IMG/VR virus record: IMGVR_UViG_3300020578_000034
Span: 23,842-87,841 of that record
DNA: 64,000 nucleotides
Direction: 5' to 3' (one strand)
Source of the DNA: a virus
Part shown: piece by piece, positions 1-64,000 of the stretch
Layout of the letters: the number at the start of each line of letters is the position of its first letter
Position numbering within the stretch: position 1 is the stretch's first letter
Translations under genes and position numbers: made by a program
The notes under the pieces: generated by a model
Databases searched by the model: none
Seen by the model: the letters and a program-made list of their open reading frames with translations, nothing else
What the model was told of the DNA's origin: nothing

Positions 1-3000
1 GAAGGGGAGGCGGCCGGGGATACGCCAGAGGAAATTCTGGAGAGAATTCGCGACGCCCACGACGCCGCACGCGGCGACATCAGCGATATTGATGGCCCGG
101 AAGCCGGGATGAGCGACCCGGACTCGCGCCGATTCGTGGGGCGGACAGACGTCGAGTCCCGGGAACGGGAATTCTACGAATTGATGCTGGACGAACGAAG
201 GGCCGACGAAGCACTCACGACTGGCGACACGAGCGTTCTGCGTCCCCGAATACTCGACGATATTTTGGAATATCTCGGAGACGAGAACGAAGACGATCCG
301 GATTACGTCCCGTCTGCCGATGAGATCGCCTCTTTGGCGCAGGAATTGGCAGAGGAGGCAGTCGAAAAATTCATAAACGAGGATAATTACGTTGGCGGCT
401 CGTCCCGCAACCCTGTGTACAGGGGAAGGAACAACAGGGACCTGTGGCCCAGGCGCGACGAAATCTTCAGGAAATTCAGCGGAGGCGACGGGGAAGCCGG
501 AATGAGCAGAGGCGGAGGCGGCCCCGACGAATTGGCCGACAGATTCCGTAAGGCCCGAGAGGAGAGAGAGCAGCCCGGCAGCAGAGGTCTCGACGACGAT
601 ACGTCGGCAATGTTTAGACAGGCTGAGGATTCTTTGCGCGGAAGTTTCCGTCCGAAGACCAACGAAGTTGATAGGTACGAGTACAGCGACCGAGACAACA
701 TCAACGCCATGCGGTCGCAGGCCGAAATAATGAGGACGGACTACAACGACGAAGAAGCCGCCCAACTCTTTGAGCAGGCCGCGGACATCCTTGAAGATCG
801 ACTCGCGATGCCCAAGGATGACGACATCGTCGACGCAGAGATAGTAAGGACCTACGGGCAACTGGACGAACTCATTGAGAGCCCTTGGCGTCCTGCCGAA
901 AACATAACTCTCCACCTGGATCCGGTGGACGGAAGTATTCGCGAAGCCGATGCCTACGAAGCCGTGTATTTGGCCAACTCCGAAGAGGCCGAGCTGGACA
1001 TGTTCAACATCGACGACTACGACTCGGTCGGCTACGACGAAGCGGGCAATCTCGTCAGCCGGGCCCCCGACGGGGACGAAATAATCTTTACGGCGGAGCA
1101 GCTCGATTCGGCCGGTCATAGAAGGAAATACGGCAGAAGGACCTACGGGGAATTGGGAGAACTCGTGGAGAGCACCTTCCGCCCCTCGGAAAACGAACGC
1201 ATCTACCGGGATCCAACCAACGGGCGACTTTACCTGGCGGACTCTGGCGACCGGGACACCGGCGACGACGCGCCGCTCCCCGACTTCAACATCGACGACT
1301 ACGACTACGTCGGCTACGACGGAGAGGGCAACCTCGTCGTCCGCGGACCAGACGGGGACGACATAATCTTCACGGCGGAGCAACTCGGTGCCACCGGGAT
1401 GACCCGAGCGGAGATCGAGATGCTTGAGGCGGAGCGGATTGGACTTGCGAACTTGTCGGCACGACGCGAGAAGATGCGGGATGCCGGGATGTCTCCGGAT
1501 TATTCGGTCAGATCCCCGAGCTGGCGCGGTCAGGGTGAATTCTGGCTTGACACCTCGACGGGGAGAATCTTTTACAGGGACTCCACTGACTTCGAGGATG
1601 GGGACGGTTTTGACGGGGAATTCGTGGACATAGCGGGGGTGCAGTCGGAAGACGCCGATTGGATCCGCGAGAGTCTGCTCGCCAATTGGGACTCAATAGG
1701 TTTCAACACCAGGGGCGACTTCGTCTACAGGGGCGTCGACTTCGGGCAGGCGATGGACATCAACGACCCGGCACCGCCGCTTGACAATCGCGGGCAATTG
1801 ATACCGAACCAGGAAGAGGTCATATTCAGCGCGGAGCAAATCGCCTCCAGGCCCAGGATGAGGGACGACGACATCGTCGACGGGGAGATCGTCGACGACG
1901 ACGGGGAGGCCGGAATGGCCGGTCCGAACAGGAACAGACGCCGCGGGCGCGCCGTGGTAATCGATTCCGGAGAAAAGCTCGAGGAACTTTTCAGGAGAAG
2001 AAGGAGCGGGGAAGACATCTCGGACATGATGGAGGACATTGACCTGCCGAATCCGGGAGAACGTGCCATCACGGACCCACCCCCGGGTGCGGAAGCCGGA
2101 ATGGCCGGTCGCGCCAGGACCAGGGCGGAGAACGCGGACCTGGGGAGAAAGATCTGGTTGGCAAGGACCCACGACAAGCTGTCGTTGGACGAGGCCGGCC
2201 GTCGCTTCAGGACGTCCCGGCAGAGGGCCAGGCAGCTTGAGCTACTCCATCACAAGTACCTGCGCGACCTTGGTCAGCAGCACGCCAACAGGCTCGCACG
2301 GGCGATGGTCGACGACCCGATGACCGGTCTCACCGACTCCGAGGCGGATCTGCTCAGGCGACGTTTCGACGGCGAATTGCTCGAGGAGGCGGCTGAGCGA
2401 TTGAGGACCGACAGGTTCGCCATCAGGCGCATGGAGCAGCTCGCCCTCGCCAAGCTGAGGAACAGGATGATCGATGATGGTCCGTCGGGTGCGATGGCCC
2501 TCGGTCGTGGAGGCAGGGCGGTGGACGCCGCCCGCCCAAAAGCACCAGGGGCCGAAAGGCCCGGAAGCCGAAGAAGAAGAAACGCGGTTGATCCGAGTTT
2601 CATAGAGATCCTCAACTCGCTGAAGGAGTTGGGCGAGGACGGACTGAGCAACGCGCAGAGGGTGCGACTGGCGGCCCTGATGCGATTCCGTCGTGTGATC
2701 AGCAACAAGATAGACCAGTTGATGGTCGGCGGGTCGCGTCGTCGCCGCCTGTCCGCCGTCGCCCCGGAGGTTGACCAGCTCAACAAGTCCATGCGCGGCC
2801 CGTTCTCTTCGCTGGCCGAGGCCGCGAAGATAACCACGGGCAGCCCGAGGGATTTCGTCTCCTCCGCCATCAAGATCGCGAACGATGAGCAGGATCCGCT
2901 CGACATTGACGGACCGATAAACGTACAGGTCTTCGAGGCATTGCGGTCCACGAACGACGATTTCGCGGCTGTCGCCAGGACCCTCGGCATGGACGAGGAG

Positions 3001-6000
3001 ATCGTTCGCCTGCGAGCCGCGGCCCACACGTTGAGGTTGCTCGCCTCGGCGAGGCCGGCCAGGATGAAGGTTTTTAGGCGCCTGCAGAGCAGCGGTGACA
3101 CCCTGACGTCGATTGAGCGCTTCATCGTTGGGAAGTGGCTCAACGGAGCATCGGACCTTGACATTGCCGAGAGGATGGGGGACGGGTACGACGCGGCGCG
3201 CGTCGCCGCCACGAAGGTTGCGGCGCTAGCCAAGCTCCAGGTAGACGTGAACTCACCGGAGATGCGCAGCAGGGTGGTTGACGGGAGGATCTTCTACGAC
3301 GAGTTCGGTCTGTTCGTCGAGCTGACCGACGACGCCGGGGCCACCACCTACAACAGGATCGGTGACGGGCCGATGAGCATGGGGCTACCCGGCGACTTTT
3401 CGGACGCGTCCGGGGGTATGTCGCCTCCCAACCGCAGGGTCGTGTTCGCTGACTTCGGCGACGGGGGCAGGGAATACGTGGTCACTAGGACGGTCCGAAG
3501 GGACAGGGCGAACCCGAGCATGGAGTCAGTGATGATGATGCCGGTGAGGGGCGACGACCAGGCGACGGTGTCTACGCTCATCGGCAGGCAGCTGTTGGGC
3601 GACGATCGCGGGGCGAACCTCGAGTTCCCGGCGATTCTTTTGAAATCGGACGGAAGGATCACCGGCGTGGCCGACCTCTCGGGCAAAGCAGTTCGTTTCT
3701 ACGGTTCGCGCGTCATCAACGAATCCGCCCCCAGCGTCGCCGAGAGGGTCGGCGCGATAAGGGCCAACGACTCGGCGGCAAGGACGAAGATGGACCAGGA
3801 CGTCGAGGGCGCCGAGAGGAGACTGAGCGGTCTCATGAGGGCGCTGGACCACCTGATTAGCACGGGCGACTGGATCGGAGGCGACGCAAACGTGACCGGG
3901 AGGGTCCCCGAATACGCGACCATGATGAGGTACGGACTCGACTCCGACGACGACGGTACGCCGATCACTCCGCGCAACAGGACCAAGGAGCAGTTCGAGC
4001 TGGACGAGGCGGAGTTCTTCCTGTCCAGGTACCCGGACGCTCCCGCTGACATGGTGGAGCAGCACGTCCAGAAAGCCACGTCGGACCGGCTCGCCCAGGT
4101 GCGCAGGAAGGTCGATATCGCGAAGAAGGAGCTCGACAGGCTCAAACACGTCCGGGACTCCAAGGAGGTCAGGCGCTCCCAGAACGTCGTTGACCTCGAG
4201 ACGCTTGACGACGAGACGGCGAGGATGCTCGCCGACGAAACCGGATTCCTTGCGTCCATGTCCGGGCAGGATTACGACGCCGCCGGCGTGTCAAGGGGCG
4301 CTGACGGTTTCGCTTACGTTGTCCACAAGGGGCCTGACAGGCTCTCGGGTGGCGTGCTCGACCCTCGCATGTCGGCGGGCGTCGAGGGCCGCGCCGGGTC
4401 GGTGGCCGGGCAGGGCGACACGAGGGGGGCGAACAGGATCTACGTGGCGAGGTTCCTGCAGTCCGCGGAGGCGAAGTCCGACATGGTCAGGCACTCGTCC
4501 GACCTCGCCGCGAGGATCGCCCGAGGCGAGACGGTCGTCACCGCACACCCGTCGATACGTAAGGCGTTGAGGGCGCAATCCCAGCTCCTGTCGATGGCAT
4601 TCGGCGAAGGCGGATTGCTGAACATGGAGAACTTCGACGAGGCGCGCGTCGCCGCGATCGTCGCGGATGTCAACAGGTTCGTCGACGCCCAGAAACGCGA
4701 CCTCCAGCGCTACCAGAAGATAAGGGACTCGTTGACGAAGTTCGGCGGGAGGGACATGGACCAAATGCTGTCCGCCGAGTCGGACGCCACGCGCGCGGTC
4801 GGTTCCCTCGACTTCTACGGAAGGTACGCCGATTTCGACCTGCCCCGCGACGTCGTCAGCTTCTCGCCGGGGTTCACGGACGGGCTCACGAGAAGGTGGA
4901 CCCCCGTGGACGAAACGATGCTCGACCGGTGGGAGCTGACGGGCTCGCTGCGCGGCGGGGCGTTCCTGGCGGCGGGCAGGCTGGACGCGGAGATAGTCAG
5001 GGGCGGGCTGCTCGGACCGAGCGGCGAGTCGCAGATAATAGCCCCACTCAAACCCCTGATCGGAATTTCGACGCCGGTCAGGATCACGAACGACGTCGCG
5101 CCGAGCGACCCGAAGTTCCTTGTGCAGAGCCTCGGCCCGGCCCTGATGGCTAGGGCCATAAAGATGCACAAGCGCGACGGGTTCGTCGACATCGAGACCG
5201 TCCTGACGGACCCGGACTTGGCGCCGCAGGGTTACGTCGCGCGAACCGGGGACGCCGAGGCCGGTATGGCCGCGCTGGAACCGCGCAGGCCGATCCTCGA
5301 CGAGCGCGGGAGGCTCGACCCGATTTTGACGCGCGACCAAGCGTACCTGGACGACAGGGAGGAGAGGGATCTGCCAGATGGACCGATGCAGAGACTCCTC
5401 GTCCCGCAGACTCCGTCCACGTTCATCGAGGCCCCTCCTGGTGACCTCACGCCCGAGACGAGGAGGGCTCCGTGGGCGATCGGGTACACGGGTTCGGCGG
5501 CGGACATCGCCATTGGACTGGACGAGGATTACCCGGAACGACTGGTTCACGTCGTGGCACCCTCGGCGTTGCCGCCAGACAACGCAAAATTCCCCGTGAA
5601 CGAATCGGGCCCGCATCTGATGCTCGACCGGGAACCGCTGGACTTCCTGGTTCACGTGTTGAACGACATCAACCGCCTGACGGTGGAGGAGAGGGAAGCC
5701 TCGGAGAGATCGCTCTCGGACAGGGGCTACGAGGTCGAAAGATCGGAGTTCGACCCCCCGGACGATTTCACTCCGAGAGAACGTCACCCGACCTACCTTG
5801 TCGTCGACGTCAGGAACGAGCCGCAACTTCTGGGTCCCCCCGGAAGCGGGATCACGAGAATCATCAGGATCAGGGAAATCCTGAGGTTCAGACTGTCAAA
5901 CGAGGCCGACGAATCCCAGCCCGGCGGGGGACCGTTCTGGAGGCGAATCGACCCCGAGGCGGTCGCGAGAGGGGAACCTGGGAGAACCACGACCGATGGC

Positions 6001-9000
6001 CTTGGGTACATGGACTTCGTGATAGACGTCGACCCAACCTACGACGGAGACCTCATTGACGACACCAGGGAGGTGAGGATCAAGCCGGAGAGCATCGTCG
6101 GGAGAATAGTCTCCGCCGAGGAGCTGTCCGTCACCTCCCAAGTGACCAGGCAGCTCTACGAAGGGGACGGCGTTCGCCGCATGGGGTACCCGCGCCCCTA
6201 CGGTCGCTCCGGCGGCGACGCAGAGGCAGGGATGGCACTCGCTCCCCGCACGGCCGATCTGGTCGCAAGGACCGAGAAGTACTTCCCGTCGGACGACAGG
6301 AACGACTGGCTGATCCCAGAGTCCGTCATGCCGGACAGGGAGCAGGCGGAGCTCCTCGGCCTGCTCCGCGACGCGCTCGGCGGAAAGGCGATGACGCTCG
6401 GAGGAGAGCAGAGGTGGCGGATGCTCCTGCTCAAGGCTGAGTCCCTCCGTCGCCTGCGGAGCCTGAGGGGCGAGCTCCCGCACGAAAGGGACGAGATCGG
6501 CGTCTCGATGTACGACACGTTCGCGGCCGACACCGACAGGGGATACGGGCAGCTCATTCCGTTCGTGGAACCAGGGACGACGACGCACATTCGTTACGAC
6601 AGGAGCGGGAACCCGGTCGAGTACGTCCCGGTCAGGATCGGCAGGAGCATCGCCGACGCCTCAACGTTCGAGTACCACCCCGCGTCGCAGGTCAAGTACG
6701 CGCTCATTCTCTCCGGCAGGCAGCTTAGGACCTGGAACCACCCCGAGGGAACCGCTCCGGGGGTTTCGCAGCGAGTAGCGAGCTGGGAGGACGAGGGAGT
6801 CGAGCTTGACGTCCTAAGCGAGGAGATCCGCTTCCAGGCCTCGCGCACGAGGCAGATGGACGAACTTCTCGGCTTCACCGGCGACTCTCCGCAGAAAATA
6901 ATCCTCGCTCTCCGCCGAGCGGCCAGCGACAAGTCACCCAGACTCAGGGACAGGTTCGTGTACGACCCATACGGATACGTCGTTCTGTCCGACGCGCCGC
7001 GGAGGCAGGAGGACAGCGTCGTCGCCCTGCGCAGGTCCGAGAACTTTGCCGACCTGCAGAGACTGATCGCCGGCATAAAGAAGGACGAAAAGTCGGTGAA
7101 GGTTACGCAGGTCGTCGGCTACAAGCCAGGCTCCAAGACGAGACCGTCGCTGGTCGACCGGGTCATCCGCTCGCCCAGGGTGGTCAGCGGCGTGATGGAC
7201 GAGATCACGGGGGAGTTCGTGCTCGACGGTAACGGAACCCCGCACATCGTCGGGTACCTGCCCGACGGATCGCCGATAGCCGTCGAGATCTCCGACTTGG
7301 TATACGACCGCGTCTCGCCGAGGCGAGCCGACGACGAATTCTCGCCGTCGAGGAACCGCGCTCCAGGCGGGGATGCGGAAGCGGGGATGTCCTCCCCAAC
7401 GAGGTCCAACCTCTACAACTACATAAAAATGCGGCTGAGGGGCGAAGGCGGCGACCGGGACAGTGATTACATCGAGATATCCAAACTGCCCGGCACCGCG
7501 AGGGCGAGGGACGGCGGTGCGTTCGACACGAGCCCGGCGGGAATAATAAGGAGGATCGTCGCCGCGGTTCGCAAGAGGGACAGGGACGCCGGAGGAAAGG
7601 TGGGTCTCGTCTTCTCCTACCCGAGCTCGGTCAAGGACAAGCCGGGCGTGAAGGAGGACAGGAACAGGACCATCTTCAACCCACTCGTCGTGTACGGCGA
7701 GTACGACAAAACCATCGGCGAGACCCGGATCCTCGTGACGGACGACCGAGGCATAACGAGGCTCGTCCCGATGTCGCAGGTTGACCTGTCCAAGCTCGCA
7801 ACCGACGAGGAGAGACTCGGGGACCACTCCAGCAACAACGACGTGCAGGTCGGGGACCTCAACGCATACGTGGTCGGCGACGAATACGTGGACGGGAAGA
7901 AGCAGAGGAGAGTGTTCAGCACCGACAGGATGAGGCCGGTGATACGCGACGACGACGAGAGCACGAAACCGAGGCCGGCGACCAGTCGACCCACCGCTGA
8001 CACGACAAGCGAGGCGACGGACAGCCCGGACACGCGCGAGATCCCAATCGTTGCCAGCGACTCCGACGACCAAAATCTTGTGGGCCAGATCGAAACCAGA
8101 CCCGGCGAGTTCGACGCAGTGACGCTCGATCCCCGGCCCGAGTACGTCGCACCCGGTGCGGGGATCGACGGGGCGAAACCCACGGCGAGGGAGGTCGCGC
8201 GGGGCTTGGCGCGCAACGACCCCAAGGCCATAGAAGCGGGTCGGGCGGACGAAAAAAGGCTGTGGGAGCGAATAAGGCTGGGCACCGAAAAGTGGATCGA
8301 AACCTGGAAAAAGAGGGCGGTTATAGACGAAGAGACCGGCGAGGAGGTGATAGATCCGAAAACTGGCAAGACCGCCCTCAGAACGCCTTTCAGGAAGGCG
8401 TGGCGACCCTGGGGAAATCCGATCGGCCCCGACGGCAGGGAGCTTCCGACAGGCATCAAGGCCGAGATGGACAGAATCAGGAGCTGGCCTGAGTTCATGA
8501 ACTTCATAAGGCGCAAGAAGCTCGTCTTCGTCGACTGGGAGACGACCGGCATTCCGATAGGCGAGATTGACACGGGTAGGCCACTGCAAGTGGGCATCAT
8601 CGTCGTCGAAAACGGGGATTTCGCAAACCCCAAACGACTCGAGGTGTGGATAGATCCCGCCGGCACGCCGCTGTCGGATTGGACGAAGAAGAACGTGAAG
8701 AAGAACGGCATCCCCGTCGGTCAAGCGCTAGCGACCTCACCGGGCGAATTCGTGCCCGTCGACGAGGCGCGGCGCCTAATAGCGGAGGTCGTGGGGGCCG
8801 ACGGAATAATCATCTCCCACAACATGAGGAATTTCGACATGTCGCTGTGGAAGGAGGTGATGGGCGAATACCCCACCGCCGGCTGGATGGACACGCTCGC
8901 CATCGCCAACTGGGTGTTCCACATCGACTCCTACAGGTTCAAGCAGATCCAAGCACACCTGAATGGTTCTCCGTCGGCGAAGTCCGGTAAGAAAAACTAC

Positions 9001-12000
9001 GACAGGGACATGAACCCGTTCGTCAACTGGATCTCAAAGGTCATCACGATCCGCGGGAAACATCCCGAATACCCGCATGCCAGGTCGTGGGGGGGAAGAG
9101 GTGGCAAACCAGACGCCCTCGACAGGATAGGACGCAGGGCCACCGGTCCGCTGAAGTACATACCGATGTTGAAAAAGGAGGGTCTCGGACAGTGGTACCC
9201 GAAGTTCGTGTCGTCCAACGCGCTCGAGGCGCTCGCCCGGTACTTCGACGTGCCCGTATTGGCGGCGCACGACGCAGTGGCGGACATAAACGTTACCGCC
9301 AAGGTCTTCCTGGAAATGGTGGCGCTCGCTGAGCGGTGGGGAAGGGCCGATCAGATGTTTGACCCAAATTTAGTGCAATGGGCGCAGGACCAGGTCGACA
9401 ACCAGTACACGGCCGACCTCGGCGCTTGGAGAAACCAGAGCGGCATCACGGAGCGACCGCGCGAGAGATTGTTCGACCCGGAGACGCCGACGCAGCCCAG
9501 CGGCGGAGACGCGCCAAGGGAACCGCGACCAGGGGGCGGTGGTGGTGGGGCGTCCACGCCCCCAGGCGGGGGAGACACCCGACCACCGGGAGGCGGAGGG
9601 ACGCCACCCAGGGACGACGGAGACCCGAACAGGAGGCTTTTGTACCAGACGGTCTCGGGGGTCCGCGTATACGAGACGCCCACGGGCATCCACTACGAGT
9701 TCAAGTCGGTCTCACCCAAGGACGGGCCGGGCCCCGCAACCGCCGCTTTGGCCACGTTCAACGAGGCGCGGGATGCAGGATTCGCGATCGAGTTCAACTA
9801 CGGCAGGAATCCGGACGGGTCGACGGCTGCGTACAGAATCATCTCAATCGAGCTGACGACCAAGTCGGGAGTCAGGCAGTCGGAGGCACTCGGGCCAAAC
9901 GACTTGGTGGTCCACGGAATTGACCTAGCGGACGGGAAACTCAAGAAGTTTGATTTCGCCCAGATAAACGCAGGCGGCAACACCCCCCCGAGACCCAGCG
10001 AGCTGACGGAGCTTCCCGCGAACATATACGGCGTACGCACGTCGGCCGGCCCCGGGGGCAAACCTACGACGCCCGCCCAGTACGCCGACCACATGAGGAG
10101 GAGGAACTTCGGGAGAAGGAGGTCGCCGGACGGACCGTTCGCCGGCATGGCGGGCCTGACCAACAGGGACGGAGCGACGGACTCATCCTCCTACTGGGTC
10201 GCAACCAGCGACGACGTGGCCATGGCGGACATGTCCGATGTCGAGCTATCCGAGCAACTCGCTGCGCACAGGCTCAGGTTCGAGAACGCTTTCCACTCGG
10301 GGCCGTCCTCGAACGCCGCCATGTCGAGGGCGCTCGATTCGGTCGCCGCCGCCAACAGGGTGATGAGAATCAGGTCAAACGACAGCACGGACCAAAACGG
10401 ATTCTCCGTGTCGATGGGCAGGATGGGGTACAAGCTGACCGGCGAATTCAGGGCCCCACCGGGGATAATGGACGGAAGCTACGAGCTCCCCGGTGAGTTC
10501 GTCGCCGACAGGGCCGAGCTGGCAAGGAACGCCAACCTGTCGCTGATGCTCGACTACTCGGTCGCCAACGGAGAGATTGCGGAGGCCCTGGAGAGGGTCT
10601 CAAGGTTGTCGCGAGTCCCCAGGTCCGAGCTCCTCGGCAGGCTTTCGACGCACGACTACTCGACGTACTCGGACGCAATCACGTCAAGGGCGTTCAGGAA
10701 CACGTCCGAGATGGTGTCCGATGGCGTCGCCACCCCCTCCTCGCTTGGAATGATAATTGACCCCGCCTCGGATCCGGCTAGCGCTGCGCGCGCCGTGGAA
10801 TCGGCGCTGCGCAGGCTGGGGATCAACACGCTGGACATTGGCAACGGGTTGAGGAGGGGAGGGAGGAACTACGCGCAAAGCGAGGCGGACGACCTCATCA
10901 ACCAGTTCAACGAGTCGGTTTCGGACCTGTTCTCCTTCGACCATGACGGTAGGCGTTCCGATCCGGAGTTCAGGGTCAAGTCCGACGCGATCAAGGACAA
11001 GATAAGGGACTTGAGCGACGAGATCAGGAGGAGACACCTGTCTTCGCCGCAAGCGGACGCGGAGGCCGGCATGGGCACCCCGGACCCCGACCTCCGCCGC
11101 GTGATGAGCGATTTCGTGCGAATCGCCCCATCCATGGATTTCGAGGTCGCCAGGGACGCAGGGTTTGACGAGGATTGGAAGCGCCTCTCCGACCAGATAA
11201 TCGACGACTTCGCCCGGCGACCGGACGTACAGACGGAGGCGATCAAGTTCGCAGCGTTCGGCGACGCGCTGAAAGGCAGGGCGAGCGTCGTCGGTCTGGC
11301 GATTGACCGAGTATTCGACCCGAGCAAAGCCCGCGTCTCCGCGAATTCCCCATTGGGGCGCGATTTGATCAAGTCCGCCGCGAAGATCCTCGCGCTCATC
11401 TACGACGTGAAGTTGGGGTCGACGGACATGCTCGGACTTCTGGGTTCCGCACCGGGGGCTGGCCCCGGCTCCGGAGTCAGCGGGCTGGACGTCACCTACA
11501 AGATGATCGATTCCGGCGCCGCCGCACTGTTCGCCAGGGGCGGCCGAAGGGCGCTGGTCGCGTACCTGGCGGAGGCCGTGAGCCTTGGTCTGGTGCCTGC
11601 CTACAGGGCCATGGGGATTCTCGACAGGCTGTCCCCATCCCCCAGGACCGCGGCGACATCCTCGGATGCCGAGGCGGCCATGGGCCGGTCTGTCGGTTCG
11701 TCGCCGTTCGGCGACGCCGACGGGATACCGATTCTGAGCGGATCAAAGTGGTTTGACGCGCGGCTCCACGCCATGTTCGGCACAAATTACGAAAAGATAG
11801 CGACTGGGTTCGGGAACCGTTTCAGGACGCTGCCCGACAGGATCTGGAACTCGCCGACCGACGACGACCTCGTCGACATCTACCACTACGCCACGATGCT
11901 CAACCACGACTCGATGATCGAGGACCTCGTCATAAGGGGCGACAGGGTGGACGCCGTCGACTTCTCCCAGTTCGACGTGGCGGACGCGGGACAGGCCCCC

Positions 12001-13839
12001 GTCGGGGTCACCGGGGTGATCGAGAGAGTCGCATCGTTCACGGGTCTGCCCGCAGCGCAGGTCCTCGGCTTCGTCGAGAGAGGGCGCGACGTCGCGCTCG
12101 TGCGCCGACTCGCCGCCATGGACCCGGAGTCGAGGATAGAGCATGCGAATGCGATGCGTCGCAGACGCGCTTTCATGAGGTTGACCGAGCAGAAGAGGGG
12201 CGAGCTGGGCGACGACTTCCCGCTCTGGATGGCGGAGGCGTCGATCATGCGAGACAGGGAGGAGAGTCGGTCCGGGGTCTTCGGCAACGATTTCGCCGAG
12301 CTCATGGACGACGAGACGAATAGGTTCTACGGCGAGACGCCAGCCTCGGCGCTCAAGAACATCTCCCGCTTCCTCGGGATGGACAAACCCCCCACGAAGA
12401 TGACGCAGAGCGAACCGCGTCGCGACGGGGAGGCCGGCATGGCTGGCAAGAAACCCTTCATCAGGCAACGCTACGACTTCAAGCCGGTCGACGGCGGCTT
12501 CGTGATCATAGACACCGACAACAGGAACGCTATTTCAAGCAGGGTTTTCAAGGACAGGAGGGAGGCCCTGCGAGGGGCCGAACGCATGGACAGGGGAGAC
12601 AAGACGTTCGACCCGTTCGCCCCCCCGCCGTCGGAGCCCAAGACCGCGGCGGAGGTCGTGGCGGAGGACCCGAGCATGCAGGAGATGTCCGATCCCGGCA
12701 GGCAACCGACGCTGTTCAACGACGACGGCGACGCTAACGCGGGCATGTCGAGCACCGGGTTGCCCAGCACGCTGAGGTTCGTCGCGAGGAACAGCGGGAA
12801 GCAACAGGTCAGCACGGACAACGTCCGCTCGGCCATGTCGGATTACGAATCCGGTCGGGCGTCAATCCCCTTCCCGTCACCCGACGACGCGCCGGTCTCG
12901 AGACTGATCGGCGGGTACGCATCCAGCGACTCCGCCCTGCACACCGTCCTCGGAAGGATAGAACAACTGGCGCCCACCGACGACTCCGCCGCCAAGCAGG
13001 AGGAGATGAGGGGTCTCGTACAGAATCTCTCGAAACTCCAGCGGAGGAGGAACTACTTCTACAACCAGCTGATGGAGAGACTCGACCCGGGTGACCCGGA
13101 TTTCGAGACGCTTGAGTCTTGGCACTCCCAGAGGGCCGGCATCGCCAGGGAGTCCTCGAGCCGGTTCGGCGTCGGGAGCCTGCCCGTCTACATACTCCCG
13201 AGGGGTGCGGAAACGGACGACGCGCAGGCCGGCGCCAACTCGCCGAGCTACATGCGCCCCTCCGGCGACGTCTCCTCGCTGGAGGTCGTCAGCAACGACG
13301 CGGCGGACAGGATCGGATCGTTGATCGGCTCGTCCGACTACTCGGTACGGGAAAGGTACGACGAAGCGATCAGGTCGGTGCAGCGCGACGTCGCGCGAAT
13401 TTCCCGCATGACCGGGCAATCAATGGTCAAGTTCGGACAGAACTCGGTCAGGATAGGGGCGCAACTGCTGGCCATGGCCGACAGGACGGACGGGAGCGAC
13501 CGAGAACTGCTCAGGAGGGAGCTGATATCCGCGGGTCTGTCGCGGATGCTCTCCGAAGGCGGCGCGAGACTCGGACTGGCCTACCTCGTCAACGCCGTGG
13601 ACGTGGGCCTGCTGACGCACTCGCAGGCGAAGGAGATGCTGAGGAGGGAGAGGCGGAAGGCGAACAAGCCGAGGATGGAAATGACCAAACCCGATGGGCT
13701 GATGGCGCGCGGCCAGATGTCTCGCCTCGTCTCCGAGCTGATGGGAGACGGCCTGTCGTCGAAGTCGGCCGAGACCGCGACGAGGGGCAAGCGCCTGTCA
13801 ATGATTACGGAAACGGTGGGGTCGGTCCTTGCCGAATAG
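1..13839 (+). CDS. Giant polyvalent protein A (left-truncated), multi-module polyprotein
   Basis: The frame is open from base 1: the 36 codons before the first in-frame ATG (109) contain no stop, and that ATG is itself preceded by Pro-Glu-Ala-Gly. The visible 4,612 residues are therefore only the C-terminal part and ATG 109 is not the start. The chain is cut by exact EAGM junctions whose Met codons are at 109, 502, 1915, 2101, 5266, 6232, 7387, 11071 and 12439. Weaker ones are EAAM at 11680, FAGM at 10147 and NAGM at 12745. Modules in order: a triple beta-rich repeat, a sigma-region-4-like helix-turn-helix array with an HxG domain, two uncharacterised modules, a DEDDh exonuclease, and several helical modules. 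Linkers before junctions are Asp/Gly/Arg-rich and look disordered. Arg is largely AGG-encoded. Likely a virion-carried effector chain (inference). The reading frame is certain; the overall function is not. Confidence 0.93.
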   Translation, partial: EGEAAGDTPEEILERIRDAHDAARGDISDIDGPEAGMSDPDSRRFVGRTDVESREREFYELMLDERRADEALTTGDTSVLRPRILDDILEYLGDENEDDPDYVPSADEIASLAQELAEEAVEKFINEDNYVGGSSRNPVYRGRNNRDLWPRRDEIFRKFSGGDGEAGMSRGGGGPDELADRFRKAREEREQPGSRGLDDDTSAMFRQAEDSLRGSFRPKTNEVDRYEYSDRDNINAMRSQAEIMRTDYNDEEAAQLFEQAADILEDRLAMPKDDDIVDAEIVRTYGQLDELIESPWRPAENITLHLDPVDGSIREADAYEAVYLANSEEAELDMFNIDDYDSVGYDEAGNLVSRAPDGDEIIFTAEQLDSAGHRRKYGRRTYGELGELVESTFRPSENERIYRDPTNGRLYLADSGDRDTGDDAPLPDFNIDDYDYVGYDGEGNLVVRGPDGDDIIFTAEQLGATGMTRAEIEMLEAERIGLANLSARREKMRDAGMSPDYSVRSPSWRGQGEFWLDTSTGRIFYRDSTDFEDGDGFDGEFVDIAGVQSEDADWIRESLLANWDSIGFNTRGDFVYRGVDFGQAMDINDPAPPLDNRGQLIPNQEEVIFSAEQIASRPRMRDDDIVDGEIVDDDGEAGMAGPNRNRRRGRAVVIDSGEKLEELFRRRRSGEDISDMMEDIDLPNPGERAITDPPPGAEAGMAGRARTRAENADLGRKIWLARTHDKLSLDEAGRRFRTSRQRARQLELLHHKYLRDLGQQHANRLARAMVDDPMTGLTDSEADLLRRRFDGELLEEAAERLRTDRFAIRRMEQLALAKLRNRMIDDGPSGAMALGRGGRAVDAARPKAPGAERPGSRRRRNAVDPSFIEILNSLKELGEDGLSNAQRVRLAALMRFRRVISNKIDQLMVGGSRRRRLSAVAPEVDQLNKSMRGPFSSLAEAAKITTGSPRDFVSSAIKIANDEQDPLDIDGPINVQVFEALRSTNDDFAAVARTLGMDEEIVRLRAAAHTLRLLASARPARMKVFRRLQSSGDTLTSIERFIVGKWLNGASDLDIAERMGDGYDAARVAATKVAALAKLQVDVNSPEMRSRVVDGRIFYDEFGLFVELTDDAGATTYNRIGDGPMSMGLPGDFSDASGGMSPPNRRVVFADFGDGGREYVVTRTVRRDRANPSMESVMMMPVRGDDQATVSTLIGRQLLGDDRGANLEFPAILLKSDGRITGVADLSGKAVRFYGSRVINESAPSVAERVGAIRANDSAARTKMDQDVEGAERRLSGLMRALDHLISTGDWIGGDANVTGRVPEYATMMRYGLDSDDDGTPITPRNRTKEQFELDEAEFFLSRYPDAPADMVEQHVQKATSDRLAQVRRKVDIAKKELDRLKHVRDSKEVRRSQNVVDLETLDDETARMLADETGFLASMSGQDYDAAGVSRGADGFAYVVHKGPDRLSGGVLDPRMSAGVEGRAGSVAGQGDTRGANRIYVARFLQSAEAKSDMVRHSSDLAARIARGETVVTAHPSIRKALRAQSQLLSMAFGEGGLLNMENFDEARVAAIVADVNRFVDAQKRDLQRYQKIRDSLTKFGGRDMDQMLSAESDATRAVGSLDFYGRYADFDLPRDVVSFSPGFTDGLTRRWTPVDETMLDRWELTGSLRGGAFLAAGRLDAEIVRGGLLGPSGESQIIAPLKPLIGISTPVRITNDVAPSDPKFLVQSLGPALMARAIKMHKRDGFVDIETVLTDPDLAPQGYVARTGDAEAGMAALEPRRPILDERGRLDPILTRDQAYLDDREERDLPDGPMQRLLVPQTPSTFIEAPPGDLTPETRRAPWAIGYTGSAADIAIGLDEDYPERLVHVVAPSALPPDNAKFPVNESGPHLMLDREPLDFLVHVLNDINRLTVEEREASERSLSDRGYEVERSEFDPPDDFTPRERHPTYLVVDVRNEPQLLGPPGSGITRIIRIREILRFRLSNEADESQPGGGPFWRRIDPEAVARGEPGRTTTDGLGYMDFVIDVDPTYDGDLIDDTREVRIKPESIVGRIVSAEELSVTSQVTRQLYEGDGVRRMGYPRPYGRSGGDAEAGMALAPRTADLVARTEKYFPSDDRNDWLIPESVMPDREQAELLGLLRDALGGKAMTLGGEQRWRMLLLKAESLRRLRSLRGELPHERDEIGVSMYDTFAADTDRGYGQLIPFVEPGTTTHIRYDRSGNPVEYVPVRIGRSIADASTFEYHPASQVKYALILSGRQLRTWNHPEGTAPGVSQRVASWEDEGVELDVLSEEIRFQASRTRQMDELLGFTGDSPQKIILALRRAASDKSPRLRDRFVYDPYGYVVLSDAPRRQEDSVVALRRSENFADLQRLIAGIKKDEKSVKVTQVVGYKPGSKTRPSLVDRVIRSPRVVSGVMDEITGEFVLDGNGTPHIVGYLPDGSPIAVEISDLVYDRVSPRRADDEFSPSRNRAPGGDAEAGMSSPTRSNLYNYIKMRLRGEGGDRDSDYIEISKLPGTARARDGGAFDTSPAGIIRRIVAAVRKRDRDAGGKVGLVFSYPSSVKDKPGVKEDRNRTIFNPLVVYGEYDKTIGETRILVTDDRGITRLVPMSQVDLSKLATDEERLGDHSSNNDVQVGDLNAYVVGDEYVDGKKQRRVFSTDRMRPVIRDDDESTKPRPATSRPTADTTSEATDSPDTREIPIVASDSDDQNLVGQIETRPGEFDAVTLDPRPEYVAPGAGIDGAKPTAREVARGLARNDPKAIEAGRADEKRLWERIRLGTEKWIETWKKRAVIDEETGEEVIDPKTGKTALRTPFRKAWRPWGNPIGPDGRELPTGIKAEMDRIRSWPEFMNFIRRKKLVFVDWETTGIPIGEIDTGRPLQVGIIVVENGDFANPKRLEVWIDPAGTPLSDWTKKNVKKNGIPVGQALATSPGEFVPVDEARRLIAEVVGADGIIISHNMRNFDMSLWKEVMGEYPTAGWMDTLAIANWVFHIDSYRFKQIQAHLNGSPSAKSGKKNYDRDMNPFVNWISKVITIRGKHPEYPHARSWGGRGGKPDALDRIGRRATGPLKYIPMLKKEGLGQWYPKFVSSNALEALARYFDVPVLAAHDAVADINVTAKVFLEMVALAERWGRADQMFDPNLVQWAQDQVDNQYTADLGAWRNQSGITERPRERLFDPETPTQPSGGDAPREPRPGGGGGGASTPPGGGDTRPPGGGGTPPRDDGDPNRRLLYQTVSGVRVYETPTGIHYEFKSVSPKDGPGPATAALATFNEARDAGFAIEFNYGRNPDGSTAAYRIISIELTTKSGVRQSEALGPNDLVVHGIDLADGKLKKFDFAQINAGGNTPPRPSELTELPANIYGVRTSAGPGGKPTTPAQYADHMRRRNFGRRRSPDGPFAGMAGLTNRDGATDSSSYWVATSDDVAMADMSDVELSEQLAAHRLRFENAFHSGPSSNAAMSRALDSVAAANRVMRIRSNDSTDQNGFSVSMGRMGYKLTGEFRAPPGIMDGSYELPGEFVADRAELARNANLSLMLDYSVANGEIAEALERVSRLSRVPRSELLGRLSTHDYSTYSDAITSRAFRNTSEMVSDGVATPSSLGMIIDPASDPASAARAVESALRRLGINTLDIGNGLRRGGRNYAQSEADDLINQFNESVSDLFSFDHDGRRSDPEFRVKSDAIKDKIRDLSDEIRRRHLSSPQADAEAGMGTPDPDLRRVMSDFVRIAPSMDFEVARDAGFDEDWKRLSDQIIDDFARRPDVQTEAIKFAAFGDALKGRASVVGLAIDRVFDPSKARVSANSPLGRDLIKSAAKILALIYDVKLGSTDMLGLLGSAPGAGPGSGVSGLDVTYKMIDSGAAALFARGGRRALVAYLAEAVSLGLVPAYRAMGILDRLSPSPRTAATSSDAEAAMGRSVGSSPFGDADGIPILSGSKWFDARLHAMFGTNYEKIATGFGNRFRTLPDRIWNSPTDDDLVDIYHYATMLNHDSMIEDLVIRGDRVDAVDFSQFDVADAGQAPVGVTGVIERVASFTGLPAAQVLGFVERGRDVALVRRLAAMDPESRIEHANAMRRRRAFMRLTEQKRGELGDDFPLWMAEASIMRDREESRSGVFGNDFAELMDDETNRFYGETPASALKNISRFLGMDKPPTKMTQSEPRRDGEAGMAGKKPFIRQRYDFKPVDGGFVIIDTDNRNAISSRVFKDRREALRGAERMDRGDKTFDPFAPPPSEPKTAAEVVAEDPSMQEMSDPGRQPTLFNDDGDANAGMSSTGLPSTLRFVARNSGKQQVSTDNVRSAMSDYESGRASIPFPSPDDAPVSRLIGGYASSDSALHTVLGRIEQLAPTDDSAAKQEEMRGLVQNLSKLQRRRNYFYNQLMERLDPGDPDFETLESWHSQRAGIARESSSRFGVGSLPVYILPRGAETDDAQAGANSPSYMRPSGDVSSLEVVSNDAADRIGSLIGSSDYSVRERYDEAIRSVQRDVARISRMTGQSMVKFGQNSVRIGAQLLAMADRTDGSDRELLRRELISAGLSRMLSEGGARLGLAYLVNAVDVGLLTHSQAKEMLRRERRKANKPRMEMTKPDGLMARGQMSRLVSELMGDGLSSKSAETATRGKRLSMITETVGSVLAE
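502..1914 (+). other. Module of protein A: three divergent copies of a beta-rich repeat
   Basis: Lies between two exact EAGM junctions (471 residues). Three copies of a roughly 90-110 residue unit are visible at about 844-1113, 1135-1392 and 1513-1845. Each runs from a Trp/Phe-Arg-Pro or Trp-Arg segment, through a D-x-x-x-G-x-I/L-x-Y strand and an acidic D-D/W-D-S/Y-V/I-G-Y/F segment, to a closing I-I/V-F-T/S-A-E-Q motif. The unit resembles short immunity/SH3-like or WYL-like beta folds, but I cannot name it. Flanking DDDIVD stretches occur before copy 1 and again just before the closing junction. Confidence 0.6.
2101..5265 (+). other. Module of protein A: sigma-70 region 4-like HTH array plus HxG (ART-like) domain
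   Basis: A 1,055-residue segment between exact EAGM junctions. At 2128-2277 and 2326-2469 are two units with the sigma-70 region 4 pattern: LTDxEAxLLRRRFDGE, then an EAAERL turn, then a recognition helix and xALAKLR. Two further sigma-like HTH candidates lie at about 2932-3050 and 3100-3237. A long charged coiled-coil follows. At about 4315-4380 is a V-H-K-G...GGVLDP motif resembling the first strand of ADP-ribosyltransferase-like folds. The coiled-coil plus HxG part is paralogous to the last module of protein F: both have RRxQNVxDLE followed by H-x-G and GVLDP. A DNA- or RNA polymerase-binding role is inferred. Confidence 0.55.
5266..7386 (+). other. Two uncharacterised modules of protein A
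   Basis: Two segments of 322 and 385 residues, split by an exact EAGM junction with Met codon at 6232. Neither has a catalytic motif I recognise. The second has predicted beta-strand-rich stretches and ends with a region (about 7100-7320) resembling small SH3-like domains. Both end in a Gly-Gly-Asp-Ala-Glu-Ala-Gly-Met linker. Confidence 0.5.
7387..10146 (+). other. Module of protein A: DEDDh 3'-5' exonuclease flanked by WYL-like domains
   Basis: The DnaQ-like exonuclease core spans about 8500-9340. Exo I is FVDWETTG with Asp at 8533 and Glu at 8539. Exo II is SHNMRNFD with Asp at 8836. Exo III is HDAVAD with His at 9268 and Asp at 9283. All four acidic residues and the His are intact, so 3'-5' exonuclease activity on DNA or RNA is likely. 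On either side (about 7576-7800 and 9755-9970) are beta-rich stretches resembling WYL ligand-sensing domains. A Pro/Gly-rich linker (about 9490-9620) separates the exonuclease from the second one. The segment ends at the variant junction FAGM. Confidence 0.8.
10147..13839 (+). other. C-terminal helical modules of protein A
   Basis: Contains junctions EAGM at 11071, EAAM at 11680, EAGM at 12439 and NAGM at 12745. Modules starting at 11071 and 12745 share an alpha-helical motif of the form GGxRxxLAYLxxAVxxGLxxxxxAxxxL (about 11530-11625 and 13555-13640). A related stretch occurs in the first module of protein N. The 102-residue module at 12439-12744 is short and charged. No enzymatic motif was recognised. 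The protein stops at TAG 13837-13839. Confidence 0.5.
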
Positions 13840-13878
13840 CTACTCATGCAGTCATCAAACAAACAGTCTTCTACAATT

Positions 13879-13884
13879 GGAGGG
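13879..13884 (+). promoter_or_regulatory. Ribosome binding site deciding the start of protein B
   Basis: GGAGGG lies just upstream of ATG 13888. The earlier in-frame ATG at 13846 has no purine-rich motif before it and sits 6 bases after the stop of protein A, so 13888 is preferred. Confidence 0.65.
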
Positions 13885-13887
13885 ATC

Positions 13888-15624
13888 ATGAAATACGCCG
13901 GAACATACAACATAAAGTCGATGACGTCCGCCTACCACCACGCCCTTGGCGAACTGGCGATGATGGAGGAGGACGAGCCCGAGGACGAGGTGCTTCTGCC
14001 GATACCGCAATCGGAACTGTTCTACGCAAAATCGGCCATAGACGCGGTCCTCTCCGACTACGACATGATGTCAAGCGCGGTGCCCGACGGGATCATCCTT
14101 CACGACGCGAAGAGTATCGGTCCGAGTCTCGTCAATGAGCTGAAGGACGCACTGAACGAAATCCAGATCAAGGCCCTCGGGGCGACGATCGGCGGAGCCA
14201 GGCCGGCGGCCGGTGGCGGCGCCGCCGGGGACATGATCGACAGGGACGGAGATGGATACATCTACGACGGAACTCCGCAGGAGCAGAGGGTTCCGTACAA
14301 GCGCCGCGACGGCAAGCCGGTCGGCGGTGGCGCGCCCGAGGGAATGGAGGCGCGACGCAGGCAGTTCGTGCGTTCTGAAGCCGCCAGGCAGGGCGTGCAA
14401 CTCAACCGTGGCCCGAAACGATCGGAGCAGGAGAGAAGGTTCAGGACCGAGGCGAGAGCGCGATTCGACAGGATAGCGCTCGAGGGTGAGGGATTCATTC
14501 CCGCCGACAGAATAGAGGCTTCAGATAAGCGCAATTTCGAGAACCGCATGGGTGACGTCAACGCGGGAAGAGTTGACGATCAGGGCAGGAGCGGTTTCGG
14601 TTACGGTGGAGAGCCACCTCAGCTCAATCCGGGACAGCGAGGCAAAAGACCCGACACCTCCTTCGAGGACGCCGAGTATCGCAGACAGCAGGGAATGCGC
14701 CCCGCAGGAAGGCCCGTGGACAGGTTGCCAGGGGCTGGCGGACCAAGCGGGAGTCTCAACCCAGGACAACGAGGGGCCAGACCCGACACGTCAAATCAAC
14801 GCGCCGAGGACGCCCGCAATCAAGGCAAGCGCCCAGCAGGTAGACCCGTGGACAGGTTGCCAGGAGCAGGCGGACCAAGCGGGAGTCTCAACCCCGGACA
14901 ACGAGGGGCCAGACCCGACACGTCAAATCAACGCGCCGAGGACGCTCGCAATCAAGGCAAGCGCCCCGCAGGAAGGCCCGTGGACAGGTTGCCGGGAGCA
15001 GGCGGTCCCGGCTACGACGACTCGTTCAGGGACAACGAAAACCGCCGTCTGGAAGGCAAGCGCCCACCCGACACGTCCAACCAGCGAGCCGAAGACGCGC
15101 GCAATCAGGGCAAGCGGCCCGCCGGGAGACCAGTTGACAGGTTGCCAGGAGCAGGCGGACCAAGCGGGAGTCTCAACCCCGGACAACGAGGGGCCAGACC
15201 CGACACGTCGAACCAGCGAGCGGAGGACGCCCGCAACCAAGGCAGGCGCCCAGCCGGTAGGCCCGTGGACAGGTTGCCCGGGGCTGGCGGACCTGGTTAC
15301 GACGACTCGTTCAGGGACAACGAAAACCGCCGCCTGCAAGGCAAGCGCCCCGCCGACACTTCAAACCAGAGGGCCGAGAGCGCGCGTCAAGCCGGCGCTC
15401 GTCCACAAAGACCAGTGGACAGACTGCAAGAACCGGGTGGACCAAGCAGAAATCTCAACCCAGGACGACGAGGAGCCAGACCCGACACGTCGAACCAGAG
15501 GGCCGAGAGCGCGCGTCAGAATCGCGCGCGCCCGAATCGCCCGGCTGACAGATTGTCGGGGGCCAACAGAGCGCGCAGGTTCCCGAGGGGGCGAAGCGAC
15601 TACTACTACGGTGGCGAAGCGTAA
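13888..15624 (+). CDS. Disordered repeat protein B with DxDxDG motif
   Basis: 578 residues from ATG 13888. The first ~100 residues are a globular, acidic, helical domain. A glycine-rich stretch and a D-x-D-x-D-G-Y-I-Y-D-G motif (about 14230-14275) follow; this resembles a calcium-binding loop and matches the acidic N-terminal motif of proteins D, G, K and N. From about 14600 the protein is low-complexity and built of near-identical Pro/Gly/Arg/Asp-rich units containing PDTSNQRAE, GRPVDRLPGAGGP and LNPGQRGARP. The composition implies a long, positively charged, unfolded tail. A structural or DNA-interacting virion role is possible but unproven. The 48-base spacing after protein A suggests co-transcription. 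Confidence 0.85.
   Translation: MKYAGTYNIKSMTSAYHHALGELAMMEEDEPEDEVLLPIPQSELFYAKSAIDAVLSDYDMMSSAVPDGIILHDAKSIGPSLVNELKDALNEIQIKALGATIGGARPAAGGGAAGDMIDRDGDGYIYDGTPQEQRVPYKRRDGKPVGGGAPEGMEARRRQFVRSEAARQGVQLNRGPKRSEQERRFRTEARARFDRIALEGEGFIPADRIEASDKRNFENRMGDVNAGRVDDQGRSGFGYGGEPPQLNPGQRGKRPDTSFEDAEYRRQQGMRPAGRPVDRLPGAGGPSGSLNPGQRGARPDTSNQRAEDARNQGKRPAGRPVDRLPGAGGPSGSLNPGQRGARPDTSNQRAEDARNQGKRPAGRPVDRLPGAGGPGYDDSFRDNENRRLEGKRPPDTSNQRAEDARNQGKRPAGRPVDRLPGAGGPSGSLNPGQRGARPDTSNQRAEDARNQGRRPAGRPVDRLPGAGGPGYDDSFRDNENRRLQGKRPADTSNQRAESARQAGARPQRPVDRLQEPGGPSRNLNPGRRGARPDTSNQRAESARQNRARPNRPADRLSGANRARRFPRGRSDYYYGGEA
14610..15570 (+). repeat. Imperfect tandem repeats inside gene B
   Basis: About seven copies of a ~40-codon unit encode Pro-Asp-Thr-Ser-Asn-Gln-Arg-Ala-Glu, then Gly-Arg-Pro-Val-Asp-Arg-Leu-Pro-Gly-Ala. 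Two copies are interrupted by a PGYDDSFRDNENRRL insert. Copies differ mostly at third codon positions and all stay in frame, so this is a coding repeat rather than a DNA-level array. Confidence 0.85.
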
Positions 15625-15636
15625 ACGAGCGAGTCA

Positions 15637-15840
15637 ATGAACGGCAGACCAAGCGGCGGGTACACCCGCGGGAACCGTGTTATGGGTTATGATAAACCTA
15701 CACAAAATAACGCAGTCAAATTGAAATATCACTGCATTGCGACGGGCGAGAAACGCCAGTTTCCATGCGGCAGTTGCGTCAACCACAAGGGTTGCCTAGC
15801 GACGACGATGCAATACAAGGAGCGAAAACATGGAACCTGA
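15637..15840 (+). CDS. Small Cys-rich protein with CxATGE zinc-finger-like motif
   Basis: 67 residues from ATG 15637, or 52 from ATG 15682; neither start has a strong ribosome binding site. The C-terminal half has C-x-A-T-G-E followed by C-x-x-C-x4-C. The same motif, C-x-A-T/S-G-x-x-x-x-x-x-C-x-x-C-x-x-x-C, appears twice in the next gene, which is the main reason to believe this short frame. It overlaps the start of gene C by 11 bases (15830-15840) within ATGGAACCTGA. A zinc-binding structural role is likely from the cysteines; the function is unknown. Confidence 0.6.
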   Translation: MNGRPSGGYTRGNRVMGYDKPTQNNAVKLKYHCIATGEKRQFPCGSCVNHKGCLATTMQYKERKHGT

Positions 15841-17806
15841 GACCGGAGCACCAACCGTAAAGATCGGCGACGACGGTCAGGTTCTGCAGTGTGCCAAGGG
15901 TGCCGAGACGGCTGCCTGCGGCTACAAGGCCGGGGACTCCGTTTGCGCGGCATGCGGTGCCACGGCGATCGAGGTCAAGATGTACGGTGACGACGGGGCC
16001 GACGGAATGATGTGCAAGGCGACCGGCGAGACGGTGATGGAGCCCTGCGCCGAGTGCAAGGGCGACTGCTCCATGATGGCCTTCAAGGGCGAAATGCCGG
16101 CAGAGCTGCTTGCGAGTTTCAAGAAGAAGAAAAAGAAGAAGAAGGGTGGCAAGAACCCGTTCGCCGAGGCAGACGAGGCAGACGAGGCAGACGAGGAAGA
16201 CGAGGAGATGTCGGAGAAGGCGGCTAAGTACGCCAACCCACCGGCGAGGGCCTACGGCGACTTCGTGGACGACGAGGAGCTCGGCATCATGCAAGAGGAC
16301 GACATGGAGGACGGCGAGGAGCTCGACATCGAGGAGCCGGAAATGGATGACCCGGACGAGGAAATTTCGGAGTCCATCGCCATGGGCATGCCCCCGCGAA
16401 GGAAGAGGAAGAGTGCCTACGTGGACGAACCTCTCCGCAGAAGCGAGTACGAAGAAGAGGACGAGCTCGAGGAAATGATGGACGATCCGAACGAGGAGGA
16501 GATGGAGGAGGACGCCGAGACAATGGGCTACGGCATGTACAGGAAGTCCGACTACGCGGACGCCCGGCTCGCATCCATGGGTTTCAAGCAGGGAGAGATG
16601 GGCGAGAGCCCGTTCATTTGCGCGATAGAGAGGAAGCTGTACCCAGCGAACTCCCCGGTTTGCGAGAACTGCCCGGGTGGTTGCGTGAAGGAGGGCGACA
16701 TGCCCGCGCTCCTGGAGATGGAGGGCGTCGCCGAGGACATGTTCAGGGGCAAGGTCCTTGACTCCGGCTACTCCGACAAGGCCGACATCTTCGTGATCGA
16801 CGTGGAGCGCAAGGACGGAAAGCCGGTCGAGGCGTTCTTCGACGGAACGACGGGAGAGTGCATGGGTTGGCACCTGCTGAACGACGAGGTGCTCAACGTG
16901 AAGTCGGGATTCCAGCCGACGCAAATGATCGGATTCTCGGAGGCGGCGCAGATCGCGACGAAGAGCATCAACGGCGACGTGGTGTCCGTCGAGGCAGACG
17001 TGTTCGAGGGGTTCGACAGTTACGCGGTGGAGGTGGAGGGAGTGGACGGCAAGTCCTACGACGTGTTCGTGTCGCTTGACGGCGAGGTGCTCGGCTACGA
17101 CACCTACACGCAACAGGAGGCCTTCGCCATCGAGTCCGAGGCGGCGGAAATAGCACTCAAGCGCGCCTACGGCGACGACGTCAGGAAGCAGATGGCCGAG
17201 CGCGGCGACGCCATGGAGGACGGGGAGATGCCCATCGCAAACGACTCGGACCTGAGGAACGCCGTGATGTCGTGGCCCAGATCCAAGAAGCGCACCGAGG
17301 CGAAGGAGCACATCATGGCGAGGGCCAGGGTCCTCGGTCTCGAGAAGTCGCTCCCCGACGAGTGGTTGCAGGAGAAGAAGCAGAACGAGGAGGCGAAGGG
17401 GGACGCCAACTTCCTCTCGAGTCTCGCCGAGTTTGAGCTCATCTCAGAGGAGATCAAGTCGTCGAACACCGACGAAAAAGGCGCTGGTTTCATGTGCAAG
17501 GCGAGCGGCCAGATGGTCGCCGAAGCGTGCCCGGAGTGCAAGTCGAATTGCAGCATGATGCACAAGCAGGAGGAGGAGGCCGAGCTCTACTTCAAGCGGA
17601 TGTTCAGCGACGAACAGAGGCAGGAGCAGGCGAAGAAGGGCAACGCCCTGCCAGACGGCTCGTACCCGATAGTCAACGAAACAGACCTCAAGAACGCGAT
17701 CCAGGCGTACGGCAGGGCCAAGGACAAGGACAAGGCCAAGGCCCACATCGTCAAGCGCGCCAAGTCCCTCGGCAAAGAGGATTTGATTCCGGAAAACTGG
17801 AACTAA
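15830..17806 (+). CDS. Acidic Cys-rich protein C with repeated zinc-finger-like and PepSY-like domains
   Basis: 658 residues; ATG 15830 follows an AAGGAG motif. Order: a Cys-rich N-terminus with several C-x-x-C pairs, a CKATGE finger (about residues 61-80), a run of eight lysines, a long Asp/Glu-rich disordered region, and a third Cys cluster around C-x-x-C-x-x-x-C. Next is a region with two PepSY-like alpha/beta repeats (about 16730-17160). Last come two copies of a small helical domain (DGxxPIxNxxDLxNA ... AKxxIxxRAxxLGxxxxxPxxW), one on each side of a second CKASG finger. That helical domain recurs in phage morphogenesis proteins. The strong acidity, fingers and position are compatible with a scaffold or head-internal protein, but I cannot assign a function. 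No EAGM motif is present. Confidence 0.85.
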   Translation: MEPETGAPTVKIGDDGQVLQCAKGAETAACGYKAGDSVCAACGATAIEVKMYGDDGADGMMCKATGETVMEPCAECKGDCSMMAFKGEMPAELLASFKKKKKKKKGGKNPFAEADEADEADEEDEEMSEKAAKYANPPARAYGDFVDDEELGIMQEDDMEDGEELDIEEPEMDDPDEEISESIAMGMPPRRKRKSAYVDEPLRRSEYEEEDELEEMMDDPNEEEMEEDAETMGYGMYRKSDYADARLASMGFKQGEMGESPFICAIERKLYPANSPVCENCPGGCVKEGDMPALLEMEGVAEDMFRGKVLDSGYSDKADIFVIDVERKDGKPVEAFFDGTTGECMGWHLLNDEVLNVKSGFQPTQMIGFSEAAQIATKSINGDVVSVEADVFEGFDSYAVEVEGVDGKSYDVFVSLDGEVLGYDTYTQQEAFAIESEAAEIALKRAYGDDVRKQMAERGDAMEDGEMPIANDSDLRNAVMSWPRSKKRTEAKEHIMARARVLGLEKSLPDEWLQEKKQNEEAKGDANFLSSLAEFELISEEIKSSNTDEKGAGFMCKASGQMVAEACPECKSNCSMMHKQEEEAELYFKRMFSDEQRQEQAKKGNALPDGSYPIVNETDLKNAIQAYGRAKDKDKAKAHIVKRAKSLGKEDLIPENWN

Positions 17807-17816
17807 GGGGGTCGAG

Positions 17817-20800
17817 GTGACTCGCCTCGAACGACACCTGAGAAAAAGCCCGGGTGAGAAGTCACTGGGACCGACCATCGGCGGTGCGCCGAGGAACATG
17901 AACCCGTTCACCGCGAGGGACGCCGACATGGACATGTTGGTCCTGGAGGACATCGAGGCGGTCAACTTCGGTCGAGGAGTCCCGGACCCCACACCTGGCG
18001 GAGCCGCGGAGACGCCGTCGGCGCCAAGATTGAGATCGCCTTTCTACGCGACCAACGAGGATTTCGCCGTCGCGGCGATGTCGGGTCCGAATCGTCGTCC
18101 GAGCGCCAGCGAGGCAAAAGACCCAGGTGACATGAGGAATCCGGACGGCCATTTTCCGCGGGAATCCGGACCGATGTGGAGGCAGACGAGTTTCACGGCC
18201 CTGAACCTCGCGCCGAGGGAGCGGAGGAACACGAGCCCGGCTTCGGTCAACACGTATCTCCACGCCGAATGGACCGAGCCGTACTGGGACGCCGTCAGGG
18301 ACGACACGGGGATATGGAACTCCCCGCCACCGCCGGAGATGGAGGTCGAGCGCGCCATCTACGACGCAATGAAGAGAGAGACGATAGAGGTCGGCGGGTA
18401 CAACGTTCCGTTCCCCCAGCACCCGAAGGAGTCCGACTACGACCAGTACACGGATTCAACGGGCGCCACCGTCAGGCACCTCAATGCCACCCGAAGTTTC
18501 CCCTTCCGCGACAGGGAGAACTCGAGGTGGACGGACGGACACCCGCTGTACCACGCGACCCCGACCGGCTCGTTGCCGAAGATACTCGCGGAGGGGCTGG
18601 TCGCAAACGCCGAGCGTCAGCTGTGGTTCGGGGCGTCACCGACGGTGTGGAACGAGCAGTTCCCGCACAACGCCCCCCTTCGGCTGAAGTCACCGATCAA
18701 GGGAATGTCGTTCCTGCGGATCAGCCCGACCCAAACGATGAACGAGAGGCTCTCCCGCCTCGCGAAGGTCAGCGATGTCGATCGGGCAACGGTTCCCGGG
18801 TCCCTAGCGATAGATTCGGATGGGAATCTGATCGGGCCGAGGGACTCCCGGGCGCAAGTTGCGGTTGGTCTCCTGAGCGACGCCCTGTGGTTCAACGACA
18901 TCGAGATACCGACGGAAAACATCGAGGTTCTGAGTCAGACCGGAGAATGGATCCCGTTGTACAGGACGGACCTCTCGGACGTGGTTGCTGATCCCACGAG
19001 CGGGCCCGAGGCCGGGATGACGAACGAAAAGAATCGCGGCATCAGAAAAATCCTCTCGTCAATAACGAACGGCAAACACGGCGACGACGAGGGGGCGGAC
19101 GAACAAAAACCCGCCTCCAAGCCCCCCGCCGAGGTCCCGGTGGTGGCGCAAATACCCAACCCGGAACCGAGGATCAAATACTCAGACTCCTACGGCGGCG
19201 ACGACCTCATCAAGAACGAGCAGAGAATCGTGCGCATAGACCACGAGGGATTGGTGGCTGCGGGCCGCTGGGAAGACATCCACGGTGACCATTACGACTG
19301 GTGGGCGTACCCCATAGACAGGGGGAGCGGGCAGTACGGCGAGGCGTTCAACGTGGCCGGCGAGCCACTCCGGAGGTTGAGGGAAGACCCGGAATTCCTG
19401 GCCAGCCTCGCGCGGGAAATAGAGATACAGGCCCTCGCCCTTGGTTGGTCTTTGTACGACAAGGACTGGGTGGAAAAGCTCGACTGGGAGAACGGCCAGG
19501 ACTGGAGACGGGCCTACCCGACGAGGCTGTGGAAGGCAACCAGATCGGCGCAGATATTCGGGCTCCAGAGGGAGTTCGAGTCGATGCTCGCGTTGCACGA
19601 CTCGCTCGCAGCCGGGGGGGTGCGATTCAACCACGAGGACTACTGGGAATCACCCGGGACGGTCGACGACGTCCCGTCGCTGGGAAAATCGTGGAAGGAG
19701 AGGCAAGAGGAGTGGAGACAGCGGTATCCCGCGAGCGACGCCACCAGCTGGACGAGCCCGCACCGCCCGATGCCACAGGGTCCCAAGCGGGGTTCCGACG
19801 ATTCGCAAATGACGCTCCTGGAGGAGGATCGGGCGTGGGACGCCTACGACAGCTTCACAACCCCCATCTTCCCGGTCGTGTCCGACGCCGAGGAGCTAGC
19901 CGACATTCTGTCGGAACCCGACGAGATGATCGAGTTCGGTTACCCGTACGAGCGAATCGACAAAGAAACGAGGCAGCTGATCGCCGACGACATCTTCTTC
20001 GCCGTCTCCCTGTTGATGGACGGAGAGTTCCCCGACGAGGAGTTCACGGACAGGTTGGAGTCCGCAGAACAAATGAGGCGATACGCAAACGAGCAGGAGG
20101 GCCTGTACCCGGACGACGGGGACATCCTGTACGCCCTGGCCGACGCGCTGGAGAACCCCGTCTCGTTGTACGAGGACGCCGTCTACGAATCAACCGACTC
20201 GCCCGACGGCGAGGCGGGGATGGCGCGCAAACTGCGCACTACGGCAGAAATGGATGAGTTGATGAACGAGGCTGCGAGGTTGTACAACGAGGGGAAACCC
20301 CGGATGGACATAGCAAGGGAAATGAATCTTCCCCGGGACACGATCAGCAACCTTCTGCAACGAGCAAACGCGCGCAAGCTACTTCGCAACTACAACCCTC
20401 GAGGGTCCGGAAAATTCGGGAACACCGTAACAACCCCCGAAAACATCGCCGCCGCCGCCGACAAGTACAGGGAGGGAAAGACGTTCGCCCAGATCGCCGA
20501 AGAACTCGCGGTCCCGGGAAGCTCCGTCATAAGACTCGTTGCGGAGGCGAGACGCCTGGGACTGGACACGGGCCCCCGTCGCAATCGAACTTCGTCCGAG
20601 GTTGAGGAACTGATGCTGGAGGTGGCGATCAAGTACGAAGAAGGAAAGTCATTCCGCGAAATCGCGCAGGAAATGGGCGTCAATATAAATACTGTGCAAA
20701 ATATGGCAAACAGGGCCGTGAAGCTCGGTTTGATTCGGAGGGACAGAATAGAGAGAGCGAGCGACGCCGCCGATGAGTTGACGAAAGAAATAATGACCAA

Positions 20801-23800
20801 ACTCGGGCAAGGCAAGAGCCAGCGACAAATCGCGCGGGAACTGAACGTTCCATACCTTCGGGTCACGAACTTGATCAAGAGGGCCAGACGAATTCTTGCT
20901 CCAGACCGAAGAAAAGCCAGGTTGATGAACTCATCCGAGTCCCCCGGGGACTCGGGAGCCCCCGACGGCGAGGCGGGGATGGGAAGACGCTTCCGGGGCA
21001 TGGACGAAGAACCCGATTATTCGGATATGAGTTTGAGCGACACGGAGATACAGAACTTCATAGAGTCCGAAGCCGACAAGGTCACCGACGACCTGATCTT
21101 CGGCAGGGAGGTGTCAAGGGCGTTCACCCAGGGAGAAGACGAACCCGTCCCGCCATCTGTCATGCCAGTGAGACAAATATCAATCCCAACGCTGGAGGAA
21201 ATTCCGGAGGACCTAAAACAGTCGTACATCAAGTTGTGGGCCGGAGGCGGGAGCTTCGTCGCCATAAATCGGCAGCTCGGAATATCCAACCTTGACGGCG
21301 CCGCCATACAGACGGCGCTCCTCAGAAGCGGGGAAATCCTCCCGAGGACCAAGCGCACCTCGGGGGACTCACTGCGTCTCACCCCCGAAGACGAAAGGGT
21401 CTTCGTCGAGTGGTCCAACGAAGGGGCCGATATGGGCTTGCTGGCATCGGTGTTCGGACTCACCGCCGGGCAGACCGCCGAGATCGCCAAAGACCTGAGA
21501 AGCCGGGGATTGATCCGCCGACGATTTCAAAAAAACTTTTTCACCGACAGTGAGCGAGACGCATTCGCGACCATCGTGAAGGAGGAACGAGCGAAAGGAA
21601 GAGGCGTCTGGCCGCGTTCCGTGCTCAGGGCCCAGCGGGAGCTCGGATGGTCCAAGCAAAGAGCCCAGGCAATGCTCTTGTGGTACAGAATGCAAGTTAA
21701 GTTCGGTCATATGCCCGGCATCAAGACCCAACTGTCCGATTCCGACATGATGAGGTTTGCCGCGCGATGGAACGACGGAGTGCCCGAGGAGCAGATCGCG
21801 CGGGAGTTCAACGTCGCAGAGGGTTCCGTCAAATGGTTGGCTAGCAAGGTGAGAAAGCGGGGAATACGCCTCAAGCGTCGCAACAGCACGGACTTGTCCG
21901 CCACGGACGGGTTGCGACGGAGTCCCAGACTTTCTCGGGAGTGGCTCGAGGGAGTAGAAAACGGCACGACATCGGGCGGGTACCAGGAGTTCATGGAGGG
22001 GATGCAAAAACGAGCGGTGGCACTATACCGAGACGGGAGGACGTACGACCAGATCGCCAAGGAACTCGGAATCACCGGTGCTGACGCCAAGTACCTGGTG
22101 GACAGGGCCGTGACATCCGGTGAGAAGTCCCCACGCCGTAGGGGACCAAGATCAAAGGTCGCCGCCGCGCTCGGCATCACCGTGGACGAGCTGGTTGAAC
22201 GGATGGCGGCAAGATACAACGAGGGCAAGACAGGCGCCGAGATGGCCACGGAATTCGGCACCACAATCGGCAACCTTAATTATTTCCTGAGGGTGGCGGG
22301 CAAAAGGGGTTTGTTGAAATTGAGGACGAAGCGAAAGAAGCACCCAGTCAAACGCAACGTCACGGGAGCTTCCTCCCGAAAAACGAGACCGACCGACGGA
22401 TCCGACGGCGAGGCCGGGATGTCGGGCCCGGATTCTGCAGATCTGCCGGACGGAATAGACGGGGAACTAGAGGATTACGTCTACGAGGATCCGGTGTTCG
22501 GTTTGTCCATACAGCATCCTCTCTTCCTCTGGTTCGCCCGGATCACCCCGGAGGTTGTCGACTTGATAAACGCGTCCTTCGCGAAAAAACGGGCGTCGGC
22601 GGACGAAGCCCTGAGACAAAAGAATTGGGGAAGGTACATATACCTACACGAACGCCCCTACCGCATCGACGCCTTCGAGGACATCATGGACGAGCTGACG
22701 GACCAGGAGTACTGGAGCCGACTCTCGGACATATGGGTGGACAGCGAGAACATCGGGCAGCAACCCGATCGTTGGAGGAACCTGCTACTGAGCGAACGCG
22801 GCTCGCGCGAGTCCTTCATGACGGAGGACGAGCGAGCGGAATTCGCGGCGTTGCAGCCACAGTTCACCGTGTACCGCGGTTATTCGGAGAACGACCAGGA
22901 GGAGTTCGGAATGTCGTGGAGCACCGACGCGGGAGTGGCCGAGTGGTTCGCCAGGAGATTCGCAAGGGAAGACGACAAGATCTTCATGGAGGAAATGGAG
23001 GTCTCCAAGGACGACGTCTTCGCGTACCTCACGCGGCGTGGCGAGGAGGAGATAATCCTCGACATGCGCACCGCGACCGGTGGGACGGCGATCAGGCGGC
23101 AGTTGAAGAAGTACCCCAACACGACGAGCGGCCCGTACGCGGCAAAACTCAGGAAACTCGGCGTAAGGGCGGACGGCGAGGCGGGGATGTCCTCCCGAAA
23201 AATCCCCAAATTCAACGGCGGCCACAGCAGCAAGGGGAGGGGGACTCCGTCGGGTGACGGCAAGGACTTGGCGATGAGGGACGTGGCGGACAGCGCCATA
23301 GTCGAGCTGGCGAACGACGAGAGGAGCAGTTCGCGGACGACGCTCGAGACGCTCGGGTCGTACCGGGCCGGGAGCATGGTCGTGATGCTGGCGAGAAACG
23401 GTGAGCTCCGGGGCATCCCGCTGAGGGACGAAACCATCCAGGCAATAACGAAAGCCCACGACGACGGTGCGACGTTCGTCGTCGGGGACATGCCGGGCGT
23501 GGATTCGCAGTTCGTGGAATTTTTGGACAAAATCGGGGCCGACTACACGATCTACCATGCGGGGAGTTCGCCGAGGTTCCGTCCGCAACCGCCCGACGCG
23601 CGCGGGGACGCGCCGTCCGAACTCCTCGCGCGCGTGACCGACGAGGACGCGCAGCTCAGTCTCCTGTACTCGGTGCCCGGGGTCGCCGCCAGCGTCAGGA
23701 TGAGGAGCACCGACGGTGCGCCCGTCGCCCCGGGCAAGAACGCAATCATGAAGCCGTACCTCCTGGCTCCGCACATAGACGTGAACGGTTTGGACGCGTC

Positions 23801-25190
23801 GGACCCGGCAATCCAGTCCCTTTCACCGGCACTGAAGGCCGCCGGGTTGGGAACCTACAAAGTCACCGGGCACTCGACCCCCAAGGTCCAGGGACCGGTG
23901 GTGAAGGAGTTCGCGGACAGGCTGATAGGTCCCAGTGCCGTCGCCGACGCCGTGCTCGGAACGTTCCCGACCGCGGACGAGTTGCTGACGATATACGCAG
24001 TAAACGCACTCATCAGGGCGAGGGCGGAGTACCTTTCCGACTCCGTCCTCAACGCGGACCAAGTAAACGAGGCGATCCTGTTCGGAAATGTCATGCTCGT
24101 GGGCCCGAAATTGCCCCAGGACCTGTGGGACATCCCGCAGGTCGGCACCTCCTTGTACCTCGACCCGTTCAGCTACTTCGGGAACGATTCCAACTTCCTC
24201 AAGGCCGTGATCGACGCGTTGCCGGAACGGGTCAGATCCGGGCTGGCCTTCTCCCCCGCCGCGGAGAGGACACCTGGCGTCACCTATCAGGACCGGTCCT
24301 GGGGGGACACCTCGCTCTTCGAGGGCATCATAATCAGGGAAGACGACGACATCTCCAGAAGGTTCGCCCCCATGATCAGGAAGCAGGCGGGAATAGTGCT
24401 GGACCACGCCAGGCGACACGGCGAGCTGGCGAGGAAGTGGGCGCAAACCGCCTACGACCTCATGAGGGAGGCTGGCCTGACGGACGCAGAAGTGGCTTTC
24501 GTTGTCAACGAACACTGGAGAAAAGCATCAGCGTTCAAACTCGCCACGGTGCAACCGGGGAACGTGCTGGGTCACGCGGCGAGGCTGGGCGTCAAGGCGT
24601 TCTCCTCGAGGTACTCGCCGATAAGCCAGGCCATCACCGGCGAGGGCCCCCGCGAGGAGGAGGATTTCGGCCTGCACGAGTTCTTCCACCACTTCCTGGG
24701 CCAGGGTTTCACCAGGCACGGGGAGTACGTGGCGTTCAGGGGTCCGGTCGATCTGATCGATTCCTACCACGGGCACATGCAGTGGGCCTGGAACGACACC
24801 CGTCAGCTTGGGATGTTCGTCTCCAGGATCATGACGCAGGAGTTTGGCCGCGGCAAGACCGACCAGCTGGATCTCGGGTATTCGCGCACATTCCATGACA
24901 CCATCGGCAGGGCCATCTACGACAGGCTGAAGGAGATGCTCTCCTCGGCCGAGGACAGGCGAGAAATAATGGACCAGGTGTTCCCGGAATTCCACGGGTC
25001 GCCCAGCGAGGACGAGGCGAAGATCAAGGCGCTGATCCGAAGGCAGTTCGCGGGGCGAGACCTTGAAAGGGTCCGCCAATTTGCGGATTTGATGCCCGTC
25101 CTCAGACTGCTCACGGTGCAGGACCTGCTGGTGCCGAAGATGTACTACCCCTACGGGGGAACGAGTAAAATAATCGGGGGAAGCAACTGA
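17817..25190 (+). CDS. Giant polyvalent protein D
   Basis: 2,457 residues from GTG 17817, with an AAGGGGG ribosome binding site 6 bases upstream. Exact EAGM junctions have Met codons at 19017, 20220, 20979, 22419 and 23187, giving six modules: N-terminal targeting-like region plus ADP-ribosyltransferase-like fold; unknown 401-residue module; four tandem helix-turn-helix units; six more helix-turn-helix units; a second ADP-ribosyltransferase-like domain; and a C-terminal module with a Rossmann/SLOG-like domain and an HEFFH zinc-peptidase motif. Residues ~17-88 carry the shared D-A-D-M-D...GRGVPDPTPGG module, which ends in an AAM-S variant junction (Met codon 18078). The stop overlaps the next start (TGATG). 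The chain looks like a string of host-directed effectors (inference). Confidence 0.93.
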   Translation: MTRLERHLRKSPGEKSLGPTIGGAPRNMNPFTARDADMDMLVLEDIEAVNFGRGVPDPTPGGAAETPSAPRLRSPFYATNEDFAVAAMSGPNRRPSASEAKDPGDMRNPDGHFPRESGPMWRQTSFTALNLAPRERRNTSPASVNTYLHAEWTEPYWDAVRDDTGIWNSPPPPEMEVERAIYDAMKRETIEVGGYNVPFPQHPKESDYDQYTDSTGATVRHLNATRSFPFRDRENSRWTDGHPLYHATPTGSLPKILAEGLVANAERQLWFGASPTVWNEQFPHNAPLRLKSPIKGMSFLRISPTQTMNERLSRLAKVSDVDRATVPGSLAIDSDGNLIGPRDSRAQVAVGLLSDALWFNDIEIPTENIEVLSQTGEWIPLYRTDLSDVVADPTSGPEAGMTNEKNRGIRKILSSITNGKHGDDEGADEQKPASKPPAEVPVVAQIPNPEPRIKYSDSYGGDDLIKNEQRIVRIDHEGLVAAGRWEDIHGDHYDWWAYPIDRGSGQYGEAFNVAGEPLRRLREDPEFLASLAREIEIQALALGWSLYDKDWVEKLDWENGQDWRRAYPTRLWKATRSAQIFGLQREFESMLALHDSLAAGGVRFNHEDYWESPGTVDDVPSLGKSWKERQEEWRQRYPASDATSWTSPHRPMPQGPKRGSDDSQMTLLEEDRAWDAYDSFTTPIFPVVSDAEELADILSEPDEMIEFGYPYERIDKETRQLIADDIFFAVSLLMDGEFPDEEFTDRLESAEQMRRYANEQEGLYPDDGDILYALADALENPVSLYEDAVYESTDSPDGEAGMARKLRTTAEMDELMNEAARLYNEGKPRMDIAREMNLPRDTISNLLQRANARKLLRNYNPRGSGKFGNTVTTPENIAAAADKYREGKTFAQIAEELAVPGSSVIRLVAEARRLGLDTGPRRNRTSSEVEELMLEVAIKYEEGKSFREIAQEMGVNINTVQNMANRAVKLGLIRRDRIERASDAADELTKEIMTKLGQGKSQRQIARELNVPYLRVTNLIKRARRILAPDRRKARLMNSSESPGDSGAPDGEAGMGRRFRGMDEEPDYSDMSLSDTEIQNFIESEADKVTDDLIFGREVSRAFTQGEDEPVPPSVMPVRQISIPTLEEIPEDLKQSYIKLWAGGGSFVAINRQLGISNLDGAAIQTALLRSGEILPRTKRTSGDSLRLTPEDERVFVEWSNEGADMGLLASVFGLTAGQTAEIAKDLRSRGLIRRRFQKNFFTDSERDAFATIVKEERAKGRGVWPRSVLRAQRELGWSKQRAQAMLLWYRMQVKFGHMPGIKTQLSDSDMMRFAARWNDGVPEEQIAREFNVAEGSVKWLASKVRKRGIRLKRRNSTDLSATDGLRRSPRLSREWLEGVENGTTSGGYQEFMEGMQKRAVALYRDGRTYDQIAKELGITGADAKYLVDRAVTSGEKSPRRRGPRSKVAAALGITVDELVERMAARYNEGKTGAEMATEFGTTIGNLNYFLRVAGKRGLLKLRTKRKKHPVKRNVTGASSRKTRPTDGSDGEAGMSGPDSADLPDGIDGELEDYVYEDPVFGLSIQHPLFLWFARITPEVVDLINASFAKKRASADEALRQKNWGRYIYLHERPYRIDAFEDIMDELTDQEYWSRLSDIWVDSENIGQQPDRWRNLLLSERGSRESFMTEDERAEFAALQPQFTVYRGYSENDQEEFGMSWSTDAGVAEWFARRFAREDDKIFMEEMEVSKDDVFAYLTRRGEEEIILDMRTATGGTAIRRQLKKYPNTTSGPYAAKLRKLGVRADGEAGMSSRKIPKFNGGHSSKGRGTPSGDGKDLAMRDVADSAIVELANDERSSSRTTLETLGSYRAGSMVVMLARNGELRGIPLRDETIQAITKAHDDGATFVVGDMPGVDSQFVEFLDKIGADYTIYHAGSSPRFRPQPPDARGDAPSELLARVTDEDAQLSLLYSVPGVAASVRMRSTDGAPVAPGKNAIMKPYLLAPHIDVNGLDASDPAIQSLSPALKAAGLGTYKVTGHSTPKVQGPVVKEFADRLIGPSAVADAVLGTFPTADELLTIYAVNALIRARAEYLSDSVLNADQVNEAILFGNVMLVGPKLPQDLWDIPQVGTSLYLDPFSYFGNDSNFLKAVIDALPERVRSGLAFSPAAERTPGVTYQDRSWGDTSLFEGIIIREDDDISRRFAPMIRKQAGIVLDHARRHGELARKWAQTAYDLMREAGLTDAEVAFVVNEHWRKASAFKLATVQPGNVLGHAARLGVKAFSSRYSPISQAITGEGPREEEDFGLHEFFHHFLGQGFTRHGEYVAFRGPVDLIDSYHGHMQWAWNDTRQLGMFVSRIMTQEFGRGKTDQLDLGYSRTFHDTIGRAIYDRLKEMLSSAEDRREIMDQVFPEFHGSPSEDEAKIKALIRRQFAGRDLERVRQFADLMPVLRLLTVQDLLVPKMYYPYGGTSKIIGGSN
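17865..18080 (+). other. Shared N-terminal DxD / GRGxxDPTPG module in protein D
   Basis: An acidic D-A-D-M-D segment followed by V-L-E-D, then N-F-G-R-G-V-P-D-P-T-P-G-G, then a linker to V-A-A-M-S. Closely matching versions occur in N (about 47359-47608), G (about 34425-34691) and K (about 40740-40880), with a shorter one in B. Because it recurs only near the N-termini of otherwise unrelated proteins, I propose a virion-packaging or assembly tag. Confidence 0.7.
18081..19016 (+). other. Module of protein D: ADP-ribosyltransferase-like fold
   Basis: About 18540-18960 begins with LYHATPTGSLPKILAEGL, the H-x-T/G...I-L-x-x-G-L signature seen at the start of many ART-like folds (Tpt1/KptA and DUF952-like groups). 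A W-F-G segment and an I-P-x-E-N-I-E-V-L segment follow, where ART folds place their later strands. The catalytic Glu is not certain, so this may be a non-canonical member. Confidence 0.55.
19017..20219 (+). other. Uncharacterised module of protein D
   Basis: 401 residues bounded by EAGM junctions. A disordered Lys/Pro-rich start is followed by a globular Trp/Tyr-rich region (about 19185-19700, with HGDHYDWWAYPIDRGSG) and an acidic helical tail. No catalytic motif recognised. Confidence 0.5.
20220..20978 (+). other. Module of protein D: four tandem helix-turn-helix units
   Basis: Four ~50-residue repeats, each with the pattern xxYxEGKxxxxIAxELxVPxxxVxxLxxRAxxLGL. This is the resolvase/RNA polymerase sigma-like HTH shape, with a G-K before the first helix and a recognition helix after V-P or V-N. 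Units start near 20247, 20430, 20590 and 20760. The repeats end in Arg/Lys-rich linkers. Tandem HTHs imply multi-site or cooperative DNA binding. Confidence 0.85.
20979..22418 (+). other. Module of protein D: six further helix-turn-helix units
   Basis: 480 residues with about six HTH-like repeats, starting near 21198, 21378, 21540, 21735, 21993 and 22170. The clearest are GVPEEQIAREFNVAEGSVKWL, GRTYDQIAKELGITGADAKYL and GKTGAEMATEFGTTIGNLNY. The region ends in a highly basic tail. It follows directly on a four-unit array, separated only by an EAGM junction. Confidence 0.8.
22419..23186 (+). other. Module of protein D: R-S-E type ADP-ribosyltransferase-like domain
   Basis: 256 residues. Visible in order: V-Y-R-G-Y with the conserved Arg near 22876, S-W-S-T-D around 22916-22930, and E-E-E-I-I-L near 23046, matching an E-x-E motif. 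This is the arginine-specific, toxin-like ART pattern, so the module would transfer ADP-ribose from NAD+ to a host target. Confidence 0.7.
23187..25190 (+). other. Module of protein D: SLOG-like domain plus HEFFH zinc-peptidase motif
   Basis: 667 residues. At about 23370-23575 is a Rossmann-like domain containing MVVMLARNGELRG, GATFVVGDMPGVDSQF and IGADYTIYHAG, a pattern seen in SLOG/DprA-like nucleotide-binding proteins. Much further on (24675-24689) is HEFFH within LHEFFHHFLG, an H-E-x-x-H zincin motif. The third zinc ligand was not identified. The segment between them is unassigned. Confidence 0.55.
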
Positions 25191-25393
25191 TGGAACCGAA
25201 CAAACCGACCGACGCGACGCCGATCCTGAGGGTCGAGATTCCCGCCGCCAAACTCGACGCCATCGGCAGGGCGCTGGCCGGTCCTGATCCGCAGGACGAC
25301 GACGGGTCGCACGCCGAGGCTCAGGCGGATTGGGACCTGATAGTCCGCGAGAGGGGCCCGAGGACGACAAGCTACGGAGATGCCGATAGCTAA
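25190..25393 (+). CDS. Small hypothetical protein
   Basis: 67 residues, starting on the last base of the previous stop (TGATG), with GGGGGAAG upstream as a possible ribosome binding site. Rich in Asp, Ala and Pro, no cysteines. Its ILRVEIPAAKLDAIGRAL stretch may form a strand and a helix. The close coupling to gene D supports translation; the function is unknown. It ends at the TAA that overlaps the palindrome at 25392. Confidence 0.65.
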   Translation: MEPNKPTDATPILRVEIPAAKLDAIGRALAGPDPQDDDGSHAEAQADWDLIVRERGPRTTSYGDADS

Positions 25394-25415
25394 CAACTAT
25401 ACGTCTATAATTGTT
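25392..25415 (+). promoter_or_regulatory. AT-rich palindrome overlapping a TATAAT box
   Basis: The arms AACAACTATA (25392-25401) and TATAATTGTT (25406-25415) pair over ten positions with one mismatch around a CGTC centre. The right arm contains TATAAT (25406-25411), a consensus -10 box, and the site is unusually AT-rich for this genome. No good -35 was found and no T-run follows the right arm, so an operator/promoter is more likely than a terminator. Confidence 0.5.
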
Positions 25416-25461
25416 GAGTAATTGTCAAATCCCGTCGCCGGGAATAGAGGATAAAGGGCAG

Positions 25462-28400
25462 ATGTCGCCAACCCCGTTCAGAATTCCGTTCAACGCGAAA
25501 ATCGTCGCCAGGCACGGAACGACGTCCGTGTACGCGCTCAGGGACGGGCGCCTCGCGTTCGTCGACCACACCAAGAACCGCACCTTCCTCGACGGGAGCA
25601 GGGACGTCGGGACGGGGACCTACGGGTCGGGTCACAACTCGGCGTGGGCCGACTCGCGCATCGTCGCCGTCGCGTCCAAGGGCGGCTCCGCCTCGTTCGC
25701 GCAGACCAAGGCACTCAGACCGAAACAATCCAGGATGCCGCAGGAGGCGCCGGACCAGCCCGGGGAGGAGATTCCCGACGAGGCTTTCTCGCGACTGATG
25801 CCGATGATCCCGAAGGAGTTCCTTGATTGGGCGGCGTCGTACGAGATCGGCGACCCGCTGCCCCCGATGATGCCGGGTTACGGCGGGAAAACGCTGTGCA
25901 ATAAATCCATAAACGACACCTCCTACTCGCAGGACGACTTCGGGGTGGACCAGGTCGTCGAGCGCGTCCTCGCGGACATGGGTTTGCCAGACATAAACCC
26001 CGCCCTCGCCTTCGCCCCCGAGATGGAGACCAAGGGCCTCCCGCGGATGGAGCAGAAGGGCATCCTGGGCAGGGAGATCAGGGACCTGGCGCGCAACATC
26101 GCCGACTCGATCCTCACGGCGAGGGGCCTGTGGAAGGACGAGCTGAACAAGATTCGCTGCGGGTCGGGACCGAACGCCAACAGGTTCACCGACATCTTCG
26201 GGACCGGTTGCGACGTGCCGGGCGCCGACACGGCCGGCAACATCGTCGGCGCGATAAGGGCCGGGGTGGACGTTCCCGGTCCGGTGGACGAGGTGGCGGG
26301 GAGGATCGAGGGGGCGAGGGAGAGCGTCGCCGACGCGGCCGACGGAATGGACTTCCCGGGCGGAAAACCTTCCCTCGGCGAAAGGCTCAGGACGGCGCTG
26401 ACGAGGGTCCGGGGCGGGCACACGCCGCACTACGTGGCCGACATGCCGAGCGACATTGACCCGGCGGCAGGCATGTCAGACGTGTTGAGCAGGAGATCCG
26501 ACAAGAGGGGAGCGTTCCAGTTCGTCCGATCTCTAGTCAACCGCAATAAACGGCGCGAGCGCGGCAAGAAGGGGGAGAAAACCCACAGATCCGCGGAAGA
26601 GATGGCCAGGGAGGCCTTCGCCACGCGCGAGTACCGCGACTGGGAGCAGGACTTCACGCTTAGAAAAGGCAGGCTGCCGAACAGGGGCGAGAAACTCAAC
26701 TGGTTGGCCGAGCACGTCGGATGGAAAGGACAGATCAGGGACGCGGCCGGCAACCCCGTGACGGACGAGTTTGGCAACCCGGTGGGAAGCTTCGGCGGGT
26801 TGGCCGACACCGCGGTCGTGGACGGGGAAGTGACCGACATGACCCATTTCGAAGCGATGGTCGAGCAGGTAGTGCGCAACCCGAACTTGGTGGAGGGCGG
26901 TAATTTCGACATGCTGAGCGAGGCCAAGAAGAGGAAGATCAGGGAGGAGGTCGAGAGGAACATATACGACTACGGGCTCCAGACCCTGTTCGCCATGAAG
27001 AACGCCGGCGGGCCGGAAAAGATAGAGCAGATCCAACCCGACGGGAGCAGGATCCTGGTGGACAACCCGGAGCACAAGAAACGCTTCGCCGAGGTAATAC
27101 CGACCCATTTCCGCATAATTCACGAGACAGACCCCAGCAACCGGAACCCTTCACTCAGGGATGCGGCGGTGGTCACCGCGGTCAACGGTTTTGAACCGGG
27201 CATCGATGACGTGATCGACTTTGTCCCGGAGATGGGTACAGATCGGCGGATGACTGCGGCACGACCGCTCACGGCGGGCAGGCAGCGCTATGGAAGCGTC
27301 GCCGGTTCTATGCCGTTGTATGTGCATGAGAACCAGACCAGTGGAGGCGAAATTCCGTTCGTGGCCTCCATAAGCCTTAATCCGCTGTGGTTCATAAACC
27401 AGCAAACACAGAAGGACAAGCTCGCGGGCTTCGGCGATCAACACCTGGGGATGGACATGAGCAGGGAGGCGTTCTGGGCGCACACCGCCGACCACGAGCT
27501 GAACCACATAGACGACTTCGCGCAGAGGCTCGGGAACAAGCTCGGATACTGGGGGGAACTCGGCGGCGGCCGGGAGGAGTGGATGCAGAGGCTGTCGCAG
27601 CAAACGTACACGCGCACGCCCACGGGTGGTCGTTGGTCGAACGTGATAGACCTCCGCAAGGACGCGGCCAACTACACCTTCCTCGGGCAGCAGATCGCGG
27701 AACTCGACGCAAAACTGGCCACAGCCACGACGCCCTACGAGAGACAGAAGGCGATTTGGTTCTTCTACATGCAGAACATGAGGTTCGACGAGCAGACGAT
27801 GTCCGACTTCGCGAGGTGGATGAACAGATCGGGCGCGGGTTTCACGCCTGGTAAGCGCCTTTCTAAGGACGAGCAGGCCGCGATGCTCAACGAGATCTAC
27901 GAAAACCTGCGGGCGCGCGGCTACGCCGAGGAGACCGGGGTGCCGTCCTTCAGTTTCTGGCAAGACATGATCGACACGCCTCTGGGTTACTGGAACCCAG
28001 CGACGGGCACGTTCGAGTTCCCTCTCGACCCGCGCACCGGGCTCCTGAACCCGTACCCGCTGAACGTGATGAACATGCAACCGAGATGGACGGGAAGAAG
28101 AGACGCGATGAATCGTCCCTTCTCGGACAACGTCGCCACATTTCCCGATAACCTTGATCCGTCACGCTTCGGGCCTGGACAGCCCCCGTTCGGGCAGGCG
28201 AGGCTCGACAACTCCGTCTCCAACCTCCTGCACGGATTCATAGGGGGGACCTACGCCGGCGAGAACGACTATGAATTCGCGGCGGAGCTGAGGACGCATC
28301 TGAACAAACAGGGCGCGCTCGCCGACATCAGGGAGTTCCTCGCCGACCCCGCCCGCAACATACACCAGCTCACCGAAGCCGACTTCATGACGCTCGTGGC

Positions 28401-30765
28401 CAGATACGTGGGGAAGGACGAGGTCTACAGACTTTACGGGGAACCAATGCCTGGACCACGAGCACTGCCCCCTGGCTTTGTCGGCCCGGGAGGCGGGGCA
28501 CCCCCGCCACCTGGCGCTGGCGGGCCACCTGGCGCTGGCGGGCCACCGGGCGGAGCACCAGGAATACCGACGATCCCCCTCGGGCCAGCCTCGCCACCGA
28601 GGACGCCAACGGGTGGGGGAGGCGGCGCCGCCCCGACCCCATCCTCCCCAAGATTGCGCGGAACCGCCACCAGGCCGACGATTCCGATGGTGCCACGAGC
28701 CGACGACCCAGACATTCCCACTCCCGACGATACGACTCCGCCCCCAGCCTCCCCGCGGTTGCGCGGAACCGCCACCAGGCCGACGATTCCGATGGTGCCA
28801 CGAGCCGACGACCCAGACATTCCCACTCCCGACGATACGACTCCGCCCCCAGCCTCCCCGCGGTTGCGCGGAACCGCCACCAGGCCGACGATTCCGACGC
28901 GTCCGTCGGACGAAGGTCCAGAAGCTCCCGGCGACGCCCCGGAGCCCGGGGCTCCATCGAGGGTCCGTGGCACGGGAGTCAGGAGACCGACCAGGCCGAC
29001 GACCGACGACGATCTCACGGAGACGACCGACGACGATCTCGTAGAACCGACGGTCAGACCTGAAACCGATGCGGATCGCGTTTCGCCGGAAAGACGCAGA
29101 GCCGACGCGGACAGGGAAAGAAGGTTGCGCGAGCTGTTCGACGATGTAGAAGAGACTCCGGCGGAGCGGGAGGAATTTGAAAAAAGGGTAGAAGAATCCC
29201 GCAGGAGGGCGGAAGCCGTGTATTACTCGGGCCACTACGGGGACGTCGAGCAAGCAGTGGAAGATGCAAAACGCAACATCTCGTCCGATGATCGAATCAA
29301 CCCTAGAGATCGCGAAAGGCGCGTTCGCACAATGGACGAACAAGTTGCGGCGAGGCGCAGAGCGATTGATCGAATTCCGGTCGCAACCGATCCAAAAGAA
29401 CGTAGAGGGCAACAAATAGTCGCCGCCGCGCTAGAAGCGGAATTGATGTATAAAGCTGGGCAAATAGATTACAGAACCAACGAGCGCCGACAAGCGGACT
29501 TGTCGGTCCTGGCCGACCTAAACGGAACGCCACTCTACCGGGACGACCAAGGCATGTTCAAATTGGAAAGCAGCGTTCCGGAATGGCAGAGGACCGAGGG
29601 ACCCGACTCGATCGACGATTCGGCCGAATCCGTCGCTTCTAGAACGGCCTTGGCCGAAACAATGTTCGGAAAGAGCGAAGCCTCGGAACTCTTGGGCACT
29701 CGTTCTTCCGAGACCGACGGACCCACCGCCGATTCGCAAGCGGACAGGTTGAGGCTGAACCAAATTCGCGAGGAACGAGTCAACGCCACGGCGCGCGTAG
29801 CGGACGCGGAAACTCGCCACGACGAAGCCCTCAGGAGGGCGAGGCGCACGGGATCCGATCCCGACAGGGGAGGGGACGGCGACCCGGCGGCGTGGGCGGA
29901 TTACAGGGCTGCCTACGAAGAATTGAACGACGCGGACGCCGAGAACGCCAGGCTGCTGCGCGAGTCGAGGGAGCTTGAGGATCGGATACCGAAGAGCGAT
30001 ACACCGACGCCCGCCACGACCAGGGATCCCTCGAGGAGATCTTACGAACGACCGGAAACTCCCGAAGGCATCATCGTGGAGGGCGAAACCCCGCAACGGC
30101 AGATACGAATGACCAACCAGACCACGGGGGAAATAATTTACGTGGATCCGAGCAACGCTCGCATCATGGATGAAGTCAGGGCGGAGGGCTTCGCCCCGGA
30201 CGTGAGGCAACCCACCGCTCCCGCAAGGAGACAGGCCAGTGGGCGAGAAAAACCGCGAACGAAACCCGTACGCACAGTTCGCAATCAAAAACCAGATGAG
30301 CCCGATTGGGTGAGACGCGAGCGGGCCCGACGTGCTCGGGCGGGATTGGCCGACGATATTCCCGGATACGACGACGAGCCGGATGTGGGAATGGCGCCGC
30401 CGACCAGGAAGAGGTCGGATTCCGACGGGGTGAGGGAGTTCCTGGAGGAGGGCGACGGGGCCTTCATGACGCCCGAGCAGGCCCGCCTGCAAAGGGACGG
30501 AGCCGTCGAGCGCCGGGAGTCGGCCATCTCGCAGCGCGAGAGGTTGATAAACGAGAGGGACGGGGTTGAGAACGGCGTCGTCGGACGCAACCTGACGGAC
30601 GATCAGGCGCAGAGACGGGTTGAGGAGCTGAACCGCCAGATAGCCGAATTGGAGAGAAGGATAGACGACCTCGAGAGGACAGCGGAGTTGTTCTCGGAGC
30701 ACGCACGAAAACTCGAGGAGGGAATCCCCATCAGGGGGAGACGAGGTGGCGACGCTGAAGCAGGT
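25462..30765 (+). other. N-terminal region of protein F with HELNH zincin motif and coiled-coil
   Basis: Begins with a beta-rich segment (about 25475-25690) and a Cys-containing part (about 25890-26230). HELNH at 27493-27507, in A-D-H-E-L-N-H-I-D-D-F, is an H-E-x-x-H zinc-peptidase signature. Pro-rich repeats (28654-28900) and a charged coiled-coil region (about 29080-30000 and 30430-30720) follow. Cleavage specificity is unknown; it is one candidate for processing the EAGM junctions. Confidence 0.55.
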
Positions 30766-33700
30766 ATGGGCCGAACGTACGAAACCTTGGTCGGCACGCA
30801 CGCAAACGTCGTCTCCAGAAAACGAGACGAGATAGCGAGGGCGCGACAAACGCTCGACGGGATAGGCACCCGCAGGAACGGGGGTCTGGTGACCAGGGAG
30901 GAGGCCAAGGCGGTCGCCGCCGCGTTCGAGGACCTGTTCTCCGGGGACATGAGGGTGCAGAGCAATTTTGAGGGGAGGCTGAGAACGGAGTTGCTCAGCA
31001 ACGGTCGCACCATGGTCAGGTTGGATGCGCAAGTGAACTGGGACGAGATGGTCCAGGTCCAGGACCTGACGAGCATCCCCATAACCATGCAAATAAAGTC
31101 CGCCGACGGCAAAACGATTTACGGGTACGCCACGAGGAGGCTGGAGATAGGCGACGACGGAGTCACCGTCCATCACGGTTCCCTCACCATCTCGCCGGAG
31201 TTCCGCGGCATGGGGATAGCCAGCGAGTTTAACGCAAGGAACGAGAACCTATACAAAGCCCTCGGGGTCAGGAGCATAACGACCAGCGGATCCTCCTCCT
31301 CGATGACGAGCACAAACAACCCGTTCGAGGACCAGGTGATCGGAACCGGCGCAACCCACTGGGCCCGCAACGGGTTCACCTGGAGGGACGATGACGCAAA
31401 ACAAAAATTCATCGGAATCATAGACTCGGCATTGTCGAATAAGCCGGGAATCTTCTCGGACGAGGAGAGGCGGAGGATATCCTCCCTGTACAAGAGAGGC
31501 CGATCCGGGGACTTTGAGACTTCGGCGACCGCGGAAGAGCTGGTTGATTTCGAGGGCGCCGACAGATTGTTCGCCGAGGAAGGCGCGATCATCGGGTACA
31601 GGAGGGACCTGGCGCCCGCCGAGATTGCTGCTCCGAAATCGTCGAGATTCACCAGGATCGCCGACAGGCTCGGCCGGCGCTCCCGAAACCGGCGCGACGA
31701 AACGGACGGTTCGTCGTTCGGGCCGGCTCCCTGGGATCCGGATGCCGAGCTGGAGGAGGCGCTGGATGACAGGCGGGCCCGCCAAATCGCGGAGTCGCTG
31801 GCGGCGCTCGAGCCCCCGGATTGGATCAGGGATTGGGACCCGGAAGCCGAAGCGGCGGAGACGAGGAGGGCTAGGTCGGCGGCGGAGGGACCGAACGCCG
31901 CCATGAGGGGGGGGCGAGGTGACGACGAACAAAGACGCCTGAGACGCGAACTTGAGCAAGCTCTAGGACGCGTTGGCCCACTTCCGGAAGCACCAAGCAA
32001 AAGATATACGGAACCAATTACCGATGGGCCAGAAATAATAAGGGCAACACCGAGAGGCGGCGACGCGGAAGCCGGGATGGCGAGCGGCAACAGATCCAGC
32101 TCCCTCGGGAGGATCGCGAGGGGGAGCATGAGGGACCGGGCAATTGCCAAGCTGCTCGACAAGGTCCTCGACAGGACCGGTGCGGACGAGGAAACCAGGG
32201 AGAAGGTGAAGATCGGCCTCGGACTGGCGACGGCGTTCAGCGCGGGGGGGCCGGCCGGCGCGGCCACGTACGTGGCGGTCGAGGCCGCGAGGAGAGGCGG
32301 CAGGGATCTCGCCGAGTTCACCATAGGCGAGTTGCTGAGACGCGGCAAGATCGACGACGAGCAGGCCCGCAAGGCCATGGCCGCCGTGGACCGGATAGCC
32401 CCCGACGGTCTGCCGGACGACGCGAAGAGGCGGCTCGGCAGGGCCTTCTCGGAGGCGGCCGACCTCTTCAACGAGAGGATCAACACCCCCGAAAACAGGA
32501 GAAGGCTCGCCGAGATGGGCGAGGACGTCGTCGACTCGGCGAGGCAGAGAGCCCAGGACCTTGGTCGGAGAGTCAGGAGACGGCGCGGTGCCGACTCGAG
32601 GGGCGGCGACGCTGAAGCAGGGATGAGTCGCGGGGGCACCGACAAACCGGTGGTCCGCACCGACGGGGAGGGAAGACCGCTGACCAGCGCTGCTTCCCCG
32701 CAACGGAGCGGAACGGCGACGGAAAACTACGAGGCGAACGTTCGGGGGATAGAGGACGACTCCAGATTGGTCCAATCGGAAATTGACGCCTTGGAGGCTG
32801 CGATAGCCCAGGCCGAGGCCACGGGGGAATGGAGGGGAGCCGACTTCGGCGTCAGTTTCGAGGACGTGGAACCGGAAGCGATGCCCACCCAGGCATACCT
32901 GACCAGGACTGCGGGCGGAACGAAGAATCCAAGAAACCTGAGTGCCGAAGAAACGAAACAAAACGACGCAATATCCAGGGCAAAAACGCGACTGGCGACG
33001 GCCAAAAAAGAGCAAGTGAGACTCGCCCGCGTGGCGACGGACAAACGAACGCGCAGGGAACAAAACGTTCTCGACCTAGAGGACATCCCGGCGGAAGAGC
33101 TGGAACAACTCGTGGCCGAGGCGGAGGACATCAAGCGATTGGTCGCCCAAAGGGACGAAGCCAAGAAAAAACTGAGAAGAGACCCGAGATTCGCCGATTT
33201 GGACCTGGACCAACAACCCATCGCCATAGACGCCGAACTGGACCGAATGGGAATGCCCGACCCGCTATCCCCGGGGGCAGGAGAACGAGCGGCCATTCAC
33301 GTGGGCAGCGACACGCTCGACAACGGCGTCTTGGACCCGGGTTTTACGTCCGGCGACGAAACGATGGCCATCGGGGGCGGCAACACCGGTGCGATGAATC
33401 AAAACCAGATTCGCAACGTCCGGCGACAAAGAGAAGAAACGGCGGGAAAACTCAAAGCGGCGGAACGCCTCGTTCAGGAACTCGAATCTGGCACCACGAC
33501 GATAACCCCACGAGACAAGACCGAAGCCGATTTGCTCAACGGAAAGACCAATTCATCTAGATTTTCCGCCGGTCAATCGGTGGATCTCGACAAGGTCAGG
33601 CCAGGCGTCGACGGTGCGACACTGTCGCGCGGGATCGCCGAGAAGATGCGGATCCAAATCAAACAAGATCGCGCGTCGTTGACGAGGCAGGATGCGATTC

Positions 33701-34317
33701 TGAAAAGGATCAGCGAAAGCCCCAAGTTCGGATACGTCAGCGCCTATCCGCTAAGACCGGAAGGAACGACGATTGAAGGATACTTCGGCAGAAACTCGGG
33801 TAAGAAAGTTCCGGCGAACATCGGAACCTTCCTCACGGAAGCCGAGCAAAACGATCGCGGGCAGAGGACGCCCGACGGTTTCGTGAACGTGAAGGATAGG
33901 GGGATGCTGGATCGCTGGAAGAACACGATAAGGGGAACCCAGTGGCTGGTAATCGGAGGCGACGACACCATCACGAGCCATTTCGGCAATAGCCCGAATA
34001 ACGAGGCTCAGATCCTCGGAATCAACAAACCCGTTTTCGGTTTCTCCTTCGGTGCGGCGTCAGCCGCCAACTACAGAACCAATCTCAGCGACATAGGCAT
34101 GGCCCTAGCCGCAAGAGCGGTATCGCTAAGGAGAAGCGGCGAAGAGGTCACCCCGGAATCCGTGATGCAGGCGCGCAGGAAAGTGGAGTCGTCGAGGATA
34201 ATCATGCTGGCGAGAGGCGGAGCGACGATCGATGAGATAGCCCAAAAAACCGGACGAAGCTATCAATTCGTGAGCGAGTTGCTCAGGCTCGCCGGAGTCG
34301 AGGGCGGGCCCGCATGA
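25462..34317 (+). CDS. Giant polyvalent protein F
   Basis: 2,951 residues from ATG 25462. The frame also allows TTG 25411, but that codon overlaps the TATAAT box, so it is unlikely. Exact EAGM junctions have Met codons at 30766, 32077 and 32623; weaker ones are AAGM at 26473, DVGM at 30391 and NAAM at 31903. Modules: a long N-terminal region with an HELNH zincin motif, Pro-rich repeats and coiled-coil; a GNAT-like module; a small Gly/Ala-rich helical module; and a last module with an HxG domain, a possible nucleotide-binding domain and a C-terminal HTH. It lacks the shared GRGxxDPTP N-terminal module. It overlaps gene G by 4 bases (ATGA). Confidence 0.92.
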   Translation: MSPTPFRIPFNAKIVARHGTTSVYALRDGRLAFVDHTKNRTFLDGSRDVGTGTYGSGHNSAWADSRIVAVASKGGSASFAQTKALRPKQSRMPQEAPDQPGEEIPDEAFSRLMPMIPKEFLDWAASYEIGDPLPPMMPGYGGKTLCNKSINDTSYSQDDFGVDQVVERVLADMGLPDINPALAFAPEMETKGLPRMEQKGILGREIRDLARNIADSILTARGLWKDELNKIRCGSGPNANRFTDIFGTGCDVPGADTAGNIVGAIRAGVDVPGPVDEVAGRIEGARESVADAADGMDFPGGKPSLGERLRTALTRVRGGHTPHYVADMPSDIDPAAGMSDVLSRRSDKRGAFQFVRSLVNRNKRRERGKKGEKTHRSAEEMAREAFATREYRDWEQDFTLRKGRLPNRGEKLNWLAEHVGWKGQIRDAAGNPVTDEFGNPVGSFGGLADTAVVDGEVTDMTHFEAMVEQVVRNPNLVEGGNFDMLSEAKKRKIREEVERNIYDYGLQTLFAMKNAGGPEKIEQIQPDGSRILVDNPEHKKRFAEVIPTHFRIIHETDPSNRNPSLRDAAVVTAVNGFEPGIDDVIDFVPEMGTDRRMTAARPLTAGRQRYGSVAGSMPLYVHENQTSGGEIPFVASISLNPLWFINQQTQKDKLAGFGDQHLGMDMSREAFWAHTADHELNHIDDFAQRLGNKLGYWGELGGGREEWMQRLSQQTYTRTPTGGRWSNVIDLRKDAANYTFLGQQIAELDAKLATATTPYERQKAIWFFYMQNMRFDEQTMSDFARWMNRSGAGFTPGKRLSKDEQAAMLNEIYENLRARGYAEETGVPSFSFWQDMIDTPLGYWNPATGTFEFPLDPRTGLLNPYPLNVMNMQPRWTGRRDAMNRPFSDNVATFPDNLDPSRFGPGQPPFGQARLDNSVSNLLHGFIGGTYAGENDYEFAAELRTHLNKQGALADIREFLADPARNIHQLTEADFMTLVARYVGKDEVYRLYGEPMPGPRALPPGFVGPGGGAPPPPGAGGPPGAGGPPGGAPGIPTIPLGPASPPRTPTGGGGGAAPTPSSPRLRGTATRPTIPMVPRADDPDIPTPDDTTPPPASPRLRGTATRPTIPMVPRADDPDIPTPDDTTPPPASPRLRGTATRPTIPTRPSDEGPEAPGDAPEPGAPSRVRGTGVRRPTRPTTDDDLTETTDDDLVEPTVRPETDADRVSPERRRADADRERRLRELFDDVEETPAEREEFEKRVEESRRRAEAVYYSGHYGDVEQAVEDAKRNISSDDRINPRDRERRVRTMDEQVAARRRAIDRIPVATDPKERRGQQIVAAALEAELMYKAGQIDYRTNERRQADLSVLADLNGTPLYRDDQGMFKLESSVPEWQRTEGPDSIDDSAESVASRTALAETMFGKSEASELLGTRSSETDGPTADSQADRLRLNQIREERVNATARVADAETRHDEALRRARRTGSDPDRGGDGDPAAWADYRAAYEELNDADAENARLLRESRELEDRIPKSDTPTPATTRDPSRRSYERPETPEGIIVEGETPQRQIRMTNQTTGEIIYVDPSNARIMDEVRAEGFAPDVRQPTAPARRQASGREKPRTKPVRTVRNQKPDEPDWVRRERARRARAGLADDIPGYDDEPDVGMAPPTRKRSDSDGVREFLEEGDGAFMTPEQARLQRDGAVERRESAISQRERLINERDGVENGVVGRNLTDDQAQRRVEELNRQIAELERRIDDLERTAELFSEHARKLEEGIPIRGRRGGDAEAGMGRTYETLVGTHANVVSRKRDEIARARQTLDGIGTRRNGGLVTREEAKAVAAAFEDLFSGDMRVQSNFEGRLRTELLSNGRTMVRLDAQVNWDEMVQVQDLTSIPITMQIKSADGKTIYGYATRRLEIGDDGVTVHHGSLTISPEFRGMGIASEFNARNENLYKALGVRSITTSGSSSSMTSTNNPFEDQVIGTGATHWARNGFTWRDDDAKQKFIGIIDSALSNKPGIFSDEERRRISSLYKRGRSGDFETSATAEELVDFEGADRLFAEEGAIIGYRRDLAPAEIAAPKSSRFTRIADRLGRRSRNRRDETDGSSFGPAPWDPDAELEEALDDRRARQIAESLAALEPPDWIRDWDPEAEAAETRRARSAAEGPNAAMRGGRGDDEQRRLRRELEQALGRVGPLPEAPSKRYTEPITDGPEIIRATPRGGDAEAGMASGNRSSSLGRIARGSMRDRAIAKLLDKVLDRTGADEETREKVKIGLGLATAFSAGGPAGAATYVAVEAARRGGRDLAEFTIGELLRRGKIDDEQARKAMAAVDRIAPDGLPDDAKRRLGRAFSEAADLFNERINTPENRRRLAEMGEDVVDSARQRAQDLGRRVRRRRGADSRGGDAEAGMSRGGTDKPVVRTDGEGRPLTSAASPQRSGTATENYEANVRGIEDDSRLVQSEIDALEAAIAQAEATGEWRGADFGVSFEDVEPEAMPTQAYLTRTAGGTKNPRNLSAEETKQNDAISRAKTRLATAKKEQVRLARVATDKRTRREQNVLDLEDIPAEELEQLVAEAEDIKRLVAQRDEAKKKLRRDPRFADLDLDQQPIAIDAELDRMGMPDPLSPGAGERAAIHVGSDTLDNGVLDPGFTSGDETMAIGGGNTGAMNQNQIRNVRRQREETAGKLKAAERLVQELESGTTTITPRDKTEADLLNGKTNSSRFSAGQSVDLDKVRPGVDGATLSRGIAEKMRIQIKQDRASLTRQDAILKRISESPKFGYVSAYPLRPEGTTIEGYFGRNSGKKVPANIGTFLTEAEQNDRGQRTPDGFVNVKDRGMLDRWKNTIRGTQWLVIGGDDTITSHFGNSPNNEAQILGINKPVFGFSFGAASAANYRTNLSDIGMALAARAVSLRRSGEEVTPESVMQARRKVESSRIIMLARGGATIDEIAQKTGRSYQFVSELLRLAGVEGGPA
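28654..28915 (+). repeat. 105-bp tandem repeat (two exact copies plus a partial)
   Basis: Copies start at 28654 and 28759, with a truncated third at 28864; the period is 105 bp (35 codons). The first two copies look identical base for base, including synonymous positions, indicating recent duplication. Each encodes a Pro/Thr/Asp-rich unit starting LRGTATRPTIP. A more diverged unit follows (about 28960). Confidence 0.9.
30766..32076 (+). other. Module of protein F: GNAT acetyltransferase-like domain
   Basis: 437 residues. The acetyl-CoA-binding signature R-G-M-G-I-A (about 31204-31221) follows a beta-strand ISPEF. Downstream are A-L-G-V-x-x-I-T and THWARNGFTW, which match the C-terminal half of GNAT folds. 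The substrate is unknown. The rest of the module is charged and ends at variant NAAM (31903), with a short tail before the next junction. Confidence 0.65.
32077..32622 (+). other. Module of protein F: small Gly/Ala-rich helical module
   Basis: 182 residues between exact EAGM junctions. A hydrophobic Gly/Ala-rich stretch (about 32215-32290) could insert in or cross a membrane. A GELLRRGKIDDEQARKAM helix pair resembles the helical motif in the C-terminal modules of protein A. Function unknown. Confidence 0.5.
32623..34317 (+). other. Module of protein F: HxG domain paralogous to protein A, with C-terminal HTH
   Basis: 564 residues. A coiled-coil with RREQNVLDLE leads to an I-H-V-G...NGVLDP motif (about 33290-33345), the same order as in protein A at 4170-4370. 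Further on, WLVIGGDD...NKPVFGFSFG (about 33940-34060) suggests a Rossmann-type nucleotide-binding core. The last ~35 residues (about 34207-34305) form a helix-turn-helix of the type GATIDEIAQKTGRSYQFVSELL. Confidence 0.5.
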
Positions 34318-37055
34318 CTCGCAGAAGGATAGGTTCCAAGCGCACGAGTCGAGACTCGTTCGTCGACGACAAGACCGACGCCGCCCTGTCGTCCGTGACG
34401 CAGCTGGCGGATACCGTGAGGACGAAGGTCATGCGACCCATCGGCGCCAAGCCACTACCCCCGCCCCACCTGGTGAGGAACGCCGACATGGACCTCTACA
34501 TCTACGAGGGGATCCCGTGGATCAACAGGGGCCGCGGGATCATCGACCCGACGCCAGGATACGCGCAACCACTCAACAGAAGGCTGAGGAGGGAGGCGCA
34601 GGCGAACCTGGGAACCCCGGCGCGGATCGTCGCGATGCGACCAAGTCCCATGGTCACCATGAGCCACGCGGACGGGCCAATGGCGGCCATGACGGATCCG
34701 AGAATTCTGCGTCGCCCAGAGAACATCTACCCGATCGACGAATTATCGGGGCCGATGCAGGAGATTGAAACCCGCGTCGACGCGATTCTCGGGCCCAAAC
34801 CGGCGACGCTCAAGGAGGCGACGGACAACCTCAAGAAATTGGAGAACATCGTGAATTCGGGGGTCGCCAACGGCAACAACTTCCTGCTTGACCCTGCATA
34901 TTTTCTGGCGCAAATGCAACCAGGGTTGGCTCAGGTCAGCCCAAGGTTTGCCGGGCCGGCCACGCCGATGTCCAGTTACGACGACGGGTTGTACTACGCG
35001 ATTGCGGTCAACCTGATCGATTATCCCGAGGCCTTCAGGGATGTTCATTTGACGATCGCGACGATCAACAATCCCGACGAGGTAAGCGCATCAACAATGG
35101 GGGGGAGCGCGGCGAACCCGCCGTCCTACTTAGAGATTTCCCCGAAATCCGAGTCCGCGAGGAAGGTTCCGCGGGGGGTGCTTGTCTTGTCCCCAGATCA
35201 GGTCAGGGCGGACACCGGTGTCAAAGACATGTCGCATTCCACCGCTAGCACCAAAGGAGGGGTCGCCACCGGCGCGCGCCTGCCGCTAATCGTCAACTTT
35301 CCCACATACAAGAGCAACGGCCAGAAGACAACCAAATTGATGTACGGCGGACAAGAGATCGGCGAACTCGCGATCCCGGAAGATTACATGGAGCGAATGG
35401 AGGAAAATCTGGCTCTTTGGGAAAAGGTCCTCGCGGCGACGGGGGTGGCGCGACAAGCGCTCATCGACTCCACGGTCTCGTCCGTGGCGCTGGGTTATTT
35501 GCAGGAAATCCAAAACCTGCAAGGGAAAATATCGCAACTCAAAGACATGACGTCCCAAACGCCCCATCCGAACGCCCTGCAGTCGGTCCGGGCGCTGGAA
35601 CAGAGAATGTCGGAACTCTACTCCGAGTCCCAAAAAGCGATTGCGATGGTGACGGCGATGCACGAAATAGGCCACGTTCTCGACCACCTGGGCAATTACA
35701 AAAGCTCCCCCGACTATTTGAACGCTATCGCCAAGACGTCCGGTGGCCTGAACAGCAAGTACGAGATGCAACGCGACTTGGGCGTCGCCCAAGCACTTGC
35801 ACAAGGTCTCGACCACCCCATAAAGGCGGACCTAGCGGAAAATGTGGCAAGGAAATTCGTCAAGGAAAAACTCCTGAAAATGATTGGGATCATATCCAGG
35901 AGGAAATCATTGCCGGGGGTGCGGGCGATGGCGCAGGAAGTCGGAGACGGGCTCATGGCGATGGATGCCTCCCTGAAGCGCATGCTCCGCAAGCGGGCTT
36001 CCCCGGCCGAGACCGCGACCGCCGTCGGATCTATCACCCGCATTTGGGAGCGCATGCTCAGCCACGAAGTGGGCGCCATCAACAGGACAATCATGCCGGG
36101 ATCGATGATCGCGGGGGCTCCCGACCATTTTGAGCCTACGTTGAAGTCCGATCCAGCGAAATTGACGAAGATGGCCGAACAGGCCATAAGCCAGATCAGG
36201 AAAATAGGGGAGGACAGCATCAAGGCGTTGGCCGACCCCGGGGCCAGAGAGCAGTACGACTTCTACGTTCAAGAAATAGATGGTCTCATCAAGGCGGCGG
36301 AGGAAAGAATCAGTCTCTTCAAAAAACCCGAACAACGCGCGATCGCACTGGCGATCACGGCGATAGCGGCCCACAACAACTACCTCAAAGGGTTCAACGC
36401 CTTCATGCGCAACACGAGCAGGGAGATGAGTGAACTACAGCAGGCAGAACAAGCTCTCGCGTATCTAGCCCCCTGGTTCGGGAACAACGTCACCCAGCAG
36501 GACATGGACCAGGCCGTCCTCGACTCCGGCAGGAAGATCATGACCGATTTGTTGACCATCAACCCTGCGATGGTCCGGGAGTTCATGGAGATCTACGGAC
36601 GCAACGAAGGCAAACCGTGGTTTGACGGCGCCGGAGCGTTCGATGCGACCGAGTACCTGAAGGACATCCTGGGGGGCGGGCCCTTCAACCTGAAGGGCAT
36701 GGACCTTATCGAGCTTTTGCAGGTGATAAACCATTGGCACGCATTACAAGGGACCAACGGTTGGAAGAATCTCACCGACAAGGAGATAGGGCTCGTTCAG
36801 TCCGCCGCTGACAAACTCACCGACTACGGCGGTCCGGCGGATTACGATTTCTCGATTCCTTTGCCAAAGTCCCAAATGTCAACCAACAAGGAAACCTACG
36901 CCGAGCTGCATCCGATGATCCTGATGAGAATGGAGCGGATGTTGCAAAAGCTGACCGCCGAGGAGAGGCGAGCGGTGGAGCGCCTGCACGAAGAGATGAT
37001 CGCGATGGCCAGGGCCGTCATAAACAGCACCAACCAGGGAGGCACAACGCCATGA
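34314..37055 (+). CDS. Putative zinc metallopeptidase protein G with shared N-terminal module
   Basis: 913 residues; start overlaps the previous stop (ATGA). The basic N-terminus, MTRRRIGSKR, resembles that of protein D. Residues ~38-90 contain the shared D-M-D...EGIPWIN-x-GRGIIDPTPG module, closed by a G-P-M-A-A-M-T variant junction (Met codon 34689). HEIGHVLDH at 35661-35687 is a strong H-E-x-x-H zincin motif with a further His (H-x8-H) in line. The rest is mostly helical, with no EAGM junction and no other known domain. A virion-associated peptidase acting on phage or host proteins is plausible. Local codon use is less GC-rich than in neighbouring genes A or N. It overlaps gene H by 4 bases. 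Confidence 0.9.
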   Translation: MTRRRIGSKRTSRDSFVDDKTDAALSSVTQLADTVRTKVMRPIGAKPLPPPHLVRNADMDLYIYEGIPWINRGRGIIDPTPGYAQPLNRRLRREAQANLGTPARIVAMRPSPMVTMSHADGPMAAMTDPRILRRPENIYPIDELSGPMQEIETRVDAILGPKPATLKEATDNLKKLENIVNSGVANGNNFLLDPAYFLAQMQPGLAQVSPRFAGPATPMSSYDDGLYYAIAVNLIDYPEAFRDVHLTIATINNPDEVSASTMGGSAANPPSYLEISPKSESARKVPRGVLVLSPDQVRADTGVKDMSHSTASTKGGVATGARLPLIVNFPTYKSNGQKTTKLMYGGQEIGELAIPEDYMERMEENLALWEKVLAATGVARQALIDSTVSSVALGYLQEIQNLQGKISQLKDMTSQTPHPNALQSVRALEQRMSELYSESQKAIAMVTAMHEIGHVLDHLGNYKSSPDYLNAIAKTSGGLNSKYEMQRDLGVAQALAQGLDHPIKADLAENVARKFVKEKLLKMIGIISRRKSLPGVRAMAQEVGDGLMAMDASLKRMLRKRASPAETATAVGSITRIWERMLSHEVGAINRTIMPGSMIAGAPDHFEPTLKSDPAKLTKMAEQAISQIRKIGEDSIKALADPGAREQYDFYVQEIDGLIKAAEERISLFKKPEQRAIALAITAIAAHNNYLKGFNAFMRNTSREMSELQQAEQALAYLAPWFGNNVTQQDMDQAVLDSGRKIMTDLLTINPAMVREFMEIYGRNEGKPWFDGAGAFDATEYLKDILGGGPFNLKGMDLIELLQVINHWHALQGTNGWKNLTDKEIGLVQSAADKLTDYGGPADYDFSIPLPKSQMSTNKETYAELHPMILMRMERMLQKLTAEERRAVERLHEEMIAMARAVINSTNQGGTTP

Positions 37056-37420
37056 ACGACGAGGAATTTATCAAAATAAGACGGGAAATAGAGGCGATGT
37101 CCGACGACGAGCTAGTTGCCAAATTCAATTTGGGAGAGCTGGACGAGAGCCAGGTCAATCGGATGCTTTTCAAGACCGCGGACTATTTCTTCCCGCCACG
37201 CGTCAATCCGTTGGCGAAAGAGATGGTTGCACGCCTGCTGGACCATTCGATTCAAAATGGAGACAGTCCGTTGGAAACGAGGATTGCTATGTCAATTGCT
37301 GTACCGATTATCGCAAAAACGTTCGCGGGCGGAAAAGAGGCGACCTCGGTCGACCTCGAGATTGACGAGCTTGAGCGAATCGGCGACAAAATACGGAGGT
37401 TGATCGACGATGAAAACTGA
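37052..37420 (+). CDS. Small acidic helical protein H
   Basis: 122 residues, overlapping both neighbours (4 bases with G, 11 with I), so almost certainly translated as part of the same unit. It is mainly helical and acidic, ending in a charged helix. No cysteines, signal peptide or membrane segment. No family recognised; it could be a chaperone or linker for G (inference from coupling only). Confidence 0.8.
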   Translation: MNDEEFIKIRREIEAMSDDELVAKFNLGELDESQVNRMLFKTADYFFPPRVNPLAKEMVARLLDHSIQNGDSPLETRIAMSIAVPIIAKTFAGGKEATSVDLEIDELERIGDKIRRLIDDEN

Positions 37421-37985
37421 TGACACGGGAGTGAAGGCGGATCCGCTTGGCGGCCTGCTGCCGCAGGAGGTCGTCACCGGCGACATAATGCGCGGCTACG
37501 GCCCGCGGCGCGGGAACCTCGAGCGGTTGCTGCGCTACTGGAGACCGATAATGAAAAAGCCCGGCGGCTTCCGGAGATGCAGGGTGATCCTGGCGGACCA
37601 CCCCGAGCTGTACCCGCTGAACAACATCTGCGCCTGGTTGCACCACGAGACGACGGGCCTCTGGCCCAACGAGGGCTGCCACCACCCGGGGATGAAGAAC
37701 TGCAGGAGAAAGTTGCGCGGAGTGGTGAACGGGTCGCTGTGGAGCGACTCGGATTTTGACGACCGCATGAGGAAGCTGACGAGGAGGGCGACCAAGAAGA
37801 AGGACCTCCGGTCCAGCGGTGGAATCGACGCGGCGCCACCGTACGAGCCGTTCGTCCCAGTCATCACCGACGACGACTGGGACCACGCCTGGAAGGTCAT
37901 GGACGACTTCGTGAAGATGGAGACGAAATTCGTCGCATTCGTGTGCGACGACAACAACTGGGAGATGTTCGACTCGGATGTATGA
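37410..37985 (+). CDS. Hypothetical protein I with conserved Cys/His core
   Basis: 191 residues. The core has an L-E-R-L-L-R-Y-W stretch, then P-G-G-F-R-R-C, then C-A-W-L-H-H-E-T-T-G-L-W-P-N-E-G-C-H-H, with several Cys and His close enough to bind a metal. I associate this block with actinophage structural-region proteins but know no function for it. It overlaps genes H and J. The C-terminus is acidic and Trp-containing. Confidence 0.8.
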   Translation: MKTDDTGVKADPLGGLLPQEVVTGDIMRGYGPRRGNLERLLRYWRPIMKKPGGFRRCRVILADHPELYPLNNICAWLHHETTGLWPNEGCHHPGMKNCRRKLRGVVNGSLWSDSDFDDRMRKLTRRATKKKDLRSSGGIDAAPPYEPFVPVITDDDWDHAWKVMDDFVKMETKFVAFVCDDNNWEMFDSDV

Positions 37986-40071
37986 CCTAACGAAGGCGAC
38001 CGAGTGCTGTCCCGGCAAGGAGACGGTGACCAGGACGATCCTGCCGTCCATCGCCGTGTCGAGGGACAGCGTCTACACCCTCCCGTTGTCCGTGGCGATG
38101 AGCAAGCAACATGCGGTCGACTTCAAGTGCTACCAGCTGGTCAAGGTCGGGCCCCACGCGGAGGTGTACGACCACAGAATCAAGTTCAAGGCCGGTCTCG
38201 TCAGGTCGGACAATCCCGTCGTGCGCGCGGCGCAGGCCGTCGCCGGAGCGGCCATCCCGGGCAACATCTCCAGCCTCAGGAGCCCCGGGCGCTCGGCGAT
38301 GTGGTCGGCGCTCACGCCCGGGGGGAGTTCGCCGATCCAGAGGGTTGGCTCCAACCCGCTCGCCAGGGCCGCCGCCGCGGCGTTCCCGAAGCCCGACAGG
38401 GGGTTCCGTTGCCCGGAGGGATTCCAGTTCGGTGGGCAGTTCACCGACAAGTATTTCTCGACGTGCGGCAAGAAGCTTTTCGTCCTCGCCGTGTCCATGC
38501 TGACGGGTGGCCCGCAGCAAATTCCTCTGAGGTCGCCGCGTCTCACGAGGGAGCTGAACATATCCGGTATCCCGCTCGTCCCGATAGGCAACGCGGGTCA
38601 GGTGTCGTTCACGAGGAGCCCCGACATAGAGATACCAAAGGTCGGCTCGACCAACTTTGGCTCGTACAAGCAGGCGATCAAAAACGTCGCCTCCGAGATG
38701 ACCGAGAGCACGAAGCCCGTCGCCAGGCTGGTGAGGAGGGACGGAGTCGTGCTTACCCCGCTGGTCTCCCCATCCGTCCTGAGGACCGTACCCGACAACA
38801 GGAACATGGAGGGTGCGTCTTACATCTCCTACGTCATGAAGCCGACGCAGATCGGTGGCCAGGAGCTGGGGATGTTCTCTAACAGCGGAATCAACTCGCT
38901 GGTGTATGTGCTCCCCAACGGTGGGACGCTCACCCTGAGGAAGACGCGCAACCTGAGCAATGGTGAGAGACGCAAGCTCGGCAAGCTCGTGGCCGAGGCG
39001 GAGAGGATGCAGAATGGCTCAGACGCCGCCGCCAGGATTGAGCACATCGTTGCGGAGATGGACGGTCCGATCTCGTACGAGCAATCCTTCGGCGACCTGC
39101 GCGGGCCGAACGACATGATCACGATAATCGATCCGAAGACGAAAAGGCAGCGACAGATACGGCGCTGGTACAGGGACGCATTCATGCTCGACAAGGCCCC
39201 CAGCCAGACCTCCTCCCGTACAACGCAGATAGAGGACGAGGCCGGGATGGTCGAAGACCTCAGCTCCGCCATAGGCATGCTGAACCAGGGCGGCCAGATC
39301 GGCAACATATCCCCAGAGTTGCGAATCCCCGCGATGGACATGAGCAGGGTCGCCGAGAGCAGGCGCCTGAACAACCGCACGACCAACTACAGGATCGGGG
39401 ACGAGACATTCACCGCCGTCACCCCCACCGTCGCCAACGAGCACATCGGGGTGATGGTCGCCGCCGAGGTCCAGTCGCAGCTCGGGGCCCTGTCGCCGGA
39501 GGTGTGGTTCGCGGGGTCGGGATCGCGCAGGCCGTACATCATCTCCTACCCGGACGACTCCGAGTCGCTGGGACGGTTCGCCAGGAGCACCGGCATGGAC
39601 CTTGCCGACCCCGAGGACATGGTGAGGTTGATGATCGCCGACGTGCTCACGGACGTTCGCGATCGCAACCCGTCGAACCTCTTCACGGTCGGCGACACCT
39701 CGCGGAAGAGGACCTTCGGCGGACCTGTCGCATCCTCCGGCGGGGCCGGCCTGACGCGCGACGAGCTCGCCAAGAGGGTAGACGCCCCGAAGCTGGTGGT
39801 GCTGAACGAGATCGAGAACTCCATGTACCGGGATTTCTTCATGCGGTTGCGAAAGGAGCAGAGGAGGCGCGCGGAAGCGCTGCTCGAGGAGATGCTTGAG
39901 CGGGCGAGGAGATTCGATATGGGAGAATTCTTCAGGCGCATGGCGATAGACGGAAAGCTCTCGGAGGCCGAGCGCAGGCACATGGACATAGTCAAGGCAA
40001 TATACGAGAACAGGGTGAGGACCCTCTCCGGCTCCCTCAAGTTCGTTAGGAACGTAATAAATGGAATCTGA
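37978..40071 (+). CDS. Protein J: Cys-containing N-terminus, EAGM junction, HipA/PI-kinase-like C-terminus
   Basis: 697 residues; ATG 37978 overlaps the end of gene I by 8 bases. The N-terminal half has C-P-G-K, C-Y-Q-L and R-C-P-E-G-F-Q-F-G-G-Q-F-T-D motifs, the last being a block I associate with actinophage structural genes. At 39238-39249 the exact EAGM motif (Met codon 39247) splits the protein into 423 and 274 residues. The second part has N-E-H-I-x8-E-x4-L-G-x-L-x-P-E and then D-V-R-D-R-N-P-S-N (D-R-N at 39661-39669), resembling the adenine-side helix and catalytic loop of HipA and phosphatidylinositol-kinase-like proteins. Kinase activity is inferred from limited motifs. It overlaps gene K by 11 bases. 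Confidence 0.88.
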   Translation: MYDLTKATECCPGKETVTRTILPSIAVSRDSVYTLPLSVAMSKQHAVDFKCYQLVKVGPHAEVYDHRIKFKAGLVRSDNPVVRAAQAVAGAAIPGNISSLRSPGRSAMWSALTPGGSSPIQRVGSNPLARAAAAAFPKPDRGFRCPEGFQFGGQFTDKYFSTCGKKLFVLAVSMLTGGPQQIPLRSPRLTRELNISGIPLVPIGNAGQVSFTRSPDIEIPKVGSTNFGSYKQAIKNVASEMTESTKPVARLVRRDGVVLTPLVSPSVLRTVPDNRNMEGASYISYVMKPTQIGGQELGMFSNSGINSLVYVLPNGGTLTLRKTRNLSNGERRKLGKLVAEAERMQNGSDAAARIEHIVAEMDGPISYEQSFGDLRGPNDMITIIDPKTKRQRQIRRWYRDAFMLDKAPSQTSSRTTQIEDEAGMVEDLSSAIGMLNQGGQIGNISPELRIPAMDMSRVAESRRLNNRTTNYRIGDETFTAVTPTVANEHIGVMVAAEVQSQLGALSPEVWFAGSGSRRPYIISYPDDSESLGRFARSTGMDLADPEDMVRLMIADVLTDVRDRNPSNLFTVGDTSRKRTFGGPVASSGGAGLTRDELAKRVDAPKLVVLNEIENSMYRDFFMRLRKEQRRRAEALLEEMLERARRFDMGEFFRRMAIDGKLSEAERRHMDIVKAIYENRVRTLSGSLKFVRNVINGI

Positions 40072-43000
40072 GACCTTCTTCTCCACGATCACCGACTCGG
40101 CGACCAACACGACGTTCGCCGTCGTCGTCGTCGACGGGGGGAGGGTCACCGCGCACGGGTCCATGAAGCAGGGCAAGGACTGGGCGGACTGGGTGAACCG
40201 GGGCAAGAAGTCGGTGGACCAGGTCTCGTTGTCCCTCGATCCCTCGTTGCGCATGTCGAAGTTCGTCCCGTTGACGAGGGACAACCTGATGTCGAGGTAC
40301 TCATCCTTCGGCCCGACCACCGTCAAGGGACTGGCCAGCATCATAGAGAACAAGTCCGTCCCCGAGCCCCTCGCGGCGAAGTCCGAAAAGCAGGACGCCA
40401 AGGCGGCGGATGTAAACGAGGATAAGGCTCCGTCGACGGAGCCGGAAAACGAGCCGGAATCCGAGCCGATAGCGACGTGGCTGCTCGCCGACGTCGGGAT
40501 AAGCATGTTCGACGTCCAGATCAAGGCGGAGGCAATCAACTTCAAGGCGAGGCAATTCGCGAGGAACATGGACTTCGCCTCTTTCGTGACCTGCGTCAAG
40601 GGGTCGAGGGCGACCGTCTCCGAAGGTCGTTGGAGGACCATGCCCGTGGTCGGCCGGCAGGTGTCGGACGTTCTCGACAAGTTCGACAGGAAGATCAAGA
40701 CGGGCGCTTTCGCGCATCTCGACAAGCAGGGGTACTTCGAGAAGTTGCTACCGATAGGTATGGCAAACCTGCCCCCGCCGCACCTCGTGCGGAACGCTGA
40801 CTCCGACCCGTTCATATACGAGGGAATTCCGTACATAAACGGCGGGAGGGGGATACTTGACCCCACTCCGCCGGGGACCAATCAGGTCGTTCGCGGCATC
40901 AGGTCCGTCGGCGGGGTTCTCGCAGAGATAGTGGACAAGCCGTCGAGGGTCAGAAGAATGACGAGGCGCGAAGACGAGGCGGACCGCCTGAGGTCCATCA
41001 CCGCGACGACGAACGACCTCAACCGGATAATCCCCGACGCGCGGAGCGGGGCGACCGGGCAGAGCAGGCTCAGGAGGAGGTTGTCGGCGCTCACGGACGC
41101 GATAGAGCCGGCGAACGTCTCGCCGTTGCGGCTTGATCGCCCGGCGACGAGCAGGGAGAGAAGGAGGGTGCTCGAAGGTCAGGCCCGCATCGCCACGCAG
41201 GAAAACCGAACCAGGCGCAATTTCACGGCAGACGCAGAGGCCGCGATGAGGAATGAGAGGGGTGACTCCCCGGAGACGCCCTCGGTGGTCAGGGCTGCTG
41301 AGCAGAGGACGCCGGGCGAGGTTGTGCCCAGCTCGGGTGACCCGACGCGCGGCGAGAGGGGGAGCGACCCGGGCGGGAGCGGGGGCGGCCTTCTCAACAG
41401 ACTCTCCAGGCGATTCTCCAGAATCTCCAATCGGATCGCCACCGGCGAAGACAAGACGCCAGAGCCAGACTTCGACGACAGGACCGAGATACCGTCCGCG
41501 CCAGTCGAGACGCCGCGCGTGGTGTCGGAGGACCCGTGGGTCATGGACAGGGACACGAGGGAACGCTTGCTCGCGGCGTTGGTCAAGGCCGTTCAGCCGG
41601 GCACGTACGCGACGTTCAGCTCCAGATTCGGGGAGGACGAGGTGGACTGGCCGGATTTCACGCCGTCCGAGCAGTCGGCGCTGATGCGCGAGCTTGGGTA
41701 TCGTCGCGACGAATTGCTCAACATCGTGACGGAACTGATGACTCCCGAGTTTTCGGCGGACAAGGACTACAGAAGCGACGGGGTTGTCACCCCGGAATCG
41801 GTGATGGAAGCCATCGCAAACGATTTCGTGTCGTTGAGGCCGGGTGGTGTGAACCTGTACGCCGACGTGATGTCTCTCGTGGCGATCAACGACATGCTCT
41901 CCTCGAAGGACTTCGAAACAGAAGCAAGGGCGTCCGCGTGGAGGATGATCGACAACAGGAACAGGAGCGTCGTGTCCAAGAGGGCGGACATTCAGCGCAG
42001 GGACGTCAGGGATGCGGGCTCGACGAGAATTCAGGGATCAATCGGGGAGAGGACCGTCATAGCGGGGGAATCGCCGAAGCAACAGTCTCCAATCGGGCCG
42101 ATGCTCTCCCTCAGCAAACTCCAGCCGATGAGGCTCAGGTACCAGCCGGAGAAGCCGGTCGGGATGAAAGAACTTTCCGAGTACTCCGATGTGGAGCGAG
42201 AGGCGGTACTGAGAAGCGCCATAGAGATGAGGGGCAACATCGTTGACTTCCTGCGCCAGAACTTGGGCATCCCGGCTGACACGGAGTTGACCGAGGACAT
42301 GCTGGCGGATTGGATGTCAAGGCTGGACGAGCAGGCCGCGAAGCGGGTCGGCATGTACGCACACAACCTGATCGTCCTTGACGGCATGATTCCATCGCTC
42401 ATCGGCTCCGACAAAAACGAAGCAGATGTTCAGTGGTCAAGTCTCACCGAACCGGCGAGGAACAGGATCCTCTCGAATGCGAGCGTGGGGCTGGTGCCGC
42501 AGGTTCCCAAGACGAACGTCCGCAAGACCAGGACGCGGCCGCCGAAGCCGCCATCCACACCGCAGACCGGTCCGACGGCGCCACCGAATGCTCCGACAAA
42601 AGTTCCCGGCGTGCCCGTGCCGATCGGCATGTCGACCGCACCAGGGAAGATTGACGCCTACAAGGGCGGCGTCGTCGAAGACTCACTCGACGTTCTGGAT
42701 GTCACGGACCAGGTCGTTACATGGACCCTCGAGGACGGAACGCAGCAGACCAAACCGATCAAGTCCCTGGGCGCAAACAATCAGTACGACCTAACCAACG
42801 CGGTCATTCAGGACGGCATCACCTACGTGATGGAAAGAAACCTCGGCATCTACAGGGACCCGGCGTCCGGGCTGTACCTGACCGACTACTCGAGGGTTCC
42901 GATATCGGTGGACACGACGATAACGCCCGCGTCGAGGCTGCTACCGGTGCAGAAATCAAGGAGCATGCCGGTGCGAAGCTATCCGCAGATCACCCTGAGG

Positions 43001-45628
43001 GAGGCGGACGCCAACAAACCCTACGGCCTCAACACAAACATGAAAAAGACGCAGATTGAGATGTTGACCGAGGTGCTCGGCATAGACGCCCAGCAGGCGC
43101 AGGAGCTGGTCGGCAAGGTCATCTACTTCGCCCCCAACGTCGCCCCGGGTAGGTCAATGGACAACTTCCGGCAGGCGGCGATGCTGCTGCTGAACGTGTC
43201 GTCAATCGGCACGGGGATACCCGATAGCGAAAAACTGAACTTGCAGTTGCTGGACGTCGTGGACATCCCAGAGAGCTCGGATCCGATCGAGACCTACCTG
43301 AATCACATCGGGAGGCCCGACATCGCCATCGCCTACGTCGCAGCCGGGAGACCGGTGGATTTCCTCTCGTTCAAACCGGACGGCAACAAAACCAGGGCCG
43401 CGGCCAACATACCCGACTCGAAGATACTCCCGGAGCACCTACAGGGGGCCACCAGAAATTCGTACTCCCGACGTCGTATGGCCTCTATATTCGACGAGGA
43501 CGCCGGCAACCTGGGAGAAAACGCCACCGTCCTCGTCCCGGGAATGCTGGCCACCGCAAAGCCGAGAGTTCGCAAGATGATCGTCCTATGGAGGCACCCA
43601 GACAACTACGACGTCGACGCGCGTCGTCACTGGAACAGTCCAGTGGTGACGCAAACCATCCAGGTGGCGGCGGCCGTCAACAAGGCGCTGGCGAGCGACG
43701 ATTCCAGGGACTGGTACGACGCATTCGAGAAGGTTCGCAGCACCTACGAGACGGCCAAGCAATCCCGCGACGCCTCCCTGAGATCGTGGGAGAGCGCCCA
43801 AGGGAATACGAGCAGGACGCCGAGACCGCGCCGGGAATTCGTCTTGGCCGGCGACCTCGTCGAGCAACTCGAGACAATCATCACCGACATCTTCGGGCCG
43901 AACATGCACAAGGTCGCAGACTCGGTCAGGCAAGAGAAGAGCCTGCGGGCGAAGATCGCGAACGACATGGGGCGCATGCGCAAGCGGGCGCAGGCTCTCG
44001 GTGTCCGGAACGTCGTCGGCCTCGAGGATGGGGCCCTCGTCCCGCCGGTCGACGCCACCGGCAGCCCGCTCCCGCCTCGCTCGCCGCAGGAAATCCTCGC
44101 AATGCTGGAAAAGCACCAGTCGCTCGGTTTCCTGCCGCACATTCCAAGGGACCTGGGGCCCAACGATGCGCCGGAGATATCCGAAATTTCCGATGAGGCG
44201 ATAAAGACGCTCGCGGCGATCGCCTTCTCCGTCGAAATGAAGCTGGACCCGGAGACGGGCAGACCGCTGCAGGAAGTGACGACAGAAGCAGTCGACAACA
44301 AGTACCTGTTGCACAACGCCCTCCAGTTTTTGACGGGGAACAAGGGGCGCCCGATCACGGTGACAGCGGAGGAATTCGGGCTCCTCGGAACCTCTTTCCT
44401 AACAGACCAAACCGAGAGCGTCGCGCCGGCCAATTTCCCGTACAACTTCTACATAGTGCGCAGGGGAATCGCACGCTCAAAACGCGGCAAGACCGCCAAT
44501 GCCATGGCGGAGGAACTCATCAATGGGCCGCTTTACACCAAGATAGACAGCGCCACCGCCGGCGGCTACGGCCTCAACTTCGCAAGGCCCAACGCTGGAA
44601 TGGTCGACGGTTACGGGGGCTCCGACCCGCTGGGGGACTTGATCCTGGCCGCCGTGCCCAAGACGGCGCGCGTCGACAACAGATCCAGGATGAACGGGCT
44701 GTACGCGGAATTGCTGGAGATGTTCGGAGCCTTCTTCACCGGCATCACGCACTTCAACGGAACCGAAAAAACGCTGGCGATCGACCTTGACGCCACCGAC
44801 GACCCGGACTGGAGGCCGGACAACCGGGCCAATCCGTTCTACAGGGCCAGAAGACCGAACACGGCGCACGGCTACTACGTGCCGCACGGTAGCGTATCTA
44901 TTTCGGCCCACAGGGGCTCAAGCTTCTTGGGCGAGGAACTGGCCCAACTTGCGAGAGAAATGGGCGTCACCATCCCGAAAATAGACACCGCCGATCCCGA
45001 GGCGATTAGGGGGCTCGGTAATGTGATAATGCTCCTTGCCTCCGAGAAATCACGGAGGGAAGTCGCAAGAGGGGGTGGCCCGTTCGCAGAAGACGACACA
45101 CAGGCCAATGACCCCGACCGGGCAATGGACAGCCTTGCCGGGCCGCAATGGTGGAACGCCACGAGGGCGCAGGTCTTCGGATGGATGATCCAAATGGAAA
45201 TTCTCAAGTCGATGGAGATAGCGAGGATGAAGGCCCTCGGCAAGGTTCCGTGGAACGACAGAATAGCCGAACTCGTCGCCGCCCAGGAAATCATGACTTG
45301 GTGGAATGACGAACTCGTCCAGGCGATGCTGTTCGGAGTGGACGTCGGCTCCGCCGACGACGGTTTGCCCCTCACCACGAACCCGTCGAGAATCTTCAAG
45401 GGTTACAAAATCGGCACCCACGTCATGGTCTACAACCGGTCGGCATTGGTTTTCGTCTCCCGGCCACTCACGCGAGCCGGCGAGCTGGCTATCGTGGAGT
45501 CGGTGAGGGACCCGAAGATAAGGAAGCCCGGAGAGCCGAGCATGGTCTGGAACTCCTTCCACGGAAAATGGATAAACGACCCGGACTACAAATCGGGCGC
45601 ACCCGCAGACGACAAGGACGGAACATGA
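40061..45628 (+). CDS. Polyvalent protein K with shared N-terminal module and ART-like C-terminus
   Basis: 1,855 residues; ATG 40061 lies in ATGGAATCTGA, overlapping the previous stop by 11 bases. The first ~120 residues are an alpha/beta domain, then an acidic linker, then a small domain. Residues ~228-280 hold the shared D-S-D...EGIPYINGGRGILDPTP module. An EAAM variant junction follows (Met codon 41246), leaving a 1,460-residue segment. Near the C-terminus (about 44445-44720) the order V-R-R-G, then T-A-G-G-Y-G-L-N-F-A, then D-L-I-L-A-A-V-P suggests an ART-like fold, without a definite catalytic Glu. The middle is unassigned. Closely coupled to J and L. Confidence 0.9.
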   Translation: MESETFFSTITDSATNTTFAVVVVDGGRVTAHGSMKQGKDWADWVNRGKKSVDQVSLSLDPSLRMSKFVPLTRDNLMSRYSSFGPTTVKGLASIIENKSVPEPLAAKSEKQDAKAADVNEDKAPSTEPENEPESEPIATWLLADVGISMFDVQIKAEAINFKARQFARNMDFASFVTCVKGSRATVSEGRWRTMPVVGRQVSDVLDKFDRKIKTGAFAHLDKQGYFEKLLPIGMANLPPPHLVRNADSDPFIYEGIPYINGGRGILDPTPPGTNQVVRGIRSVGGVLAEIVDKPSRVRRMTRREDEADRLRSITATTNDLNRIIPDARSGATGQSRLRRRLSALTDAIEPANVSPLRLDRPATSRERRRVLEGQARIATQENRTRRNFTADAEAAMRNERGDSPETPSVVRAAEQRTPGEVVPSSGDPTRGERGSDPGGSGGGLLNRLSRRFSRISNRIATGEDKTPEPDFDDRTEIPSAPVETPRVVSEDPWVMDRDTRERLLAALVKAVQPGTYATFSSRFGEDEVDWPDFTPSEQSALMRELGYRRDELLNIVTELMTPEFSADKDYRSDGVVTPESVMEAIANDFVSLRPGGVNLYADVMSLVAINDMLSSKDFETEARASAWRMIDNRNRSVVSKRADIQRRDVRDAGSTRIQGSIGERTVIAGESPKQQSPIGPMLSLSKLQPMRLRYQPEKPVGMKELSEYSDVEREAVLRSAIEMRGNIVDFLRQNLGIPADTELTEDMLADWMSRLDEQAAKRVGMYAHNLIVLDGMIPSLIGSDKNEADVQWSSLTEPARNRILSNASVGLVPQVPKTNVRKTRTRPPKPPSTPQTGPTAPPNAPTKVPGVPVPIGMSTAPGKIDAYKGGVVEDSLDVLDVTDQVVTWTLEDGTQQTKPIKSLGANNQYDLTNAVIQDGITYVMERNLGIYRDPASGLYLTDYSRVPISVDTTITPASRLLPVQKSRSMPVRSYPQITLREADANKPYGLNTNMKKTQIEMLTEVLGIDAQQAQELVGKVIYFAPNVAPGRSMDNFRQAAMLLLNVSSIGTGIPDSEKLNLQLLDVVDIPESSDPIETYLNHIGRPDIAIAYVAAGRPVDFLSFKPDGNKTRAAANIPDSKILPEHLQGATRNSYSRRRMASIFDEDAGNLGENATVLVPGMLATAKPRVRKMIVLWRHPDNYDVDARRHWNSPVVTQTIQVAAAVNKALASDDSRDWYDAFEKVRSTYETAKQSRDASLRSWESAQGNTSRTPRPRREFVLAGDLVEQLETIITDIFGPNMHKVADSVRQEKSLRAKIANDMGRMRKRAQALGVRNVVGLEDGALVPPVDATGSPLPPRSPQEILAMLEKHQSLGFLPHIPRDLGPNDAPEISEISDEAIKTLAAIAFSVEMKLDPETGRPLQEVTTEAVDNKYLLHNALQFLTGNKGRPITVTAEEFGLLGTSFLTDQTESVAPANFPYNFYIVRRGIARSKRGKTANAMAEELINGPLYTKIDSATAGGYGLNFARPNAGMVDGYGGSDPLGDLILAAVPKTARVDNRSRMNGLYAELLEMFGAFFTGITHFNGTEKTLAIDLDATDDPDWRPDNRANPFYRARRPNTAHGYYVPHGSVSISAHRGSSFLGEELAQLAREMGVTIPKIDTADPEAIRGLGNVIMLLASEKSRREVARGGGPFAEDDTQANDPDRAMDSLAGPQWWNATRAQVFGWMIQMEILKSMEIARMKALGKVPWNDRIAELVAAQEIMTWWNDELVQAMLFGVDVGSADDGLPLTTNPSRIFKGYKIGTHVMVYNRSALVFVSRPLTRAGELAIVESVRDPKIRKPGEPSMVWNSFHGKWINDPDYKSGAPADDKDGT

Positions 45629-46044
45629 GAGACCCCAGCGCAATACGCATGACGGAGCCCGAGCAGTTGGAGATGATGTCCGACTACGCGTCGGTGGCCG
45701 AGGACGCGAAGTATCCACCGTTCACGGTGCCGGGCAACCAGAAGGACGAAGATTTCCTTTTGATCCTCTCCAAGGAGTACGACCATTTCCTTTACGGCGA
45801 AAAGCCCTACGACTCATTTCGGGCCGTGCAGGAGGCATACTCGGATGAGCTGGTCGAATCACGCGCGTGGAGGTCGCTTGCGTACTCCCCGCAGGAAGCG
45901 GCCATGGAGGTCCTCACGCGATCCCTGAGGGACGCCAGCGTCCCCGCCGAAGAAATCGAGTACAGTGCCGAGAGGCTGTACATCTTGCAGGCCAAGACGC
46001 AGTACATGGGTGATCTTGAATTTCTGCCGTGGGAACCGCTGTGA
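45625..46044 (+). CDS. Small hypothetical protein L
   Basis: 139 residues from ATG 45625, which overlaps the previous stop (ATGA). An upstream in-frame ATG at 45568 lies inside gene K and is less likely. Acidic, mixed alpha-helical, no cysteines. No family recognised; conserved coupling suggests a role with K or M. Confidence 0.8.
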   Translation: MRDPSAIRMTEPEQLEMMSDYASVAEDAKYPPFTVPGNQKDEDFLLILSKEYDHFLYGEKPYDSFRAVQEAYSDELVESRAWRSLAYSPQEAAMEVLTRSLRDASVPAEEIEYSAERLYILQAKTQYMGDLEFLPWEPL

Positions 46045-46976
46045 GAGAGAAGGCCACCAGGGAGGACGCCCTCAAGATCGCCCGCTACATGGGTTGCCGG
46101 GGGGTCCATCAGGGCGAAAACGGGGATTGGTTGCCGTGCGCCGACGCCGAGACGCTCAGTCGTCTGTCCTCGGCGGCGGAGGACGACGCGTGGTTGCTGC
46201 GCTTTCAAAAGGACGTGCATTCGGGGAACGGACCCGTCGGGGGCGTGGCGGCGAACGTGGACATGAACGGCAGGAGGAAGAGGGGAGTGAGACCGTTCGA
46301 CGTGCCACCCCAGGAGTTCGGGGAGAGAAAGTCGGCCAACAACTACACGAAGCCGAAACTGAGGGAGAGCATCAAGAATCGCATCATGGCGGGCTCGCAG
46401 GGGGGCAAGCCAGGGCAGTGGTCGGCGCGCAAGGCGCAGCTCGTCGCGCAGGAGTACAAGAAGCGCGGCGGAGGGTACAGGGGAAAGAAAACCAAGAAGC
46501 AACGCTCACTCTCCAAGTGGACCAAGGAGAAGTGGACGACATCGGACGGCAAGCCCGCGATACGCCAGGGCGGGACGAGGCGCTACCTGCCAGCCAAGGC
46601 CTGGTCAAAGCTGAGCCCGTCCCAGAGGGCCGCCACCAACAAGAAGAAGCGCGAGGGCAGCAAGAGGGGACGACAGTTCGTTGCCAACACGCAAGCCGCG
46701 GCGAGGGCGAGGAAGACCTCTACCAAGTCCGGTTACCCAATCATCGTGAAAAAGACGCTCGTGATGGAGAGATTCACGGAGACGGAAGGCCGCGGACCCG
46801 GGCCGCGTCGCAAGAAGAGGGGCAAGAGATGGGAGAAGCTCACCGAGAGGGGTCCCTCCCAGATCGTTTCGACGCCGAACCTCGGCCTGACATCCAAGTC
46901 GCAGTCCGTTGATCTGCAAAAGATCGGCACGGAAGTCAGACAAGTGTTGACGACCTCAAGATTTTTGGCGGACTAA
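46041..46976 (+). CDS. Basic protein M with DUF5872-like domain
   Basis: From GTG 46041 (GTGA overlap with gene L), 311 residues; GTG 46029 is an alternative adding four. The N-terminus has A-R-Y-M-G-C-x-G-x-H-Q...W-L-P-C, a small Cys-containing domain also found at the start of protein N. The centre is very Lys/Arg-rich and contains KWTKEKW, GGTRRYLPAKAW, LSPSQRAAT and GRQFVANT, matching the DUF5872-type domain found in phages and large DNA viruses. Strongly basic, so a nucleic-acid-binding, head-internal protein is plausible. Confidence 0.85.
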   Translation: MREKATREDALKIARYMGCRGVHQGENGDWLPCADAETLSRLSSAAEDDAWLLRFQKDVHSGNGPVGGVAANVDMNGRRKRGVRPFDVPPQEFGERKSANNYTKPKLRESIKNRIMAGSQGGKPGQWSARKAQLVAQEYKKRGGGYRGKKTKKQRSLSKWTKEKWTTSDGKPAIRQGGTRRYLPAKAWSKLSPSQRAATNKKKREGSKRGRQFVANTQAAARARKTSTKSGYPIIVKKTLVMERFTETEGRGPGPRRKKRGKRWEKLTERGPSQIVSTPNLGLTSKSQSVDLQKIGTEVRQVLTTSRFLAD

Positions 46977-46999
46977 CGTCCCCGACGCTTACCTTGAAG

Positions 47000-47005
47000 T
47001 ATCCT
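47000..47005 (+). promoter_or_regulatory. Candidate -10 box upstream of gene N
   Basis: TATCCT within AAGTATCCT, 46 bases before the start of gene N in a 74-base gap. The related AAGTATTCT occurs in the gap before the capsid gene. No clear -35 in either place. Confidence 0.3.
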
Positions 47006-47050
47006 TATCGGTACTAAAAGCGCGCCCAACACGCGAGCGGACGGGAAAAG

Positions 47051-49891
47051 ATGGACGACTCAACAGAACAGGGCGATTGTTGTCCTATCTCGGGGGCGGA
47101 AATCGAGCAGAAGGGCATCGCCTTCGGTCCCAGACAGGTCCGTCCGGATAGTTTTGACGCATACGTTGACAAGGAATCGGCCCGCGCAAGGGCGCGGATG
47201 CTTGGGTGCATCGGAATACGACAATACAGCTCGACGGCGGGTGGCACCGTCTGGATGCCGTGCAGCAACGAGTCCGATTACAGGAAGGTGACCGGCCAGG
47301 ACAATTTGTCGCGGAGACAGCGCAGGAGGATGCTAAAAACCTTCTTCACCGACGGCCTGGAGACCAAGGCCCTCGGCTCAACCATCGGGGCAGTCAGCGG
47401 TCAGGTGAACACGAACCCGTTCACCGCCATAGACGCAGACCTGGACGGTCTCGTACTGGAGGGCCTGGCGCATATCAACATGGGCCGCGGGGTGCCCGAC
47501 CCTACGCCAGGAGGGGCGCAAATTCCATCGGCGCCGACGTCACCCCTTAGGCGGATGGACAGGTCTCCGTTCCAGGTCACCAACGATGATTTCGCCATTG
47601 CCGCAATGTCAAATAGGACGCGGCCGACGCAGGAAGTTCCAACGCCGCCCGTTCGCAAGCGCGATCGGAGAATGAATCGTCCGAGTGCGAAGCTGCGAAT
47701 GGAGCAGTACAGGGACAACGTGGAGGCGGCGCTGAAGGACGACCTGTTCGCCAATTCCTGGCAGAAGGCCGTCGCGGATTTTATCGACGCGGACGCATTG
47801 GGGGACGACGACTCCGACCAATACCTCAAACAAAACCTGTACTCCATCGTTGAGGACGTCGCCTCGAGGGTTGAGTCGGCGGTCGACGAGCAACCAGAGT
47901 TTTCCGTGCCGAGGGGTCGCACCCGAAGGGACGCCGCGGACGCAACTTCGGCGCGCCTGACGGCAAAGGTTCTCGGAACGGTGTCCGAATTGATGAACAA
48001 TCCGCCGGACGCCATGACCGGGAGGGACGACGTTGTCAGAAGACTTACGTCGTCGTTGTTGGAATCCGGAGCGAGGAGGGTTGCGGACACGGGCGGGAAG
48101 CCAGGCGTGTGGGCCTTCCTGATACAGGCGATACTCGGGGGCGCGATCGGAGTCCAGGGAGGCTGGGAGTTGCTGGCGAGGATATTCGGAATAGAGAATT
48201 CAACTGGCTGGATCCCCCACCCAACCGGCCGCAGCCTCGAAATCCTGTCACCCAGCCTTGCCAGACAAAGGTCCAACGAGGCAAGGTCGAGGGCCCTCGA
48301 GAGAGTCACGAGGACCATGGACGCCCTGCGCGACGCCGGTTTCGCGATAGCCGACGCCGGGGACATCCCGTCCGTCGCCGACGACATCGCAGAGGTATTG
48401 GACGGAGACAGGTCAACCGACCTCCCGGGTGACCTGTTGCCCAAGGACACCGCCAAGTCCAGCTCGCTCGACGAAGTGATCAGGAAAATGAGGGAAGCCA
48501 CTGGCATCAGGGACAGCGTGGCGACCAGGAGGCGCCGAGATCCGCGGACATACGTGGAGGAGGATTTGATCACCAGGAATCGCATGGATCTCGTCGGCAT
48601 TCCCACCGGGATCCTCGACGTCTTTGATTCCTCGTCGGTCCCCGCACCTACGCCGTCCGACGGTTCGGCTGCGAGATTGATCGCATCCGGTGGGGTCGAC
48701 GGCCTGAATCCGATGAACGCCAAACTGCTGTACGACGCCATGAGCGACCAAAACTTCCTGCGAACCTTCGTCGCCCCGACCGACTCTCCGTACGCCGCGC
48801 AACTGGCGACCCTTGTCGAGCAGGGGAGGCTGCCGAAGGTGGCGGCGGCGATACTCGAGATGTCGCCGGAGTCAGTGGAGGATTTCCTTGCGGTCAACCC
48901 GAGACCACTGATCCTGTCGGCAAGATCGGCCAGGAAGAAGTTGAGACCCGCCGGCTCGTGGGTGACCCGCATAGACCACGATCCGTTTGAGGTCGCGGCC
49001 CACCTCATGCGGGCGAAGGACTACCACATTTCGGCGATAGCCAACGGCTCGGACTCGCCCGTCCTCCTCGACGCCGTGGACGAGCTGGTCGGCAACAACG
49101 CCTCCGAGACCTCCGCCATCTTCTCGGCGATGGTGGCCAACAACAAGCAGAGATTGGCGGACGCATACGACGGGTCGTTGCAACTGGCGCGGTCGGGGAA
49201 CGGGCTCCTGATGGCGGCGAGAAACCTGATATCAAACGCGACAGAGAACGATTCAACATGGAGCGCCTCACGCAACGCAATCACCCAGGCGTCCAGGGCG
49301 ATGGTCTCCGCAGGAGACGTCTCTGCGGGAATGACGAACACCGCGTCAAGGTACGGAAGGAACTACCCGAGGCACAGACGCAAGAGCGGCGACTGGTCGC
49401 CAATAGCCAACAAGATACGAGACTCGATCAAGCGCTACAAGTCCCGGTATGGCGCCCCAGCGGCGAACTCGGCGGACTTGGCGAGGTTCGTGGACTTCTC
49501 CTACCCCGAACTCCTCGACGAGGCGGCCGAGCTGATCGACCTGATGAAGCAAAAAATAGAATTCGGATCCCTCGCCATGGCCGATTACGCAAGCGACGGG
49601 TGGAGGAACAGGGACGTCGCCGAGCTGGCCCTTGACGAGTTTGACCCGACGAACCTTGAGTCCATATTTGACCCGGGTAGCAGGATGGGCCTGCTGAAGG
49701 CGATCGGCGTCAACCTGGCGGCGGCGGCCAAGATGGCGCCGTCGCGATCCGAGCGAGACGGGGTGATGGACATCCTCGACGAGGTGAACTCCTGGAGCTT
49801 CACCGTCCTCCCGCTGTACACGGAGCCGAGGTCCGTCACATCGCGTCGCAGAGGAATTTTCCCGAGCGTCTCCGCCGACGCCGAGGCTGGC
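47051..49891 (+). other. N-terminal module of protein N
   Basis: 947 residues. A Cys domain with D-C-C-P, then R-x-R-M-L-G-C-I-G-I-R-Q...W-M-P-C, matches the N-terminus of protein M. The DxDxDG/GRGVPDPTPGG module follows at about 47359-47540. The remainder is helical, with one Gly-rich hydrophobic stretch (about 48100-48190, GVWAFLIQAILGGAIGVQGG) that could be a membrane or packing helix. A weak SAGM variant (49331) may divide it further. Confidence 0.65.
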
Positions 49892-52800
49892 ATGACGGTC
49901 AACAGGGGGGTCCCGGAGGACATCAGGCAAACGCTCATGTCAAGATCCGCACCGCTCGGATCCGGAACTGAGGGAACGCCGAAGATCCGCATGAGAAGAA
50001 AGTTGATAGAGAGGGCCAACGAGTTGCTCGCGGCAAAGCAGTCAGACGACCTCGTGGACAGGATCGGCATGGACCCGAAGGGGCCAGTGATTGACATAGC
50101 AGAGACGTTCCTCGTGACTGCGGAGCAATTCCGGTGGGACCAGCAGACCACCGCCTCCTTCTACGAGGACGTTGCGGAGATGATGAACGAGATGGTCCAG
50201 GAAGTTCCGAATCCCAAAAAGCGCCAGCTCCTGGCCGACATGTTCACCGACGCCCTTGAGGACATCGCAGAGAACATGGATGACGGCAACACGGAATTTT
50301 TCGCGAGTACGGGGGACATCCCGTCGAGGACGGTGGGCAGACTGGCGCGCAGGCTAGGACGGACCGATCAGCCACGCGCGCGATCCGACTCCGAGGCCGG
50401 CATGGTCGGCCCGGACGACGAGCCGCGCGCCATCGTCGAGCCGATGCCGGAATTCCCGGACGACGAACCGCGCGCCATCGTCGAGCCGATGCCGGAATTA
50501 CCGCCTACGCCGCCGAGGAGGAGGATGACGGACGGGGAAATGGTCACCATCTACGGCGAGGTACAGCGCATCTTCCGCTCGCTCGACAACCCGAACATTT
50601 CCAAGAACCCAAACGACGCGGCTTCGTGGAGAGAAAAGATGAGGGCGGCCGGAATCAACATTCCGTTCTCCTCCGATGAGGGCCTGGACGAGGTCGCCGA
50701 CCAGACGCTCCCCGATGCGCCCGACGACCCGCGAGCAGTGTTCTCGGATCCCTTCGCAGGCGTGTCCCAAGACGCGGTCCGGTACCTCGACGACCTGATG
50801 TCCATAGTCCTAGAGGAAATAGGGGCGAGCGTCAGCAGCACGACAGAGGATTTTGTAAGGGACCTCAGGAGGAGGACTGGTGTGAGGAACTCCTCGGAGT
50901 TCCACGACTTGGTCCGCGCGCTGAGCACCAGCGACGGCAGGGCCACCCTCGCGGATTTCTCCGAGCAGGTGATGGAGAACAACTACTTGACCACCTCGGC
51001 CATCAAAAAGAGGATGACCGACAGGTTCCCGGATTTCTACGACGTCATGGACTACTCGGGCTCTGGCGGCGGCGACGCGGAGGCGGGCATGTCGGGCCCG
51101 ATCGTCGACAGGATAAGGGAGAGGTACGTCGCCCAGAGGAAGATAAGGGAGCTCGGGGGTGTCGCCAAGATGAATGACGAGAAGGACTACAAGATGCGGC
51201 AGACGGAGGCGAGGCGACGCAGGCTCCTGTCGATGACGGAACCCGACGGCTTTTTCGACTTCGTGACGAGGGGCGTCACGGACCAGAGGTCCCCCCTCTA
51301 CCTGAGACCCATAGCGGAACGCATGGGTGGCCTGTACAAGTACATCAAGGAAATGTCGGATGCGCAGGTTGACGCAACCTGGCAGGCCCTGGAGAATTTC
51401 GTCAATCAAGCGAGGCGCGACATGTTCACCGGCGGCTTGTCGTCCCCGTACATGACGCTCTACAACGCGGCGAAAGCCAAGACAACGATGGACGACCCGG
51501 ATTTCAGGCCCGATGGGGGGAGATTCAGCGACGACGAGTTGCTGTCGAAGATGGAGATGAATTCTTGGGATGAGATTCTGCCGCCCCCGCTGGACATGAC
51601 GATATCCGAGTCCGATATTGATGCGGTGCCGTCATTCAAAGCGAAGGCGCAGGCAGCCCTGGAGGTGCTAGCCATCGACAGGGCGCAGCTGATGGAGCTT
51701 CTCACTGGTGCGGAGACCTCGGAGGAAGCAAGAGGAAAACTTTCGGAGGAGGTGGAGACCCAGGAAAGAAACGTAAGACAGACGATCGCAAAAAGGGCGG
51801 GGAAGGTCGAGTACGTCCCGACCCAGCTCCACATGGAGCAGATAGCGGCAGCAGACGCAATAACTCCGCTCGACTCGGAGTCCCTCGTTGCGTTCGTGTC
51901 AACTCTCGACGGCGCACAGCTCTCGTACGTGTCGTCGGCATCAATCTCCACGGAACAGGCGAAGGAACTCGTCAAGGCGGAATCACGGGCGATATCGTTC
52001 GCCAGCGCCTCAAGGAAGTTGTTCGCCATCAGGAGCCTCGCCGACCTGGAGCCAGAAGAGGCGACCTTTTTCAGGAGCAAGGCGTCGCAGCTGATCGGGG
52101 ACGCGACCATCAGCGAGCCGGTCAAGAAACTGATAACCGCGGTCGTCGGCGACGATGACGTAGCCGCATCGCAAGCCCTCTCGGAGATTGAGCCGACGGA
52201 CGACAACGAAAACAGCCTCGTGAAGGTCATGTGGGAGATGGGTCGCAATTCCAAGGGCACGTTCGTGACCGCACTGCTGCCACCGAGCATCGACGAAGCC
52301 GAGAGGGATGCCACGCTCAGGGCGAAGGCGCTCGGCGTTCTCAAGTCGCAACCAGACGGCGGGAGGGCAATGGCCCGCAGAACGATTGACCACCTCCCGA
52401 AGGACGGCAGGGGGTACGAGCCGGTGCGCGTCGTGCCCGAACCGGGCGAGGGAGAGGCGAAGATCATCAGCTTGGCGGAGGCGATCCGGGCCTACGACGG
52501 AACCCCCGAATCGGCAGCGAAGATAGTCGAAGCGATGACCGACTCGCAGATCGAGAGACTGAGGAACAACTACATAATCCCGTCGATCATCCAGCGGATG
52601 GACAGGAAGGCCTACGAGGCGAGGCTGGAGCAGAGCTCCATAGCGCAGACCAGGGCGAGAATAGACAACCTCGGCAGACGCCTGGAGTTGCTCACCTTCG
52701 GAACGGTGGATTCGGGGAACACGGTTGAGGAAATCATCTCAAGGACGGACGAGGCACTGTCAAAGGCGTTCGGCGACAAGGTCTCAGACTTGTCCATGTT

Positions 52801-55800
52801 GACCCGCGAGGAGCGCAGTTATTACGGCGACATAATCGATTACTTCATCTCCGGTGGCACTGAAATCTTCGATGACCCGTCGCAGTACGGGATGGCGTCG
52901 CGGGCCATGAAGGAAGCGACTGCGGAAGTCCCAGAAAATCCGACACTCCCGCCGCTCGACCCGAACCCCGACGCGCCCCCACCGCCAGACGACGGGAGCG
53001 TAACCAACGTCGCACCGGACGCGCCCAAGTCGGATGACGACGGATTCTGGGACTCCATGGGCATCGAGGCGGGCATGGCGCCACCCACCCCGGGGCCTCC
53101 GGTGCCACCGGATGAGCCGTCGAAACGCAGGCTTGAAGCCATGCCCGAGGAGACGGCGCGCAAGTTGTTCGGCGACGACATAGCCGGTTTCGTGCGGGAG
53201 GGAACGTGGACCTTCGGGGACCCGACCTTCCCGCGGACCGCGATCCCCGAAGAGGCCACGTTGGCCCGGAAGGTTATTTCAGCCCTGTTCGCCGTCCAGC
53301 AGGGGGAGATGCCGGACGACGTCGCCGAGCGCATGAGGTCGGAGGGAATTTACTCGGCGGCCCAGCTGATCTTCAGGGCCCTGTCGGCGCGGACGCTCGA
53401 GAAAATCAGGAACATGCCGGACCCACCCTACGACTTCCCGGCTGGCCCATACGACCCGAGGAGCGACAAGGACAAGGACAGGCAGTCCTTCTTCCTCGCG
53501 GCGATGCAGGAATACGTGTCACTGCACCTCGCCCTCGGCGGCGGTGCGTTGCCCATTTACGACGACGCACCGGGCAGGGAGCCGTCTCGCTACTCATTCG
53601 AGCTCACCAGGGAAGACTTCCAGATGGTCATACAGGATGACGATCTGATGAACTACAGGCTGATCTACAACCCGGGTCAGCCCAACGAGGCTGTCCGCGC
53701 GGACGAGGCGGTCGTAGCTAGGGAAGAATTCGTCGGCGACCCGTCGGAGCACCCCCTCATCCAGTCGATCGACCGTACACTGAGCCACCTCAGACGGCAG
53801 TTCCCCGCCTTCAGTGACTGGTTGGATCAGGACAACAGGTATTCGAGAATCCTCGGGGGAATGCACTACGAGAAGCTGGATGACAGCGGGCAGCCCCGCT
53901 TCGGTACGGGAATAATCGATTTGGTCAGGGCCGACCCTTCCTCAATGGATTTGGAAAAGGTCATCCGCGAGGTCGTCGATCAGTTTGTCGATCAACACAG
54001 TTTGCTCGGGGTGGACGGCTCCAGGTTGGTCGCCGACGCGCGCAGCCTCGGCCCGGACCCCGACGACGCCAGTCCTTTCCCGAGCATGACCTCTTACCCA
54101 AGCCCGGACTACGTGGAAACCTTCTCCAAACCGGCCGCGGACATTGCGAGGCACAAGAAGATAGCCACGTCGACGGCGAAGGCGAGCGCCGCTGCTAGGC
54201 AATCCTGGTGGACCATGTTCACCACCGGAACGTTGATGGACCAGTTCGAGATAGCAGCCGTCGCCGTGACGGACAAGGGCGACAACTTCCACCCCGATGC
54301 GATACTTGCCGGCCTGAGGAAATACGCCAGGGACAATAACCTCGCTGGCCAGTTTGACGCGTACCTCGGCGCGGCGCAGGCCGCCGCCTCTGCGAGATTC
54401 AACTCGGTCGCCCTGCAAACGATACAGAACACCCTCAACGAAATGGCCAGGAATAGAGGAGGAATAAAGGGTGAGCTGTTGAGACTGGCCAAGCTCCAGA
54501 AGACGCTCGAGAAGCATTACAAGGAGCTCAGTCGCCACTATCAGGACAGGATCAGGGCGAAGATACAGAGCATCTACTCCGCCTGGGCGTTGTTGTATGG
54601 CTCGTGGGTCGACGAGAGGAAGCTCGTCGACGGAAAAGTTGCCAAGGGACAGATGACCTCGCAACAAGCCGTCGATCATCTGCAAAAACTGTATTTCGAT
54701 ATGCAACCGACGATGTACGCTGCCGTCAACATGATCGCGGACCTGAGCAGGAAGGCCGCCGCCTCAGACCGCGCGCGCACGGCCGTCGAGAGGCAACAGG
54801 AGGAGATACGCGAGAGAATCGAGGAGATCAGGGAGGCGGCGCGCCTGACGGGCAGGGACGCCGAGGCCGGCATGGCCCTGATGAGGGGCATCAACAACGC
54901 CTTCGACAACCTCGCCGAGGACCCTTCCGGTCTGTCGGACGACTACAAAGCCGGCTCATCAATCGGGCGCTCCACGTTCGGCGTGGTCGGCGGCGACAGG
55001 GTCGGGGCACCGCGGGCGAGACGGCTGCTCACGACGAACGAGAAGAAGCTCGCGTCCGCGATCTCGAGGATGAACGACATGTTCTCGCAGAACAACGTTG
55101 ACGAGATCGGGCAGGTGCCGAGCATCCGGGCCGCCATGGAGACTTTGAGAGGGGGACGCCCCGACAGGGTCGTGCCGCAGATTCGCACGGGGGATCCGGG
55201 CGAGATCGAGCAGGCGAAGGTCACCGCCGCGATGATGATGAGGGCCGACGCGGAGGCGGAGGCGACGACCCGGAGGATATTGGGCGCGCGCTTCAAGCGG
55301 TTCTCCGATCTCGCCATGAACACGCTGCCGGGCCTCACGAGGAGGGTGGTCGAGGACATAGTGGTCGACGGCGTCGCCGAGGCCATGCGGGCGAACGCCG
55401 TCAGGGAGGCAGACCTGGACGCGGCGCTGACGATGTACTCGGAGGCGATCCGCAACGTGAAGTACATGTCTGTGTTCAACCCAGTCCAGAGAACGGCCGA
55501 CATCCTCAACCTGGAACCCGACGACGTGTCCGACGCAATAGCCACGGAGAGCATGATCCTGAAGACGAGCAATCTGCTCAGGATGGCCCAGTCGTATGCG
55601 TCAAGCCTCTCCGGTGCCTACGGCAGGAACTCCGTGCTCCGGATGACCAACAACAGGTTCCCGGAGCTGAGAAACTTCGGCTCGCTCTTCCTTGAATCAA
55701 TTTTTGCCTCGCCGTCGGATGCGTCGTCGCGCAAGCTGAATTCGGCGATCTCGTTGAACAAACTCATGAGGTTCAACTCCCGCGCTGCGGCGGCGGCTTT

Positions 55801-58800
55801 CGGCGTCTCCGACGACGTCGCCCAGGTCATTTCGGCATCGGCGGCGCCACGGACGCGACCCACCGAGCTGAGCAACCCGCTGCCGCACGACTGGAACTTC
55901 ATGACGTTCCGTGACAGGCAGTCTTGGCTCGGTTCCGAGGAGGCCTTCAACTCGCTCGGGAGGGCGGGGGTAAACGACGAACTTAGCAAGCTGCAGTCGC
56001 AAATCGAGGATTTCGGGTCAATGGACGGCCCGTACCCTGCGCTAGCCCGCATCATCACGGGCAACGCCACGGGCACCGGGGCGTTCGGCAGGCAGCTGAT
56101 CACGGCCGACGGAAGAAGCCCGATCTTCTCATCAGTCGGTTTCGGCCGGGGCGACATGGTGCGAAACGGCAGGAACCAGATCTCGGCCCTCATGGGTGCG
56201 GTGCCCGGGATATCCCAGATGTCGGACAGGGCTCTCAGTCGGTTCCTCGGCGCGCCGTACGACGTCGTCGCCGAGTTCAGGAGGGATGGAGCCGCCGCAT
56301 CGCCGGAAGCCGCGGAGCGCCTGGCGCTCGCCTTCGGAAAGATCTCGTCCGAGGTGTGGCCGCCAGACGCGCCGCAATCGGATGCCGACCCAGGAAACTT
56401 CTACTGGCTCGGGTCGACCTGGGACAGGTCGGGCGAGATAATTGCGGCGATAGGCGAGGGGGCGGACCAGTACGCGGTCGCCGCCGACATGCCGAACGGG
56501 CAGTTCGTCGCAGAGAGGGTGACGCAACTGGTCGAAGACGGAACGGTGGGACGGTTCTACGACCAGGTCGGGCTGGAGGAGATAACGACCGAGGATGCTC
56601 AGTCATTCGTCGCTTCAATCGCACCGAGGAGCAGGAAGGGAGTCGTGGAGATACTGGCGTCCTCCGGATACAGGGAGCAGGACATAATCGACGCGACTGG
56701 ATTCAACCCCAACACGGTCAGGAACTCGTTGCACGAGCTGAGGAAACAGGGCCTGCTGCCCGAGGTGGTCGGCTCACCGAGGTGGATAGCGCGCAACGGC
56801 GACGCGGTTGTCGCCGACTTCTCGTCGGGTCTGTCAAAGCGCGCCCTCATGAAGAAGTACGGAATAGGCGCGAAGACCCTGGACTCGATAATCGGGTCGT
56901 CGCGCGACGGATCAAGGATGGACGACGCCTACGGCGACGCCGAGGCGGGGATGTCAAACCGCAGGTTGCCCGACAATACCCCGATGTCGGACGGACCGCA
57001 GCCCGACTGGAGGGACGAGAGGCAGACGAGGGCCGACGGAACGCTGGTGGACCGCGAGACGCAGAGCCCGCCCGCGAACGTCGCCAACCCCTTCGTCACG
57101 CCAGGTTCCCCCGCCTCGCTCGGTCTCAACGGCGAGATCAAGGACCCAGAGAGGATGCAGAACTGGGCGAGGGCGTTGTCAGCCTGGATCTCGTTCGCGC
57201 TCGAGGGGGGCTACTTCAAGAACCGCACGGAGGAAATGTCCCAGAGCGAGCTGATTATGGCCGGAATTTTCGGCGACAGCGGGAGCCCGGGCTTCGAGGA
57301 GGCCGAGTTCGAGATCGGCATGACCGACCCCGTTCGGGGCAAGAGGTTCAAGGCCTTTGAGATCGCAACTCGGCAGGACAACCCCGCCAACGAGCTGTTG
57401 TCCGTCAACGCAGTGCCCTCGATCATCCGCCCCCAGTTCGACGCGACCGGGGTTTACACGGGAATACTGCCGATGCTGAGGGGGATGATCCTCGCCACCT
57501 ACGACAAGTACTTCAAAAAGTTGTCCGACCGGGAAATGGGATCGTGGGAGGGGGTCAGCACCCAGGACCTCGTGGATGCCGGTCTGCTTGACGAGCCGGA
57601 AATGCCGAGGGACGCGAGCGACGAGCTCCGCCTCAAGTTGTGGCAGCTCAGGCAGATGATGCGAAACCCGAACATGGTCGACGCACCCCCGCTATTCGAG
57701 CCGGGCGACGAGGTGGTCATGCGCACGATCATCCCGTTGATGGCCAACGCCGACGAGATGAACACGATGCGCGCCCAGCACGGCGCGTCCCCCGAAGGAA
57801 TCCTCGGAGACCCAGCGGACAGGATTCAGTCGTCCACCATCAGCGGCGTGGAACTCTGGCGTGGGACCAGGGACGCAGAATTCGAGGAGATGGCCCTCAC
57901 GGGCGTCCCAATGTTCTCGAACCTGCTGCTCGGCTCCGTCGTGACGGGCGATCTCGGGGCGAGGAAGATCGTGGACAACCTCACGCCGCGGCAGATCATG
58001 CTCTCCAACTGGGTGTACGGGATGTACACGGCCCTGGAGCCACTGGTGAACGCGTTCGCCGAAATGATGCCGATGAAACGGTTCCGCTCCGCCTCCCCCA
58101 ACCTCCCGGACGAGCCCGGCGCAAGCATCATGCTCGGCGACCCGTTGTACCTCCCGACCAGGGAGGTCGACGACCAGGTGTTCGCCTTCGCGTTCGACTC
58201 GTTGTTCAAGGCTTTGCAGGGAGTCTCGGAGTCACCCGAAATGACGATCCTCGAGTCTCTCCCGAGCGGGGAGTTCGAGCAGCTCTACGGTGGCGACCCC
58301 GGCACAAACCCGTCCAAGGCGGAGGCGCTCAGGATGTCCACGAAGGTTCTGGCCCGCATCTTGGCCGACGTCCTCGCGACGGGCATATACAGGAAGGCCG
58401 TTCAATCGATTGCGAAGGACGACGACGGAAGGACGTCGCCCTTCTACAAGGAAGAGATGCAAACCGACTGGTTCAGGTTGGCGAGACCGAGGGTCGACTC
58501 GTTCGGCTACTGGTCGATGTACGGGCCGAACATCGTCTACGCCGGCACGGGTGGAGACATATACGAGCCGGGGTGGAACGACCAAACCAACCCGATTTCG
58601 GAACTTGGAAGGAACGGAGCGCAGCTGGCCGCCGACGCCGTCAAGGCGGACAAGGAGGCAATGCTCCAGCTCCAGAGGGTGATCGACGAGACCCCGGGCA
58701 AATACTGGTGGGAAACCGAGGCCGCGTACGGGGAACTCACCGACGACCAGATACTGAACATGCACCCGGAGGAGTTTGCCGATTACGTCGCATCCCTGTC

Positions 58801-61800
58801 GATGTACGGCGAGGGCGAGCTGGATGACGAGAAGGCGAGCCAGATGCTCACGAGACTCGTCGGACGACTCTCCGCAATGGGTTACCCGAAGGCCGAGCTC
58901 GACCGATTCGACGAGTGGATCGGGCCGATCATCTCTGGGATGCCGGAGGGGACGGTGACCAAGGAGTCCGTTCTCCGCCAACTGAAGAACATTTTCCCGT
59001 GGCTCGACATCGACAGGATGGACGACATCTACCCAGTGGTTGGCACGAGCTTCAACGAGGCCGTCAACGAGATGCGCAGGACGCTGGGAGGCTTGGGCCC
59101 CGAGACTTTGTCGGCCGTTTACCGCGGCAGGGGCCAGCTCCGTCTCGCCGCGGAATCGGCCAACCGCGCGCTGACGCCCGACGCCGACAGAGAGAAGGCA
59201 TTGCAGCAGATGAACCTGTACGTCATCCCGGTGATAAAGGGCTTGATGGCACTGCACAGGACAAACATCGAGATCGGGTTCCGGCAGGTCGCATCGTTTG
59301 CCGAGGGTCTGAAGCGTCTGACCGAGGCGACGCCCATGAGCGGGATACAACGGGAGCTCATGACCATCGCATCACTGCTTGACGATTTGCGCGAAAAGGG
59401 ATCGATAAACGACGTCACTCACTCCAAGCTGATGATGGAGATCGCCCGCGCCGGAGCCACGACCATGTTCGGAGACCTGGAGTTCGGAAACACCGTGATG
59501 GATGCCATCGCAAACGGGAGCGCCGATGACGTGATGACGTTCATGATGCTGATAGACGACGCCGTCTCGGACAGCGTGGAGGAGGACAAGCGACGCGAGT
59601 TCATCGACAAGTACAAGGGGTACATGACCGCCGCACAAAACACCTTCGGCGACGCATTCGGGCAGTACGTCAGGAGCGGTTTCTACGGAAGCGTGAAGAC
59701 AATCGGCGAGGCGGTGAGGGAGATGGAGCCATTCATCCTCGCCACCGAGCGCGCGCGCAAGAGGAGGACCCTGCTCCAGAGGTACAAGCGAGAGGTGATT
59801 GACCCCGTAAAGGACTCCCTGCTCACCGACGAGGAGAAGTTCAAGAACCTGAGGACCTTCAACGAGTGGCTCGACGCCAGCGGGTTCCCGGACCTCACGT
59901 ACGACAAGGGTGGCTCGGGTGGCGACGGAGAGGCGGCGATGTCGGCCCTCACGAGGACCGTGATGGCAAGATTCACCGATGACGCCGCGTCCGCGGTTAT
60001 CGAGGGCTACGAGGATTCGGCCAAGTCGGGTTCGTCAAGACTCAACCTCGGGCACATGCTGTCAGGGGCCTGGAGGGCGCTGATGACCGACACGAGGCCC
60101 GGCTCGTACGCGTCAAAACTAAGGAGGCTCAACATAAGACCGGACAGGATGGCCGCGGCGCTCGCGAGCATCACCACCCCGAAGGACGGCCCGTCGCCGA
60201 AACCCACGGATTATTCCACGGCTGCCAAGAACGCCATGATCGGGGCCATACGGGCCGCCACCAGGAGGGGCGACGAGTTCATCGATCTCGGCGACCTGCT
60301 GCAGGCGATACTCGACCCGTCACTCAGGGGACGTGAAGACGACGGCGTCGATGAAGCCCTGAAGGTCGCCGACATTTCTCCGAACGTGATAAGGATGGCC
60401 CTAGCGCAGTCAAGAATCTCTGGCGGCAGGGAGCCGCTCCCGGACGCCGAGGCCGGCATGTCCGCCAGTCGCATGGCTTTGAACTCCGCCGACCGACGCG
60501 ACGACCTGAAGAGGAACAAGATGCTCGCCAACGGCATGTGGTTCAACTCCGACCGACAGATCCCTGTCGCCACGGGGACCGCGACCGACGGGCAGCTCGT
60601 CGACGAGGTGGAAAGACTCATGAACATCTACGCCATCGGCGCCGCGAGGTCCGAACTGGAGCCCGTGGACTTCCGCGGCGGGGAATCACCCTTCTCCAAC
60701 GCGGCGATCAGGCAGACCAACTCGCGCCTCATCCACGGCGACAACGGCCAGGAGCCGACCGACCTCGTCGGGGCAATCAGGCACGCCATGGACAGGGCCG
60801 ACGCCCTGTTGACGGACGGAATGGAGCAACGCAGGTTCCACGAACTCAAGTCAAAGATGCGCCTCTACTTCGACAACGACGAGCACATGCCAGACGAATC
60901 GGGGGACGCCGAGGCCGGCATGACGAGAAATTTCAACGAGATGATCGAGCCGATAAATGACAACTTCGGGCGCTCGGAGAAGATGGGGCAGAAGCAGTAT
61001 TACGAGGGCATCTACGGCGACGCGGACCTGAGCGAGGCGGAGTTGCGAAAGGCGGCCGACGTCGCGTCGCTCGGGTCGCCCTTCGACATTTCGCGCAACC
61101 TCGACGGCAACGAGGACGACGTCAACTGGAGCACGAGCCAATGGTCGTTCAACAAGGATCAGACCTACGTCGAGGCGGCGGACTCCGTGATGATAAGGAT
61201 GCGAGACGGCGACTTGGCCACGGCAGAGATTGCGATGATCTCGCGCAAGAGCGGCCCTTTCAGGGACGCCATGGCCCTCGTAGGCGGACTGAGGGACGAG
61301 GGCGAGGATTTCATGACCACGGCGGCGAGGGAGACGGCGGAGGAGGTCGGAGTCTCCCTGGAGAGGGCGCTACAGGCGCAGTACATAGGAACGATAGAGT
61401 CGCCCGACTGGGATCCCCGGTTCGTCAACGGAGCGAAAGTCGGCGCCGGGATGTTCGTCCTGCCTTGGGACACGTCCCTCGTGGCCGCGTCCGACGCCGC
61501 TGGTGCGCGCTGGGTTCCCCTGTCGGAGATAGCAGCGGGCCAGCACAGGCTCGCCTTCGGGCACGCCGAATGGATACGAAGGGCCGTGGCCGCCATGCAG
61601 ATAGACCCGTCGTCGGACCCCTACGGGGACATTCGTCTCTCGATAGCAAAAAGGCTCGGGTTGCTCTCCAAGGCCGCGAGGGTGAGGAACCAGAAGATGA
61701 TCGCCATGGTCAACCTCGTCCGCAGGGCGACGGGCAAGAAGTTGTTCCCCGAGCAGGGCGACATGCCGCACCCGATGATGCCGTGGGGCAACAAGGTTGC

Positions 61801-62806
61801 GAGCTCCTCGTGGAGATTCGGGCCCGATGCCGAGGCGGGAATGTCCGCCTCACCCATCGACGACTCGCTGCCAAGGGAGCTCGGCCTTCTGTCCGTCCAG
61901 AGCACGATGCCCGCCAGTCTCCTCGAGAAAGGAGCGGACACCGCGGGCTTCTACAAGGTCGGGCACTCCAGGGGCGGCGGCGTCGACCCCGTCTCAGCCG
62001 ACGACTTGTTCGCGGCGTGGGGGGACAAGACGAGGGTGGAGAGTCTCTGGAGGCCGTACGTCGAACTCAGCCTCGAGCGGGCGAGGAAGGGCGACGTACC
62101 GAACGACCAGCAGAGACCGACGGTTTACATCCTCGGAGGCGCGTCAGGCGTGGGCAAGTCACTCGCCCGGAAGACAGGACTGTCGGGGATACCCAACTAC
62201 GACAGCGCCGTCGTTGCCGACCCCGACGACGCAAAGGCCATGATGCCGGAGGCGAGGCTGTGGTACGCGAGAAGGATGCCCAACGCGGCCCCCCTTGTTC
62301 ACCCAGAGTCGCGCCAGGTGGCGGCCGTGATGGCGAGAGCCGCGACCAAGGAGGGGCTGGACCTCGTGTACGACACCAGCGGGCAATTCAACGACGGTTT
62401 CAGGGACATCACGGACTGGAGGAAGATGGGGTACGACTTGGTCGCGCACTATTTCTTCGCCCCAGAGAGCACCCTGCAGCGGAGGGTCATTGAACGACAG
62501 GAACAGTTCGGGCGCGGCGTCCCACAGCACATCGTTTCCACGATCCAGTGGAACCTCAAGCAAATGATCCCGGACTTCATAGGACGACAGTTGTTCGACG
62601 AGCTGTACATATGGGACACGGAGAAGGACCCGGAAAGACCGCAACTGGTCGGCCAGGTGCTGCTCGGGCAGCAGGGCCAGCCCTCGACGTTGGAGGTGAA
62701 GCACCCGTATCTATTCAGGTATCTGTTCGAGGACAGGACCGCACCGGACGGGGGCAAGATCGAACCTCGCAAAACGAAGGTCATAACCATCCCGTTCGGC
62801 AAATGA
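47051..62806 (+). CDS. Giant polyvalent protein N (5,251 residues)
   Basis: Starts at ATG 47051 after a short intergenic gap with a modest GGGA-type ribosome binding site. Nine exact EAGM junctions have Met codons at 49892, 50402, 51089, 53075, 54872, 56951, 60458, 60920 and 61841, plus EAAM at 59939 and SAGM at 49331. The N-terminus carries the Cys domain shared with protein M and the shared D-A-D-L-D-G...GRGVPDPTPGG module, closed by A-I-A-A-M-S (Met codon 47606). Later modules include two HTH units, tandem ClpC N-domain repeats, a Nudix hydrolase and a terminal zeta-toxin-like kinase; most of the middle is helical and unassigned. It lies two genes before the major capsid gene. Likely a head-packaged effector polyprotein (inference). 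Confidence 0.94.
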   Translation: MDDSTEQGDCCPISGAEIEQKGIAFGPRQVRPDSFDAYVDKESARARARMLGCIGIRQYSSTAGGTVWMPCSNESDYRKVTGQDNLSRRQRRRMLKTFFTDGLETKALGSTIGAVSGQVNTNPFTAIDADLDGLVLEGLAHINMGRGVPDPTPGGAQIPSAPTSPLRRMDRSPFQVTNDDFAIAAMSNRTRPTQEVPTPPVRKRDRRMNRPSAKLRMEQYRDNVEAALKDDLFANSWQKAVADFIDADALGDDDSDQYLKQNLYSIVEDVASRVESAVDEQPEFSVPRGRTRRDAADATSARLTAKVLGTVSELMNNPPDAMTGRDDVVRRLTSSLLESGARRVADTGGKPGVWAFLIQAILGGAIGVQGGWELLARIFGIENSTGWIPHPTGRSLEILSPSLARQRSNEARSRALERVTRTMDALRDAGFAIADAGDIPSVADDIAEVLDGDRSTDLPGDLLPKDTAKSSSLDEVIRKMREATGIRDSVATRRRRDPRTYVEEDLITRNRMDLVGIPTGILDVFDSSSVPAPTPSDGSAARLIASGGVDGLNPMNAKLLYDAMSDQNFLRTFVAPTDSPYAAQLATLVEQGRLPKVAAAILEMSPESVEDFLAVNPRPLILSARSARKKLRPAGSWVTRIDHDPFEVAAHLMRAKDYHISAIANGSDSPVLLDAVDELVGNNASETSAIFSAMVANNKQRLADAYDGSLQLARSGNGLLMAARNLISNATENDSTWSASRNAITQASRAMVSAGDVSAGMTNTASRYGRNYPRHRRKSGDWSPIANKIRDSIKRYKSRYGAPAANSADLARFVDFSYPELLDEAAELIDLMKQKIEFGSLAMADYASDGWRNRDVAELALDEFDPTNLESIFDPGSRMGLLKAIGVNLAAAAKMAPSRSERDGVMDILDEVNSWSFTVLPLYTEPRSVTSRRRGIFPSVSADAEAGMTVNRGVPEDIRQTLMSRSAPLGSGTEGTPKIRMRRKLIERANELLAAKQSDDLVDRIGMDPKGPVIDIAETFLVTAEQFRWDQQTTASFYEDVAEMMNEMVQEVPNPKKRQLLADMFTDALEDIAENMDDGNTEFFASTGDIPSRTVGRLARRLGRTDQPRARSDSEAGMVGPDDEPRAIVEPMPEFPDDEPRAIVEPMPELPPTPPRRRMTDGEMVTIYGEVQRIFRSLDNPNISKNPNDAASWREKMRAAGINIPFSSDEGLDEVADQTLPDAPDDPRAVFSDPFAGVSQDAVRYLDDLMSIVLEEIGASVSSTTEDFVRDLRRRTGVRNSSEFHDLVRALSTSDGRATLADFSEQVMENNYLTTSAIKKRMTDRFPDFYDVMDYSGSGGGDAEAGMSGPIVDRIRERYVAQRKIRELGGVAKMNDEKDYKMRQTEARRRRLLSMTEPDGFFDFVTRGVTDQRSPLYLRPIAERMGGLYKYIKEMSDAQVDATWQALENFVNQARRDMFTGGLSSPYMTLYNAAKAKTTMDDPDFRPDGGRFSDDELLSKMEMNSWDEILPPPLDMTISESDIDAVPSFKAKAQAALEVLAIDRAQLMELLTGAETSEEARGKLSEEVETQERNVRQTIAKRAGKVEYVPTQLHMEQIAAADAITPLDSESLVAFVSTLDGAQLSYVSSASISTEQAKELVKAESRAISFASASRKLFAIRSLADLEPEEATFFRSKASQLIGDATISEPVKKLITAVVGDDDVAASQALSEIEPTDDNENSLVKVMWEMGRNSKGTFVTALLPPSIDEAERDATLRAKALGVLKSQPDGGRAMARRTIDHLPKDGRGYEPVRVVPEPGEGEAKIISLAEAIRAYDGTPESAAKIVEAMTDSQIERLRNNYIIPSIIQRMDRKAYEARLEQSSIAQTRARIDNLGRRLELLTFGTVDSGNTVEEIISRTDEALSKAFGDKVSDLSMLTREERSYYGDIIDYFISGGTEIFDDPSQYGMASRAMKEATAEVPENPTLPPLDPNPDAPPPPDDGSVTNVAPDAPKSDDDGFWDSMGIEAGMAPPTPGPPVPPDEPSKRRLEAMPEETARKLFGDDIAGFVREGTWTFGDPTFPRTAIPEEATLARKVISALFAVQQGEMPDDVAERMRSEGIYSAAQLIFRALSARTLEKIRNMPDPPYDFPAGPYDPRSDKDKDRQSFFLAAMQEYVSLHLALGGGALPIYDDAPGREPSRYSFELTREDFQMVIQDDDLMNYRLIYNPGQPNEAVRADEAVVAREEFVGDPSEHPLIQSIDRTLSHLRRQFPAFSDWLDQDNRYSRILGGMHYEKLDDSGQPRFGTGIIDLVRADPSSMDLEKVIREVVDQFVDQHSLLGVDGSRLVADARSLGPDPDDASPFPSMTSYPSPDYVETFSKPAADIARHKKIATSTAKASAAARQSWWTMFTTGTLMDQFEIAAVAVTDKGDNFHPDAILAGLRKYARDNNLAGQFDAYLGAAQAAASARFNSVALQTIQNTLNEMARNRGGIKGELLRLAKLQKTLEKHYKELSRHYQDRIRAKIQSIYSAWALLYGSWVDERKLVDGKVAKGQMTSQQAVDHLQKLYFDMQPTMYAAVNMIADLSRKAAASDRARTAVERQQEEIRERIEEIREAARLTGRDAEAGMALMRGINNAFDNLAEDPSGLSDDYKAGSSIGRSTFGVVGGDRVGAPRARRLLTTNEKKLASAISRMNDMFSQNNVDEIGQVPSIRAAMETLRGGRPDRVVPQIRTGDPGEIEQAKVTAAMMMRADAEAEATTRRILGARFKRFSDLAMNTLPGLTRRVVEDIVVDGVAEAMRANAVREADLDAALTMYSEAIRNVKYMSVFNPVQRTADILNLEPDDVSDAIATESMILKTSNLLRMAQSYASSLSGAYGRNSVLRMTNNRFPELRNFGSLFLESIFASPSDASSRKLNSAISLNKLMRFNSRAAAAAFGVSDDVAQVISASAAPRTRPTELSNPLPHDWNFMTFRDRQSWLGSEEAFNSLGRAGVNDELSKLQSQIEDFGSMDGPYPALARIITGNATGTGAFGRQLITADGRSPIFSSVGFGRGDMVRNGRNQISALMGAVPGISQMSDRALSRFLGAPYDVVAEFRRDGAAASPEAAERLALAFGKISSEVWPPDAPQSDADPGNFYWLGSTWDRSGEIIAAIGEGADQYAVAADMPNGQFVAERVTQLVEDGTVGRFYDQVGLEEITTEDAQSFVASIAPRSRKGVVEILASSGYREQDIIDATGFNPNTVRNSLHELRKQGLLPEVVGSPRWIARNGDAVVADFSSGLSKRALMKKYGIGAKTLDSIIGSSRDGSRMDDAYGDAEAGMSNRRLPDNTPMSDGPQPDWRDERQTRADGTLVDRETQSPPANVANPFVTPGSPASLGLNGEIKDPERMQNWARALSAWISFALEGGYFKNRTEEMSQSELIMAGIFGDSGSPGFEEAEFEIGMTDPVRGKRFKAFEIATRQDNPANELLSVNAVPSIIRPQFDATGVYTGILPMLRGMILATYDKYFKKLSDREMGSWEGVSTQDLVDAGLLDEPEMPRDASDELRLKLWQLRQMMRNPNMVDAPPLFEPGDEVVMRTIIPLMANADEMNTMRAQHGASPEGILGDPADRIQSSTISGVELWRGTRDAEFEEMALTGVPMFSNLLLGSVVTGDLGARKIVDNLTPRQIMLSNWVYGMYTALEPLVNAFAEMMPMKRFRSASPNLPDEPGASIMLGDPLYLPTREVDDQVFAFAFDSLFKALQGVSESPEMTILESLPSGEFEQLYGGDPGTNPSKAEALRMSTKVLARILADVLATGIYRKAVQSIAKDDDGRTSPFYKEEMQTDWFRLARPRVDSFGYWSMYGPNIVYAGTGGDIYEPGWNDQTNPISELGRNGAQLAADAVKADKEAMLQLQRVIDETPGKYWWETEAAYGELTDDQILNMHPEEFADYVASLSMYGEGELDDEKASQMLTRLVGRLSAMGYPKAELDRFDEWIGPIISGMPEGTVTKESVLRQLKNIFPWLDIDRMDDIYPVVGTSFNEAVNEMRRTLGGLGPETLSAVYRGRGQLRLAAESANRALTPDADREKALQQMNLYVIPVIKGLMALHRTNIEIGFRQVASFAEGLKRLTEATPMSGIQRELMTIASLLDDLREKGSINDVTHSKLMMEIARAGATTMFGDLEFGNTVMDAIANGSADDVMTFMMLIDDAVSDSVEEDKRREFIDKYKGYMTAAQNTFGDAFGQYVRSGFYGSVKTIGEAVREMEPFILATERARKRRTLLQRYKREVIDPVKDSLLTDEEKFKNLRTFNEWLDASGFPDLTYDKGGSGGDGEAAMSALTRTVMARFTDDAASAVIEGYEDSAKSGSSRLNLGHMLSGAWRALMTDTRPGSYASKLRRLNIRPDRMAAALASITTPKDGPSPKPTDYSTAAKNAMIGAIRAATRRGDEFIDLGDLLQAILDPSLRGREDDGVDEALKVADISPNVIRMALAQSRISGGREPLPDAEAGMSASRMALNSADRRDDLKRNKMLANGMWFNSDRQIPVATGTATDGQLVDEVERLMNIYAIGAARSELEPVDFRGGESPFSNAAIRQTNSRLIHGDNGQEPTDLVGAIRHAMDRADALLTDGMEQRRFHELKSKMRLYFDNDEHMPDESGDAEAGMTRNFNEMIEPINDNFGRSEKMGQKQYYEGIYGDADLSEAELRKAADVASLGSPFDISRNLDGNEDDVNWSTSQWSFNKDQTYVEAADSVMIRMRDGDLATAEIAMISRKSGPFRDAMALVGGLRDEGEDFMTTAARETAEEVGVSLERALQAQYIGTIESPDWDPRFVNGAKVGAGMFVLPWDTSLVAASDAAGARWVPLSEIAAGQHRLAFGHAEWIRRAVAAMQIDPSSDPYGDIRLSIAKRLGLLSKAARVRNQKMIAMVNLVRRATGKKLFPEQGDMPHPMMPWGNKVASSSWRFGPDAEAGMSASPIDDSLPRELGLLSVQSTMPASLLEKGADTAGFYKVGHSRGGGVDPVSADDLFAAWGDKTRVESLWRPYVELSLERARKGDVPNDQQRPTVYILGGASGVGKSLARKTGLSGIPNYDSAVVADPDDAKAMMPEARLWYARRMPNAAPLVHPESRQVAAVMARAATKEGLDLVYDTSGQFNDGFRDITDWRKMGYDLVAHYFFAPESTLQRRVIERQEQFGRGVPQHIVSTIQWNLKQMIPDFIGRQLFDELYIWDTEKDPERPQLVGQVLLGQQGQPSTLEVKHPYLFRYLFEDRTAPDGGKIEPRKTKVITIPFGK
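49892..51088 (+). other. Two small modules of protein N
   Basis: Segments of 170 and 229 residues split by S-D-S-E-A-G-M (Met codon 50402). Both are helical and acidic with no known motif. The second begins with two 45-bp tandem repeats. Confidence 0.5.
50414..50503 (+). repeat. 45-bp tandem duplication in gene N
   Basis: Two copies (50414 and 50459) encode DDEPRAIVEPMPE followed by F/L-P. They differ at only a few bases. They lie directly after an EAGM junction. Confidence 0.85.
51089..53074 (+). other. Helical module of protein N
   Basis: 662 residues, nearly all predicted helix, with charged coiled-coil stretches (about 51640-51800 and 52590-52760). A Pro-rich linker precedes the next junction, which has Ile before Glu (G-I-E-A-G-M). 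No family recognised. Confidence 0.5.
53075..54871 (+). other. Uncharacterised module of protein N
   Basis: 599 residues. A Pro-rich start, a globular first half, and a long helical second half ending in a coiled-coil (about 54740-54840). No catalytic motif recognised. Confidence 0.5.
54872..56950 (+). other. Module of protein N with two helix-turn-helix units
   Basis: 693 residues. Near the C-terminus, about 56632-56764 (GYREQDIIDATGFNPNTVRN) and 56812-56905 (GLSKRALMKKYGIGAKTLDS) have the helix-turn-helix pattern seen in protein D. The N-terminal portion is helical and unassigned. Confidence 0.6.
56951..59938 (+). other. Largest uncharacterised module of protein N
   Basis: 996 residues between an exact EAGM and an EAAM junction, helical with Trp/Tyr-rich patches (about 58480-58720). 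No recognised catalytic motif. Its size suggests that it may hold several domains. Confidence 0.5.
59939..60457 (+). other. Module of protein N: tandem ClpC/ClpA N-domain (Clp repeat) without ATPase
   Basis: 173 residues form two Clp-N repeats. The first has RFTDDAASAVIEGYEDSAKSG...L-N-L-G-H-M-L-S-G, matching the F-T-x-x-A-x-x-x-L/I...H-L-L-x-G pattern. The second has YSTAAKNAMIGAIRAATRRG...I-D-L-G-D-L-L-Q-A-I-L. In host ClpC these repeats bind substrates and adaptors. Here they stand alone between two junctions, with no Walker motifs nearby. Confidence 0.7.
60458..60919 (+). other. Small uncharacterised module of protein N
   Basis: 154 residues, helical, no recognised motif, bounded by exact EAGM junctions on both sides. 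Confidence 0.5.
60920..61840 (+). other. Module of protein N: Nudix hydrolase
   Basis: 307 residues. At about 61286-61354 is a complete Nudix box, G-x5-E-x7-R-E-x-x-E-E-x-G-V, with all catalytic residues present. It follows V-G-G within an alpha/beta core and is trailed by W-V-P-L-S-E-I, typical of the fold's last strand. It should hydrolyse a nucleoside diphosphate-linked compound; ADP-ribose or NAD+ derivatives would fit with the neighbouring ART modules (inference). Confidence 0.88.
61841..62806 (+). other. C-terminal module of protein N: zeta-toxin-like kinase
   Basis: 321 residues. The P-loop G-G-A-S-G-V-G-K-S at 62136-62162 is followed by V-A-D-P-D-D-A-K-A-M-M-P-E and a long helical part with D-T-S-G. 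This is the zeta-toxin/PezT layout, whose members phosphorylate UDP-sugars, but a polynucleotide kinase-like role is also possible. No antitoxin gene is adjacent. As the last module it would be released by a single cut. Confidence 0.75.
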
Positions 62807-62840
62807 CCTTGCCACCGAAGCCGGACCCGAAAGATACACT

Positions 62841-62846
62841 GGAGGA
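62841..62846 (+). promoter_or_regulatory. Strong ribosome binding site before the small gene O
   Basis: GGAGGA ends 5 bases before ATG 62852, close to optimal spacing. Confidence 0.7.
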
Positions 62847-62851
62847 CCGAG

Positions 62852-63055
62852 ATGAGCGACAAGATTGCGGACAGGCCTAAGGCCGGGGCTGGTCTGTCGG
62901 CCTGGGAGGCAATGCAGTTGTGCGCCGTCAACCAACTGCCGCTGTCGCACTACGGGCTGTCCGACACGCCAGAAAATCGGAGAACGGTTGACAAACTGCG
63001 CGACGAGTACGACGAAATGGAACGGCGCGGGCTGATAATTGAAATAGCTCAGTAA
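62852..63055 (+). CDS. Small hypothetical protein O
   Basis: 67 residues, with a good GGAGGA ribosome binding site. Predicted to be helical with a charged C-terminal half (LRDEYDEMERRGLIIE). No family recognised. Its place between a giant polyprotein and the capsid gene, with its own strong translation signal, suggests a head-assembly helper (inference). Confidence 0.75.
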   Translation: MSDKIADRPKAGAGLSAWEAMQLCAVNQLPLSHYGLSDTPENRRTVDKLRDEYDEMERRGLIIEIAQ

Positions 63056-63084
63056 AAAAACGCTACTTACACTACGAACTCAAG

Positions 63085-63090
63085 TATTCT
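63085..63090 (+). promoter_or_regulatory. Candidate -10 box upstream of the capsid gene
   Basis: TATTCT in AAGTATTCT within the 127-base gap before the capsid gene; a matching AAGTATCCT precedes gene N. The gap is AT-richer than its surroundings and has a leader of about 90 bases. No convincing -35 was found. Confidence 0.35.
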
Positions 63091-63169
63091 GCTAACTTTG
63101 AATGCAAGACGCAAGCAGCGGGTGCTTACCTGGCGCTGTCTGGAAACAACAGCAAACAAAACAACGCCC

Positions 63170-63175
63170 AGGAGG
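63170..63175 (+). promoter_or_regulatory. Consensus ribosome binding site of the capsid gene
   Basis: AGGAGG, 7 bases before ATG 63183; the strongest such site in the window, in keeping with high capsid expression. Confidence 0.85.
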
Positions 63176-63182
63176 CAAGAAC

Positions 63183-64000
63183 ATGTCGCAAGACACGAGC
63201 AGACTCCGCGAGTTGCAGTCAGCACTCCGCGAGAAGATGCAGCAAAACAAGGAAATTGCGGACTCGTTCCGCGTGGACAACGGAACGGTCGTCGTGACCA
63301 CCGAGCAGAAGTCGGCGTTCGACAAGAACATGTCCGACATCCGCGAGATCAAGGGACTCATCGAGGGTCTCGAATCACTCGGCAAGGTGCAGGACTGGGG
63401 TTCAACCTCGGCAGACGCATCGGTCGCCGCCCAGGCAGCAGCCGTCACGCCAGTGGCGCAGGCGCCTAGGACGATCGGCCAGCAGTTCGTCGACTCGCCG
63501 GAGTTCAAGTCGCTCCAGGGCGGTCGCAACGGCGCCAACATGGCAGCTCCGTGGCAGTTCAGCGGCTCGCTGACCCAGTACGGCGTGAAGGACGTCTACA
63601 CCTCGATGGCGACGGGCAACCTCGCCAACGGTGCTGATCCGAACTTCGGAACGGTCCAGCGCGACCCGATGGTCACCCAGCCGACGAGGACGAAGCGAGT
63701 CAGGGACCTGTTCCCGTCGCGCTCGACCACGGCCTCGACGATCGAGTACTTCCGTCACTTCGGGTACACGACGCCAGGCACGGATGCCGTCAACAATGCG
63801 GCACCGGTCGCCCAGCGCGATGGTTCCGCATTCGCTGCGAAGCCACAGTCGAGCCTCCAGTTCGTCGCAGAGTCCGCTTCGGTGCGGACGCTTGCCCACT
63901 ACGAGGCAGCGCACCGCAACGTGCTCGCAGACGAGCCGCAGCTCCGAAGCATCATCGACAACGAGCTCATGTACGGCCTGCGTCTCCTCGAGGACACGCA
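63183..64000 (+). CDS. HK97-fold major capsid protein (right-truncated)
   Basis: Open to the right edge (272 complete codons visible). The first ~75 residues are a charged coiled-coil (MSQDTSRLRELQSALREK...), like the HK97 delta/scaffolding domain. An Ala/Gln-rich linker follows, then the N-arm and E-loop region (TRTKRVRDLFPSRST...IEYFRHFGY). The P-domain-type segment is P-Q-S-S-L-Q-F-V-A-E-S-A-S-V-R-T-L-A-H. It ends in D-E-P-Q-L-R-S-I-I-D-N-E-L-M-Y-G-L-R-L-L-E-D, the hallmark of HK97-type capsids. Arg codons here are mostly CGC, unlike the upstream giant genes. No EAGM occurs in the visible part, so its own maturation site, if any, is of another type. Confidence 0.93.
   Translation, partial: MSQDTSRLRELQSALREKMQQNKEIADSFRVDNGTVVVTTEQKSAFDKNMSDIREIKGLIEGLESLGKVQDWGSTSADASVAAQAAAVTPVAQAPRTIGQQFVDSPEFKSLQGGRNGANMAAPWQFSGSLTQYGVKDVYTSMATGNLANGADPNFGTVQRDPMVTQPTRTKRVRDLFPSRSTTASTIEYFRHFGYTTPGTDAVNNAAPVAQRDGSAFAAKPQSSLQFVAESASVRTLAHYEAAHRNVLADEPQLRSIIDNELMYGLRLLEDT

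What the first reader, a model, noticed from the sequence alone, without database searches (positions are those of the whole stretch)
59939..60457. Stand-alone tandem ClpC N-domain in a phage polyprotein
Two Clp-N repeats are present without any ATPase. In actinobacteria ClpC1 is essential and its N-domain is where adaptors and several natural antibiotics act. A released N-domain could decoy substrates or block the host protease.
Basis: partly seen in the sequence, partly recalled or inferred. Interest (0 to 1): 0.78.

Follow-up and report, generated by a model that had tools for sequence, protein, structure and literature searches.

The report
Phage polyprotein module mimicking Clp N-domain
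A phage related to those of soil actinobacteria carries, inside a giant protein that looks built to be cut into pieces in the virus head, a piece shaped like the part of the bacterial Clp protease that picks its victims, but with none of the engine, so the phage may deliver it into the cell to interfere with, or borrow, the host's protein quality control.

Summary
Window 59939-60457 (+) encodes a 173-aa tandem Clp_N domain with no AAA+ ATPase. The window protein alone misses Pfam, but its homologues reach Clp_N (4e-12, 6.5e-14), its profile finds ClpC2/ClpC N-domains in PDB (4e-12), and its AlphaFold model matches ClpC1-NTD (Foldseek 7e-7, TM 0.8). The module exactly fills the space between two 'EA(G/A)|M' junctions of a 5,251-aa ORF just upstream of the major capsid gene. 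That motif recurs 30 times (0.8 expected) in five giant ORFs, one of which begins with an S78 prohead protease. Related phages use another motif (TAS|M, SGS|M, PxGK|M) at the same boundaries, with no Shine-Dalgarno, which argues for proteolytic release. A shared N-terminal tag suggests capsid loading (inferred). Related phages without the module carry a J-domain module in the same polyprotein. The 'ClpC1 decoy' reading is only partly supported: both phosphoarginine-site glutamates and key cyclomarin contacts are missing, so it is not a plain ClpC1 copy. By contrast, mycobacteriophages Myrna and Phabba encode a mis-annotated stand-alone protein, 86% identical (Phabba) to M. tuberculosis ClpC1-NTD, giving a laboratory system for the idea. 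New variant of a known kind.

The parts
47051..62806 (+). Giant polyprotein ORF, 5,251 aa, directly upstream of the major capsid gene
   Evidence: equivalent ORFs in relatives open for 5.0-5.55 kaa
47402..47515 (+). Shared N-terminal tag 'NPFTA.DADLD.LVLEG....NMGRGVPDPTP' (putative capsid-targeting or scaffolding element)
   Evidence: HMM hits in 5 large ORFs of this phage, including the protease ORF, and in L019, L086, L087
59927..59941 (+). Left junction GEAA|M (putative prohead-protease site)
   Evidence: homologous boundary AEAG|M, TDAG|M, PVAS|M, NAG|M, PIGK|M, VSGS|M in relatives
59939..60457 (+). Tandem Clp_N module, 173 aa, no ATPase
59969..60175 (+). Clp_N repeat 1 (about residues 11-79); E32-equivalent is Gly38
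   Evidence: alignment to 5hbn, A2
60212..60418 (+). Clp_N repeat 2 (about residues 92-160); E106-equivalent is Gly118
   Evidence: alignment to 5hbn, A2
60446..60460 (+). Right junction AEAG|M (putative prohead-protease site)
60458..60919 (+). Module X, 154 aa, helical, no known fold; in the loci surveyed it was found only where the Clp module is, next to it
60920..61840 (+). NUDIX module
   Evidence: Pfam NUDIX 4e-11
61841..62803 (+). Zeta-toxin-like P-loop kinase module
   Evidence: Pfam Zeta_toxin 3e-19
63183..63998 (+). Major capsid protein (HK97 type), runs off the window; AGGAGG before its start
   Evidence: Pfam Phage_capsid 2.9e-5, PHROG major head protein 3e-12
1..13839 (+). Other giant polyprotein; its N-terminus, upstream of the window (L085 9477 on), is the S78 prohead protease
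   Evidence: Pfam Peptidase_S78 2.6e-13; 12 junction motifs within the window part

Best explanation
The segment is a diverged, ATPase-free ClpC-type N-domain carried as one cargo module of a head-associated phage polyprotein. Steps: (1) the polyprotein is loaded into the prohead, perhaps through its shared N-terminal tag (inferred); (2) the phage S78 prohead protease cuts before Met at the xEAG|M junctions and frees a 173-aa Clp-N protein (strongly indicated, not shown biochemically); (3) it is ejected with the DNA, together with module X, the NUDIX and the zeta-like kinase (inferred from location and from the polyvalent-protein precedent); (4) in the cell it works as a free recognition domain inside the host's Clp/chaperone network, most likely by holding unfolded or adaptor-bound clients through its hydrophobic face so that they are not handed to ClpC-ClpP (inferred). 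It is probably not a phosphoarginine decoy and not an antibiotic sponge of the ClpC2 kind, because the residues for those functions are gone. Component probabilities: fold 0.97, proteolytic release 0.85, virion packaging and ejection 0.6, interference with host Clp client delivery 0.35.
For: Fold. Release: 30 EA[AG]M motifs in 17,998 aa against 0.78 in shuffles, with codon use at the junctions close to background; other phages use a different motif at the same boundaries, near-uniform within each phage; no Shine-Dalgarno at 29 junctions of four relatives, while the window capsid gene has AGGAGG; S78 protease at the N-terminus of one giant ORF, matching the maturation proteases of Cantare, DalanDe and Gilgamesh. 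Packaging: location between portal-MuF/protease and capsid genes, shared tag in five ORFs, polyvalent-protein precedent including zeta-like kinases (PMC5512222). Host-network role: related phages lacking the Clp module carry a J-domain (HPD motif kept in L019) as a module of the same polyprotein; phages are known to target ClpC through an adaptor-like protein (SPO1 Gp53, PMC6873191). Constraint: dN/dS 0.09-0.49 in module comparisons.
Against: No proteomics, no cleavage assay, no binding data. Key ClpC functional residues are lost: E32 equivalent is G/A/S/P in all eight, E106 equivalent is Gly in five of eight, E89 is I/V/R, F2 is M/I/L. The module evolves faster than its NUDIX and kinase neighbours in most pairs (most synonymous sites are near saturation). 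Host is inferred from phage relatives only.
Confidence: 0.4

Rival explanations
1. Head-assembly role: the Clp-N fold serves inside the virion or during morphogenesis (polyprotein folding, scaffolding, holding neighbouring cargo unfolded for passage through the tail) and never acts on host Clp.
For: Location in the head gene block next to capsid and protease; ClpC pocket residues lost; always adjacent to module X in the loci surveyed.
Against: The module is absent from many related phages with similar capsid and protease, so it is not a core assembly part; cargo neighbours are enzymes typical of injected proteins.
Confidence: 0.25
2. Adaptor or recruiter role: like the J-domain found in sister phages, the module recruits a host chaperone or unfoldase to help pull in, refold or degrade chosen proteins, rather than inhibiting it.
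For: J-domain module in eight related records, none of which has the Clp module; SPO1 Gp53 acts as an adaptor.
Against: An N-domain is the docking site of the unfoldase, not the adaptor. The exclusion pattern (hypergeometric P=0.04) is confounded by phylogeny and by fragmentary contigs.
Confidence: 0.2
3. ClpC1 mimic/decoy in the strict sense: it competes with the host ClpC1 N-domain for phosphoarginine substrates, adaptors or natural antibiotics.
For: Closest PDB sequences are stand-alone ClpC2 proteins, known to titrate cyclomarin from ClpC1 (PMC10030653); Myrna and Phabba encode a close ClpC1-NTD copy.
Against: pArg glutamates and CymA contacts are not conserved in this family.
Confidence: 0.1
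4. Not a cleaved polyprotein: each Met after EAG is an internal translation start of a fused gene.
For: In some window junctions GAGGCC(GGN)ATG looks like a weak Shine-Dalgarno plus start.
Against: Codon choice at the motif is close to background; relatives replace the motif by TAS, SGS, SGR, PxGK with no Shine-Dalgarno at any of 29 junctions; there are no stop codons between modules.
Confidence: 0.05

Closest known systems
ClpC2 of actinobacteria (M. tuberculosis 8ad9, M. smegmatis 8b9o/9p2p; PMC10030653)
   Same: Stand-alone tandem Clp_N without AAA+; nearest PDB sequences to the phage profile
   Different: ClpC2 is a free cellular gene, binds cyclomarin through residues conserved with ClpC1 (F2, F80, E89) and represses its own promoter; the phage module lacks F2 and E89 and sits between protease junctions in a polyprotein
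Myrna gp251 / Phabba gp260 (mycobacteriophages)
   Same: Phage-encoded stand-alone tandem Clp_N, no ATPase
   Different: Free gene near the terminase with a C-terminal extension; Phabba copy 86% identical to M. tuberculosis ClpC1-NTD, both pArg-site glutamates kept; annotated as Clp ATPase / ATP protease in the records
Polyvalent proteins of phages and conjugative elements (PMC5512222)
   Same: Multidomain proteins, many in phages and probably packaged; zeta-like kinase and NUDIX partners also reported; peptidase-mediated release proposed
   Different: That paper's main text has no mention of Clp; there embedded peptidase domains, here an S78 prohead protease with dozens of motif-marked junctions
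Prohead-protease-processed ejection proteins of SPN3US (PMC10052503, PMC7411985; abstracts only)
   Same: Prohead protease cleaves head proteins, many of which are packaged and enter the cell
   Different: Those are separate gene products; here many modules share one ORF
SPO1 Gp53 (PMC6873191)
   Same: Phage protein acting on host ClpC
   Different: Adaptor-like ligand of ClpC, not a Clp_N domain

Membership tests
Clp_N domain (PF02861) | Sequence profile match | tested here: met
   Not for the window protein alone; met for homologues L054 4e-12 and L113 6.5e-14 and by profile to ClpC2/ClpC in PDB 4e-12
Clp_N domain (PF02861) | Two-repeat helical N-domain fold | tested here: met
   AlphaFold2 pTM 0.81; Foldseek ClpC1-NTD E 6.9e-7, TM 0.81
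ClpC/ClpA/ClpB unfoldases | AAA+ ATPase domains in the same protein | tested here: not met
   No AAA+ unfoldase domain in the ORF; the only P-loop match is the zeta-like kinase in another module
ClpC2-type stand-alone N-domain | Free Clp_N protein without ATPase | tested here: inconclusive
   No ATPase (met), but free only if the junctions are cut, which is inferred
ClpC2-type stand-alone N-domain | Cyclomarin-contact residues F2, F80, E89 | tested here: not met
   M/I/L, Y/F/W/L/I and I/V/R at those positions
Phosphoarginine-reading ClpC N-domain | E32 and E106 of the two pArg pockets | tested here: not met
   E32 lost in 8 of 8; E106 is Gly in 5 of 8, Glu/Asp in 3; sites named in PMC12583610
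Prohead-protease-processed polyprotein | Phage protease in the head gene block | tested here: met
   Peptidase_S78 2.6e-13
Prohead-protease-processed polyprotein | Recurrent cleavage motif at module boundaries, selected at protein level | tested here: met
   30 against 0.78 expected, near-background codon use, motif turnover between phages
Prohead-protease-processed polyprotein | Cleaved products found in virions | not testable with these tools
   Uncultured phage; needs mass spectrometry
Polyvalent injected proteins | Modules ejected into the host | not testable with these tools
   Inferred from location and partners only
ClpC1 decoy/inhibitor | Binds ClpC1, its adaptors or its clients and alters degradation | not testable with these tools
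   No binding or activity data

The most novel reading that the evidence does not exclude
A lineage of actinobacteriophage-like phages ships interchangeable protein-quality-control modules (a bare Clp N-domain in some, a bare J-domain in others) inside the virion as pieces of prohead-protease-cut polyproteins, to take over the host's Clp/chaperone network from the first minute of infection.
Probability: 0.3. Interest if true: 0.85.

Novelty: new variant of a known kind. Interest (0 to 1): 0.62.

Why it matters
ClpC1 is an essential actinobacterial protease component whose N-domain is the docking site of adaptors and of several natural antibiotics. A phage-made N-domain without the motor is a natural reagent for separating client recognition from unfolding. 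The case also shows head-block proteins in phages organised like true polyproteins, with dozens of junctions whose motif changes from phage to phage, and points to an immediately testable laboratory counterpart (Myrna and Phabba on M. smegmatis). I found no description of either in the papers searched, a search limited to open-licence PMC papers.

Tried and rejected
Direct Pfam, PHROG and single-protein viral-contig searches with the window sequence gave nothing; neighbours found through the capsid protein were needed. tblastn of the window module against named phages gave only chance hits, but the less diverged homologue L113 found Myrna, Phabba and others. Foldseek against viral models found no counterpart. 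Internal translation starts were rejected by codon use and lack of Shine-Dalgarno. The capsid N-terminal site NGAN|M does not change with the polyprotein motif, so it gave no co-variation test. The pArg-decoy and antibiotic-sponge readings were lowered by residue loss. Module X: model pLDDT 70, no PDB match. A genome-contig scan with L113 found only an ordinary full-length Clp ATPase, so no host was identified that way. Rate comparison: most synonymous sites are near saturation and the capsid rows rest on short partial alignments, so those rows were ignored.

Full report
WHAT IS THERE. The segment lies between two copies of a recurring junction, GEAA|M and AEAG|M. Downstream in the same ORF come an unknown helical module X (60458-60919), a NUDIX module (60920-61840, 4e-11) and a zeta-toxin-like kinase (61841-62803, 3e-19); the next gene is the HK97-type major capsid protein. 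The window is part of an 87,841-base IMG/VR virus record.

THE CLP-N ASSIGNMENT. The window protein is too diverged for Pfam, but phmmer against PDB puts ClpC2 first at E=0.006. Capsid-protein neighbours gave homologues at the same place in other phages, and a profile search added L113 and L114. The phage profile hits ClpC2 at 4e-12 and many ClpC/ClpC1 N-domains at about 1e-7 or better. L054 and L113 exceed the Pfam Clp_N cut-off, with both repeats hit separately in the records of L113, L114 and L054. A template-free AlphaFold2 model (pLDDT 84, pTM 0.81) matches ClpC1-NTD (8ibp, E 6.9e-7, TM 0.81 on the target). No viral model in BFVD matches. No AAA+ unfoldase domain is in the ORF.

THE POLYPROTEIN. 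EA[AG]M occurs 30 times in 17,998 aa of five giant ORFs; shuffled sequences give 0.78 on average, 3 at most in 200 shuffles. Codons at the motif follow background use (GAG 22 of 30, 0.73 against 0.70), so the amino acids seem to be selected, not a DNA signal. Related phages have TAS|M (L007), xAG|M (L002, L006), SGR|M (L019, L055, L057), SGS|M (L113) or PxG(K/R/S/N/A)|M (L054, L114), each near-uniform inside its own genome and, in the phages that carry the Clp module, at the same module boundaries. None of 29 junctions in four relatives has a Shine-Dalgarno in the 15 bases scanned, while the window's capsid gene has AGGAGG. Upstream of the window, the ORF that runs into window 1-13839 starts with a Peptidase_S78 prohead protease (2.6e-13) that aligns with the maturation proteases of actinobacteriophages, next to a portal-MuF fusion and terminase. 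A tag 'NPFTARDADLD.LVLEG....N.GRGVPDPTP' is found near the N-terminus of five large ORFs, including the protease ORF. I infer, but have not shown, that the tag sends these proteins to the prohead.

DISTRIBUTION. Of 31 related records, nine have the Clp module and eight have a J-domain in a 2.4-4.2 kaa ORF; none has both (hypergeometric P=0.04, confounded by phylogeny and by incomplete contigs, and two of the nine are near-duplicates). In L019 the J-domain begins right after an SGR-type junction, keeps the HPD motif and precedes the kinase module. In the loci surveyed, module X was found only in Clp-module phages. The Clp module is under purifying selection (dN/dS 0.09-0.49) but changes faster than the NUDIX and kinase modules in most pairs.

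FUNCTIONAL RESIDUES. In ClpC the two phosphoarginine pockets involve E32 and E106, and cyclic peptides contact the hydrophobic groove and K85 (PMC12583610); residues F2, F80 and E89 of ClpC1 are critical for cyclomarin (PMC10030653). Mapped through the 5hbn alignment, the E32 position is G/A/G/S/G/P/P/P, E106 is G in five and E/D/E in L054, L113 and L114, E89 is I/V/R, F2 is M/I/L, position 80 stays hydrophobic, and T7 is invariant. So the fold and a hydrophobic position are kept while the specific pockets are not.

MECHANISM. Best supported: prohead-protease release, ejection, then a free recognition domain in the Clp/chaperone network, most likely holding clients away from ClpC-ClpP. Only the fold is near certain; release is strongly indicated; ejection and target are inferred. 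An assembly role and a recruiter role remain open.

KNOWN COUNTERPARTS. Stand-alone Clp-N proteins exist in cells (ClpC2). While testing novelty I found that mycobacteriophages Myrna (gp251) and Phabba (gp260) encode free 221-235 aa tandem Clp_N proteins (Pfam about 1e-34 to 1e-35) annotated in the records as ATP protease or Clp ATPase. Phabba's is 86% identical to M. tuberculosis ClpC1-NTD over 145 aa and keeps the ligand residues. A 595-kb uncultured phage has another. Hence phage-borne bare Clp-N is recurrent; what is new here is its place in an apparently cut polyprotein and its divergence. Terminase, tail sheath and capsid all have actinobacteriophages (Gordonia, Arthrobacter, Brevibacterium) as nearest named relatives, which makes an actinobacterial host likely but unproven.

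Noticed in passing
L123:2504-3169 (Phabba gp260) and L124:2468-3175 (Myrna gp251): Mycobacteriophage genes annotated as Clp ATPase / ATP protease are stand-alone tandem Clp_N proteins, Phabba's 86% identical to M. tuberculosis ClpC1-NTD, with a phage-specific C-terminal extension.
   Followed up: partly
L019:7187-7951 (and L009, L018, L050, L055, L057): J-domain modules (HPD motif intact in L019) inside the same kind of polyprotein in phages lacking the Clp module.
   Followed up: partly
window 17817-25190: Giant ORF with a dense array of sigma-70 region 4 / helix-turn-helix matches (Sigma70_r4_2 2.5e-23) divided by DGEAG|M junctions.
   Followed up: no
window 34314-37055: 913-aa ORF with the shared tag and a zincin-like HEIGHVLDH motif but no Pfam match; possible metallopeptidase as in polyvalent proteins.
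   Followed up: no
window 13846-15624: ORF made largely of tandem copies of RPAGRPVDRLPGAGGP-type repeats next to the protease polyprotein.
   Followed up: no
window 1-13839: Polyprotein contains a weak 3'-5' exonuclease (RNase_T) match with a DWETTG motif and a sigma-70 region 4-like module.
   Followed up: no
L125:3016-3642: 595-kb uncultured phage LR756511 encodes a 208-aa stand-alone protein with two GTEH-type Clp_N repeats.
   Followed up: no
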